Assembly: GCA_026419785.1 (NCBI GenBank) | Contig: JAODTK010003643.1 | Location: forward strand, 186,001 to 250,000 | DNA length: 64,000 nucleotides | Direction: 5' to 3' | DNA from: Sclerodactyla briareus | Lineage: Eukaryota; Echinodermata; Holothuroidea; Dendrochirotida; Sclerodactylidae | In this document: positions 1-64,000 of the stretch, piece by piece | Layout: every line of letters begins with the position of its first letter | How positions within the stretch are numbered: the stretch's first letter is position 1 | Translations under genes and position numbers: made by a program | Notes under the pieces: generated by a model | Database searches by the model: none | What the model saw: only the letters and a program-made list of their open reading frames with translations | What the model was told of the DNA's origin: nothing

Positions 1-85
1 ATTGGGGGAGGGGAAATTTTGATATTATGGGCCCCCACCAAAAATATTGGGGGACATTTCCCCCCCCCCCCCCCCTCGTGATCGC
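1..85 (+). repeat. G/C-run interspersed repeat, copy 1
   Basis: The segment has a G run, gatattatgg, a C run, ccaccaaaaatatt, ggggacattt and a long C run, then gatcgcgccggcccatg. The same order of pieces recurs at 8710-8812 and 17545-17648. It is truncated by the window edge. Confidence 0.6.
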
Positions 86-852
86 GCCGGCCCATGATCA
101 CTTGCACAATTAATGACTAATGACTTGCCCTAGTTTGAGTGATAGACATGAATTACACAAATTAATGGTGATTGTTCCCGTACCTCTTGCCTAAAATAAG
201 ATGCGCACCCAGGAAAGCGGATGACTGACAAGGAACCTGGGCCTATATGGTTTCAGGGAGTTGATGCTGATCAAAACTTTTCTACGCGAGTAAGCATCAG
301 TCTTCGACAGACTTTTTCACAAATGTACATTAGTTGTCCTTAGACAACAGTAACGAATCATGGAATTTCAGACTGTCTTCACTAGAGTTTATTTCTCTGC
401 AATCGCAAATACGACATTATTTTGTATGAGCCCCACTAATAGTCTCACATTGATATTGAAGCAAAGATTTCATGCTAATTTTCGCATAATCCCTCTCTAA
501 TCGGTCAAGGGCTTCTTTTACTATAGTAACCGTTGCTTTTTGTTTTGGGAGTGGTAGTGCACACTGCGCAATGCAATTATGGAGGCATTTTTCAGTACAC
601 AGTGCATAAGCGACACCTACGTCCAATAAAGAAATATATTATCCCATAAACCCATGGATCCCGGCATTATCGAACATTGTAGGCAACTAGGCATGCGCAT
701 GTAGTAATGGGTGTCATGAGGACAGTTCCCCCTGCTCGCGATTGCCCCACCGGCGAAAAGAAGAGCCTGAAATCAGCGAGAAGGTTTGAGGGTGGGAACA
801 GACATATGGAAATGAAGAGAGAAAAGGGGAACACAGGAGATATAGGGCTGCC
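86..852. other. No gene recognised
   Basis: AT-rich sequence with only short chance reading frames and no recognised repeat, RNA or splice-supported exon. Confidence 0.5.
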
Positions 853-1110
853 GCAGCAGTTTGGCACAATTGGTAGACGTCGGCCTTCCACCGGGGGACC
901 GGGGTTTCGATATCCCGGTCGGGTCATACCAAAGACTTTTAAAATGATCCCTGTGTGCCTTCTCGCCAGAAACGGGCTCAGCACAAGTGCATTGGAGGAG
1001 GACAACGGGGGTAGGCAATTGCCGTCTGCGTGTGATTACCCCCCTACCCCCCACCCCCACATTAAGGTACCGCCAAAGAGGCTTGCCTTATTCCGTGTAC
1101 CTGGTGAGGG
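853..1110 (+). repeat. tRNA-derived SINE, family 1 (copy 1)
   Basis: A pol III A-box-like stretch (ttggcacaattggtag) is followed about 40 bases later by a B-box-like ggtttcgatatccc. The body then carries gggtcataccaaag, a stretch with gctcagcacaag, and a tail with gattacccccct and gccttattccgtgtacctgg. A second, inverted copy at 57851-58077 shares the head, body and tail in the same order, which shows one dispersed family. A further B-box-like gcgttcgaatcc near 1172 may be part of this or another head. Confidence 0.78.
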
Positions 1111-1830
1111 ATTCCGCAGCTGACACTGTGGCAGTATCCAGGTTTGCATCATTGCGGGCCTTGACTATGCGTTCGAATCCTCTCTGCTCGGCAATGTTAC
1201 CATAAAAAAAAATTAATGTCGAATTTAAATAAGTTACTGGCAGCAGAGTTGTCAGTAATTTTACTGTAAATTATACAATTGTTTACAGTGCAGGTATCTC
1301 TCCAACCAGCCAGTGGTTGAGCCAGGATTTTCCCGACTGGAGGTCCGAGTTTCCCCCCGACGGTGGTCCAAGTTCCCCGAAGAGGCCACCCTACCTCCTA
1401 GGTCACACCTGCATTTTGATGTTTCATTTTCACTGAACATTCTTCTTGAAGAAACAAAAAACAAAAATGAAATACCATTGTGGAGGGGCAAATGTTTACT
1501 TCAAATAGTTTCCCACTCAAACCATGAGCCCTTATTTAGTAGAATAGGGTCAGGTATTTCCGATACCTGCACAGGAAATACCTGGGCACTGCGTCGTGAA
1601 AGCACAACCCTCTACACAGAGGCAAAACAGTGGGTAGCCGGGGCAGAACGAGCAAATCCTTTCCCAAAAGTAATTGTAAACCTTAATCTCTTGCAAGGAC
1701 ATTTCGAAGATGTCCATAAGGCTGGTGTATCCTATGTAATATAGGCCACGATTGGCATAGTCTGTGAGGAATATGGTTAGACGTGGGTCCTTAACTTAAG
1801 CGAGGAACTCGGCAATACCATAGAAGATCA
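1111..1830. other. No gene recognised
   Basis: The stretch includes a tRNA-like remnant with gcgttcgaatcctc at about 1172-1186. The rest shows no exon or repeat that can be named. Confidence 0.4.
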
Positions 1831-2110
1831 TGAAGCGCGCGAAGCGCGCCGAAATTTTCAAGCTTAATATAGGAATGTTCCACTATAAAGAAGTTTGGAA
1901 ATATATACTGTCGGGGCAAAGAACCCTCGTCGGGGTGTGTAAATTTTACATCCACTCGGGCTCCCCGACGAGATGGGGAAAAATTTCCCCGTTCCCCGAC
2001 GGGGGGGGGGGGGGCAGGCTTCCCCCCGACGAGGCGGGGGACCTGGCCCCCTGCCCCCCCCCCCCCCCCGCTGGCGCCACCCTTGCAACCCGCCCTCAAG
2101 TCGGGTTGAA
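1831..2110 (+). repeat. GCGCGC-headed, G/C-run repeat fragment
   Basis: It starts with gcgcgcgaagcgcgcc, continues with AT-rich sequence, then has several ccccgacgag/ctcgtcgggg motifs in both orientations and two runs of 12 or more G or C. It ends with ctggcgccacccttgc. A similar gagcgcgcgaaaaa head followed by a G run lies at 8230-8395. This probably belongs to a non-autonomous transposon; the family is not recognised. Confidence 0.45.
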
Positions 2111-3839
2111 TTTTTCTGCCGATCATGGCGCTATCTGTTTAGATTCTTGACCCTCCACCTCCCCGTCCAATTGAGTGTTCCCAACGCATCGCCCATCAGT
2201 TTCAACTTCAATCAGTAGTTATTCTGTTAATAGTATTGGTAACTATCCAAAAAAATATAGTATTTACAAAATGTGGAAATTGTTGAAACGTTCCCCACAT
2301 ATGTCAATGACTTGCAGGGTGCCTTTCGCCTCAATGTGTATCTCTCACTGGTCAGTCCTGGGGAAATTGTGTTTTCTTTTTCTTAAATAGCTCTGACAAT
2401 TTCATCGAATAAATTGAAACAATTGAGTCCTTTTCTTTCTTTCTTAGGACGGGTTGGTCCGGAATTAGTTGCTCTCGAAGCTCTAACACTACTCAACTCT
2501 GCGTACCTTCACAGCCCTAGCGCTCATTGCATGGACGTATATTGGGAGCTGGCGTGTATGTTACCCCTTCAAACGTCAGAAGGCTTCGTTGATAATTGCT
2601 TTCTGTCGGTTGCAACGTGTGCCCTTATTAGCAAATCGGTTGCAACTGTAGATTTCCTCACTTAGTGCCACAGTCGAAGGTCTTGGTGTGGCTTTGGGTG
2701 TCCGGGATTTCTGAATCTCCTGCTAATACTATACAACCACACTATACTTTCGCTAGCAATTACAAACGAAAACGATATCTTTTCTACGTCTGGGTCAATG
2801 ACATGACATTGGTGTGTGGTAAGTAATAATTATTCAGCTGCTAATTGCCTGCTCAGAATAATATTCAAATGTTCTGATATTAGGTGATCTGAATGTCTCC
2901 TTTTGTTACATATGTTGAATATAATGATATTACTCATGAAATGGCAATGAATCACTACGCATACTGCGTTCTTGTTTAAGAAAAATAATATTGCTGGAAG
3001 ATTCGGACTTTTAGCTTCATTTTGATACCAAATTGATTGATTTTGGACATTTGATGGTCATGTCCACCTTTTGCATGGGATTGCCCTGCTTGGTCTGCTG
3101 CCCTCCATTTGCAGGGTTCCACACGAAACTTGGTGGCGTGGGGAGACAAACGTTAGGCCTGAAAAAATGACGGTGGATTTGAGGTCTCTGGAGGTAAAAT
3201 TTGTGTGTGTGTGTGTGTGTGTTGTTGTTGTTGTTTTCTTGTTTTGTTTTTTGGCGAAAATGCAGTCACTGAAGGTCAAATGGACATAATATAATATGTG
3301 CTTCCTCTAAACGAGGTCCACAAAGGCTGTTTCTGCGGGGATATAAACGCCGGCAATTTACTCGCCTGCACTGGTTCTAGTTATCTCAGTTTTACCATTG
3401 ATACCAATCATGGGTAGGTGACTTCATGTGTGTTAAAAGTGACTCCAATTTGTATATAAAACTGAATATAATGTAAATAATCTGTAGAATTTGTGCAATG
3501 GGATAGCTCGGTCGAAATGAGGCGAACGATTGCGTGAGTGACCTTGAGTGAACGAAAGCTCCACGCTATGTACTGTGCAGTGAACTGAGAAAGAGCAGCT
3601 TATAACATTTCCATAATGGTTGTGGAAATTGGTTGCATTTTCGTTGAGGATTTTTTTTTTTTCAAGAAAAACATTTTTATCTGATACTAAATAGAGTATG
3701 ATTCGTCCAGATAAATTAGTCATATCACCCCCCCCCCCTCCCTCAATCCAATTGGAATTGATTTCTCAACCAATCTGAATTTTAAAGGCTGTCAAGATCG
3801 GAGAGTCGTCTAATCGCTATAGAATAATGTTTCCCATGT
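2111..3839. other. No gene recognised; GT/GTT microsatellite
   Basis: A (GT)n run changing into (GTT)n lies at about 3202-3236. An open frame at 2414-2665 (83 codons) begins after a splice-acceptor-like ttctttcttag, but its protein resembles nothing recognised, so it is not called as an exon. Confidence 0.4.
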
Positions 3840-4110
3840 TTGGCGGAATTAGCTCAGTCGGTAGGCGCCGGACTAAGATCGATAGATTGCTAGTTCGCAA
3901 TCCCAGTGAAAGCCCGAGGGCCTTTTCCGAGTGTCTGTTAGACAGGCCTGTCTCCCTCGGATTCTCACCTAACCCACGATGTAAAAATTTGGGTACCTGC
4001 GAATAACGAAGTACGGCCCGCTGCGGGGCTGCCAGGGGTGTAGTAGGTCCGTGAGCGCCGTGCACCCTGGTGTTGGCAGGCAAAGTCTTCATCAGGTTAC
4101 AACTGACCAG
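3840..4110 (+). repeat. tRNA-derived SINE, family 2
   Basis: The head is a good tRNA imitation: A box ttagctcagtcggtag and B box agttcgcaatccc at normal spacing, with ggcgga at the 5' end. The body (agcccgagggcc, gctgccaggggtg, gagcgccgtgcaccc) is unlike family 1. It is not an intact tRNA because the acceptor stem does not close and the anticodon arm is poor. Confidence 0.75.
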
Positions 4111-4885
4111 GGGATTAAGTCGCTAGTCGCCGCCTTGATACAAGACTATAAATCGCACACACAATACGGGCGGCCTGTTCACTGTGTGGTAACTACCGCA
4201 TCGACTTCAGAAGTTCTTGTAACGCCTCCACCATTCGTAAAACCCTGAAATTCGAGAGTAAAAAAGAAAATATGTCAGGTAGGTAATATTCGCTCTTATA
4301 ATACTATATAAAGACCACTATTTAATATCTGAGAATTAGGTTGCCTACTGTCAGTAGGCGTGAACGTATTTTTGGTTTTTCCACACTTGGGGAAAGAGAA
4401 GGAGTTGACTTCCCATGTGACAGTATTTTGTGTTGACAAGAGAACACAACCTTTCGTGGTAAGCACATGAAAGAGTATATTGTGTGCATGGTGGATTGGT
4501 GACTATGTTACAACCTCTCGTAATGAGGTGAAGAGCCTGCTGTTATAGTGTTTTACCTAGTATAGTTCATGTTATGAAGTTCCCCATATTCACCCCTTTT
4601 CCATCATGTTCAATATCGTTGGAATTTTAATGAGAAAGGTCTGTCCTATATAGTTTGGAAAGTCCTGTTATTGGTATGTCCGGATAATTAGACAGAGGTA
4701 CCTTGCTAAAATATCCGTCTGGTGGCTATAATTCCCTGACCATACATAGCGACATACCGACGTCCCTGTCTATGGGTATGGTTGGCCGTATGATAGGTAT
4801 AGGGGCTTTTGGGCTTGACTGTAACGACGTCTAACGACACTAGGCATGCTGTCGCCTCTAATATATGATGCGATGCGTGAAGGTT
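4111..4885. other. No gene recognised
   Basis: No exon, RNA or known repeat is seen. Confidence 0.4.
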
Positions 4886-5250
4886 TTTTTGTTGTTACGC
4901 ATAACCATTTATGTTACGCGTACTGTTCCTGTTATGCAGAACGTTTTCGTTATGCGTATAGGCATTCCATTATTGTTTTAACTTCACAAATTCATTCTAT
5001 ATAGGGCTCTGCTGTGGGGTTGTGATTCACCGTCCTCCTGTGGGAGATGTCTGGGGGAATATGTTCAATAGGGAGACACGAGGGAAAAGGAAATGTTCAG
5101 GTCGGGGAGATGCGACGAATGGTCGTTCGGGTGAGGCGAGAGTCTGTCTTGGGAGGATGTCTGAGTGGATTGTCTAATCGGTCGTGTCTTCTCCAACTCT
5201 GAAGAAAAGTCACGCGTAACCAAATCGGTTTACGCGTAGCCTAACACGGC
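4886..5250. mobile_element. Short inverted-repeat element (MITE-like) with TACGCGTAA motifs
   Basis: The left end carries gttacgcataacc and gttacgcgtac. The right end has the inverted counterparts cacgcgtaacc and tttacgcgtagc in the matching order, about 75% similar over roughly 32 bases. There is no coding capacity between them. Exact ends and target duplication were not found. Confidence 0.45.
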
Positions 5251-7609
5251 CTCCTCCCACCATACAACCATAAATAAAATCCCCACTCGGGCATATTCAG
5301 GGTTTGTGGCATTGTCGTTTCGCTTGCCGCCGCCGGAAGATTGGTGTTTTTAAGCAATAACTCTCTGATGCAATGTCCGATATTGGCACGGAAAATTTGC
5401 ACACATGTTCGCTCTTACGAAAGCTGATGAGTTCCGAATGGGGCATCGCGTGCACTACTTGACAGGCAGGCCATCTTGATTCTCAGCGAAACTGAATTGA
5501 TAGGTATTTTTTTTTTCACGTACAAGATGAAACTTTTCCCACAGATCGTCTGACATGAAAATTTGGAGGGTAAATAGTGGGCGAGGGGGCCGACCCCTCC
5601 GAGGCGGTCATTTTTCTTTTTTCGCGAAACTGAGTTTTTCGCTTTCTGACGCGTTTTGAAGCATTGGCGATCATTTGAGACCCACCTTTTGTTTTCGCCC
5701 ATAAGACCTCACCCTGCAGCCATTTTGAATTTTTGCGAAACTCATTTTTTTTTGCCACGATTTGACAATTTGCATGTTTTCAACTTCAACTTATTTCAAC
5801 CATAGAAAAGACTTGAATAAATACAAAAGCAGTGACAATAAATGGTTGGGGAGTTCTGCAGATAAGCTACTCAAAGCTTGTTCAAACTGTTTTTTAAAGC
5901 AAACCCTTACAATAGTCAACATAGAAACGAAAACAAAACAAACACCACAGTGATCACATCCCCTCCCGTCTCCCGCAGAACCCCCCCCCCCCCCCCCACC
6001 CAGAAGAGCAGACAGACGTTTGCGTTTGCTGGTGGCACTGGAGGTGTTTCTTAACCTTTCGTGAACTTGGTAATACGGGATTTTTCTAAGCTCCGCTGGA
6101 AGATTATTGGAGAAGGTGTGTTGCATTGGAAATACCGCCAAACCTCCCAATTTCCTTGGTCATAAATCCCCTCCTGAAAAAAAAGGTAAAAATCAACCTC
6201 TGATCGATCGAAGGTGGGATATTCCCGTTGGCTGTTACCGGCCAGCGATGTCTAGTTGTTCGTCGAGACTACCGCTCAGCATCTATTGTCGGATGAATCT
6301 ATATCAACCTGTGGATTTCGCGCTGAGCTTCGCTGTGTTTTGTGTATATCACAAAACGTACGAAAAGGCCTACCTACTCACCATTGGATCTATTATATAG
6401 TAGTCAACGGTGATCGCCCCCAGTTGTCTCGCCCTGTTGCGCGATCAGTTTTGTTTCTTCATTCAGCAGTCACCATGTACAAATTCAAAGATCCCATGTT
6501 GTGCTTTCAGATTTGGGTAACACAGCATTCGTGCCGTCGACAAATTTTTTTTTCGGTCTGTCGGCAAAAAGGAGAAAGATGAAAGGAGGAAATAGAGGAA
6601 AAGAGAGGGATGGAAAGAAGGAAGAGGGGTAGTGAAAGGAAAAGGGAAGTAAGTGATTGAAGGGGAAGACAGGAATGGAAATGAATAGAGGAGGAAACGT
6701 AAGCCAGATACTTTATATCGGGCTACTTTCATCTAATTGGCCCATTCACGTCGGCAGAGAATGGCACGCCGGCACACATAGAAGGCCTATTGTGACGGCC
6801 CGGCGCCGTCGGTGTAAATGGACGAGTGACCGGGTCAGTCGGCAATTCGCAAAAGGGGGAATAAAGGCGTTAGCGTTGACATTTTATTTTCCATGCAGAC
6901 TGATAAGTTCTTTGAATATTTTTGTTTCTGGTCCTATATTCCAAGATACATAAAAAAATCAAGCCATTTTGCGCAAACATTAGAAAGAATTTCTCTCAGA
7001 TGAACATGAAGACAGTCCGGTTTTCGGCGGGCGAATCATGCGAGGCTGCAGAGCTAAGTACAAGGCGAGAGATAGAGGCACCCTCCCATTTTTTTTTGCC
7101 AGATGAAAAATTTCATGCAGGCAGGAACTACCCAACTTTGGGCACAGAATAAGTTAAAATCTGCTTAGAGATATACTATGCATAAGTGGAAAGAATATAT
7201 TCTAACTGGCTGAACTTGGCAATCAGTTGCACCATTTAAGTGTCTAATTTTTGCGCGCTCCTCGCGTAGTGTGTATTGATGGTCTGCTTAATATCCTCAC
7301 GAGCTGCGTAGACTCAGGCTTGTTTGGTAATCGCCAAAACGGGTTCCCCGTTACGTGGTGAGCGGGGTCGAGTATTACTGAACGCCCAATTACTGAAAAA
7401 TATTGTCACAGATTGCATCTGAGGACGTTTTCATAATCCAAAATGTTCTGAAGGGAGGGGGAACCCCACCCCATATCAGTCACCATGCCAAATCCGTCGG
7501 CAAAACATTCTCTACAACCTCCTACTCTACCCCCCCACTCATCAACTTCGCTACGCGGGCCCCTTACAGCAGTCTGCATTTAACAGTTAAACATTCTTAC
7601 TACCATACC
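5251..7609. other. No gene recognised; long C run
   Basis: A run of about 18 C lies at 5980-5998. A segment at 5500-5640 with cgaggcgg and ttcgcgaaactg looks like an old repeat fragment. No splice-supported exon is seen. Confidence 0.4.
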
Positions 7610-9300
7610 AAGTGACCAGTTTCAAATTCATAAGGACTAATTTTTGATCATGTCCTACCAAAGGAGTATTAATTTTATGAAATGTGACTAAATTGCCTAC
7701 ATTATGCAAATTCGACACACTAATTAGCCAGTGACCCATTTTCTATTTGTAAATAACTCAGTCAGGACACTAGTGGAAACCGCACTTTATAGTTTCATGT
7801 GACTCCAGGGTCGTGTCGGAGGTTTTCGAAAGTGGGGGGACCCACGAATGCAATGACCATCCATAAGCGGAGCGCGCACCATTCGTTGGGCGGCGGAGTG
7901 CACTAAGAAAATTCAGATTTTCATCCCCTCGAGATCGACGGAAGCGGCATTTGCCAGGATCAATAGCAACCATCTACATGTGTATTTGAGTAAAGACCAA
8001 AAAGGTCGTCATTGTGCATACTAGATGATTTACCGAGTATCACCAATGTTTTTAATTACCTTTTCTAACCTGGCTTTTGTTTGCGTTGGATCCAGGGTCT
8101 ACCGAACGGTCTCTGGCTTCTGGTGAGATCGAAGGGTAAAGCAATAGGCGTACGGTACCACTCAAATTTGGGAGAAAAAATTTGTACCCTAATGTTTACA
8201 AGTCTGTCATGGACGCACTACCGCGCCAGTGGAGCGCGCGAAAAAGGCATGTTTTTCGGGCATTATATCGAAAAAGACTGCGAAAATTCAGCATTTTTCC
8301 ACTTTGCTTTTTTCTTCCCATATTTTTCCACGATTTTCAACCCGAATTTTCATCTCATAGAATGGGTGGGGGGGGCGGTCTGCCCACAAGGCTTCTGAAA
8401 TTATCGGTGAACGAAATGATTCGAACATCCAAGTCGCATATTAGCCTACACGCCTGGAAGAAAAACGCCTTGCGGCGCGAAACACTTGAACAATTATCAC
8501 TTTTGGCTATTCGATTCCAAAATTCGAATTCTGTATAAGCGTGGGTTACCCTTCCATTGGCGCTAGTCGGGTCCAGGTCTTCACCTGGGGTCTCTTACAT
8601 GAAATTAGTGGACTTGAGACAATTCCCAACGGATTATTGTTTGGTTAGACAAAATTTGAATCAGTTCAGAGTGATAACAAAATCGTGCATGTTGCTATTA
8701 ATTTTTATTACGGTCCGGAAAAGTGGGGGGGGGGACAAACGATACGATATCCCCCCCCACTTTTGAAAGTGGGTGGGACATTTCCCCCCCCGTCCCCCAC
8801 CTTTGACGCCATGGGAATCTTACCAACTTGAAAATTTGCATGATGAAGCAAATGGAACACCTCGAATAACCCCTCATGACTCAAATCGTATGTTAGAAAT
8901 AGTTTGGGATGAAAGGTAAACCTTACTAATCAACCAGCCTCATGAAAATCCAACATATAGTGGAATTTGGAAAAAAAAACTATCAAATTAGACACCCTGA
9001 ATTGACCTCCAGTGACCGTTAATCTATGTTAAAAATGTTGGGGGCTGAACCACGTACCCACCAGTTCCATTAAATCTGGCAACTTAGAATGAGGCCTTAA
9101 TTTATGCAAATATGAACAGGATGGAATGACCTCCAGTGACCCTGGATCCAAGTTTCTGAACTATTGTACACTATACCACCAGGTTTCATGAGTTCATCCA
9201 ACTTCAAGATTTTGCGTAATTAATGCAAATTAGTAACATTTTAATGACCGCCATGAACCCTGATACTTTCTTAAAAAGTTCAGGGACTGAAGTTTTTTTC
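7610..9300 (+). repeat. Diverged 'gacctcc-gtgacc' repeat, interrupted by a GCGCGC-type insert
   Basis: Blocks at 7610-7790 and 8815-9300 share a loose roughly 120-150 bp motif: gacctccagtgacc, then a phrase like aagtttcatgaaaatccaac, then attaatgcaaattag. Between them (about 7800-8812) lies other repeat material including gagcgcgcgaaaaa, a G run and the second copy of the G/C-run repeat. The same motif blocks recur at 11940-13080 and 50130-51085. Confidence 0.5.
8710..8812 (+). repeat. G/C-run interspersed repeat, copy 2
   Basis: The order is ggtccggaaaagt, a G run, gacaaacgatac, a C run, cacttttgaaagtggg, gggacatttcc, a C run, and finally gacgccatggg. The parts match copies 1 and 3 in order and spacing. 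Confidence 0.6.
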
Positions 9301-9639
9301 GTAAAAATCCGACAAACTTAATTTCTTAAATTTAGTGGCAAATTACTAATGGACAGACCTATTAAGCAGATTTTTTGCTGAAAATTTAGATTATTTCATC
9401 TACCTATATCCTGTTTCCAATGTGCCAACCAATAATCACCATAGCATGTACGGGGGTTTTCGTCTGTAATCTATGTAAAGATCCTAAAACAATAAATTAA
9501 TTAAAATTGGCTAATTACCCCACTTAATCATTGACTTTTGTCCGAAGAATTTAAGCAGATTGTGTTCAACCAAGCCCCGATACTACATACAAAATCGCCT
9601 CTTACCGTTTTGGGGAAATCTTGCTAACGATAAAGTTGG

Positions 9640-9735
9640 ACACACATACATACATAGATACATCATACATACATACATACAGACATCCATACATACATAC
9701 ATACATCCCTACCTCCATACATACCTACACAAATT
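9640..9735 (+). repeat. (TACA)n microsatellite
   Basis: Imperfect catacatacatac repeats with occasional gata and ccta variants cover about 90 bases. Confidence 0.9.
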
Positions 9736-10155
9736 GCTCTTCAACACAAATTGCTCTTCACCCCCCCCCCCTCCAACTTTCAGACAGTGGGTGCCCCCTT
9801 TGACACAAAAACACTGACAAGTGACCACTGATTCCTCTCCTTAGCCTACTTTTTCGGCGAGCCAAACTTGTTACAGGAGGGCCGAAAAATTCGCTGCAGA
9901 CAGTATCATTTTTGAGTTACAGTGAAGTCTGAACTATACTCCCACAGCCTCCTTGTCATATTCACTTAATATATTCTATATGTCACACAGTATAAATAAG
10001 GCACATCAATCATCTGCTATAAACACAACATAATATGTCTTGACACAACAATATTGCAAACACTGGAATCAATAAGGTTCCTCCTCTAATATGATAAAAC
10101 AGTCCCCTAACAGTTCTTTCAAATGTATCCTTCATATTGCTGGCTGCTCTGTTAA
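9736..10155. other. No gene recognised
   Basis: A short C run and AT-rich sequence precede the next element. Confidence 0.4.
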
Positions 10156-11709
10156 GGGCTGTTCACACTTGTGCGATACGATACGATAACATACGATACG
10201 ATACGATTAATTTATCGGAGTTCGAGTTAAAAAGTGTTATTTTCCATCAATAGGATGTGTTCACACCTGTGCGATACGATACGATACGATTTTTACATCG
10301 ATACGATAAATTTATCGACGTCGAGTTGAAATATTTTAACTTTAATCGTAACGATAACTTTATCGGATGCGATAAATTGCGCAATGCAGTGAGAAACTTG
10401 CGCAATTCTGCGAACAGTATGGAACGCCGCAAACATCTATGGGGTAAGGTTTGAACGTGAAAAGTGGGTTTTTCGGAAAAATCAGGGGTTTTGATTAAGG
10501 TATTGATTGGGTAGTGACGTATCCGGGGACGCATTGGCCTCTGATTGAGCTTCTCTCGGCTCATTTGCGTCATGCATGGGACCGTACGAACCATATTTTT
10601 AGTTCGAATCCATGATGCCCTTCCCCCCATACAAATAGTAGCGTGACCAGTGAGGGTAATGGGAGGTCATGTTGCGTCGGCGTCCAAGAATTATCATGTG
10701 ACATGCAAAGAAAGGAGATTCTTTTAGTAGTGATGGCCGGGGGGGGGTTTGTTGCTGTTTGAGAGGGGAGGGGTAGGAGGGGTTTCCCAAGGGGGTCGAT
10801 CCACAGCCTGTCGTATTGACGGGAACATCACCCTAACCCCATGTGAAGCAAGAGTCGGGAAAGAAAACGAAGGAGGCACGGGAATACGCTATAGGGGTAT
10901 TAATTCGATCTAACACCAAGTCAATAATGTCAAGTAGGGTCAGTGAGGAAATTAGTATGGTACACAGGTGGAGCCGTATAGGCATTATTTCCACGTGCTT
11001 GTTCTGAGCCGAGGTACCAAGCCCAATTTTCTGCTCAATTAACTGAATTGACTGACTGCCTCTTGCTACTCACGCTTTACATTTATTCGTGGATACCGAT
11101 CTTATTAGTCTGGGTGTCCCACGAAGGGTAGTCGGTGTATGCGAAAAAAAGGTCCAGCTGCCCTGATTCGTGAGCGTTAATTGCGCTTCTTTGGGCACCC
11201 GGTGGACGATAACCGTCTACCGCGTTCCGTCTCCACGCGACCCCTTGGGTTAGGCCGTTCGCCGGGCGGGAAGTAACTCATGGTTTGCGCAGTCAGCGCG
11301 GGGTCCCTCGGAGATTGGGGGTGGTGAGGGAACATGCCCAGGACAGGCTCGAGACTAGAGAAGAGGCTTTAACTGTTGTTATTTGCTTCAAAATGGGTCG
11401 ATAAACACTATTTCATGCCCCCTACAAGTCCTGAGGACACCAAGCTTCGAATGGCTTAAATTTGCATTCTTGGTATTCACAATTTTTGCCGACGCATGCT
11501 ATCCGTCTGAAGCGACAAAAGAGGAAACTTGTGTTTTTCTCACTCAAATCCCACCACTTTTCTTCGTCATATTAGGCGCCGAGACATCCGCTAATTTATC
11601 GTACGACATTTTTTTTATCGCACGCAGTGTGAACACTCCATCCGATAAAGTTATCGTAGCGTATCGTAATCGTATCGTATCGTATGTCACGCACAGTGTG
11701 AACGAGCGC
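10156..11709. mobile_element. Inverted-repeat DNA element with doubled CGATA-rich ends
   Basis: The left end has two tandem sub-repeats (starting about 10161 and 10259), each beginning gttcacacytgtgcgat, then (cgata)n, then aatttatcg. The right end has two inverted counterparts (gtgtgaac ending near 11634 and 11703, with tatcgtatcgtatcg). The outermost bases, GGGCTGTTCACAC and GCGCTCGTTCACAC inverted, agree. The 1.2 kb interior has no convincing transposase. GGGC..GTTCACAC ends are seen in some Harbinger-like elements, but no clear target duplication was found, so the superfamily is left open. Confidence 0.75.
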
Positions 11710-11939
11710 TTTTTCACTTTCAGACTATCCCCTAAGAGAGTAGGTTACCAGGTCTGGTGGGCTTATGTAAACGAATCCCCTGACCTGATATCCATGGTCA
11801 TGCCCATAGAGGTGCTGACAGGCCTCAAGGCTCAATTTAGAGGGAGATATGAGCTGGAACAAAGCCTGTTCGATGCCTCCTATGGAACTTGAACAAAGTT
11901 CAGGCAGGAATAAAAATCACATTGGAATAAATTATTAGG

Positions 11940-13120
11940 ATTCAATTAACATCTTAATTTGGCTCGAATGACCTTCTATGACATAACAGTTTTTTTATGA
12001 AAAATGCTCCCATCAATAATAAGCCCATGTCCAGAATACCATCTCCATATCGCGCATACAGGCTTTTAGAGGTTCTTTCTTGCAGAAAATTTTATTATTT
12101 GCATTTTTTGTCGCATAAGTGACTTGAATGCCTTGACGACAGAACAGTTTTTATGGAAAATGCTTTCCTCAATGTGGTGCACCAAGCCCTAAAAGAATTG
12201 TTTTTCTGTAACCGATACATACACCCTGCTATCGCCCCAAAGTTAGCAAAACCAACCTTGACTCTTTCTAACCTGAAGACAAGGTGTCAGATTGAAGCGG
12301 GGGTTTGTTCGTCTATTCTATCATACAGAGCTCATCACAGATCCAGGAATTGGCATTTTTATTTTTTTTTTGTCTTTGACCCTGACCTAGGCACAAAGAC
12401 TTGAACCTTTGACCTTTGCCGTTTTTTTGATCCACCGAATCCAGAAATTACCATGATACTGTCTACATCCCCTAACTGCCTCATTTCCACATGTAATTGA
12501 TTTTTTTTTAAGAAACCTTGAAAATTAAGTGTGGTTAATTTATGCAAATTATTCAGAAGACATAAAATGACCTCAATGACACTGTTGTTAACTTGATCAG
12601 GATTGAAGGTGTACCATGTACATCTCCACCAAGTTTCATGGAAATTCAACCACTTCACAATCTGCAATAGTTATGGCAAATTTGGACATTTAAATTCAAA
12701 TTAGTCACATTAAATGACCTCCATGCATCATCCCTGCGGCCAAATTTTTGGGACTATAGATAAACATCTCCACCGAGTTTTCATAGAATCAACAAACTTT
12801 CAAAACTCGTCATTAATTATGCAATTAGAGCGACTTTAATTTGGCACATATAATGCTGGAATCTAATCAGTTCATCGTACACTTCATATTTGCTATAATA
12901 CGCTGCACGCATCACACATGCATCTACCGATCAAGAGATACTTATACACAAGCTTCCGGGCCAAATTCCATTAAATATGCAGATTCATGCAAATTAGTTT
13001 GATCTTTCGGGACAAGAAGTAGATGAACATCGACAACTCTTCCCACGGTTCGGAGATATCAAATGCACATACGGATTGACAGACAGACAGACCGACAGAC
13101 GAACGGACGGACAGACGGAC
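11940..13120 (+). repeat. Diverged 'gacctcc-gtgacc' repeat ending in a GACGGAC tail
   Basis: Repeating phrases (aatgacctccatg, caccaagtttcatggaa, gcaaattagtcacatt) occur at about 120-180 bp spacing. The block ends at 13077-13120 with a gacagac/gacggac run, an ending shared by many old non-autonomous repeats. Family not identified. Confidence 0.5.
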
Positions 13121-13260
13121 ACCAGTGGTTGGAGGACTCGAGGCCTCCTCGGCTCGAGGCCGCCTCGAGGCCAGTTTTTGCGGCCTCGACCTCGGTCTCG
13201 GTGCTGCGGCTGCGGGTTTTTGGGCCGAGGCCCGGTCGAGGCTGGACAATATTTGTTTGG
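13121..13260. repeat. CTCGAGGCC-type GC-rich simple repeat
   Basis: Variants of ctcgaggcc and ggcctcg occur at least eight times in about 120 bases directly after the GACGGAC tail. The cluster is strongly CpG-rich compared with its surroundings. Confidence 0.55.
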
Positions 13261-15954
13261 CTCTTGAAATAAAAAAAAAAAATCCATGTCCACAGAAGAT
13301 ACGTTTTTTTGATACGCGATAACTTTAACTAACATAGCATACTCGTATCACCCAAAAGACCACTGCGAAAATGTACGAGTCTGCCCGGCCCGGCCCGCAT
13401 TTCGCCATGCAAGTCCCCAGTGCAGTGCTAGAGTGTCCGGCTGCCAAGCGAGCTAGCTTGCCATAGGCAACTTATATGCTGATGTCTTTGCAATGCACAT
13501 GTGCAGACATACTCATATGTTGCTAGCTTCTACCAATCACTGAATCTGCAACGGCGCGGCCACATCTGAACAGTCCACTCACTATGGGGGCAAATGCCTG
13601 GAAGGCTAGGCCTGCAATTCCCGCCAAAAGTAGTGGGAACGACACTGCGCGTACTGCAAAGCTCCCGCGCCCCCCGAGGCAATGTTGAAATGTAATTAGT
13701 GTGCATTCCTCCAAGAACGTTTTGTAGGTATGCATGTATGATGAGGAATGATCGTCCTATAAATGTCGTAGTAGAAGTTGCGAGGTGAAATTCTATACTC
13801 CAGTGCATAAAACTGTGCCTAAGCTTGGACTACTACTAAAATACAAAATTTGGTCTGTGCTGCAAATTTTGGGAATGTAATTTATTATTTAATAACAATT
13901 ATTCTTTGCGGACTTTGGCAACGTCTAGCCTACAAGTTACTTTTACTACTACTGCGTCAGCAATGCTTGGAATTGCCGTGCATTTTTTGTATTTCAAAGA
14001 TTATTTAAACACTAGTTTAGTATTATCTGTCAATTAGCCCAACATACCTGTAGTCTGTAGTCTGTACATAAGAAAACACACAAAACAATTATTTTTTTAT
14101 TCTGACTTTTTTGTCAAGGAATCTAATGCAGTCATGACATCGTATGTGGTTGGTTTGTGTGTGGGTGTGTTTGTGTTGTGACCCTGGCTTGTTAACACGA
14201 TAACTTGAGCCCACCTTGGTGGCTCAAGTTCATACTTGTATGTGGGTTCCCCATATGATACATGAGCCCTATTGGTTTTTGGGTTCGGATCGAAGGTCAC
14301 TAGGTCATGAACTTCAAGGCAGTCAAGGAACACTAAGAAGCCTCTGCCTTTTTTGTTTTATTTTGTCGTTTAGTTTGTTGCCTACTGGTACTGTATTGTT
14401 TACTTAAAACCTTGTTCTACATCCTGATATCTTATGTGAATGGTGCATGATAGGGCCATGAGAAAAAACATTAAAACTGTGTGCACCGTTTCCCTCCTCT
14501 TGTAAAACAACACTCTCAATGTAAAACCCTGTGGTGGCCAAAGCCTAGTAAATGGTGTTAATATCTGCATTGAGGTGTGTAAATTTGATGAGAAGTTAAC
14601 TTTATAACAATCTCAACAAGCGTTAACATTTTACAACTGCGTCAATCTTTCATTCTGAGTATGACCTCAAGAATATAAGTTGTTGCATACAATTTGTGTT
14701 TGTTCATTTCTCATTTTTCAACGATCGATTAATCGCTTGTAATTGGAGGTCGTTTTGTGCGATGGTTACAATTTCTGTAGCTGAACGCAGTCGCTTTCAA
14801 TAAAATTGTCAATGGAATGTTAGTTATAATATTAACTTTCTCTGGTGACGTGTGCAAAAAGTCTTAGCAATTCGATTGCACCGCGCATTAGCGCATTGAT
14901 TGGTAATATTTTTAATTCTAGTCGTTACGTCAGAATTGGAGCGACGGGCAGCTCCGAACAGCTTCACTCGAGATTTGACCATTGTTATGTCGGAGAGGGA
15001 AGACGTTGATATAGAACACTCGGCTTCCAAACTTTGTCTCTGTGCTTCATTACGAAGTAAGCACCGATAAAATAGAATTTATTTTAAGGATTGCAGTTTT
15101 TTCCATTCGCAACGCAATCGAAATGTCATGAATCATTCTGAATGTTGAGGGCAATTACAATTAGAGGTAGTGCCATAAAATAACCCCCAATAGAGCGTTT
15201 GATCAGTCCGAAAATACAGGAGCCCTGATTCCCTAAACCCAGACCGTGGTCGTGGCTTTTCGCTCAGAGCTCCAGCTTGAAATCGTTCATTCTTCGCTTA
15301 GACATCAATGAGAGCACATTGCAGAGACTAGGCTCGCTTCCAAATCACAAGCCCTTGCCCTGTACATTGGCAGTGCGAACAGTGCTTTCGTAAGCATGAA
15401 ATGAAAATTGTGTCGCCTCAATTTTGAAACTGTGTAGAAACGATACAGACGGAAATCCGGATATCCTGCTCCATTCATTCAATGAACTGTGTTCAAATAG
15501 GCTATTATTTTATAAAAAAAATAATATAATTTACGTGCCTTTGCCTACAGTCTCACGGCAATTATAGCCTATGGGTAAAACAAAACAAACACGAACAGCC
15601 AAGTAATAAGGGTCACGCACAGGATTCGGATTCCTCTTTCACTGATTTCCGTAAAACGCCACGGTCCGACAATTATCTACATCACTTTCACTTTTTCAAA
15701 CATTTCGTTCTCCGAACATAATACCTCACATTTTTTAGTAGTCAAAATCAAGGTCCTTCGCACATCAGTCTCGATACATTCGATCGAATACGTTCGATAC
15801 AACAATTTCACATCAACATCACGTAACCGATAGGTGGTGTAGTGGTGAGGACTAACGTTTTCGGATCCCGCGCCAGGGGGCGGCGATTCTTGTAATAAAT
15901 ATTGGGGGGGATATGACGTCACACCATCTAATCGAGCGCGCCACCATGGGTTGG
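13261..15954. other. No firm gene; one possible minus-strand exon
   Basis: On the minus strand, 14930-15050 reads EAQRQSLEAECSISTSSLSD, then ITMVKSRVKLFGAARRSNSD, followed by a possible gtaacg donor. It has exon-like composition but no recognised family. The rest shows no gene. A weak tRNA-like ggtggtgtagtggtgagg lies near 15833. Confidence 0.3.
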
Positions 15955-16740
15955 CGCGTAGCGACAAGGGAATTTTGTTGTTTACAGACCCCCCAGATTG
16001 CAGGAAACGGCCACTTCTCGGGCCATATGGCAGTAACAACATCCAAAATTGTCAATGGATTCCTCCCGAATTTTTATTTCAAAGCAACATCTTGAGGGAA
16101 CTGATCACTGTTTATTCCGTACATTTGGGGCCACCGTCGGTTGTTGACGCGTCGATTGACGGTACAAGGAAATTTTTATTTTTTACAGACCCCCAGATTG
16201 CAGGAAACGCACTTCCCGGACCGTATGGCAGTGAGACACGTCCCGAGAATTTGGCAATCAATTTCAAATTTCATATTTCATAAACGTTCTTGAGGAAACT
16301 GACGATTCCTATTCCCTTCAATTGGGCTAGCCGCCACCATCAGTGGATGCGTAGAGTAACAAGCAACGAATTTTTCGTTTTACAGACCCCCCATATTGCA
16401 GGAAGTGGCACTTCCCGCGCCGTACTGCAGTGAGCACGTCCTGGAAATTGACATAATTTTCAAAATTTATATTTTCAAGAAACGTTCTTGCAGGAAACTG
16501 ATCGATTTTTCATTCCTTACACTTTGGGCAGCATCAGTGACGCGTAGGGTACATAATTGCCGGAAATCGGTACTTCTCATGTCTCATGGTCAGTAAGCAC
16601 ATCCCCCAAATTCATAAATTTCATCTCAAGCACCGCCCTTGAGTCACTGATCAATGCTTATCCTTACAATCGGCGCCACCACTCACTTGACGCGTAGGGG
16701 CGGAAAGAAGTCGTCTTACGCACCCCCCCCCCCCAGGTGC
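15955..16740 (+). repeat. Tandem array, about 4 units of ~165-200 bp
   Basis: The phrase acagaccccccagattgcagg recurs with starts of gattgcagg at about 15996, 16196 and 16394, then degraded copies near 16557 and 16730. Each unit also carries gcacttcycggrccgtatggcag, aaacgttcttgaggaaactg and gacgcgtag. Each unit has a T-run plus ACAG resembling a splice acceptor. Confidence 0.8.
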
Positions 16741-17544
16741 ATGGAGAAGATCAATCGATGTCAAATCCGTACTTTCTTCATCGTTGTCTCCAATCCTACA
16801 TCGCGCTATGTTTTTTTAGGATTCTTCCATCGAGACCCTTCCAATTGGGGTGGAGGCTGCGGGCCCGCGAACATGTGCTTGAACATCACTGTCATGGAAA
16901 ATGTGTTCATTTTTCGGACATTTGTATAAAAGGATTGCGCCCGTCAGCATACAATTTGGTAATTTTTTCATATTGTTCTCGTTCAAATTGTTCGTCAATA
17001 TCTCCGTCTCAGAATTTTGTCTCCGCTTCGCGCCTGTATATTGCCATAGGTCAATCACGTACCTCCTACTAATTAGCACGATCCCCTGCCCTTTTTGTTT
17101 TCCGTTACATATAGCTTTCACTTTTATTGAAAAACAGCACGTCAGGCTGCAAAGCCAGTCTGAACAATAAGGACAGAAGTAGACTGAGCTGGTGTGCAGT
17201 GTTAAGAAATAGCAGTTGGATTCCGACAATGTTGTAGTGGGGCGAAGGGGGGGGGGGGTGCAACATGAATTTCCCAAACCAAATTCTCCCGTGTGCTACC
17301 CCTATTTTCACCACCCTTGAAGGTACACGTATGGAGAAAAACATATTGCCAGATCTGACAAAGTTATTGATACATGATCCTAGGTCTTATACATTAAGCG
17401 GAAAAGACAGGATACAAGCGCGCGAGCCGAATTTTTGTCATTTTCGGCTTCTTACGGTCACATTTAATGCAATCTAATTAATGAGTATAAACTTTTTCTT
17501 ATGGCCGTACTGTACTTCTGATGATAGGATTTTTTTTTTTTCCC
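16741..17544. other. No gene recognised
   Basis: No exon or named repeat is seen; a G run lies at about 17250-17260. Confidence 0.4.
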
Positions 17545-17648
17545 AGTCCGCAAAATATGGGGGGACATTTGATATTATGTCCCCCACCAAAAATATTGTG
17601 GGGGACATGTCACCCCGTCCCCCCCCCCCTCCCCCGTATCGCCGCCCA
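17545..17648 (+). repeat. G/C-run interspersed repeat, copy 3
   Basis: The segment contains cagtccgcaaaatat, a G run, gacatttgatattatg, cccccaccaaaaatatt, gggggacatgtc, a C run, and gtatcgccgcccaatg. It is the best preserved of the three copies and shares most with 1-85. Confidence 0.65.
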
Positions 17649-18462
17649 ATGCGCGCGCCCGGTTTTCGATTCCTGTCCGTGTGCGAAAGTTTCCGTCTTG
17701 CCGTTTTGAGGACAGCTAGTGAGAATGTGGTGTTTATGTTTATGTTTTACGTTAAACTTCGTAACTTAGTTTTACCACAGGTTCAAACAAACATATGGGG
17801 TTCATGGTCGCAGTTGTGATTGCGCGGCGTAGAGTATTATTTGGCTGGGAGGGGCAGTGTAAAGGTGAGAACGTTGTGGTCAGCCAATCCTTAGTGCGCA
17901 GCTCAGGGCTCTGGTGTGTTACTCGGTCCGCAGCATGTGTCGTGCAGTGCGCGCATGTATGTGAACTTGCCTGTTAGACACACAAAAGTCATAGCCGTGA
18001 CCGATTCACATCAGCCACTGGCCAAGAAGGAACTTTGTGTACGCAGAAATAAAACAGAGCCACAAAAACATATCTAGGGACATTGAAAAGCCACACAATT
18101 GCTGAACGAGTGGGTGTTCGATTTGCTTTAACACTATCTTTTCGAAGGTCATTTATAGATGCAAATATGTTCTACTACCCAGTTAATATGGATGACATGC
18201 CAAGAAAACATTTTCGGTACTGGGGTTCTTCCCTTCTTTATTTACAATCCACGTAGCCTACCTAATGAATCCTGTCTACGCTGTAAGCGTCTGGGGATAT
18301 ATGGTTTTGGGCTGTGCGCCGCCGCCGCCGTCTCCGCCGAAACTTTAGGCGTTATCTCTCAACGCTCCCACACAATGTTCCGCTTTGACACGAAACGTGG
18401 TGCACATGTCCACCCCCAGGAAATCTCGGATGGATTCGAAAATGGGCATCACTGCATGTCTG
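17649..18462. other. No gene recognised
   Basis: A short (GCC)n lies at about 18319. No splice-supported exon is seen. Confidence 0.4.
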
Positions 18463-19120
18463 TGCTGCCCTATTTGGATGTTTTATGCGAAATTATGAAA
18501 GTTTGTCGATGTAGACTAACTTTGTGATAAGGTACAATTCGTCCGCGACAAAACATGCGGTCATTTCAGGCATCGAGTCAAATTTGCATAATTTATGCGG
18601 TTTTTGACACTTTCGTCAACTGGAACGAAACTGGTGGTGGGTCAACATTGTCCCGAAAAATGGAGGTCATTTCAAGTCATCGGAGGTCAATTGTCATCAA
18701 GTTACTGTGATTTTCAAACTTTGTCAGATTGGAACGAAACTCAGTGGGGTGGGGTCCACTTTTGTCCCGAAAAACTTGGAGGTCATTTAAAGGTCATAAT
18801 AGGTTCAATTTGCATTATTTATCGAATTTTTCACAACTTTGTCGTCTTTAACGAAACTTGGTGGATGTAAACTACATTTGTTCTGATCAAAGTGAGGTCA
18901 TTTTAAGGTCTCGGAGGCCCAACTTGCATAATTTATGCGATTTCTGAAACCTTTGGTCCCAATTTGGGCAAAACTTGGTGAGATGTAGGCTACATTTCGT
19001 TCAGAACAAAGTGTAGGTCATTTTGAGGTCATCAAGGTACAATTTTAGGAGGAAATTTTTCTGCCTTCTGCAGACTTTCACAAAATCAAATGAGCCTTGA
19101 CAGTCCCGTTTCACGATTTC
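18463..19120 (+). repeat. Left arm of foldback element 2
   Basis: Units recur at the ggtcatt phrases near 18561, 18663, 18782, 18897 and 19017, about 115 bp apart. Confidence 0.8.
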
Positions 19121-20000
19121 AATGAGTGATTAACGTATCGGTTTTTACCCGCCCACACATGTTTAGTTTGAGCTTCACTTGACATATGTTCGTGTTCTTC
19201 GGATATCGTTTAACAGAATTGCCAGGCTATGCTTAGTCTCCCTTAACAATAGTCGTATATGGCAAAACCAGTGCAACCCACATAGGGCTTCCTATGAACC
19301 ACAGGCCTACATGAATTACCGGTAACCCTTGTATCAACACCCAAAGTTCCGACCTCTCTAAGTCCGACTCGGTAAACATAGGGGCTGATCATGCGAGAAC
19401 TTTTCAATTGAAAAGACGTCTCAATATTTCGACCATGTGTTTCAATACACCGGTCGGAACATCGGGAGGTCGGAATCATATAGAGGTCGGAACATATGAG
19501 TGTCATCGTGGCGACCATTATATCCCGGGCAGAGATAGGCGTACACAAGGTGGGAGTTAGGGGACCATTTTTATTATGTTAGGTTATCTGATTTGCATAA
19601 CTGTGTAGATGACTCTGTTTCATGGTTCCTGAGAATGAGAAGGGTAGATCAGTGCTATTGTCCATGAAGTGTTTCTTATTTTGCATAATGGCATTATTTC
19701 CGCAATTGTTAAGTATGTTGGGTTTCCTCAAAACTTAGTATGGTATACTTAGTTTGTAAACACGATTGCTGTTGAATCAAATCCGTTAAAGTCATAATCC
19801 TGAGGTATCCGTGCTATTGCGGATAACCGGCCCAGGTCCCATCTAGGTCAGCACACAACTGCTCAGTATGTAGGTTGGGCCCTTGTAGTGCCTACTCGCA
19901 TTGTCTTTGTCTGATGGATTCTCCTCAAATCTCCTGAGGTTAAAGTGTAACTATACATGGTAGTCGTGTAATTCCGCCTACGTTTATATCCCCTCCTTTG

Positions 20001-20608
20001 AAAAATCAGTGAACGGGACTGTCAATGCTCATTTGATATGGGAAAAGATCCATGACCCAAGCTCAGCAGGCAGAAAAAAATCATTCTAAATGGTACCTTT
20101 GATTACCTCAAATGACCTACACTTTTTCTAAAAGAACTGTACCTACCTTACCAAGTTTTTTCCAAATTGGAGAACGTTCCAGAATCGCTACATTATGCAT
20201 ACAACACAGTTTCGTTCAAATCCGACAAAGTTTGAAAAATTGCATACATGATGCAATTTTGACCCCGATGACGTGAAATGACCTAAAAAATTCGTGACCA
20301 AAAGTGTGACCCACCCCCAGTTTCTTCCAATCCTTACAAAGTTGAAACCGCAGCAATGATGCAAATTGACCTCCAATTACCTTGAAATTACCTCCAACTT
20401 TTCGGGACCAAATGTGACCCCCAACACCAATTTTCGTTCCAGTCTGACAAAGTTTGAAAAATCACATAATTTAGCAAATTTGGACCTCCTATTACCTTGA
20501 AATGACCTCCATGATTTTCGGGACGAATGTTACCCCTACCCACGAAGTTTCGTCTAAAATCGAACAAACTTCATAATTTCGCATAAACCTCCAAAATAGA
20601 GGGCAGCA
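20001..20608 (-). repeat. Right arm of foldback element 2
   Basis: Inverted units recur at tgacct phrases near 20110, 20278, 20385 and 20505, ending in ATAGAGGGCAGCA at 20597-20608. The same end recurs at 51074-51085. Confidence 0.8.
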
Positions 20609-22483
20609 GACTAAGAAAATCGATTTCGTCCTCATTACGGTGAATTTTCCGTGCCATGATCGAGACTGATAATTATGATGCTCACTCAGTCAGCCTTTCC
20701 CGCCCCAGTTGGCCATCCCCACTGTGGTCACGTGGTTACGTATCCGGACTTGCAGTCGTTAGGGGTTATGTCGACTCGTAGGTGGACGAACCGAAACACT
20801 GGAAGATTAATTTTTAACCAACTTTGGTTCCCTCGAATTTTACAATAGTTGACGCAACTAAGTGCAATCATTATTACGTACGTTTATAAAGACAAAAGTG
20901 TGGACAAATTGTTGTCTTTTAAACCTACGTAATAATTTATAAATAACGAAAATCGATTTCTCAGATGGGGGGGGGGGGCGGAGTGCGAAGGTGTGACATC
21001 CCTTTCGACGGGCTCTCCTCAGCGGGAATTTGCTGTCTCCAAGCCCATCTGCTATGCATTAACATCCTTCTAATGCATTTTATTAATAACCATGATTTTG
21101 ACAGACATACCCCAGTTTTTAAGGAAAGGGAACAAAGAGCTCACAACGCTCAGGAATGCCGTTTCCGGCATCTGGGAGGTTATACAACCCAAAATTTCCC
21201 TGTACGATCTGCGCCCCAACCCAATGTGGCGCTCCGCTTAGATATAACACACAAACCATTTCATCACAAGTTTGGTCGGCGTCCCCCCCCCCCTCAAAAT
21301 TTGTAGGCCTGCTTCCGCCGCCACTGAATGTGACTACATCATATTCAGACATGGGAGAATCATAGGTAACTGGTCTCCATGAAGCCATACCGAAGCGTTA
21401 AGCCTCTAACCTGCTAAAGCAGCTGATGGAGAACGTTCCTAAAATAGAGGGGGCTATCGCTCTTCCATAGTATATATACCACGGTCGAATATCACCAACA
21501 TATTGTCTCAGGACTTCGGTGACGAATCCCAAGAAATTGGGATTTTGCTCATTCCATTCAGGTGACCGTAGATTTCAGTCATCAGTAGCACACGGGCTTG
21601 ATCTGGAAGGGACACCCTGAATAGATTCCGCGGAAAACGCCACATTTTAGGTCATTAATTTTGTACGGAAACTTTCAATAACATTTACAACACCGAAAGT
21701 GAGAATTTATCGAAGAAAGAGGTCTTTGAAGCCTAAAATTGACCGAACCACTGTTTCGCTATGCAGCGTATTGCGGCTTGTTTGGTATCGTCCGCAACTT
21801 TCAGAAAAATTGATCCTTACTATGGCAAATAAAAAAGAATATCCATCTAACTTATGCCAAAACTTGGTCGTAGGTTGTCTCCACGATCTAAATCAACCAA
21901 TAGAGTAATTTTCCTGGCAGACCAGGCCGTTTCCGTACTCGGAGTGAAAGAGCGAATGTCCGATTGCGCAATCAATGTTAACGTCGCACCGCCCACTAGT
22001 ACCGCCCATGTTCAGCTCGACACGAGCAGACGAAGTCGCACAGGCTTTTGTTAAGGCAAATCACCGAAGGATTGTTGAAGGGCCACCCTGCACATATGAG
22101 TGAAGGAGGCTGATACAAGGTGACCAAAGTCAAACACCTGTTTTCAAACAGGCCTATACGAAGCCAAATCGCCAACGAATGGAAATGAAAGTATTGCTCG
22201 GATGAATAGCAAGACAACACTCAAATAAGCCAAATGTGATTTTGTCGTTGCCTTCAATTTTACCAGCCAAATTCCACACTAAACGCAAATTTTCCATTCC
22301 TGGGAAGCGAAAACACCAACTGCAATATGGAAAATTGATCTTGAAAAAAAAAATCTCTCCACGTCCTCTTTTCATTCCGGAGAGCGCTTCAATTTTGGAG
22401 AGCGCCAACTATTCTTGGAAGCCGCGCAATCGGCTAACTTCTAGTGATTATGCAGCTCACACTTCTCCCGACACCCGTAACGG
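20609..22483. other. No gene recognised
   Basis: A G run lies near 20965-20976. Reading frames are short and unrecognised. Confidence 0.4.
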
Positions 22484-22962
22484 AATAACGACCTAGAACT
22501 CATCATGCTGTCTACGTTCCAGGCCACATATGAGAAATCGAGTCATTATTATGGATCGAGACGGTGAAATTATGATATTAAGTCATTTTTATGAATCGGG
22601 ATAGCAGATACGAGAAACTAAGTCTTATTATGAATGGAGAAGAGGGGGAATAAGGACCATTTAAGTCTTATGATGAACGGGGAAAGGCGGATACCGAGCA
22701 GCTAAGTCATTATTATGCCTCCGAAATCGACGCATAATGAGAAAAGAAGTCGTTATTACTGCAGAGACGGTGCAATTATTACTGAGGAACTCATTATTAC
22801 GGCCTGAAATCTGACGTATACCATTACTTGCCTTGATTGTGGCCGAAACGGCGATCTTTTTCGTCGCACCGATTTTTATTGGCGATAAAACGAGTATTTT
22901 CCTCATTATGTGGCTTGGAACATAGGTGGAATAATGACTTCTAGGTCGTTAATCCGCTTAAG
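22484..22962. mobile_element. MITE with ~50-bp inverted ends
   Basis: The left end taacgacctagaactcat and the right end atgacttctaggtcgtta are inverted copies. Similarity continues inward for about 50 bases (tctacgttccaggccacat against atgtggcttggaacatagg). The inside repeats aagtcattattatg several times. The flanks allow a TA duplication (Tc1/mariner style) or AAT, so the superfamily is unsettled. There is no coding capacity. Confidence 0.75.
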
Positions 22963-23019
22963 ATTAACGTATCAGAACGAGTAAAGCCAGCATAATTTTT
23001 GGCGCTTTCGGCGTTCCAT

Positions 23020-23102
23020 AGTTATTTCACGTTTTCACGTTTCACGATTCAACGTTCACGTTCACGATTCTCGTAGTAATAGAACGCTGTTAACTGAAGG
23101 CC
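23020..23102 (+). repeat. Left terminal inverted repeat of foldback 1
   Basis: It begins AGTTATTTCACG, has three or four cacgttc/cacgattc repeats, then gaacgctgttaactgaaggcc. The right end at about 31790-31864 is its inverted counterpart. Confidence 0.82.
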
Positions 23103-23579
23103 TGCTCACAGGCAAATGTTGGATGCCTGTGATCAGCGCGAATCTGAAACGGGAACCGTTAAACGACTTCTGCTACAGAGTTGATTGATCCTCTATCTTC
23201 TGTTGGACTATTGAGACAAACTGGCTGTTCGGGAAGAAAACTGCAGTACCTTGTACTTCTAAATTGAGAATTAAGTTAGGACTTTGGTATAAGCTCGCTC
23301 GTGTCTGGTATGTGGTTTGAGGTAGAGGATTATTTAGGCTTGTCGTTTTTTTTTTCGGTTTAATCTTAGTTGTTTTTAGTTATTTGAATAGTGAGGATCA
23401 AATTGGAAATGGTATATTTCACTTTATGTGTTTATCCTGGACAGCATCATATCTGTACATTTATTTGTTTTATGAGTTGTAACTGATGAATGTACCCTGC
23501 AATATGGGGACAGGCGTCTATGGTCGCTGCGTAATCAACATTTTCGCACCAAATGGCTCGTTGATGGCAAATTTGGCCA
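23103..23579. other. Unique part of the left arm of foldback 1
   Basis: There is no counterpart on the right side. A hairpin at its start (gcctgctcacaggc / gcctgtgatcagc) is the only visible structure. Confidence 0.5.
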
Positions 23580-23790
23580 TTTTCAAGGACCTCTATTTTT
23601 CCGTTGGTTTGAAACTGAACGGTGTGCCAAATCATGCATGGCATACAAAAGGCCAGAGTCGTAGAGGATGAAATATTCTAACCCAGGAAAAAGGTTCTTA
23701 TTGCACTTTGAATTCCTCTGGCTCAGCCAAATTTTTCACACTGGTAGCCCTCCATAATTCTGGCCCGAAACAGAGAGGCTTAACACAACT
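23580..23790 (+). repeat. Unit B block, left copy
   Basis: It contains gccaaatcatgcatgg, ggccagagtcg and ttgcactttgaattcctctgg, which match in inverted order the three unit-B blocks of the right arm (gccgagggattcaagtgc ... ggaattccgtaccatgattcgg). Confidence 0.7.
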
Positions 23791-23869
23791 AAGCGGGCTA
23801 TTTGTCCTCGTTTTTTACCGTTATTAGACTTCAGCTCGATTACCCACGTCCTACCCACGTTCAGGACTT

Positions 23870-26124
23870 TTGTGAATTACGTGTGTCGTATTTCCAGAGA
23901 GAGTGTTATTCATGCGATTTCGTATTCCCGAGAAGTGCACCACTTTGATTCTCTGTACAGGCTGGTTATTTTTCACACACGATGTAACCTTTATAGTGTT
24001 AATGACATGTTACCATTCAGGCCTGATACAAAGGGACTAAGTGGCAAGTGCCCGTTGGTCCGATTTCGCGACAATCACCATGTCGCGAAATCACGAAGTG
24101 TCCGTCTTTCCGGAGGGAGTGTGACCCCTTTGATCCCTCTGTATCAGGCTGATATTTTTCACACTTGTAGCCTCTTATGAGGTTAATGATGACATTTTAA
24201 AAACCTGGCCTGATACAGAGGGTCTAAAGCGGGCAAATTTGCTCTGTTTGATGCGATTTCGCGATAATTAGCAATATCGCGAAATCTTAAAGTGTCGTAT
24301 TTCCGGAGGGATTGTGACCCCTTCAGTCCCTCTGTATCAGGTTTATTAATTCCCACATAGGCCTCCATGAGGTTAATGACATTTTTTAAACACCTGGCCT
24401 GATCAGAGGGCTAAAGCGGGCAAATTTGACCCGATTGGACAACACCACTCAATGACCACATGCGAAATCACGAAATGTCGTATCTCCGCAGGGGTGTGAC
24501 CCATTTAATCCTCTGTATTCAGCTGATAATTTTCACACTAGTAGCCATTTACGGTGTTAATGACATTACAATAAAAATCGGCCGATACAGAGGGACTAAA
24601 GCAGGCAATTTGCCCCGTTTGGACCGACATCAGCTTTCACTCAATGAGCCCATAGCGAAATCACGAGGTGTCGTAATTTCCGGAGGGAGTGTGACTCCTT
24701 TAATTCCCCTGTTACAAGCTGATATTTTTTGTTTTTTTTTTCACACTAGTAGCCATTTACGGTGTTAATGACCTGCTAAGAATCTGGCCTGATACAGAGG
24801 GATAAAACAGGCAAATTTGCCGCGTTTGGACGCGACATCGCTCAATAATCACATGGCAAATCACGAAAGTCGTATTCCGGAGGAGTGTGACTCTTTAACC
24901 TTTGTATCAGTCTGATAATTTTCACACTCGTAGCCGCCCCTCTCAATGAGTTATGACCCGTTAAAAAAAAAAAAAAAAAATCTGGCCTAACAGTGGGGGA
25001 CTGAACGGGCAAAGTGCCCTGTTCGGACCGACATCACTCCATTAGCCACATAGCGAAATCACGAGTGTCTTATGTTCCGGAAGAAGTTGTGACCCCTTCA
25101 ATCCCTCTTTATCAGGCTGAGATTTTTCACACTAGTGAGCCCTTCTACGGGGTCAATGACATGCTAAAAATTTGGCCTGATATAGAGGGGACTAAAGCGG
25201 GCAATTTGCCCCGTTTTGGACCGACTGACCACATCACCATGACCTCATAGCGAAATCACGAAATGTCGTATTTTTCCGCAAGGGGGTGGTGACCCTTTAT
25301 CCCTCTTTTATCAGGCTGTCTAATTTTCACACTAGTAGCCTCTCATGAGGTTATTGACGGTTAAAATCTGGCTGATATCAGTGGAACTAAAGCGGGCAAG
25401 TGTGCCCCCGTTTGAATCCCGACTTCGCCATAATCAGCCATATCGCGAAGTCACGAAGCGTCCTATTTCCGGAGAGAGGGTGACCCCTTTAATCCCTCTG
25501 TATCAGGCTGATATTTTTTCACACAGTAGCCTTTTCACAACGTGTTGAATGGCATTCTAAAAAATCTGGCCTGATACAGTGGGACTAAAGCGGGCAACTT
25601 TGCCCCGTTTGATACCTTTCGCGACAATTAGACATATCGCGAAATCATGAAGTGTCGTATTTCCGGGGAGTGAGACCACTCGAATCCCTCTGTATCGGCC
25701 TGATATTTTTCAACACTAGTAAGCCCGTTATGGTGTTATGACATGTTGGAAACCTGGCCTGATACAAGGGACTAAAGCGGGTAAATCTGCCCGTTTGATC
25801 CATTTCGCGACAATTAGCCACCGATGTTAAATCACAAGTGTCTTATTTCTGGTGGGGCGTGTGACCTCTACAATCACTCTATATCAGGCTGATATTTTTC
25901 ACACTTGAGCCTCTTATGGTGTCAATGACATGTTAAAAATCTGACCGATACAAGAGGGACTAAAGCGTCCTAGTTTGCCCCTTCGATCCGAGGTTTCGCG
26001 ACATTAGCCCTATCGCGAAATCACAAAGTGTCGTATTTTTCCGGAGGGAGCGGGAACCCCTTTAATAATGAAATGTTAAAAATCGGCCTGATACAGATGG
26101 GCTAAAGCGAGCAATTTGCCCCGT
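23870..26124 (+). repeat. Satellite array, left arm (about 12 units of ~190 bp)
   Basis: Each unit has cgaaatcacgaagtgtcg, tatttccggagggagtgtga, tccctctgtatcaggc, tttttcacactagtagcc, ggcctgatacagagggact and gcgggcaaatttgccccg. Two subtypes alternate: one with a tcgcgacaattagccatatc hairpin segment, the other with accgacatcactcaatgagc. Units differ mostly by one-base gains and losses. Confidence 0.9.
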
Positions 26125-27414
26125 TACCTGAATGGCTCTCTTCCGATTGGAAGTCCAGACCTCAAGAACTTTGACTTTGACACCCTTTGAACTCGGCTCC
26201 CACCTTCTGCAAATTGTGGCTGTATATTTCACGAAGAAACTGAATTTCTATTTCACTAGTCCAAAATATGTGCTTCTCAAAACCACGTTCGATTTTTTGT
26301 TGTCAGGGAGGAGAAATTTACTGAGTATCCGACATATATAATACATACATACTATCTCCTATATGGGTGTAGATACAAATGAATAAAACAACCCTCAATC
26401 GGTTTCTTTCAAGTGTATATATAACATTTATTTTAGGAATTGGAAAAATTGATGTGTTTTATGTATGGTGATTTTACTTCCGACGCCTCGATCTGTCGAT
26501 AATATTCAACATTTAAATCGACAGATAAACTAACTACTAAAGACATCCCAGGCCATCGCACTTCATTGGCTATTAATATTCCACATATCTCTCCGGTCTT
26601 TCATGTCCATCATGTCCTCGTTCCTTGTTTGTTTTTTTTTTTTTTTTTTAAATATTTTTTTCTTGTTCTATGTCTATGATTCTGTTTGCAGATTTATATC
26701 ATCTTATTAGATCATACGCTTCTACGTGAAGGGGCGCCCCACTTAGTATATTCCTACATCACGAGTTTTTCCTCGTTGTGTCCGTTTTAAAAGCTGAAAG
26801 CATGAAACAATTCGCTTTTTCCTCTTCTGATAATCAACAACAATGCTCGGAGGGCACATACCAATGCATACTTTGGCGATTTCAACTACAAAGCTTTGCA
26901 AAGTTTGGGAGGGTAGTGGCCGCGGGTCGCCACAAGCCACGGCTGACACACAGCACTGACACCAGTGCCGGATCTTAGTAACAATCAGTGGCGTAAGAAC
27001 TTATTTTCGAGCCGTTGCTGAAGTTTTAAATGGATCTGGGGGAGGGTCTAAAGAAAAAAATTGATTGTTTTTTCTCGCCTTTCCGGTGACCGTGAGATGC
27101 AATGTGGTGCAAGATAGCACTCCAAACACTCACTTTCATTCCAGAAATAATATTCGATTTTCACATGTCCTAGATGCGTTTTGTTCTTCTCTGCCAAATC
27201 AAATGAGGGCAACAATTAAGATTTAGTAAATTTATATTAAACTTTCAGAGGACCGCCGATGCCCCTCCTCCCCTGCCACTCTAGATATTTTTTGCATTTC
27301 AGTAGTCTTAGATGCATTCTGAATGCCTTAATGACACTCCCCAACATTCACTTTTTCGTCATAACTTAATTTTGGGCATTTTCACGTCCTAGTGCGACTT
27401 GTTACTCACTGACT
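26125..27414. other. Core of foldback 1
   Basis: This unique sequence between the arms has a T run at 26633-26650. Two related half-units (gcactccaaacactcactttc and gacactccccaacattcac) are about 220 bp apart. A cagtggcg...-style stretch at 26985 to about 27290 may be a small inserted element. The longest reading frames are about 70 codons and unrecognised. Confidence 0.5.
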
Positions 27415-27549
27415 CAGGGATTCGTGGTCTCACTCCCTCCGGAAATACACACTTCATGATTTCGCGATATGTCTAATTGTCGCGAAATCGCATCAAACAG
27501 AGCAAATTTGCCCGCTTTCGTCCCTATGTATCAATACGAGGCTACCCTT

Positions 27550-27715
27550 CAAAAAACTTTAGCTGCTGCCGAGGATTCAAGTGCAAGGAAGAAGAGCCCT
27601 CTCCCATTGAATTACTGCATCCTCTGCCGACTTCTGGCCCTTCCAGAATTCCGTACATGATTCGGCAAGGTCACTACGGAAGTAAGAGGTACTTCTTGTA
27701 CTTAACACATAGAGG
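27550..27715 (-). repeat. Unit B block, right arm copy 1
   Basis: It contains gctgccgaggattcaagtgc, ttctggcccttccagaattc and catgattcggcaaggtcac, and appears shortened relative to the other two. Confidence 0.75.
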
Positions 27716-29409
27716 CTACTAGTGTGAAACATATAGCCTGATACAGGGGATTCAATGGTCTCATTCCCTCCGGAAATACCGACACTTAATGATTTCGCGA
27801 TATGACGCAATATCGTGAAATCGCATACAACGGGGGCAAATTGCCCCGCTTTAGTCCCTCTGATTCAGGCCAGATTTTTAGCGTGTCATTAACACCGTAA
27901 ATGGCTACTAGTGTGAAAAATATCAGCCTGATACAGAGGGATTCAAGGTTTGGGTCTCACTCCTCCGGAAATACGACAACTCACCGATTTCGCGATATGG
28001 CTAATTATCGCGAAATCGCATCAAACGGGGCAAATTTGCCCGCTTAGTCCCGTCTGTATCAGGCCAGATTTTTAACATAAATCAAATGAGCCACATAAGG
28101 AAATCACGTAGTGTCGTATTTCCGGAGAGAGGGTGACCCCTTTAATACCTCTTATCAGGGCTGGTATTTTTCACACTAGTAGCTTCGTGATTTTCGCTAT
28201 TGTGCTATTGAGCGATGTCGGTCCAACGGGCAAATTTGGCCGATTCAGTCCCACTGTACCAGGCCAGATTTTTAAAATGTCATACCTCGTGAGAGGACTA
28301 CAAGTATGAAAAATATCGCCTGAAACAGAGGGAGTGAAGGGTCACACTCACTCCGGAAAAACGACACTTCGTGATTCGCTATGTGGCTCATTGAGTGATG
28401 TCGGTCCAAACGGGGCAAATTTGCAGCTTAGTCCCGCTGTATTCAGGCCTGATTTTTAACATTGTTTCATAAATCTCGGAGAGGGGGCTACTAGTGTGAA
28501 AAATTACAGCTGGTACGGGGTTAAGGGGGTCACACTCCCTCCGGAATACGACATTTCGTTGATTTCGCGATATGGATATTTGTCGCGAAATCGGATCAAA
28601 ACAGGAAAATTTGCCCTGGCCTTAGTCCCTCTGTAGCAGGCCAGGTTTTTAGCATGTCATTAAAAACGAAACGGCTGCTAGTGTGAAAATTATCAGCCTG
28701 ATACAGAGGGAGGCTTAAGGGGTCACACTCCGCGGAAATTCGACACTTCGTGATTTACGCTCATGGTGCTTATTGAGCGATGTGTCAGTCCAAAACGGAC
28801 AAATTTGCCACGCTTTTAGTCCTCTGTATCAGGCCAGATTTTTAACATGTCATTACCACATTGAGAAGCTACGAGTGGGCAAACTATCAGCCTGATTACA
28901 GAGGGATTAAAGGGGTCACATTCCTCCGAAGTAGCGGACACTTCTTGATTCGCGAGTGATGGCTATTTGTTGCGAAGTCGGTCCAAACGGGGCAAATTCG
29001 CCGGCTTTAGTCCTCTATCAGGCCAGATTTTTAGAATGTCATTAAAACCGTGAAAGGGTACTAGTGTGAAAAAAAATATCAGCATGTACAGAGGGATTGA
29101 ATGGGTCACACTCCCTCCGGAAATAGGACGCTCGGGAATTCGGGATATGGCTAATTGTGCGAAATCGGATCTCAAACGGGGCAAACTTTGCACTGCTTTA
29201 GTATTTCTGTATCAGGCCAGATTTTTAGCAAGTCATTAATACTGTGAAAGTACTAGTGTGAAAAATATCAGCCTGATTCAGAGGGAATAAAGGGGTAACA
29301 CTCCCTCCGGAAATACAAAATTTCGTGATTTAGCATTTTGCCAATCGTCGCCCGAGTCGGACCAAACGGGGGAAAATTGCTCGCTTGTCGTTAGTCCCTC
29401 TTTTCAGGC

Positions 29410-29640
29410 CAGCAGTTTTCACAATTAGCTGTGCCGAGGGATCAAGTGCAAAAAGACCCTTTCCCAGGTTAATTACGCATCTCAGCTGACTTCTGGCCCT
29501 TTCGGAATTCCGTAATGATTCGGCAAGTCACTGCACTTTGGTCCATTCCAAAAACTACGGAAGAGGAGTACGTTCCTCGACAGGGGTAATTGACGGAGAC
29601 GGTACAAAACACGCGGCGGATTTGCCCGCTTTAGTCCCTC
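29410..29640 (-). repeat. Unit B block, right arm copy 2
   Basis: It contains gccgagggatcaagtgc, ggccctttcggaattccg, gattcggcaagtcactgcac and ggagacggtac, ending at the cccgctttagtccctc of the next satellite unit. Confidence 0.8.
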
Positions 29641-30834
29641 TGTTTCGAGACTAGCTAGGTTCTAACATCTAATGACACCATAAGAGGCTAACTAGTGTGA
29701 AAAATATCAGCCTGATACAGAGGGATAAAGGGTGACACGCTCCCTCCGGAAGTACGACACTTCTGATTTCGCGGATATGGCTAATTGTCGCGAAATCCGA
29801 CCAAACGGGGGCAAATCCCCTCTTTAGTCCCTCTGTATCAGGCCAGATTTTTTAAATGTCAGTAAAGCTAAGAGGGCTGGCACAAGTGTGAAAAATATCA
29901 GCCTGAAACAGAGGGATTGAAGGGTTCACACTCCCTCCGGAAAAAAAGGCACACTCGTGATTCGCTATGAGGCTCATTGAGTGATGTCGGTCCAAACGGG
30001 GTCAAAATTTGCCTTGCTTAGTTCCCGCTTATCAGGCCTGATTTTTAACATGTCAAAAATCTCGGGAGAGAGAGGCTACTAGTGTGAAAATTATTAGCCT
30101 GGTACCAGGGATTAATGGGGTCACACTCCCTCCGGAAATAACACATTTCGTGATTTCGCGATATGGCGATTTGCGCGAAAATCGGTCCAAACGGGTCCAA
30201 TTTGCCCGCTTTAGTCCCCCTCTGTATCAGGCCAGATTTTTAACATAATCAAATTAGCCACATAAGGAAATCACGTAGTGTCGTATTTCCGGAGAGAGTG
30301 TGACCCCTTTATATCCCTCTGTATCAGGCTGGGTATTTTCACACTAGTAGCTCGTGATTCGCTATGGGACTTAATTGAGCGTGTCTGGTCCAACGGGGCA
30401 AATTTGCCCGCTTTCGTCCCACTGTTACCAGGCCAGAAATTTTTAACCATGTCATTACCTCGTGAGAGCTACAGTATGAAAAATATCAGCTGAAACAGAG
30501 GGATTGGAAGGGTCACACTTCCCTCCGGAAAAACGACACTTCGTGATTTCGCTCTATGTGGCTCATTGAGTGATGTCGGGGTTCCAAACGGGGCAAAAAT
30601 TTGCCTGCTTTAGTCCCAGCTGTAATCAGGCCTGATTTTTAACATTTCATATAAATCTCGAGGAGAGCTACTAGTGTGCAATTAATCAGCCTGGTACAGT
30701 GGGATTAAAGGGGTCACACTCCCTCCGGAACTAACGACATTCGTGATTTCGCGATATGGCTATTTGTCGCGAAATCGGATCAAACAGGGCCAATTTGCCC
30801 ACTTTAGTCCCCTCGTTATCAGGCCAGGTTTTTA

Positions 30835-31070
30835 AAACAATAGCTCGATGCCGAGGGATTCAAGTGCAAAAAGAGCCCTTTCCATGAAATACCGCATACT
30901 TCTGCTGACCTTCTGGGCCCTTTCGGAATTCCGTACCATGATTCGGCAAGTTCACTGCACTTTGGTTCAATATTCAAAAACTATCGGAAGAGACGTTAAG
31001 TTACTCGACATTGGGTAAGATTGGAGCGGAGACGGTTTACAAACGGGAGGATGTGACCCCGCTTTAGTCC
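30835..31070 (-). repeat. Unit B block, right arm copy 3
   Basis: It contains gccgagggattcaagtgc, ggccctttcggaattccg, gattcggcaagttcactgca and ggagacggtttac, the same order as copy 2. Confidence 0.8.
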
Positions 31071-31674
31071 CTCGTTCGAGCGAGGTTCTCAAACATATCA
31101 TTGACACCAAGAGGCACTAGTGTGAAAAATATCAGCTGATACAGAGGGATTAAAGGGGTCACGCTCCCTCCGGAAGTACGACACTTCGTGATTTCGCGTA
31201 TATGGCTATGGTCGCGAGAAGAAATCCATCGACCTAAACGGGGGGGCCCCCCCAAATTTACCCGCTTAGTCCTCTGTATCAGGCCAGTTTTTAATATGTC
31301 GAGAACAGCATACCGAGGCTACAAGTCGTTGAAAAATATCAGCGATACAGAGGGATAAAGGGGTCACACTCCTCCGGAAGAAATACGCACTTCGTGAATT
31401 CGCCTGATACAAAGGGACTGAAATGTTAAAGCCCCTCTGGAAATATGACCCTCATGATTCTCCGCGAAGGGTACCCGCAGAATTGCTGTATGAAGCTGCC
31501 AGGCAGTCATCCCAATTCGCCGACCAGTTCTAAAATCAAGATGAAAGAGGGGGGACTCCGATACGATGGGGATTCTAGGACGGACCCTGAAGTATACAAA
31601 ATAAAACTCATCCTGATTACACGAACCGAACGATTCGAATCCCCTTAGTCTGGTGGAAGTGTGAGCCTCAATGA

Positions 31675-31864
31675 AGTTAGTTTCACGATTCGCAAATGGT
31701 AGGCGGCGTCGTTGTTTCACGACTCATTCGTTTCACGATTCATGGCGTTTCACGATTCACAATCAATTTGACAAACCCAACATTGCATGGGAATATTGGC
31801 CTTCGGCCAACAGTCGTTCTAATAATCACGAATCGTGACTGAAAACGTGAAACGTGAAATAACT
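31675..31864 (-). repeat. Right terminal region of foldback 1
   Basis: Four gtttcacgattc-type repeats (31680-31755) are followed by the terminal inverted repeat ending cgtgaaataact at 31864. Confidence 0.8.
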
Positions 31865-31869
31865 TCCAT

Positions 31870-34800
31870 GAGGTGGAACTGGCAGTCAGTAGCACTGCAC
31901 TAGCCATGGCCGCGCAAACTCGCTTGCAGCAATTGTGCTATGTATCGAGTGATATCGCTATCGGGACGTCGCACGCGCATCAGCGCATGACATTGTGCGC
32001 AAAATATCATTTCAGCAACTTCACACCAGACAGTAGGACAGAAGAAATCGGCGTGCCGTGGATCCTCCTAATCAAGCTACGCAGGCAGCACAATGTTCGT
32101 AAATGGCGTATTTTTGTAACGAAACATCGTAACACCTGTATTGTACCGTTTTTTACGACTAGACGTGATTAGTATCGTTTAAAAGAGAGGTGAATAGTGG
32201 CGTCGAACGATCGAAAGTGGTTGGAGGACACAGCTACCGTTTGCTGATGCGACGAGTAGTGTAAACGCTAGGCTATCTCTTTGGCCAGTGTCGTTACTGA
32301 ATATGACGGAACCGATGCCAATGGTCCACACTCCACAGTGAGGTTAGGGTTACAGATTTTCAGTAGAAGTTGAATAATGAAGAATACCGAGGGACAGCAA
32401 TTTTGTTTACTGTACAGTGGTTCCTTAGGTCTGATACACCAAGAGTCCCGGGAACGCCCCAGCACAAAAAAGCAAGAGTCCAGCATTCCAAGAGTCCCAA
32501 TAGTTTTTAGAGAGTCCCACTTAGACAATATTTTCATGCAAAATAAGAAAAAGATTACCGTGAGAGACATACGCCTATACATTAATATGCAGAAGGCTTC
32601 ATTTAGTTGCAATGTACATGGTATTATCACCGAAATGCATTGCTTATTACTGTAAATATTATTATACGTTATGGGGTTGGCTTTAATACTTTCATACGGT
32701 CGGAACAGAAACGTTTCACAATAAAATACATCTCTAGGCTCCGATCTATGTGTTCAATACATAACTCAGTACATAGGAAGGTCGGACATGTGGTGCCAAC
32801 GAGTATGGGGAAGTCCACATACAAATACGCCCTACCCCAGTCCCTCGTTTTCATTACACCGGTATGAAGACCGACATTGTTGTCTAGACTAAAATGACTG
32901 AAAGCTCTGTCAATCAAATCACATCATAGTCGAAACTTCGTCGATCCTAGATTCAAAAGATCATCGTATCGACCGATTGCTATAATCCGATCGGTAAATG
33001 CTGCCTCGAGTTCCGATCACAGATACCAACCGATACCCATACCATATGGGTGGCAGAAATTGCAAACATACCGCTCACAAATTATTACACTGTATGCAAC
33101 ACACATTCAAAGAGTAAAACAACACATTCAAAATATCAGCACCCAGGGCGAAGCATGAAGCAAAAAATGTCTTGCATTTACACATTGAGTTCGGATCCCC
33201 CGCCTTCCTTGATAATGAAACTCACAAACGAATCGTTCATCAGCTGAACATAAGTATATGCTGGATCGCGCTATAACAAGACATACTCAAACTACGAATG
33301 GCCGTTGCTTTTTAACCGCCATAACCATAGCCTCAAGTTATGCATGGTACCGGAAGCAAGACACGGTTGTGGGGCAATTGATTGTTAATGTGCTAAAAAT
33401 TCATTGCCTAAAACTGATAAGATCATCGTTGTGAGAATGTGTGAATCAATCCATTTATTCATGGCATCGCGTACCGTAGGCTTAGCGAGAGTCTCATGCC
33501 ACAGCATTTTTTCGCCGCGATCGCTACCGCTCGAGTGTTATGGCCGTGATTAAAGTGCCAATGCAAAAAACACGTTGGGTCGTTATTGGGTGGAGAGATG
33601 ATCGATAGTTGAGGTGAAATGACGGCACTACATGTGTCACAAACACTACCATGTGTTCGTTGGTACTGGTGTATGCACTCGCAACTGAGCAATAGCGCGT
33701 CTGGCATGATGCATGCAAACGGAAATATACTTTCGTAGGCTACTCAGTGACAAGAGTAGCGGTATCGGAATTCCGAATCCATTTGGAAAGCTGGCAAATA
33801 AATGTATAATATTTTGTTTCCTTCGCCGGGTGTCCAAACTATGCATGATGAAAAAGATGGAAATCGGATACGTATTGACTTGAAACTAAAGTGAATTATG
33901 ATACACCTTGCAGGCTGGGGAAGTGGGTTGTGGCGAATAATTTGAGACGTATCGTGGTGCGTGTTGATGTTCAAACAGTGCACCCAGGACGTGTGGTGGC
34001 TGAAGATTTGCCATCCCTGGGAATATCAATGCGTCAGGACCCGGAATCACGGGTTAACGGGAACCTGTATAGGCAACGTGCGAAACCCATCATAGGGGGA
34101 CTTTGTGTTAGCAGTCAATTAGCCTTTCCGCAAATAGAAACAGCCTCTCGCGATGCATTGTGGTCTAGCTCAGGGGACAAAGTAGGCAATCTACGGAAGG
34201 CAAATAGGACTTTGGGTCAAGCATTTAACTGGTTTTTTTCTGCAAAATATTACACATTTGTGTCAATTTGTCACGATAAATATGGAAAAAAACTATCACC
34301 ATCAGGGACAACATACTAAATTTGGAGAGTTTTTTCCAATACACGCCAGCGCTTAAAAAGACACGGGGGCGGCGTGCCGAATTCGCACCCGAAACACTGA
34401 GAAGCCCACCGAAATCGCTGTGACGGGGCAAAAAAAATGAAATATTGAGCAAATTCGCACCCATAAAATTTCCCCTAATGCTCCAGCTCATAATTGCGAT
34501 TCTAGAATACTGTACACATGTACGAGCCTCGTAGTAAATACCACAATTGACTACCTATGCATACTATAATGTGGTCATGCCTCTTGTGTGGGCTACAACG
34601 TACAGTAGCGTACAAAGACACTAGCATACACGCGGCCATTGTTATCACAGTGGCCGCAAGCCGCAGTTGACAAAGCACGTGGTGCAATATGATATTAGTC
34701 ACTCCACCGTTACAAGCGGCGGACAAACCAAAGTTTGTTGCCGAATGCAATTCACATTATATAACCAAACAGATTGCACAAGATATTAAATTAACAATGT

Positions 34801-35457
34801 TAGCAAGCTGTGAATGTTCACTCTTAGAAAATATACATGTTGTGAGTCAGTTACATCATTCAATAATTATTTTTCAAAATTAAAACTGAAAGGATTTGGG
34901 CTAGCTATCAATGCGAGACTTCGACAGGCTAAGACAGTAGGACTTGCCTTCGTTGTAAAGCCCATATTATACTGCAGGGGGCAATTCTGCCAGTCTGGAC
35001 GTGTCGGTGTTATAGGCAGGATTTTTCAATGATTTTATAAACAGTGACAAAACCAACCCATAGATTGCACTATACACAAATCCAATATTTCAAGAGAAGG
35101 ACAATCTGTACCTAAATGACAATATGATCCACGCACCCCTACTATCAATAAATATACAATTATCATGAATTAGAAATAGTTGAGAAAAAGTTTTGATCAC
35201 GCCCTATTCCGAGCTGCGTAAACAGCAAAGCTCAAAGTTGCTCTAGTCTTACAGCTTCTGCGACGGCGCGGATGTTTTTGGACCGCTACTGACTACACGT
35301 GGTTTCCGTACGGACATGTATGCAGTCTGTTGATCATATGACTCAGTCCTCCAGCACTGTTGGTCACTGGCGAGAACTCGCACATACCTTTTGATATTTT
35401 GGGCGAGTGAAAAAAAAAAATAACATAGCTTCATTGAGACTTGGTTTTTTTTTTCAG
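31870..35457. other. No gene recognised; expected site of LENG8 5' end
   Basis: The LENG8-like gene must start upstream of 35458, so its promoter and first exon may lie here or beyond. A 143-codon open frame at 33891-34319 matches no known family and has no splice support. No repeat was recognised. Confidence 0.35.
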
Positions 35458-35817
35458 GGCCCACAATATAATGCTCCGCCAGTGAGCAACTTGCCCAGCC
35501 TAAGCAGCTGGGACATAGCCATCCAAGCGTTGCAGCATCTAGGCGAAACCAGGTGAAAGACTTTGAATGCGACATCCCCAGAACAGAAAGGGAAGAAAAA
35601 CCAAGGAGGCTCCACCTCCCACCCCTCCCGAGTCACATTAAACCACCGCTCCCACCGCCGGACCAACCCCCACCACCGCCGCCACATATGCAGCCACCGC
35701 CGCCGCCACATATGCAGCCACCGCCGAACCAGCATTGGCCAAACCCACAGAACCAACAACAGATGAATCACCAGTACAACATGGCACAGCATCAGATGAT
35801 GCAACAACAGCAGTATG
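35458..35817 (+). CDS. LENG8: LENG8-like exon 1 recognised (N-terminal helix plus Pro/Gln-rich stretch)
   Basis: The acceptor is a T-run ending in AG at 35456-35457. The first part reads [15 protein letters not shown], matching the human EWEKARQALASI segment. That frame meets TGA at 35554-35556. From about 35620 a second frame carries a long Pro-rich run with HMQPPP repeats, then [16 protein letters not shown], up to the donor GTAAGT at 35818. The exon therefore needs one frame change near 35552-35620, or two exons with an implausibly short intron. The last base leaves phase 1, which fits the next exon. Confidence 0.75.
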
Positions 35818-38800
35818 GTAAGTGGAGTGGTCAAGGATCCTCTTTAAACTGGGTGGGAAGAGGAAATGACATATACCTATACACTAAATCATTTGAATCA
35901 TTGCAAGTACTGTAGGCTGTACAAAAACAACTAAAGGAAGCATGCATATAGTGATATTGAAATGATCGAGAATTGGATGTCTAAGCCAAAGGACACAAGC
36001 CCAGAGCAGTTACCATAAGACTACCCCAAACTAATTTCACCCGGATTGCCGACATTCTGTTCTCTGGAGCACAGAAACAGAGTACTTATAATGGCACGGG
36101 TGGTACCAAGATGCTTGTTCCTGTTGAGTTGTTAAACATTGAATGAAGAGTAAATGAACCTACTAGATTAGCGCTCATAGCAGGGGTTTTCCTCCCAATT
36201 ACTGTATTTATTGCATTTTCTCAGTCTACGGTATTGCTTTGGTCAAATATTTCAATTAAAAATGATAATAAGCGAGCTTATTCTGCACATTTCATCTTCA
36301 GCAAATTACTACGGCCAGTACATATGTATGGCCAAGGCTTCCAGGGAGGTGGTGGGTATGGCGGCTATGGTATGCCACCACGACACCAAGGACCACCGCA
36401 CCAGCAAAGGCCGATGATGCCAGGGTACAACAATATGCTACAGTAAGTAGCCCTTCTGGGAGGCAGTCACCCCAGACTCTGCCGACAGTGCCGTGCCAGA
36501 AACCAAACAGAAAAAGTGTCAAAAACAAGCAGCTCTTCACACTGAACCCAATGCTGAAAAATTTAGTTCAAAACATTCCAAATGTTTTGCGACGTTGTAA
36601 AATCACTGAGAATCGTTTGACAATTGCATAATGTCAATCCTTGATGATGTTGATTGTACTGGGTTCAGGAAGCCAATTTGACTCATCGTGGAACCCTAAC
36701 CGAATTTTGATCGTGGATGAGCACCGGCAACAACGCGCCTTCTCTTCTGATAGTGCCAGATGATTATCGAGGAAGGAGTGACACCACAATACCTGCTCCG
36801 GGACCGCAATTTTAAGTCCCCATCCGAAAGGTCGATCAGTGAATTCCAGGAACCGACCACTTTCTCAGAACCTGGAGGAGCGGAAGATGTTCGACGCAAC
36901 TGCTCACAGCCGACCGACGAGACCTATTGCAAGTGCCCCCGAAAGAAACCACCCGAAATTACCCCGCCCACTGCTCAACAGCAGACCAGGAAACCTCAAG
37001 ACCAGGAACACGCCAGGCGAACTGCACGTACAAGCCACTTCTGGAAAAACGCCCGGTGCTGATCGGCGGCAATTCGAACCCGGGACTGTGCAGCAAACGA
37101 CGACACACTGATACCGCTCTACGATTCTCCCGCCTAACACGGTTTGTTCTGCTGTTTTAACTCGGTTGTCTGTCTGTGTTTGATGAAATACATGTAGACA
37201 ATAAATTATAATTGATGGAACAGCACTAATGGAACTTTTTCATACCCAAAGAATATAGAGCGTTCTGTAGCAGAATTCTCCTCGAGTGAATGCCTAAAAT
37301 TGCAAGTAGGACAGGATAAATACGAATCTCCCAGGAAGAAGGGAACAATATAAGTTACCTTTGAGAATGCAACAACAAATTCTCCCATTATTTTTAGCCA
37401 GGGTTGCAGGACTTGTCTCATCTTGTTCGCAGTACTGCAAAGCTGGGCGCGGCGCATCTTAGGGGTGTGTTCATTTATTCTTTCAGTGATAACTGCTAGA
37501 TGTGATGCAGCAGGGTATATGTACTTGAGAGGTAGCTGTGGTATGTGCTGTATGTCACTGTGGCACCGAGAACTATCACACCAACATAGATCGGTCAATG
37601 ATGTCTGGCTACAATGACATGGTACCAATGCGTCCCCCAACTCAATCCTACCAGTAATATCTGCTGAATGGTGTGAGGTACTAATGATGAAGTGGTTAAG
37701 TTTCGGAGAGTGGTGACAGTTTTAAAATGGGCCGTAATAATAGAGCTACATGTATAGGGAGAACCTTGCTAATACATTGTCTGTACGGTGGAGAGCCTGC
37801 AACACACTGTGAACAGGCGCTCATTTAATATCATCAACTTATTCCTCCAACAGCCACACCTGCAACCACCGAACTTCCAGCAGCAATATGGGTACAGGAA
37901 CAACTACCCCATGAACGGACCCCCTCCACCACCCCATAATAACTACATGCAGAGACCTCCTTTCCAACCTAACTCTCCTGCTGGGCCTAACCATCCAGAG
38001 AATACACCCCCTCCTCCCCCCAGGGAAATAAAAGGACAGTCTACAGCTCCCCCCGGGGGGCCAGCGGAGGGGAATAAGACACCAAGCGAGATGGTAACAA
38101 CATGCCATTGAATAATGTAGCGACACCAGTGTCTTCTGCGAGCCCTGTTCCGACCTATGCATACAAAGTGAAGGGAGTGAAGAAAAGAAGGGAAAGCACA
38201 CGAGATGGAACCAGCAGGGGTAAAATGTCAGGTGAGTGCAAGTCCTAACTGTGATGTACTGAGAGCCCACATTAACTTTGGATGCCTATAGAAAAGATGT
38301 ACCTAATAGGGCGCCTTCTATCTACTGAATGAGTTGGCAGGATCATCTCCTTGTTGATAATTCAGCCATGAATAGAATCATGCTCACACAACCAGCGCTC
38401 ATATTTACGCTGTCATGCCTGCTTGCTCTAGTGACTCAGAGCAGCTTGTAACACTGATTGCAGCGGTTTTCCAACTTATTGCACAATTATATAAAACGAG
38501 CACATACTACAAAGCAATTAGTCTTTGGCATGCGAAGCACAGGCAGAACTTTGTGTCTTTGGGGATGTTATTTATCAATGGTGATAAAGCACTCCTCGAG
38601 GGGTCAACTCATTAGAAGATTTAAAAAAAACTGCTCCAGTCATTAAGATACTGGTGCTATGCCTGTTACAAATTGGTACAACCGTGGCATTGATACCTCG
38701 TTTTGATCGGTGGTTCCTGTATCTTTTTTACACTGATTGCAATAATGTTGAGATCATTTATATTACCGATTCGACCTTTCACCTCTCCCAGTTCCTCCGG

Positions 38801-41800
38801 GAGTTCAGGCTATCAGGTTTAATCTACCAAAGAAGCATAACTTCACGCCTGCGAGGAACGCTGGTATCCTTTCATTGGGCCAAGGATGGCATCTGCTCCT
38901 GCCCCCCGACTCCCCCAAAGACGGAGACTCCAGCCGTATCCAGGGAGAACGAACCAGCTAAACCAGCAGGGGCGGCGAAAACCACACCCCTGAGTGGAAG
39001 AAAGTTACCCCCCAAAGTAAGCATCAACTGGGAGGCAAAGGATAGGCTGGTCTTTGGTTATGCATTCTAGAATGGCCTGGTCCATCGCTATACATCCTGG
39101 CATCAACTCTACTGGTCTTTGACAGGCATTCTGGAATCAGTTGGTCTATGTGTTCGTATGACAGGGATCGACTGGTCTTCGGGGGGGGGGGGCATTCTGC
39201 GTTTGACTGGCTCCTGGGAATGCATACTGGGACCATCTGGTCTTTGGCAAAGTAGTTTGAGGGCGTGAAACCTCACTCAAGGATAGGCATTTAAAATAGT
39301 GGCTCCAAGAGCCGGGTGGAAATGAATGTTGAACTCCCCTGTCTGCTTGTCTGGGCTTCTGTCATATCTGATTGGTGTCATGATCGTTCATCTAATCATC
39401 CAGAAAGTGGTAGTTTCACTATCTGGGGCTACTGTTAACGTTAATTGTTGAGGCACTTGGAATTTTGTCAACCCATCACACCCAACACCTCAGAAATCTC
39501 ATTATTGAAAGTACGGTCTAGTGGTCTAAGTATACGTCTTGCAGCTAGGACTTTGAAACTGGAATCTACTGTTGATGTGCCTAATGCATCCAGGCAACAT
39601 AGTTGGAAAAAGTTACAGGTATAACTGGGAAGGCCCTGGGCTGCACCAGAAATGGTAGGGTAAATTCCGCGTGCCAATTCGGCAAATTCCGCGTCTTTCC
39701 GCGCATCGCAAGATCGCTGTTTTTCCGCGCAATTCCGCCCCATGTTGTACCTGTTTCCGCAAAGTCTTGGCTTACTGATTCGAGCACTAACAACTGACCT
39801 TGATTTCCACTTACAAAGTCATATCAAACTCCTCCCTCAAATACATAGAACTATGACTATAACTTCATCACAATAGCCACGTGCACCGGCATGCACTGCA
39901 CGTAACACCAACCACAATTGGGTCTAACAACACGGGGCAGGAATGGCCGATCTCACCATATGGCGCAATCGACACGTACCGAATTGGCCGAGCCGATTCA
40001 TCTAATTAACGGCACGCCTTGTTCCCCACTGCAGGATTCGCCATGCCACATGCACAATAGACACAGTACATCACATCACAATTAAAACATCGAACTTGCC
40101 ATCAACTATGCACACACTAATACTTCGGCTAAACATCGCCCTTCTCGCCGCTATTTGGTCAGAATAGGAACAGAAATTAAGGGCATGGCACTTAACCCCA
40201 TCGACTTAACATGTGTGAGTGTCCGCTGTCGTGGACGTGAGTTAATTAATTCCCATCCACGTGGCTCTAAACTTTCAACAGTTAAGACATAGGGCCAGCA
40301 CACGCGCCATCTTTATTGGTTCATTGACAGCAGAAGTCACGCCCCACTGCACAGGGGCACGGTGTGGTGTCTGCCGCTGTGGCAATTCGCGGAAAAGTAA
40401 CTCGGGGTGTTTCTTTCTGTTGAAGTCCGGGATCGGAGTTCGCACAATTGAATACTGAATATACTATCAAAGGCTTTGGTGAGTGTATCCAAATTACATG
40501 AAATAAACGATCACAGTTTTAACAAAGGGAATTGAGATTGAAAGAAACGGGGACTGCAAATTGATTTCTGTGATAGGCAAGCACAATTAAATACTGAATA
40601 TACTATCGAAGGCTTTGGTCAGTGTATCCAACTTTATATCAAATAAACGTTCACAGTTTCAACAAAGGGAATTGTGATTGAAAGGAAACGGAGACTGCAA
40701 CTCGATTTCCATGATAGACAAGCACAATTTCCGCGCAATCCGCAATTTTTCGGAAATTCCGCGCTGACGCTCGAATTCCGCTCATAACATGTTATTTTCC
40801 GCGATCGCGGATTCTCCGTGCCTAATCATACTGCTTGGTTGTTACTGATTTTCTTTGTGTGTCCTGTCCTAACACCGAAGATGGAGTCTAAGGGAATCCT
40901 CATTCCTTGGCTTAGCTTTGTGTTAGTGTTACATTGGGAAGATGTCCGACTCCCCCCTCCCCCTCAATTGGAGAGGTCATAAGTGTCACTAGGTGAACCA
41001 GATTTCCACAGTTTCTTAATTATTCCTGTTCTCAATAAAGTTCGTTTCCTTTCCAACAAGATAGGCTATATGCTTGATCAACAATATAATTTGGTCAGGA
41101 GCGGGAGGAAATTGCAAAATTCAGCCTCATTTTTGCTCTCATAAAGAAATCAATATACTCAAAATCTAACCTTTTCGAGAAGCATCTCCAGGTTGAAGTT
41201 CCGTGGGACCATATTTATTCATGATTTGAACAAGACACTTTGAAGTTAGAAGTAAGCAATATTTTGAATTTATTTAGTGTTTCATAATATTATTTTCCTT
41301 TGTTTCAGGTGTCAGGCATTGCCCCACGAATTGAAGTGAGTTCCTTTGTTATATTTTTCTCTATCTCTCTCTCTCTATATATATATATTAAGTTCCTTGA
41401 TTTCATATCATTACTGTTCAATTCATTTTCCTGATTTTGTTCAGTTTGCTAGAGGCTATAGTTCTGCGAGAGTGCGTGGTTTCATAGATAGCATGTCATT
41501 TCTGAACGACAGTTGGTTGGTTTGTCCAATGTCTGATAATGTTGTTTCACAGCTTGAACACCTCCAAACGACTGTAGCATTGAAAGTTTTTGAACTTCTA
41601 CAACTCTGCGCATACCGGGGACTGACACTTGTTCAGTTTTTGAAGGCTACTTTTTTGTAGCCTAGTTCACTTGATCTTACTTCGGTTCTTTTGTCCTTCT
41701 GGGCTTTCCAAATAGGTATTATGATGCTACACACTGTAGTGTACAAAGGTATTGGGTCCTTTTTTTCAATAACAAATGAATTTTGTCAGGGCGAGTTTTT

Positions 41801-44800
41801 TGCTATTTGCCATATTTGCTGCCTCCAATGCCATTCCAATAACTCCCACTGCATATTGTGTCGCACTCTGCTCGCATGTTTCTCCATATGTCGGCCTACA
41901 CACATACCAAGGCTTTCAATGATTGAATTTCGGCACTTGCCATCGCGTAAATGGGAAGTGATTCAGTGCCTCGTTCGTGGGTGAGCAGCATCCGAAAAAC
42001 ACAGGGACAGCCGGCGAATTGGCTCCCAAAAGTTAAACAATTGCAAAAGTATACGTCTTGGTAGCTGCGGACAGCAAAATTCCTTTGGCGAATACATTGC
42101 ATGTCTTTCGCCATTTCACATTTATGTTTTTGGTCACATTGAACTGACCTCTACTGACTCTTTCATACATGGAATGACTTGGAACAGTTCTACCACATTG
42201 GCCTCATATTTGCTATCAGGGGCCCATTCCTAATCCTGTGGCAGTGAAGTGGACACCCCTTCCCACAGAAATGAATATCGAACATTGTTTGACACTCATA
42301 GTGATAGTTGAACCACTCCACAAGTTACCATTGAAGATCATTGAGGTGGGGGGGGGGAGGGCACACGCCCCATTCTAGGGCACCACTTAGGAATTGGACT
42401 GGAGTTGTAATTTTAACAATCCTGTGGCGGCGGGTCTAATGTAACTAGGGCGAGAATTGGACCGGGATGTATGGGTAAACAAATCCTGTTGAGGCAGGGT
42501 CTAATGTCACTAGGCGAGAATGTGATAAAGCCAATCATGTCCCTGTACAATAAGTTTTTTTGTCCACTATTCTGCGAAGGACCTTCTACAGATAAGGTAA
42601 ACACTTGCTCAGCGAGGATGGAGTAATGTAAACAAACTTGTCTGGCATTAGAAGAGCTCAATAAATTTGGAAATTGGGCGTATTAATGGTATCATGAAAT
42701 CTAATGACACTCTCGAACCTAAATTGTAGCTAAGGCTAGCCAGTAGCAAGCTTCATCCACCCACCAAGTTTAACCTGATAGCATGTATGGTTATAAGTTA
42801 TGAATGAACGTGACGAACAGAAGGGACGAACGACGAACTGACGGATAGGACATGAATGACGTGTGGAGCTGCTCTCCCGCAGCATAAAAAGAGCTCTCTA
42901 ATCACATTTAGGGGGCGAAAAATGTCAAATGTGATAAAACGCCCCTGAAAATTCTTCATTCAGCATTGTATACGAGCAAAGAGATTCGGATTTTATGCCA
43001 ATACCAGCGAAATGTTCTGATTTCTGTTATTACGATCGTTTTGTAAGACCACTGTTTCATTAGGGATCAAGTACGTCGATTAAATATTTTAGGTGAGTTA
43101 CACACAGTGAGTTCCGCCTTGAGCCTCCACCCAGCACAATGTCATACAGATGACATTCATTTGACCTGTAAGCCTTGCTGGCTCCTCATACTTTATACAA
43201 CAGGTCGACATACACGTCAGCTCAATGTACAACAGACCCCTTTCCTCGCTAACTGAAACATGACTAACTTCTTTTTTTTTAAAAAAAAAAAAAAATATTA
43301 TTCCAATACACTATCGGTCACATTTTATTAGCTACCAAGAATTTTACTGTAGGTCCCATATCGATAGTCAGTACTTCAAATTGAATTTCCCCCAAAAATT
43401 GTATGGGTAACCTGTTGCACGTGAGTCACTGGCATTAGATGCAGCGGTTCCATGAAGGCTGCCGTTGCGGGATCGAAGCCAATACCCTTTTAACAGAATC
43501 AGAGGGTTTTGCAGTTGGGAATTCTTAGCACTAATTATTTAATCGTAACAGTGCCGAAACTGTGAAATTGATATATTCTTTACAAAAACGTTATAGAGCG
43601 GATTCAAGGTGACTGTGTGCCAAACCAACCTAAGACCCCCCAAATCGAATGAAATTATGGCCACAAATTTTGGAAAAGCGCGTTGTGTGGCCTAATGTTA
43701 ATTTTGCCTATGCTACAGTGTGTAATTAGGATAACAATTTTTTCAACCTCAATTCTGAGATCGTATCAGCCTATCAATTCCTCCATCTCGTTTTACTTGC
43801 AAGACATGCACAATATTACATTATTGCACCTGGACAAGTTATGGCCCTTCAGAAACAAGAATATATTGATTTTGAGTGAAAATCTCACTGAGCGGACCTA
43901 CTACGTCCAAAGGTTTAATGGTTAGTCTCAAGAGTATCTCGGTCACACATGTGGGGTATGCCTGCAGTATCCCTGGGATCAGTTGCGTCACCATACTTTT
44001 CAAACTGGGGGCACACAGACATTTTGTGGGGGGTACCAGACTACATCTAAGGCGGAGCGCCACCAAGCTGACGCGGAGCAATACCAGAAGTTTTTTGAGA
44101 AATGACCTCTCCCGAGCATTCTAGCTGCAGGTACCAAGCTTCAAATCTGGGCATTTTGTTATCACAAATTCTGTAATCAATTGAAAATTTTAACATTTTA
44201 ACGACTCGTCTTAATTGCTGCCCCAACATTTTGGCCAGAATGTTCAATATTTTGTTGGCGCCACACTACTGTTCCCAGTGCGCGCGAGGCGCACAAGTTT
44301 TTTCTGGGGTTTTCCGGCATCTGGAAAAACAGATTCTCACCCCAACAATAGACCAGATATTTAACTCTACTGTCCCACCATGAGATGACGTTTACTCTAC
44401 GGTCCCCAACCACGACATGACTTCTTAGCAGTTCCGGAGGAACATGCGTTGAAAATCTAAGCAGTCTGATAGCCTAATTACTGCAGTTCCAAATCGTGCG
44501 TGGTCGAGGGGGAGGAAACTGACCGGAGGCTAAAGGGTTTGTAATAAAAAGAGGTTGAGCTGTAGTTTTTCAATGTCAATGAGAATGTTGTTGTATATCC
44601 CCTCACAATCTGTGAGGTGATCACAGATATGTATTAGTTAGTGGCCATTGATGTAGAAATTCCATAGCAGTGTGTGGAGACGACGGGAAAGCGACGGGAC
44701 AAAATCCACCACCAAGCCGCGAAATTTTTTCACTAGTATTGCATTCAAGGCGAATTTGGCATAATTTACTGCTTACTTGTGATATTTTTTGTTGCGTTTT

Positions 44801-47800
44801 GCCAGATCATTTCAAACTGGTAGTTGAATACTGACTAAAGAATTTTTATTGTTCGAAATCAAAATCTCTTTGGGGGGGCACAAGGTTTTTTGATTGGGCG
44901 GGGTGGGCACTGGCCCCCCTGGCCCCCTCTTGCGACACCACTGCCTGGATGTAAAATCTTGATGGTGAAAGTACACCCTGTACCTGCCAGAAATGAAGTA
45001 GGAAATGAAATAACAAAAGCAAAGTGCAGTGCCCGATTCCTCTCGGGCCCTACTCCTCGGGCAAGACTCAAGACCGTATTCTTCTACCCCCTCCATCTCC
45101 TGAGGGGTTCATCCTGAGTGATTCACCACAGTGGCAGTATACAATTTAGAGGGCAATTTTAGCGGGGCTCATTTCGAGGTTTTTTTGAACAAATTAATGT
45201 TTAATCAAGTATCCGCCCCGAAAGCTCCAAGTTAGCCCGCCCCCCCAAAATGAAGGTTTAGGGTGGGGCGATTTTATTTTCAAAATACCCCCAAAATGAA
45301 AAAGTATTTCAACCCTGGTGTAGGAACATGTCCTGGCAACTGGAATCTTAAATATTGACTTTCAAATGAATTTGTGACTTGATTTCACTCACCTATTGTA
45401 CCAGGAAAAGTTCTGCTCTTCATATTTATTTCGGCGCAGTTGTACTCATAATTGACACTTTAACTTGGCTGATGCTTTGCTTGGGGGCATGTGCCCTACT
45501 AACGTTTAGCTAACTTGGGCTCTACTACAGGGATTACGTTCAAGGCATGTCAGCGCCCTGCCGTTCAGAGAAGGATAAGGACACGGTCGAGGGCTTCCTG
45601 CACAAATTATTTACTGACCAGTGCTTCTTCTGGGGATTGGACGAATTACATAGAGACTGGGCCAATGGCCCCACTTCCAAGTGTGAGTTAGTCCCTGTCA
45701 TTGTCGTAATTCAAACTGTAGACCCCCTCCTCAGAGACTTCCTCCCCCTCCCCTCCATAACTGGGAAAAAAGGCTGTGGGGCTTGCAGGGCTAAAACCAA
45801 GAGGGTCAGAATGGTAGGCAAACAAACTGGAGGATCTTAAACAATTGATAGATAAATAGATCTATATAGGTGGACAGATCTACCTAGGTAGGGAGATCTA
45901 TCTTCCTATCGTTGATGGTATCTGCAGTTTATGAATTGTTTGGCCTTTTTGGGGCTCTCGACGTGTCTGTTTCCTGAGGAATGTTGAACAAACTTTACCA
46001 CAAGGTTTCGGGCCCATAACATTTATTTATCATCTGTGTGGAAAAGCTGCAAAATGATTTCTTCTCAACACTTGGGTCTGTGTTATTATGGACGAGGTGT
46101 TTAGAAGGATCATCAGTCAAAGGTCATTAAATGGGTAGGAAAGAACTTCTCAGTAAAAACTGGGCCAAAATGCATCTTCCAACATAACCAGGTTGAACTA
46201 GGAAATGTTGGGCCGGTAAACGCTCCAGACGGTATATATCACACTTCCCGCATCAGCCTTCTGTCATCTCTGATTCAAGAATTCCTAGTGAACATGAATC
46301 TGGACATATTGTAGAAAGAGACATTTCTAGGTAGAGGCTTGGTGAAGCGACAACGTGTAGGGGCAGGTATATTGGGTCATTCAACCCCCACCCCATGAAT
46401 TGAAAGAGCAGAAGGGGCCAACCTATGACTGCAGGGTAGGAAACATTTTTTTCATTTCGTGTGCTATTTTAAAAAAAAAAAATCGCACCGCCCCTCAATC
46501 CCATTTCGGGTTGCTACTTTGGGAATTTTTTGCGTAGTGTCTATTCCTAACCATTGAAACGTGGTCCCAAATGCATTGGCTAAAAGGCCAGCAATTGGTT
46601 AGCTATCAATAACACACGCACTGTTCGTGTTCCAAACAATGGCATTGGACAAACATCTTTTCGCATGCAGATTTGCTTTGGGCGGCAGTAGTGGATTTTT
46701 CATCTCATCAGAACCGATCCAATTTGGCTGGCATGGCATGTTATAAATTGTTGGAGAGGTCGATACGCAGTCACATATGGCCCAGGCGAAATGGTAAACT
46801 CGGGTAGGCCCAACTTGGGCAGTTACTAACTGCCGCTGTCACGGAGCACTTGAGCAAGATAGAAATGACTTGGCCATCTCACAAGAAGGTGATCCCTCAG
46901 TCCCCCATTTCCTCTTCTCGGACTTTATATTTTATCGCAGTCTTTTCTCCAGTTTGTATTCTTTGCTGTCAGGTTTACATTTGTGAACTTTGTACATCTG
47001 CTCCGATTCTCACGAAATTGATCAGAACCGTCATTACTTCATCAATCTACCTCTGAATAGTGATCAAACTACGATTATGCCAATTATCGGATTTCCCCTA
47101 GATGGCCGATTATTTTTTTCCATAATCGGAGAATCGATTCCTATACGATACCGATTATTCAGGTTGGTACATTACATAACAGCGTTCAAATGTCTTACAT
47201 TACGTAAGGCGACTTCCCTGAGTTGAATCCATCAATAGACCTACATGGGTAGTCATAATTCAGCTTTAGTTTCAAGGTCATTACTTATCAAATTCCTCTT
47301 TTTATTCATGCATATTTTGGTTCCTGGTGAAGGTTAACAAAATAATATACGGGCCATGCTTTCGAAATGATTCGAAGCTCCAATACTCTTGTGAATATCA
47401 ATAAGGGCGATAACGGCCGGACCACTGGGCACGAGAAGCCTGAACTACTTTTCTCGTGGCTACACCAGTACACAAACAACATTGTTGTATGTTTACACAA
47501 TTGTAGTGCGGTAACATCAAAGCTGATCATCTCTCCACAACACACGTCAGGCCTTCTATGTTTTAGATTTTTTTCTGGTTTTTCCGTCGGACAACCAGCT
47601 AGTGTTGCATTTTTGGTTGTGCGAAGGGAGAAATGGTTGTCCTGCAAGTTAGCGGCAAGTTCAGTGATTGATCGCTCTCACTGTTTCTGGTGCTTTAATG
47701 TGGCCACGGCTTACCACGTGGTCCTGGAGGCTCTCAACGCTATGGGACCTCACCCTACTCACAAACCCTGATCAGATGGGCCATTGCCCCATGACTTTCA

Positions 47801-50800
47801 CAGGATTTACAGAACATTAATATCGCTCTCCCTGTCATATCATAGCCATGGTTTATCGGCAGGGTTCCGACAGCCACAACTCTTGACATTTTCGTTGCCG
47901 AGTCTCTTCATACTTGGCCTGGCCTTCCTTCCTGCTTTTTTTTTTCTTCTGGCTCCTAATTGAGGATCATGCAGTAACGCCACGTTTTTCAAAAGATAAA
48001 AGACGGCCATTGTTATTTACTCTTAGGTTTCCAAATGTGGGGGGAGGGGATTCTCAGAAACTGATTAAGCAGTTCTTAGTTATGGGCATACCACCGAAAT
48101 GGCCACATTGCCAGTTTTTAAACAATAGGAATGTCTTTTGGCGAATAGGTTACGCCTACTCCGGTAACCGTCATAACCTAGGACCGCCTCCCTCTTGGTC
48201 GGCAAGTTTGTCTCCCTGACCCTCGCACCCCTCTCCTCGCAAATCGACTGCACTGCATTGCAACTAATGCTACCACTTTACACGTTATTTAGGCAGTGGG
48301 GTACCTGGGATAATCACCCCATGGGCCATACTCATTCCTGCTTGCCATCCCATAGCTAGCATGACTGTCGCCGAAAGGGTCAATGCTCTTCAACGGCAAC
48401 ATTTTTCTGGCCGTCATAGTGAAGCGTTCTTTTCTTCCGTGCAGGCAAGAATTTATTGTGTGTTGAATAAATGAGAAAACAAAAATGATGATTGTCAATG
48501 GCTCCACTATCACAAAAGGTATCCAGCATTGGCCTAAGCTACGTGAACTTGCTATGAGTTTTGGACAGGGACCACATATAGCCTAAATCAACAAGTGATT
48601 TCTGAAACCCTTTGAAAAGAAAAAAAAAAAAAACAAATAACATGATTCATCACTCTTTTTGGAATGTGTTTGTATTAACTCATCTAGCATGCCTGTTTCC
48701 TTTTTGATATTCTTAAATTTTTTCAATTGGGCATATCTTTCAACGTTATTTTACATTGAATTTGGTCGCAATTCCACATGTTTAAGGCATAGAGTGTGTA
48801 CATACACCAGTACTTCAAAACATGTCATCGAACTTTCGACTGTGTGGAAGCGGACACACAAATAGTGTTGTCCTCTCTGTCCTGCAGTGTTACTATGTTT
48901 GACACACAATGATATTAGGATGCAATACATTGATGCCTGAGGCTAAACCGAGATCGTGACTGGTTGTAAAATTGTAAGCTAAAAAAGTGGTAGTCCAGCG
49001 GACAACCATCATGTCAAAACTGGTTGTCCGTTCAGAATTTTCAGTCGTCTCGGACGATTGGATGACCGTAAAATGTAGCCCGCACTACCTTCTATGGGTT
49101 TTCCCATTGGCCCTGTGGTCAAGACCGGAACACTCGAGCGGTAGCGGGTCCCCCGCCTATCCACTAAAAAGTTGCTGTGGCCTGTGACTCACTCGCGTAG
49201 AACCTACTTACTCAATGCCATACTGAATGGTGTAATCACCAATTTTTCGCACTGGGTACAGTAAAACGATGATATTTTAGTTTTCGCAATGATTTTAAGC
49301 ACATTCACAATCAAATCCAGGCCATGTCTTGCTTCGTAAACCATTCCAAATCGAGACAATGGTTATGTGGTAGCAGATGCCATTCGTAGTTTGAGTGTGT
49401 CTCATGTCATATGTGCAGTGTATAGCGCGATGCACAGCATATAACGTAGTTATGTTACGGCTGATGAACGATCGTTTTGTGAGTTTTTATTATCGGGGAG
49501 GCGGATTGCGGAATGGGGGGGGGGTATGTCCAGCGCCTGTGGAAATTGCAAAACATTTTTTCTTCAATCAAAAAAACCGTGTGATATTTTGATATGTGTT
49601 TACTACGGTGTTTTCCAATTTTATGATGTTAGTGCGGCGATCTTTACGGGTTGCGATTTGCTCAATATGTCACTAATTTTCGCACCCCCTATTCGTTTTC
49701 GGGTGCTGTTTTTGACCTTTCGGGTGCGAAATCGCACTCCCCCCCTGTTTTTTTCCGACGCTGATGACATTGATATTTCAGGCCCAAAATCAAGTTTTTC
49801 ATCCTTGCTCATAAATTTCTACTCAGAAGGACTTTTTGTGATTCTTCATTCTACTGATCAGACTACTATTTTGCAATTGAAATAATATATAACATCCCAC
49901 AGCTCATAAATTGTAGATACGGGTTTCCATATGTAGATGGAACACCAAAGTATTAAATTAAAATCAACCCCACACATCTTTTTAATTTGTTTTATGATTG
50001 ATCTGATTATTTTGTCAATTTCTTTCTGACGGTGAATAATTAAACAAATTCTTCCTTTCATTTAATGGTATGTTTTTCAGGTTGTAGGGGCCATAAGAAG
50101 CATATTAAGGCCTATAATCACTGTTAATTGTTATGAGGCACCCCTACAGGCCCCGGACAAGGTGCGTCCTAAATAAGCACATTTTTCAGATTACCTTTAA
50201 CCACATGATCACCCACCTTAGGTCAAATTCAGGTCAATGGTCACACACATGCAGGTCACAATTATATCCAATGATGGTGAACCCTCCAGCCTTCGCCGAT
50301 ATTCATTCTCCGATTCTACCAAAAAACGTTTTTTGACCCCTAAGTGACCTCGAATTACTTTAATGATATGACGTTTTTTATGATAATTGGTACTCTCCAT
50401 TTGATGCAATCCTCCTAGAAGCATATTGCTTCCAATTAACATTCCAATGTTTATTGCACGAAAAAGTATTAAACTGATTTTGACTGATCAGGATAACGAA
50501 TATCAAATTAGTCCTACAATTGACCCTCGGTGATCTTGATTGCTAATTGACTCAATTTAACAGGAATGGTAGTAGGTCCTATTCACAAGTTCGTCAAAAT
50601 CCTAAAAGTTAGAATAATTGGCATTATTATTCTAATTATGCTACGAATATGTAAATTAAACCAACATAATTACCTTCATTGATTTCAACGCAATTGCATA
50701 AATTTATCGGTACTGTTAGAATGTCCTACTCACACAGTTTCTGTGAGACTCCAACAAAGTTATAAATTTGCCTAATGGCAAATTGGGCCAACTTTATGCA

Positions 50801-52512
50801 TTAGTCCTGCAAGATTGACCTCCAGTGACCTCGGCCACATTAGGAAAATTCATCGGCACTGAAGTTGGCCCTATTCACCCAAGTTTTCATGAAATCCAAT
50901 GAAGTTGAAAATATCACATACATTCTGCCAATAGGCTACTGGCCAAAGAAATGCAAACGTGACTCGGATGACCTTAAAATTGTCGCCATGTTTTTTGCTC
51001 CAACACTACCCTATACCTCCCAACCACCACGTTTTCGTGTAAATCGCACAACCTTTGCGGAAAACCCTGCAAATAGAGGGCAGCAAATATACGATATAGC
51101 CCATTTTGCGAACTTATCCCGAGATTTTACTCTCCTGGACATGTGTAACCAAGTTTGTGTTCAATCGGATAAAGTGGTTAAAGATGAAATCTCTAACCGC
51201 CTAAAGTTTCAGGCGGATACGGCGCGGAGACGGCGGGCACACGGTCAAAAAGCCATACAGTAATATCCCCAAACACTTTCCAGTTTTGCGGGATATATTA
51301 CCATCATACTGGATTATTGGTACATATGGTGGTGGGCACATGAATCAAGGAGTGTTCACTGCTGTAATGTGCCTTGTAGCATCGTGGAATCTAATACGCA
51401 TGTACCATTTCTCTGACTCCCTGTTTGTACCCCAAGACACGGTCACCCAAGGGTACTGGTGTGTCATTGAATATTAGTTTATTATATACATCGCCGCTCT
51501 ATTTATTCACAGTATACCAAGGGTACCCCGCGGTTTCCAGCACGCGCCCTCCTATTCTGCCACCAGACCCTGTGGAGCATACCTCACCCACATCACCACC
51601 ACCGACAGCCACCACAGCAGCAGCCGTTGTCATCACCGACCCGGTGGATGCCCCAGGACAGGAGCCGGCCCCCGCCAACCTCACCGTCGCCCGGAACGAC
51701 CGCCCCGACCGATACTATGACAGGGGGCGCCCGTCTAGGATGTCTGCGGTATGGCAAGTATGACTCTGACAGCAGTGAGGAAGAGGCCCTAGGTCGATCG
51801 AGGAGCAGGTCGCGGAGCCGGAGCAGGGTCCAGATCTCCTATTACCAGGAAGAATAGGAGGAGGTCCCGTAGGTAAGTGACCTTTTTCACTCGCTGTTTC
51901 CTCCTTCAATGCAGTATTGGCACTGACTTGCAAACTGCAGGTTTCACGCATTGATAGCCAGAATCCAGGAGTGCGGGTGTTAGGCGAGTGTGAGGAACGA
52001 TGTTTGTGTGAATGTTGATATGATTTCTGTTGCGGCCCATGAGCCACCTGTATTTACGAGCGAGAACCTTGCTAAGAAAAAAAAGAAAAAATAAAGGCCT
52101 GGCAGATAGATTTCACCATACTTTGGATGGCCTCTAGATTTATTCTAGCTTCCTTAAATCGCCGAAAATTGGATTCAGGCAGGAAATAATTCTATAGTAC
52201 CTATCTGTGTGATCAGTTTCATCAACGCCGCTTGTGTACACACATATAATGGCCTAATTTTCTTTATTGTTTGGTTTTCGTTTGGATCTTCTTTGGCCGT
52301 AATTGAAGCGTCGCAACCTGAATACGCATAATTCCAGCAGTTTGCGCTGGCATGTTTTTGCCAAATTACGAGATTTTTACCGCACACGCATCCTGAACTC
52401 TGGCCTTTTAATTCTTTGTGCATATCATAATCAACTGTATATTCCACGTGTTCAAAGAGTAGGGAACTGTTCTTTGGGATTGAGCAATATTGACTCTTTC
52501 TTCCTCCTTGCC

Positions 52513-52552
<40 letters not shown>

Positions 52553-55500
52553 CTAGTAGTCGCATCCAAGCCGTGACCGAAGCGATAGCAGGAGTCCTCC
52601 GATGGACTTCATTCCCTTCACCAGTGCCTCCGAAATGTCTGGGGCCCAACAGGGGAAGCAAGGACATAGGCGGGGCTCCGACAAGGGGGCGGATGGATAG
52701 GGGCCGGGCAAGGATCCGCGGCAGGGGTAAGAGGACGTGTAAGAGAGGAAGCAGCCAGGATCAGGGAAATCTAGAAGCAGCAGCAAATTAGAAAGCAGCC
52801 AAAGAAAAAAGGGAAGAAGGGAGAGGGAGGGTGAGTCAGAATTGATATATTTTTTTTTACTTATTATTTTACTTTAACAGTCTTGACCGCGATTTATATC
52901 TGGGTATGTAAATATGGCATCTCTCCACTGTAGGACTCGACGCTTTTCATCAAGCTGAAGTCGTGCCTTCTTGATGCAACCAAGAATTTTGTCCAGATTT
53001 CAATTGCCAGCGGTGAATATACTTTGCTTCCTTTCGCCCCCCCTATCTGCTGTACATGAGTAGGAATTTTCGCCACATCCATTTTTCTTTCTTCCTTGTT
53101 GACGTGCTGACCATGTTAGTTTATCACCTGTAGTGTGTTATTCTCAATTCCACTTGTTATGTTATAATAAAAAGAAAATTGTCGAGCTTGCTGGGGTTAT
53201 TGTTGAAGGGATTGAAATGTGATCCAGGGGCCTTCAAGTCGATGTTGTTCCCTTTCACAAAGGTGTTCCATCCCAATCCTCACACGATAGGAAGGCAATT
53301 GACCATATGTTTGGCCATTGGCCTGTAATCACTCCCCGCCTACAGTGTGATCACACTGAGTCTGTGTCATTGGTGAAGGTTTAGCAGTTGTTTGATAGTG
53401 AGTCGACCTGCTCGACCTTGTACGAGTCGGACTCCATCTTGCAGTTATACGAAAAATGTTGAATGGGCCTGTCACATTGTATTTTCACGCGTAACATTTG
53501 GGTCGGTGCCGCAGTACGGCTAAGATGCAAAGATGGCTGCTCGCTTCCAAGTATGCGCACGGAGGATGAAGAGCGGATCAGCTACACCCGCCAAGAACAG
53601 AAAGGCAGGGCAAGCTATCCATCCAGATCAATAATACTGTGAGTAACTGATGTATGATCATACACTTCCAAATGTATCATATAACAATTTTTTATTTGAC
53701 TTCATTTCTACATGTTCAGGAACCCAGTAGGGTTCATCAGGACCCTGGGCCATATTGATTGTGGATAGCACTTGCAAAATTATGATAACGATGCAGTGTG
53801 TTTCCTAAATCCCAACCTGCTCCCGGGACTGCTATTTCATTCACATGCACCACCAGTCCATTTTCGGTTACAGCGGCACCATAAGTGAAGACCCCTAGGC
53901 TTGCCATACCTTCACAACTGTTGACAGTGATCAAAGATTTATTTTCCATGCATGTAACAAACTGGAATAAAATGTATCAGTTCACCAAGGTTCTGAAATT
54001 CATTTTTTTTTCCAAGCGATATTCACCTTTCTCTTCTCCTGCTTCAGAATGCAGACAACGATGATTTTGAGTGGTCCCTGGAGCCGGTATCTGGGACGAA
54101 GTCCCACGACATTTTCAAGCAGTACTTGAGATTAACTACGTGAGTATCAGTGAACTTTGATGAGATTGTGTATGTTGTTTATACGTGTTCTCCACTAGCT
54201 GTTTTGTTCGGGTTGTGCACCTGATAAAATTCGAAAATCGCTTTGCCACCCGCACGGAACGTACTGCCTGGATGTCAAAAAAAAATCAATATAAAAAGAA
54301 TAGGAACTTGATACTGATTGATCAATAAGTGAAAGTTTCATTTTTTAACATGGTGAAGCCATGATCAGTAAGGCTCTCATAGGTTATCAGAGAAAGCGTA
54401 TTCACATTCATAGTTCAATTCTTGCAAACATTTTCTATAGAGAGACTGTCCTCTACTCTGATCTCTTGCCAAGCTGGAATTCACTAGTGGGATCTGCAAC
54501 CTGTTGGAGCACTCAGAAGAAAATTGACCATAGGAGAACACTGTCTATACACTAACCTCCAAAATGTTTATTATACTCCTTAACTAACTAACTGGGGGGT
54601 AATCGTCCTGGAGCAGGGGAGGGGGGAGAGTTATTCACCTTAATGGCTCAATGTTCGGCTAGGCAAATTGTCTTGAAGCTGGCACAGTGGAAATTTCCAA
54701 ACCCAACCCTCCGAATGTGGAAGTTTTAAAGAATGTTGCCCTCTCTCGTGTTTGTTAAGATTGTAAACTTTAGGAATATCTTGACAGTGCTACCACTGAA
54801 CGGTCTACATGCTTCTGTGTCTTCTCACCTTGATGATTGTAATAGTTAGCTATAATTAAACCACTTTCACATATCTCTCTCCTCCTCGTCAAGCATACAG
54901 AAGCTGCCCGCCCTCCCTGATAAGCCACTAAGAACACTGATGTTACTCCCGTCTTCGTCCCGCACGGCTTTCCCATTTCCATTCAGAGCGCATGGAATTC
55001 AAAATTCTCATTCTTGTGCTCATAAAGCTAAGCATGGTCTTGCTCCACAGTACATATTTGATCTGCTGTGTCCCCAGGAGAATGACTGCGGCGCTGGCGA
55101 TTGCATCTCTTTTCCCGTGTTGATCTCGTACCCGGGGCCCGTCCTCGTACTCGTTATGGCAAACGTGCCTTTTCTGTTCGCCAGCCCCTGCCTTGGAACA
55201 AGATCCAGTTATTAATTCTGTTGCTCAAGGACCAAAAAAAAACACATCTTGTTCGTTCATATGCTATATAGCTCAAATTCCCCCATTCTTACTAAGTTTG
55301 TGTAAGAGCATTGAAAATGACCGTTTTTGCAAAGATTTTGTATAACATGGGTACGCCCATCGGAAATGTGCCATCATATTTGCCTAATGGGTGTTGCTTC
55401 TGTTACTCTTCTCTGTTTTGAATCTGTCCTTCTGGTTCCTGTCACTCAACATATTTTTTTGGTTTCATAATGCACTTTGTTGTTTGGACCTTTGAGACCT

Positions 55501-58500
55501 AAAGAGCACACATAAACAAAACCCAACAAACATACCACTGATGACTCCTTTCCCCCACATCAACACGATATATTTTGCACTATTACAAATGTTCCTATTT
55601 TCACATATAGCTGTATTAGCTTGCAATTATCGATTCTGGTTCCATTTATGTCTAAGTAGCTTTCAATTGAATGACCCTCTACTGTATTGGACCACCTGGC
55701 GATGTGCACAAGAGCATTCAAAAATGACGTTTTTGCAAAGATTTTTGTATAACACCGTGACCCTAGCGGAAATGTGCCATCATAGTTGCTAAGTGGGTGT
55801 TTACTCTGGTTTGATCTGTCCTTCTAGCTCTGGTCGCTACAGTATGATTTGTTGTATTATCACTTGTGTTTTGGACTTTTGGACTTTGAACCTAAAGAGC
55901 ACAAATAACGAAACAAACCAACATACACCACTCCTTTCTACATCACGAGATATTTTGCACTATTACAAATGTTCCTATTTTCACATATATCTGTATTAGC
56001 TGGAAAATTGTATTGAGTCTGGTTCAATTTATGTACTAAAGCTGCTCTCAATTGATGACCCACTACTGTATTGGACCACCTGGCGATGTGCATCAATTGT
56101 TCAGTCATTTACCAATTACAGTGGATCCTGGGTACTATCACTCTCCCACAATTGTCTGACTCACATGTGACAAGCGACTGTCCTATCCAGGGGAGTGGGG
56201 GGGGGGCGGAGGGGATAGTGGAGGATACGATTGACAGCTGCATTTAAATATAAAAAAATAATTCCAAAGATGCCAGTTAAAAGTTATGAAATGTTCATAA
56301 TCATGTTTGTAGAGTTCCAATGGATGGCCTCATATCTTGCCCCTCCCTCCCTAACATTAATCAGGCTGACATTTGTACACACAAAATTATATTAAAACAA
56401 AAATAGTGCGTGTGGGGTATTGAAATATTCTCTCCTCACCTGTCCTGACTTTAAATAAACCTGTGCACATCCATTTTACCCTAAGATACTTGTTCCTTTA
56501 CCTTCAGCTAATCAAATGAACACTTGTTTCTTCTTGAACAGGCGCCTAACGCCTCTGAAGTCCGTCCACTAGAAGTTCTTAAGAAGTCTCTTGACGCCGT
56601 CAAACAAGTCTGGCTGGACAAGAAGAACTACCGGTATGTCTGTACCAGCTCAAGTCCATTCGTAGGATCTCACGGTGAGTTACCTTAGCCTTGTTGCTAT
56701 CTGGCTGGCTTCTCTGGATGTTGAATCATTTCAACTTGAAGCAAATCTTTGTCTGGTGTAGAATAGTTCTATGGCGCCCTGCCTAGTCATTAATTGTGTG
56801 AAGAAGGGGGGGGGCAGTAAACCTTGTTTAGTCATTTGTGATATGGGCCAGTTTCCGAAGACACCTGTTGTGTAGTAGGCGTGGTTTTTGTTTTCCGCTG
56901 GAGGCCTGGCCACACTGTAAGGGTAATAATAACAATAAATTATATCACCCACACAAAGACCCATTGGCACTAGTCTCACAGTGTGAACAGTAACAATAAA
57001 ACAGTCGATGTGAATAGATCTCTGAGCAATATTTCTATTCACCAACTATAACGATACAACTATCGGCCAATCAGTAGAATGTAACAGCTTTATCCAGGAG
57101 ATTTTGGTGATAGGTCTTGGCACGACATAGTTTGCTTTCATCCCTATGGTGCTTCCAATTCACTGTTACCGTGTACAGTGCTTAGGTCATTGGCAGTGCA
57201 GAGAATCCTCAGCCTCTGGAGACAGAGATTGTGAAGAGATGGCCAATTTAGATATGGTTGGAAATGCCGGTAATGGACTAGTATAACATTTTCTAATTAA
57301 CATCACTACAGTGAACAAATTGCATTGCATTTCGTAAGGCAGCAAGGCCAGGTCAATTTTGGCCAGCAAGGCCAATTTTCCTGGCACCCACAAGAGTCCT
57401 CTGTGAGCCTGAGCTACTGTTGATGAACATGATATCATCTTAATCTTGGCCCAGATAGAGGGGCTACTGTGTAAGTAACGTATGTTCGTCGCTCTTACGT
57501 CGTTTTTCGTCGCTCTCCTTATTTCTTGTGGTTATTAGGAACCCAACTGTATTAAATGTTACTGTGCCCTAAACTATCTGGTCTGTCCATATAACATTTT
57601 TCTCCATTGATATAACCTACAGGTGCAAAGAATCAGGAACAGTTTCACAGTCAAGGTCTACGAGACGCATGCAAGGATAGCCCTGGAAAAGGTTTGTCAG
57701 CAGATTTTCTCATTTTTCATCCGAATGTAGCAGGGTGAAGGCTACTTAATGCTCCTCATTCTTAGTTTGGGAAAAAGAGCTGATGTACTCATATATCACT
57801 TGCGATTTACTTCTACAAGTAGAGAATCTTATTAGGGCCTGGCAAGAGTACACCACCACCAGGTACATGGAATAAGGCAATAGTTTCTTTGACAGAACTT
57901 CAATGTGAGGGTGGGGGGGGTAATCATACAAAAGGCTGCAACTTACGAAATGCTCACCCCCGTTTCTCCCTGTCCCTACCCCTTGTGCTGCGCATCCAGC
58001 GAGTAAGCAACGGGTACCATATTTGGTATGACCCGACTGGGTACGGCCGACGCTCTACTGAATGAGCCAACCACTGCACATTTGATACTAAACGTGCCAA
58101 CCACTCTTCCAAAAGAAATTTGTTCTGATAGTAAATGAATTCTGCTCCTCTTCGAAGAATTTATACAGTCATGCATGGCGTGCCTGTGTGTGCCAAGTTC
58201 AGACATGAAACTTCGGGATGCCTGGTCTTGTGAAGTTCACACTTCTGTGTGTATTCCTCAATTTTAGGCAAAAGTGAAAACTCACAGAAACTTGAGTGTT
58301 TTAGCGAACTTCTTTTGATAAGTGTGTGGATGTTATTGATGATCTTAGTTTGGGCATGTAGGGGATGATTCGAAGGGAAAGATGGTTTCCAGCTTGCCAT
58401 GAGACATGCCTGGTACATTATGCTAATGATCTCATTTTTGAATGTTAGGAAAAATTGAGAACTTGGAACACGTCAAGACAGTGGTGTCCAGGAATCACTA

Positions 58501-59137
58501 AGACTTTTGGCTTTTTGGTCTTATTTTGTGGAAATCTTGTAGGTTTCTGTCCAGAGCCTAACCACAGTTCACTTCTCGCAGGGTTCTCAAAAGTACATGA
58601 CTCTGTTCCCCAGGATGGTCGGTGACGTCACGAGATGCTATCGTGTTAATAGCTGATTGTGGCAAATCTACGCTCACTGAGTGTGATAATTAGAAATACC
58701 ATGGGTCATATTTACATAACCACTTATTGTACCTCGTCGTACTGATAGGTATGTATCAGAATGGATATAGTCAAGCTCACACGTCCATTGCACTTTGACG
58801 GCTGTAAATTCAAATTTCTTTTTCTAGTGGGAGACGAGAGGGAATTCAACCAGTGCCAGACACAGCTCAAGTCCTTGTATGCAGAGCACATACCTGGCAA
58901 TATCAATGAGTTCACAGCCTACAGGCAGAATACTGTACTTATCCTCACAAATAGCTCAATAGGTAAGCCTCCCTTCTATATCAAGGAACCTTTGAGAGGT
59001 ACAGGCTGAGATTATCAGCACATCAGTATGAGTGTGATATATGGTGTCTTCAAAGCCAAAATGCTGAGAATATTATAGGAGGGACACTGATGGGAATGGA
59101 GCAGAAGTGTTAAGATTGCACTGAGAAAGCAAATTCA

Positions 59138-59176
<39 letters not shown>

Positions 59177-62043
59177 GATTCCTCATTACAACACTAATTA
59201 GCCTCACCCCACCATTGTCTCGGCCATCTTCTCTTTGAGTTATCACTTCTGTGATCACTGCACTGACGAAGGACTAATATAGTATTGTCCGAAAGCTCTG
59301 CATCCCAATTATAATTGGCTGTTTTGCTCACATTTTTTCTAGCTCAATCGCTATTTTGCATCTCATTCGATATCCAGCCTATCCTTCACGTAGCGTTGTT
59401 GTTTTACAGTTTTGCCTCTTGTCTATATATATATATATCCCATCATTTATAATGTGCCATCTATCTCGCAAACTAATCGAGGCGCAGGTACGAATAAAGA
59501 TAGGGGAACAAATAACATAGTTATTTACCTAACGTGGAACACTCCCAAGTGGCAAATCATTCCAGACATGAGGGGCTGCATTAGCAAGTGATCAGTTTCC
59601 ATAATTGACGAGTGCCTAGGTACCACAAGAAGAAACAGATTATGTGACCACATTCATGAATGCAATACCAAACATCTGCTGTCCAGGTAAGGGTGAGAGA
59701 GCTATTACAAATTTTGAACATTGTTGCCATATCATTTTGGCCTTTGGGAAGATAAAAATGACAAGTGATTGAGAAGAATGAACTGATGCTTGCATCTTCG
59801 TTTTGTGAATAGAAACCTCATGATGTCACACGTTCACCGTTGTTTAATGCCTCTGATGACACATTCCTTAATTATCTTTTTCAAATTTGTTCTTAATTAA
59901 GTGATGATCATCCTAAGACCTGTCTTTTTCCATCCACAGATATCACAACAGCCCTATCCAAGCTCCCTACGGCGGCCAAAGCCAACGAGATGGTCCAGCA
60001 TGCCCTGGAGCTCCGGACCGCAGTAGCTCTCTCAGATTATCACAAATTCTTTCTTTTATACAGGTCGGCCCCCAAAATGTCCCCATATCTAATGGACATG
60101 TTTGTGGAGCGGCAGCGCAAGAACGCAGTGAAGGCCATGGTCAAATCGTACGTATATCTTTCATTATCTCTTTACTCCCTTCATGCTTCGTTCATTCCCT
60201 GAATTCACACTGGGCTGGTGCTTGTAGAATCCCGAACTACTGCAGTGGGGACTGAAGTCTTCAACCATGTCAGAATCAGACACTATATAAACATATCTTC
60301 TAATCACCTCTTCCAGTGACTCCCCTGTCTTCTGTAGTGTGGGATTAGTAAAGTAGGTCAATGGTCACCCCGCTCTTAGCGAAAGGTCACTATATTGGAA
60401 TACTTGCTGACTGACACTCTGTAATAATGACTGACACAGAGTCTGATGTCATTCAATTATATGGCTGACTTAATTCTGTTTTTAGAATACCTGGGCCTTC
60501 CTGTGTTGAGTGTTGGGGGGGGGGGGGGGGTGAGAAGGGGTGGGTGAGTGAGGAGGGCAGGTCTGCGGTGGTAGCAGAGTTTCTCAGTTCTCATAGGAGG
60601 TGATTTTTGCAAAGAAAATCAATGGGTTGACCATACTAGCCTCCATCAATATGTTTAGCCCAACCGTACCCAGCACCATGGATGAACTTGCCTGTGGGGA
60701 TCTTCTATTTCATGGATAACGAAGAACACAAAACAAGAAAGGGTTCATTTGCTTTTGGGCAAAACCCTCCAGAATATCAGCAGTTAGTATTTTCCTTTGG
60801 AATTGTCTTTCGCTTGTTGCTTCCCATTGTCATGGACTCTGCGAGTGAGGTAAGGATTGTGTTATTTCGTCATATGTGATTCAGTCAGCTCTTTTCCAGC
60901 TAAATTCTAGGAATTTGCCTTAAATTATTTAAATGAATGTCCACTATTATATAATTATTTTTTTTATCCTCCTCGGACGTTGTAGATGTCAAGTGTGGGT
61001 GATCCTGTTTCTCGCTGACATGCAGCCCTCTTATTTCTTGTAGAACTTGAAAACTGAATTGTCTGGGTTATCCCATCCTCATTCATCGATCGAGCTTTTC
61101 AGTTCACATGTTCCGTCAAATTAAACCTGGATTTCACACGGATCCGAATTGTCGCTGTTAGCTGAATGTTCAACTCATGCTGGCAATGTTCATTGATGGC
61201 GAATGAAGCGAAGCTGAACTGAAAAAAAAACAGTCCCCAATCCAGTCCCGGGCATCAGCATTCAGGTGGCTTTATTAAAAATGAACAAAATGTTTTAATG
61301 GGATATTGTGCTATCCCACCTATACATCGTTCATAGAACAAAAGAGTCTGACTAATTAATTGGTTTTGTTTGTTCCTTGGTAATTGACCCGTCAGTTGAA
61401 GGGTAATAGTGGTAATGGTGGTGATAGATTGTTATTCATGGAAACATCAACTTATCGACCATGAATTTCCTAGAAGTCTATTTTGATACTGAACAGGTAA
61501 GCTCCTTGTTATGTAGTTCAATACAGAATGGATTCTATATATGCAGTATTTTTGGTTCACTATAGTTAGCTCTGATTTCATTAAAGTTTATTCCAGTTTT
61601 TTTTTTTTTTCGATATTAATGGTATTGAGCCTATGGAATCAATAATATTAGTAATAATATTAGTTAATTATTTTATGTAATAATATACTTCAGTATATAA
61701 TTACACACATACTTTTAAGGAATTACAGCAATATATATATATAAATATATACATATATATTTATATCTATGTTGCAGATATTCACTCTTGCATGCATGTA
61801 GCCCTAATTACATATGGATTACTGCAAACCGTTCAGTTTCGCTCTTCAGGTGTCTAACTCTCTCTGTTTTCCTACCACCTCAGATACAGGCCAAACCTGC
61901 CAGTAGCCTTCATTCAGAAAGAGCTTGCCTTTGAGAGTTCTGAAGAATGCCTCACATTCCTGACTGATCTCGGGGTGACCCTCACTGAGGACAAGTCCAA
62001 GCTCAACTGTGCTCAGAGCCAATCAGTGCTGCAGGCAACTTGA
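35458..62043 (+). CDS. LENG8: LENG8-like SAC3/GANP-domain protein (gene span, 16 exons recognised, 5' end missing)
   Basis: The exons read, in order, as the animal protein LENG8 (leukocyte receptor cluster member 8). The order is an N-terminal motif around [10 protein letters not shown], a Pro/Gln/Tyr/Gly-rich low-complexity region, an RFNLPK motif, the PHELKDYVQ helix followed by SEKDKDTVE, an Arg-Ser and Arg-Gly-rich nuclear region, then the C-terminal SAC3/GANP domain ([70 protein letters not shown]). The family is related to yeast Thp3 and GANP; these proteins act in the nucleus in transcription-coupled mRNA processing, export or retention, with PCID2/SEM1-type partners. The stop codon is TGA at 62041-62043. 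No start-codon exon was found upstream of 35458. Several exons need a one-base change of frame and some junction phases disagree, so no unbroken reading exists in this sequence. Identity is near certain; exon details are moderate. Confidence 0.93.
36302..36442 (+). CDS. LENG8: LENG8-like exon 2 (Tyr/Gly-rich)
   Basis: The acceptor is ttcatcttcag and the donor GTAAGTAG at 36443. Joined to exon 1 in phase, it begins ANYYGQY. The frame then shifts by one base and continues [19 protein letters not shown] and [14 protein letters not shown]. Both halves look like one continuous YGQ/GYG-rich segment, so the shift near 36320 is probably a sequence error. Confidence 0.72.
36760..37134 (-). repeat. tRNA-like SINE in LENG8 intron, minus strand
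   Basis: On the minus strand the head (37134 down to about 37063) begins ggcggga and has gtagagcggtatcag as A-box region and cccgggttcgaattgcc as B-box region. The ends pair (ggcgg with ccgcc), a near-complete tRNA outline. The body to the left is of unknown length and unlike SINE families 1 and 2. Confidence 0.55.
37590..37653 (+). CDS. LENG8: LENG8-like exon 3 (short, Met/Pro-rich)
   Basis: This 64-base exon lies between an acceptor ending acatag and a donor gtaata. It reads [19 protein letters not shown], which fits the MPGYN and PPxQ style of its neighbours and the QPPVPGMDESMSYQAPP part of human LENG8. Its phase does not match the end of exon 2, so either the boundary or a base is wrong. 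Confidence 0.55.
37854..38231 (+). CDS. LENG8: LENG8-like exon 4 (Pro-rich linker and basic tail)
   Basis: The acceptor is ctccaacag and the donor GGTGAGTG at 38232. It reads [19 protein letters not shown], a [14 protein letters not shown] stretch, then [16 protein letters not shown]. After a one-base frame change near 38090 it continues [19 protein letters not shown] and a basic [10 protein letters not shown] segment. Low complexity makes residue-level alignment weak; composition and position fit the linker before the RFNLPK motif. Confidence 0.7.
38819..39016 (+). CDS. LENG8: LENG8-like exon 5 (RFNLPK motif)
   Basis: After an acceptor at about 38818 (or 38826), one frame reads [17 protein letters not shown], corresponding to human LKFNIQKRPFAV. 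A second frame then reads [18 protein letters not shown] and [12 protein letters not shown] to the donor GTAAGC at 39017. The frame passes from one to the other around 38870-38910, next to short C runs. The acceptor choice is uncertain. Confidence 0.7.
39657..40822. mobile_element. TTCCGCG-ended element in LENG8 intron
   Basis: Both ends are crowded with aattccgcg motifs (39661-39745 and 40728-40815). The extreme ends (ggtagggtaaattccgcg against the inverted ggcacggagaatccgcg) are similar. The interior holds a 140-bp tandem duplication and no transposase. Confidence 0.5.
40443..40722 (+). repeat. 140-bp tandem duplication
   Basis: Units 40443-40581 and 40582-40722 share cacaattgaatactgaatat, aaggctttggtgagtgtatc, acaaagggaattg and gactgcaa, at roughly 88% identity by eye. 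Confidence 0.9.
41309..41335 (+). CDS. LENG8: LENG8-like exon 6 (27-base microexon)
   Basis: A T-rich acceptor tttgtttcag is followed after 27 bases by the donor GTGAGT. In the frame that continues into exon 7 it reads CQALPHEL with the split Lys codon, giving PHELKDYVQ, which matches human WPQDMKEYVE. The join to exon 5 is off by one base, perhaps because of the seven-C run just before the exon 5 donor. Confidence 0.72.
41350..41392 (+). repeat. (TC)n/(TA)n microsatellite
   Basis: A short tctctatctctctc run passes into atatatata just after the LENG8 microexon. Confidence 0.85.
42660..42900 (+). repeat. Old repeat ending in GACGAAC-type tail
   Basis: It holds ccaccaagtttaacctgata followed by gaacgtgacgaacag, gacgaacgacgaac and gtggagctgctctcccgcag. 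The layout is like the 11940-13120 repeat, but the tail differs. Confidence 0.4.
44810..44945 (-). repeat. Fragment of a G/C-run transposon end
   Basis: On the minus strand it begins gcagtggtgtcgcaagaggg followed by ggccagtgccc, a G/C-rich start typical of small DNA-transposon ends. The other end was not found. Confidence 0.35.
45531..45682 (+). CDS. LENG8: LENG8-like exon 7 (SEKDKD helix region)
   Basis: The acceptor is ctactacag and the donor GTGAGT at 45683. The exon is open throughout and reads [20 protein letters not shown], then FLHKLFTDQ and [14 protein letters not shown]. This matches human EYVERCFTACESEEDKD and YTIDWSREP. Its phase agrees with both the microexon before it and exon 8 after it. 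Confidence 0.88.
45845..50129. other. Intron 7 of LENG8, left part: no feature recognised
   Basis: Short A or T runs and a G run at 49511-49520 are the only simple features. Reading frames up to 135 codons (for example 47367-47771) match no known family. Confidence 0.4.
50130..51085 (+). repeat. Solo copy related to the right arm of foldback 2
   Basis: It shows repeated gacctccagtgacctc, ccaagttttcatgaaatcc and gcataaattat phrases. It ends with accaccacgttttcgtgtaa and aaatagagggcagca, the same order as the last unit and end of the foldback arm at 20540-20608. No inverted partner is seen. Confidence 0.6.
51513..51872 (+). CDS. LENG8: LENG8-like exon 8 (Pro/Thr linker and SR-rich region)
   Basis: The exon begins in phase with exon 7 at [14 protein letters not shown] and continues through Pro/Thr/Ala-rich sequence to [15 protein letters not shown]. 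Two one-base frame changes (near 51750 and 51830) are needed to keep [19 protein letters not shown] and then [14 protein letters not shown]. The donor is GTAAGT at 51873. Human LENG8 has a comparable acidic/Ser stretch and SRSSSRSPTRHFRRS. Such SR regions are typical of nuclear-speckle RNA-processing proteins. Confidence 0.82.
52516..52552 (+). repeat. T homopolymer, about 36 bases, before a LENG8 exon
   Basis: The run sits directly upstream of the ttctag acceptor of exon 9. It serves as an extreme pyrimidine tract and is hard to sequence accurately. Confidence 0.9.
52557..52830 (+). CDS. LENG8: LENG8-like exon 9 (Arg-Gly-rich, basic)
   Basis: The acceptor follows a run of more than 30 T and ends ttctag. 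The exon reads [17 protein letters not shown], then [19 protein letters not shown], then [16 protein letters not shown], in three different frames, ending at the donor GTGAGT at 52831. This parallels human [21 protein letters not shown] and its basic tail. The frame changes sit beside G and A runs. Confidence 0.8.
53515..53638 (+). CDS. LENG8: LENG8-like exon 10 (KxQxRAARFQ motif)
   Basis: The segment contains AKMQR and, one frame over, AARFQ, together matching human KKQKRAARFQ just before the SAC3/GANP domain. The donor is GTGAGT at 53639. The acceptor (gccgcag) has a poor pyrimidine tract and the frame is disturbed at the AARFQ motif, so the limits are tentative. Confidence 0.6.
54048..54139 (+). 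CDS. LENG8: LENG8-like exon 11 (start of SAC3/GANP domain)
   Basis: The acceptor is tcctgcttcag and the donor GTGAGT at 54140. The exon is open and reads [17 protein letters not shown], then [14 protein letters not shown]. This matches human [26 protein letters not shown]. It ends in phase 2. Confidence 0.9.
54800..55235 (+). mobile_element. LINE reverse-transcriptase fragment (C-terminal end)
   Basis: Read in changing frames it gives [49 protein letters not shown] and [13 protein letters not shown]. These are the well-known end-of-RT motifs of CR1/Jockey-type LINEs (SRLDYCNS, ITPVLxxLHWLPI, KALHGLAPxYI.DLL, GxRAFSV). It is 5' truncated, frameshifted and dead. It lies in the intron between exons 11 and 12. 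Confidence 0.85.
55304..56093 (+). repeat. ~400-bp tandem duplication behind the LINE fragment
   Basis: Units 55304-55709 and 55710-56093 share aagagcattgaaaatgac, tttttgcaaagattttgtat, gcggaaatgtgccatcat, ctaaagagcaca, ttttgcactattacaaatgt and ggaccacctggcgatgtgca in order. It may be LINE 3' sequence. Confidence 0.9.
56542..56674 (+). CDS. LENG8: LENG8-like exon 12 (SAC3/GANP domain)
   Basis: The exon reads [20 protein letters not shown], then [14 protein letters not shown], matching human APDPSTVRPVAVLKKSL and the CHWKEKQDYAFAC segment. Near the end the frame shifts to QLKSIR and again just before the donor GTGAGT at 56675. Both losses look like a single missing C, since the restored protein would equal the human QMKSIRQDLTVQ segment closely. 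The first base also leaves the exon one short of the phase set by exon 11. Confidence 0.88.
57623..57691 (+). CDS. LENG8: LENG8-like exon 13 ([12 protein letters not shown])
   Basis: This 69-base exon (23 codons) is open in phase 0. It reads [14 protein letters not shown], then THARIALEK. Human LENG8 has [23 protein letters not shown]. The acceptor is ataacctacag and the donor is gtttgt at 57692. The match is very strong and unbroken. Confidence 0.95.
57851..58077 (-). repeat. tRNA-derived SINE, family 1 (copy 2)
   Basis: On the minus strand it starts with ttggctcattcagtagagcg, keeps agtcgggtcataccaaa, gcgcagcacaaggg, gattaccccccc and gccttattccatgtacctgg, in the order seen at 853-1110. The B-box part of the head is shortened. 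Confidence 0.8.
58828..58962 (+). CDS. LENG8: LENG8-like exon 14 ([15 protein letters not shown])
   Basis: The acceptor is tttttctag and the donor GTAAGC at 58963. The exon reads [19 protein letters not shown], then [13 protein letters not shown], nearly the human [19 protein letters not shown] and NLPGNVGEFTAYR. The first bases are one or two out of phase with exon 13. After TAYR a local disturbance changes the expected ILYYIFTKN-like run to QNTVLILTN. Confidence 0.93.
59137..59173 (+). repeat. (TA)n microsatellite
   Basis: About 15 TA repeats in a LENG8 intron. Confidence 0.95.
59174..59430 (+). repeat. Old repeat with CACTGACGAAGG...GTCCGAAAGCTC signature
   Basis: The phrase cactgacgaaggactaatat followed by gtccgaaagctctg resembles a signature found in many retroelement tails in animals. 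The family cannot be set from this short piece. TA runs flank it on both sides. Confidence 0.35.
59940..60147 (+). CDS. LENG8: LENG8-like exon 15 (SAC3/GANP core)
   Basis: The acceptor is ttttccatccacag and the donor GTACGT at 60148. The exon is open for 208 bases and joins exon 14 in phase as [18 protein letters not shown], then [34 protein letters not shown] and [13 protein letters not shown]. This matches human [33 protein letters not shown] and KFADRERKVALKAMIKTF. Confidence 0.95.
60515..60530 (+). repeat. G homopolymer (16 bases)
   Basis: A pure G run in a LENG8 intron, followed by G-rich sequence. Confidence 0.95.
61715..61770 (+). repeat. (TA)n-rich microsatellite
   Basis: Interrupted atatatata runs about 120 bases before the last LENG8 exon. 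Confidence 0.85.
61884..62043 (+). CDS. LENG8: LENG8-like exon 16, terminal, with stop
   Basis: The acceptor is tttcctaccacctcag. In phase with exon 15 it reads [19 protein letters not shown], then [17 protein letters not shown] and [12 protein letters not shown] before TGA at 62041-62043. Human LENG8 ends with FRPALPVSYLQAELAFEGE and FLEPLGL, slightly longer. This supports a genuine C terminus. Confidence 0.95.
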
Positions 62044-64000
62044 ACCTCAAATTTCCATGTAGTCTCTTTACCTAAATTGTCGTGCTAACCCCCTAACATC
62101 TTGCACTTTTTTTGGTGGGAATCACTCAAATGTTTGAAGAGCTTCATCTCGGAGTACGTAACTGTGAAGAGTCAGGGAGGACGTGGGAGACAGGAGCTCT
62201 TCTTTCTTCCTCCTCCCCCTGAAATGGGGAAGAGTAAACCTGTATAGTGTTTAAAGATGATACGGGTGAGATCGCGAGATGTGCTAGGAAGCATGCGTAT
62301 CACTGGAGTGCTCTTCGAATATCTTAGCGAAGCCAGTTTCTCAAGTCTGAAGACTGTCTGTGATGAAGAGGTTATTGCTTTGGCATTGAAGATCATCTTT
62401 TGCAGGATCCGAGCATACAGATTTTAGTTTATGTGGATGTGAATTCTGTGGATAGTTTGTTGCTCTTTGGACAAAATATTCTCATCAGTGCTCAATAGAG
62501 GACCCGGGATCTGCTATCAACCATCTTCGTCACCGTGCATCTTTGGATCTTCTCTTGTTGGTGTTACTTGAAACTGTGGACAAGATTTCAAAAATCAGCA
62601 CCTTCATTTGTTAGTTGTGAATACTTGAGTGGTGGAAACCAGTTGGACATGATGAACAGATGAGACCTATTTGTGGAAAATCACACGTTAGCCAAATATT
62701 TTCTATCATTGAAGTTGTTGATGGGTCGGAGATTCATTCTTTGATACCAGTACCCCTCTGTTTGATGGAAGCATTGAATCAGATCTGAGATTGTGTTGAA
62801 CATATTGTTTACCATTTGAGAACGGAAAATTGAGCTGACATGACAACAATGGTACGACTGCTGGTTTGAAGCTGACATGAGAATATGTACTCGGATCCTC
62901 TGATTGACGCATCAGATGTCACAGCCTCACAGAAATTTTTGGACAGTGTTAGTGCATGTGTGTGTGGAATAACATAGACACAAAAGGCCCAACCTATTTT
63001 TAGAAATGAGAAATGCTTCCCTGGAGAAATCTAGTTGTCTTGTTTAGTAGAAGAGGGCCTTAGTCATGGAAAGTTCACAGAAAAAATAACAATAATGAAA
63101 TAGATCACTTACTGGTGGAGTCTCAAGATGTATCTTTCTACCTTCAGTGTCAGCCTATGTCACTAGTGTAATCGAACATCTATATCAGCCATGCTTTCCT
63201 TCGAGTCCTTTGGTCAGTCATGTGATGCAAATCGATGCCTTTGGAAGTTGATACTTTGGATATTCATTGGATTGGACATCGATGGAGGATGGATTGTTCC
63301 GACACAAATTCCAACTGAAATAGATGAGAAAAGATAGATGATTCTTCGCAAAAATGTTGATCTGAAGAACAATGGAGCAACATAGCTCGTTGTTATGCCG
63401 GCGCTAAACTGTAGACACATCTTCAGAAGCCTAGGTAGCTGTATGAGGACGAAGGGAGCAGCCTACCTAATCCACTTCATCAGACGTTCCTGTTCTCAAC
63501 CCAGCTCAGCTCACAACACAGAGGTGCAATCTGTATTTCTCCCACATTTCCCTTTTTTTTTTCGCAAGATGTTAGGAAGGTAAGCAAGATCCAAAACCAA
63601 TACAAAGTGTAGTTGAATATGGCCTAATTTGCTATGAAAAGGAATCACATGAAGCAAATGATGAGGTCAATCAAGTCGAAGATTTGCCATATTGTGGTGA
63701 TGGGATGGGTGTAGAGGAGATTGAATACCACCGTGAGGGTTGTGTGTTTGTAAGCATGTACCCGGGGGTGCTGATGGGATATATATCCTCTTCCCTGATC
63801 TAAAGAACTGAATGGCTCACATAATGCCGCTCAGAAGGTGAGGATGACGTAATCACCACCGCCGCCTCGGGGGGTCATCTTTCCTTGTACCATGCCATGT
63901 GATAGAAGTCATTCCATCCCCAGAATGGCAGGTGGAATCCTTGATATTCTCATCCTAAACAGATGTGCGAGTGCTTGTCATCTATCCGCCTCCACCTTGT
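62044..64000 (+). other. LENG8 3' UTR and downstream sequence
   Basis: Sequence after the stop codon. No standard AATAAA signal was noticed in the first kilobase, so the 3' end is unknown. A possible donor (gttaggaaggtaagc) near 63578 is not supported by a recognisable upstream exon. Confidence 0.4.

Follow-up and report, generated by a model that had tools for sequence, protein, structure and literature searches.

A non-coding block with opposed satellite arrays in Sclerodactyla briareus, probably an old foldback-type DNA transposon

In Sclerodactyla briareus contig JAODTK010003643.1, a non-coding block of 8845 bp is present at positions 23020-31864 of the window (the whole 64-kb stretch of DNA that was analysed), in which two imperfect terminal inverted repeats (TIRs) enclose two opposed tandem arrays and a core. 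The left terminal block (23020..23222, +) is weakly self-inverse and carries CACGATTC at 23043 and 23063, and the right terminal block (31675..31864, -) is bounded on its inner side, in a MITE-like manner, by AGTTAGTTTCACG (31675, +). The ends match perfectly over 12 bp, followed by imperfect homology over about 200 bp. Alignment of the first 101 bp of each end results in a score of 78, whereas 1000 single-base shuffles of the left end reach at most 37, and 810 pairs taken at the same spacing from the rest of the window at most 38; the alignment extends inward to 23222/31675. The similarity of the block ends is far above chance, confirming the matching, inward-reading termini described in the initial annotation. 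The perfect 12-mer, AGTTATTTCACG, occurs exactly twice in the 64-kb window, at 23020 (+) and 31864 (-), and is weak evidence when taken alone, as 4 of 100 shuffles also give two matches when one mismatch is allowed. CACGATTC, a motif chosen after inspection of the sequence and whose distribution is not independent of the end homology, is found six times in the window, all six within the two block ends (expected 1.7). No further occurrence of the terminal block was detected elsewhere in the 64-kb window, the terminus pattern gave no matches in viral contigs and a text search of the literature did not find TTTCACGTTTCACG.

Abutting the outer edge of each terminal block is an exact 5-bp direct duplication, TCCAT (23015..23019, + and 31865..31869, +), as had been noted before. 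Within the window, 5-bp direct matches at the spacing of the block occur at 48 of the 36801 positions examined (0.13%), and the chance of such a duplication at a fixed boundary is about 1 in 770. Taking the right end one base shorter would permit a 6-bp duplication, TTCCAT. When the two 300-bp flanks were joined as a stand-in for the empty site, the joined sequence matched the flanks and, apart from these, one short stretch of the window close to the left flank; the phrase '5-bp target site' was absent among the literature matches listed. Of the features by which the foldback class is recognised, the block displays a target-site duplication (TSD) at the TIR ends, TCCAT, in this single copy, as well as long multi-domain TIRs with tandem repeats around a middle domain.

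This middle domain or core (26127..27415, no strand assigned) measures 1289 bp, in line with the 1.3 kb given initially, has a GC content of 39% and contains no Pfam family at cut-off. None of the 14 open reading frames (ORFs) of at least 75 amino acids lying wholly within the block reached a curated Pfam cut-off, the best sub-threshold match being ArgoMid (E 0.037, 14.7 bits versus a cut-off of 27.5), and the earlier statement that no protein is encoded holds at this level. A transposase was found neither in these 14 ORFs nor in the 36 tested of the 168 others, which brings the ORFs tested in the whole window to 50 of the 182 of at least 75 amino acids. RNA families at gathering threshold were likewise not found.

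The left arm (23712..26126, +) comprises 12 units of ~190 bp, spanning 23712-26061, followed at the inner end by a truncated one, and the right arm (27416..31406, -) comprises 19 such units, spanning 27425-31356, several of which are truncated and which are interrupted by copies of a module M and by two inverted pieces. Next to these fragments and inverted pieces, the 12 and 19 units reproduce the count of about 31 in opposed arrays proposed initially; one orientation was kept per arm and short fragments were dropped by hand, the near-palindromic unit giving profile matches on both strands (71 in the block). Module M is present once at the outer left arm (23568..23728, -; degenerate and overlapping the first unit, E 2.8e-10), with three further copies in the right arm (27559..27677, +, partial, E 1.4e-31; 29425..29639, +, the source of the model, with its last ~65 bp common to the unit; and 30846..31072, +, E 4.2e-63). 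The inverted pieces within the right arm are unit fragments at 28086..28188 (+) and 30252..30352 (+). The arms are not a clean mirror of each other, measuring 2.4 kb on the left and 4.0 kb on the right in an assembly where tandem arrays may be misassembled, and they differ in unit order and inner end points. Relatives of the unit or of module M were not found elsewhere in the window below E 2, and the unit pattern had no matches in viral contigs. Its one match in bacterial genomes (Salinicoccus) was taken as chance; there the unit model covers no more than 25 bases (E 0.00099 for this locus of 8 kb), and the locus ends 32 bases past the match.

Across 16 inverted alignments of more than 1.6 kb, the arms are 66.5-73.1% identical, and a long-read foldback artefact, which would be expected to yield near-identical arms, was rejected on that ground. 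Units are as alike between arms as within arms, at ~70%, with a mean identity over ungapped columns of 0.699 within the left arm, 0.691 within the right arm and 0.698 between them. A tree built from 30 of the 31 units shows the two arms intermixed, with 8 label changes, and single-change trees make up 0% of 200 bootstrap trees. Only 3 of its 27 inner branches are well supported, these alone are compatible with separate arms, 92 of 500 label shuffles give values no higher than the observed one, and the bootstrap had not converged. Block duplications in the right arm are apparent from the grouping of R5, R13 and R16 (support 98/96).

In the consensus of the unit, palindromes follow one another in a chain, namely a 17-bp stem that is imperfectly extended, a palindrome of 14 bp and a stem of 10 bp. 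The consensus folds strongly, at -70 kcal/mol as RNA and with a DNA stem z of -7.05; stretches of real units, three of the 31, gave DNA stem z values of -5.19, -3.22 and -5.61. An initial count of the stems revealed 11 Watson-Crick double changes, 7 of them within the six-pair C stem, where pairing was slightly above independence at several pairs. The formal covariation count showed no excess for the stems as a whole. Over 36 named stem pairs in all 31 units, 76.7% of the cells are paired versus 76.5% in shuffles, 13 cells are altered on both sides versus 12.2, and the covariation score is 0.077 versus 0.078, with 275 of 500 shuffles scoring as high. Moreover, TCGCG of the C palindrome is present in 15 of the 31 units only. 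Maintained hairpins were rejected, and the unit hairpins look like relics, because the stem pairs covary no more than shuffles do.

Growth of the units from the ends, as proposed for the Drosophila element Tetris, was also rejected, the terminal blocks showing no similarity to the unit above control (scores of 17 and 19, compared to a median of 17 and a 95% level of 21 in 346 control windows). The stretch 31407-31674 scores 31 against the unit, with a control maximum of 29 on shorter windows, and probably represents unit remains, the profile match reaching 31457. A TCACGA core is visible in both ends and arms; it was picked post hoc and is not claimed as evidence.

We consider it probable that the block, of which one copy was examined, is an old non-autonomous foldback-type DNA transposon. 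Taken together, the long matching ends, the duplication, the end-confined motif and the modules shared by both arms support the mobile origin and the foldback layout that the initial annotation had suggested, a proposal that as a whole stands in part. Against a transposon reading are the single copy with no empty site found, the lack of a transposase in the ORFs tested, the duplication of 5 bp only, the inequality of the arms in length, order and inner end points, the dissimilarity of ends and units and the low branch support of the unit tree. The occurrence of the terminus at this one place within 64 kb speaks neither for nor against mobility. A transposase encoded elsewhere would bind the terminal blocks and cut at AGTTATTTCACG, and the whole block would have been inserted at a 5-bp staggered cut. 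The arms may have grown via tandem duplication of the unit by unequal exchange, the right arm presumably being enlarged by block duplication as well, and the inverted pieces could derive from repair by fold-back or template switching. Since 40 of 41 aligned bases in the outermost end stretch agree, compared to a difference of ~30% among the units, a large part of the divergence of the units may be older than the last insertion; this end-based dating is soft, as the same stretch also holds 19 gapped columns.

Alternatively, the block might be a composite, the terminal blocks being two copies of a small palindromic MITE (~150-190 bp) inserted on both sides of a satellite block, whether or not their outermost ends then moved the whole; we regard this as unlikely. 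The pattern AGTTA(0-2 N)TTTCACG, picked post hoc, fits such a composite by occurring three times in the window, at both outer ends and at the inner edge of the right block (31675), whereas the left inner edge is degenerate. Both blocks are weakly self-inverse, scoring 35 (right) and 30 (left) where 503 control windows have a 95% level of 28, a 99% level of 36 and a maximum of 46, and the ends match in both orientations, but the mirror alignment (106) is clearly better than the direct one (64). Two independent insertions would moreover not be expected to give an exact match of the two outer flanks, and neither block possesses a duplication of its own that exceeds 4 bp at up to 5 bases from its edges, or one of at least 4 bp at the outer edge actually used. 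It is a little more doubtful still that two palindromic MITE copies serve as the two ends of a composite transposon, by analogy with those of bacteria but in an animal genome, and carry an 8.4-kb, already diverged satellite block to new sites. On this reading the ~190-bp unit, given the palindromes of its consensus, may likewise have begun as a MITE. A local inverted duplication of a satellite array without transposition, the ends and TCCAT being duplicated along with it or matching by chance, could account for the satellite units in the arms, the one copy seen in the 64-kb window and the ordinary block duplications of the right arm (R5, R13 and R16, with the support given above), but it would leave inverted flanks, whereas the direct TCCAT sits exactly where terminal homology stops, and the two arms are not mirror images in unit order or inner end points, making it an improbable origin. 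A remnant or non-autonomous relative of a Maverick/Polinton, with AG...CT ends and a 6-bp TTCCAT that lost one T, is hardly credible: each end starts AGT inward and TTCCAT can be drawn, and vertebrate Mavericks are described, in the part of the source consulted, with 6-bp TSDs and (AGT)2 or (AG)3 ends (PMC8097293), but the ends read AGTTAT, neither AGTAGT nor AGAGAG, the 6-bp duplication requires unequal ends, and all 14 block ORFs are below Pfam cut-offs, so without polymerase, integrase or capsid family, although a gutted copy is possible.

Taken as a foldback-type transposon, the block would in its layout most resemble Tetris of Drosophila virilis, which the initial annotation did not name. 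In the sections consulted (PMC4079207), Tetris is described as non-autonomous, without conserved ORF, modular and rearranged, its arms consisting of a flanking domain with an end common to the MITE DAIBAM, tandem repeats of ~220 bp (~190 in the block) and a middle domain. It differs in its TSDs of 8-10 bp, compared to 5 bp (6 at most) here, in TIRs of up to 1,735 bp, compared to arms that measure about 3.1 and 4.4 kb when the ends are counted, and in the 37 bp that its repeats share with the flanking domain, no such sharing being seen in the block. Galileo (P superfamily, Drosophila), as far as covered by the excerpts of PMC3573991 and PMC3688188, likewise possesses long TIRs, with up to three ~210-bp direct repeats in one subfamily and a repeat number unequal between arms; the GalileoG repeats carry extra transposase binding sites. 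Its TSD is 7 bp, however, compared to 5 bp, its TIRs reach about 1.26 kb, and the family has a P-type (THAP) transposase in its autonomous copies; no transposase was seen in the block or the window ORFs tested. Tm1 of root-knot nematodes, assigned to Mutator/Foldback, also has non-coding copies but differs by a TSD of 8-10 bp, mostly 9, and by repeats of ~14 bp (PMC3169594, in part). Both Tetris and Tm1 are referred to Mutator by their authors in these excerpts (PMC4079207, PMC3169594). No sequence similarity to either was found in a comparison based on the four primers and one motif printed in those papers: the Tetris primers mismatch the block at 8 or more of 20-23 bases, as when shuffled (means 6.8-8.4, 15 shuffles each; PMC4079207), and Tm1 motif C mismatches at 4 of 15, no better than the shuffled mean of 4.4 (PMC3169594). 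The Cg_HINE Helentrons of oyster are non-autonomous and carry satellite-like arrays, for which units of 100-500 bp were kept, but they have, in the portion of the study consulted, a single array in the centre, between two modules with subterminal inverted repeats, instead of the two opposed arrays and target duplication of the block (PMC7492417).

A second, different inverted-array element lies at 18463-20608 and has relatives elsewhere in the window, so that layouts of this kind recur there. It has no convincing TSD, GAAAAT (6 bp) appearing only at unaligned ends when 41 x 41 boundary pairs were scanned. The 15-base end of this element has matches, which may be due to chance, in 25 viral contigs.

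As a rule, satellite arrays are dealt with separately from transposons. Here, 31 satellite units are enclosed by transposon ends and a target duplication, which makes the block a concrete candidate for a mobile satellite; among foldbacks, Tetris in Drosophila is its nearest precedent in the parts of the literature examined. If copies exist in the host, both the dispersal of a satellite as cargo and a role of the arm units as transposase binding sites would become testable. Judging from work in Drosophila, such long opposed arrays may moreover be candidate sites of inversion.

Matching ends, direct TCCAT copies and opposed unit arrays, as described in the initial annotation for the 8845-bp block at 23020-31864, were confirmed, and this block is probably a foldback transposon, known from a single copy in the window. 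Each terminus opens with AGTTATTTCACG, and mirror alignment of the ends revealed about 200 bp of homology (23020-23222 versus 31864-31675). The outer 101 bp aligned with a score of 78, compared to a maximum of 37 among 1000 shuffles and 38 among 810 pairs of the same spacing. Of the 92 bases aligned in the outer 120 columns, 80 are identical (28 columns gapped); the outermost 60 columns have 40 identities among 41 aligned bases (19 gapped). TCCAT flanks both sides directly as a target-site duplication (TSD), a 5-bp match at such spacing having a base rate of 48/36801; to read it as 6 bp, TTCCAT, the right end has to be shortened by one base. All six window copies of CACGATTC, a motif chosen post hoc, lie within the two terminal blocks (23020-23222 and 31675-31864), against 1.7 expected on both strands.

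The inner edge of the right terminal block is AGTTAGTTTCACG at 31675, and sites of this type occur three times in the window, the remaining two being the outer ends of the block. Self-inverse scores of 35 (right) and 30 (left), set against 503 control windows (95% 28, 99% 36, maximum 46), make the self-inverse signal weak in either terminal block taken alone, and no duplication of its own longer than 4 bp was found at either one. This MITE-like build recalls the relation of the Drosophila element Tetris to the MITE DAIBAM (PMC4079207). The layout of the whole block best matches Tetris, then Drosophila Galileo and then Tm1 of root-knot nematodes. Its TSD of 5 bp differs from the 8-10 bp (Tetris, PMC4079207), 7 bp (Galileo, PMC3573991, PMC3688188) and 8-10 bp (Tm1, PMC3169594) of these elements, and therefore the block cannot simply be filed under any of them.

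The arms (23712-26126 and 27416-31406, around a core at 26127-27415) consist of a ~190-bp unit. Being near-palindromic, this unit matches its own profile on either strand, giving 71 matches in all. Taking a single orientation per arm and removing short fragments by hand left 12 units (+) in the left arm and 19 (-) in the right, in agreement with the roughly 31 units previously proposed. Elsewhere in the window the profile had no match to E 0.01, and one (E 3.7) at full sensitivity. A second repeat of ~150 bp, module M, is unlike the unit; it has a degenerate, reversed left copy (23568-23728, E 2.8e-10) and three copies, one of them partial, in the right arm. The right arm also holds inverted pieces matching the unit profile (28086-28188 and 30252-30352) and block duplications involving its units R5, R13 and R16 (tree support 98/96).

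As unit order and inner end points of the two arms are not mirror images, an origin of the arms by a single clean inverted duplication is unsupported. Mean unit identity, counted in ungapped columns, was 0.699 for pairs in the left arm (66 pairs), 0.691 for those in the right (171) and 0.698 between arms (228), and a tree of 30 units (the remaining one of the 31 being too short) intermixes both arms with 8 label changes, compared to an average of 9.7 with shuffled labels (92/500 as low as observed). A single change occurred in 0% of 200 bootstrap trees; good support was reached at only 3/27 inner branches, which alone permit separate arms, and the bootstrap had not settled. Together, the identities and the mixed tree indicate that both arms most likely drew on one old pool of units, without separate homogenisation. 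Palindromes follow one another along the unit consensus, CCCTCTGTATCAGGC...GCCTGATACAGAGGG, then GGGCAAATTTGCCC, then TTTCGCGATA...TATCGCGAAAT, the last present in about half of the units. Since covariation of paired columns across the 31 units was no higher than in shuffles, these palindromes look as if they were inherited from a founder sequence, perhaps a MITE, rather than maintained by selection as a structure.

In a Pfam comparison, none of the 14 ORFs of at least 75 aa inside the block (all compared) reached the cut-off. Of the window's remaining 168 ORFs of that length, 36 were compared, and the sole one to reach it was 59897-60199 (SAC3/GANP, E 2.7e-8, above cut-off; also CSN8_PSD8_EIF3K, E 5.1e-7). 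Nearby ORFs read like LENG8 protein, and together with the SAC3/GANP match they show that the window is animal DNA. The ORFs at 35472-60199 belong to a probable LENG8 gene, and the first of them seen lie downstream of the block.

The block is not alone in having opposed satellite arms: a second element at 18463-20608 has ~114-bp units running + then - around a core (6 matches per side) and ends starting TGCTGCC; no clear TSD was found for it. Relatives of its unit are dispersed at 8812-9249, 12617-12832 and 50719-50980 (to 51085 with the terminus), with first-pass best E of 0.0022, 1.2e-5 and 5.5e-6, later-pass values being inflated by absorption of earlier matches into the model, and weakly at 3096-3160 (E 0.085). 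An exact copy of TGCTGCCCTCTATTT lies at 51085 (-) and a copy with one mismatch at 3096 (+); allowing up to 3 mismatches gives four matches, an unremarkable number (mean 1.79; 4 reached by 11/100 shuffles), and the terminus TGCTGCCCTC(T/C)ATTT was found at 3096 (+), 20608 (-) and 51085 (-). At 18664-19031 the ~114-bp unit repeats AGGTCA, the nuclear-receptor half-site motif; out of 28 + 28 copies in the window, 7 lie in the left arm (including two pairs with an 11-base spacing) and 4 lie in the right arm in reversed orientation. Other repeats comprise a small inverted repeat (22481-22956, ~72-bp arms, 77%) that stops 63 bp short of the block on its left side, two repeat pieces found again 15-16 kb away in opposite orientation and differing order (33200-34467 and 49099-49763, 68% and 71% identity), a ~400-bp tandem duplication (55304-56092, 78%) and ~200-bp tandem units (15939-16551, 71-73%).

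The dating of the block is soft, because transposase recognition can also hold ends alike and the end alignment is gap-rich; still, near-identical aligned outermost end bases versus ~30% unit divergence suggest that the arrays were already old when the block last inserted. We infer a transposase, its binding and movement of the block, which likely would have proceeded by cut-and-paste, mobilised in trans with a 5-bp stagger, and the arms were probably enlarged via tandem duplication.
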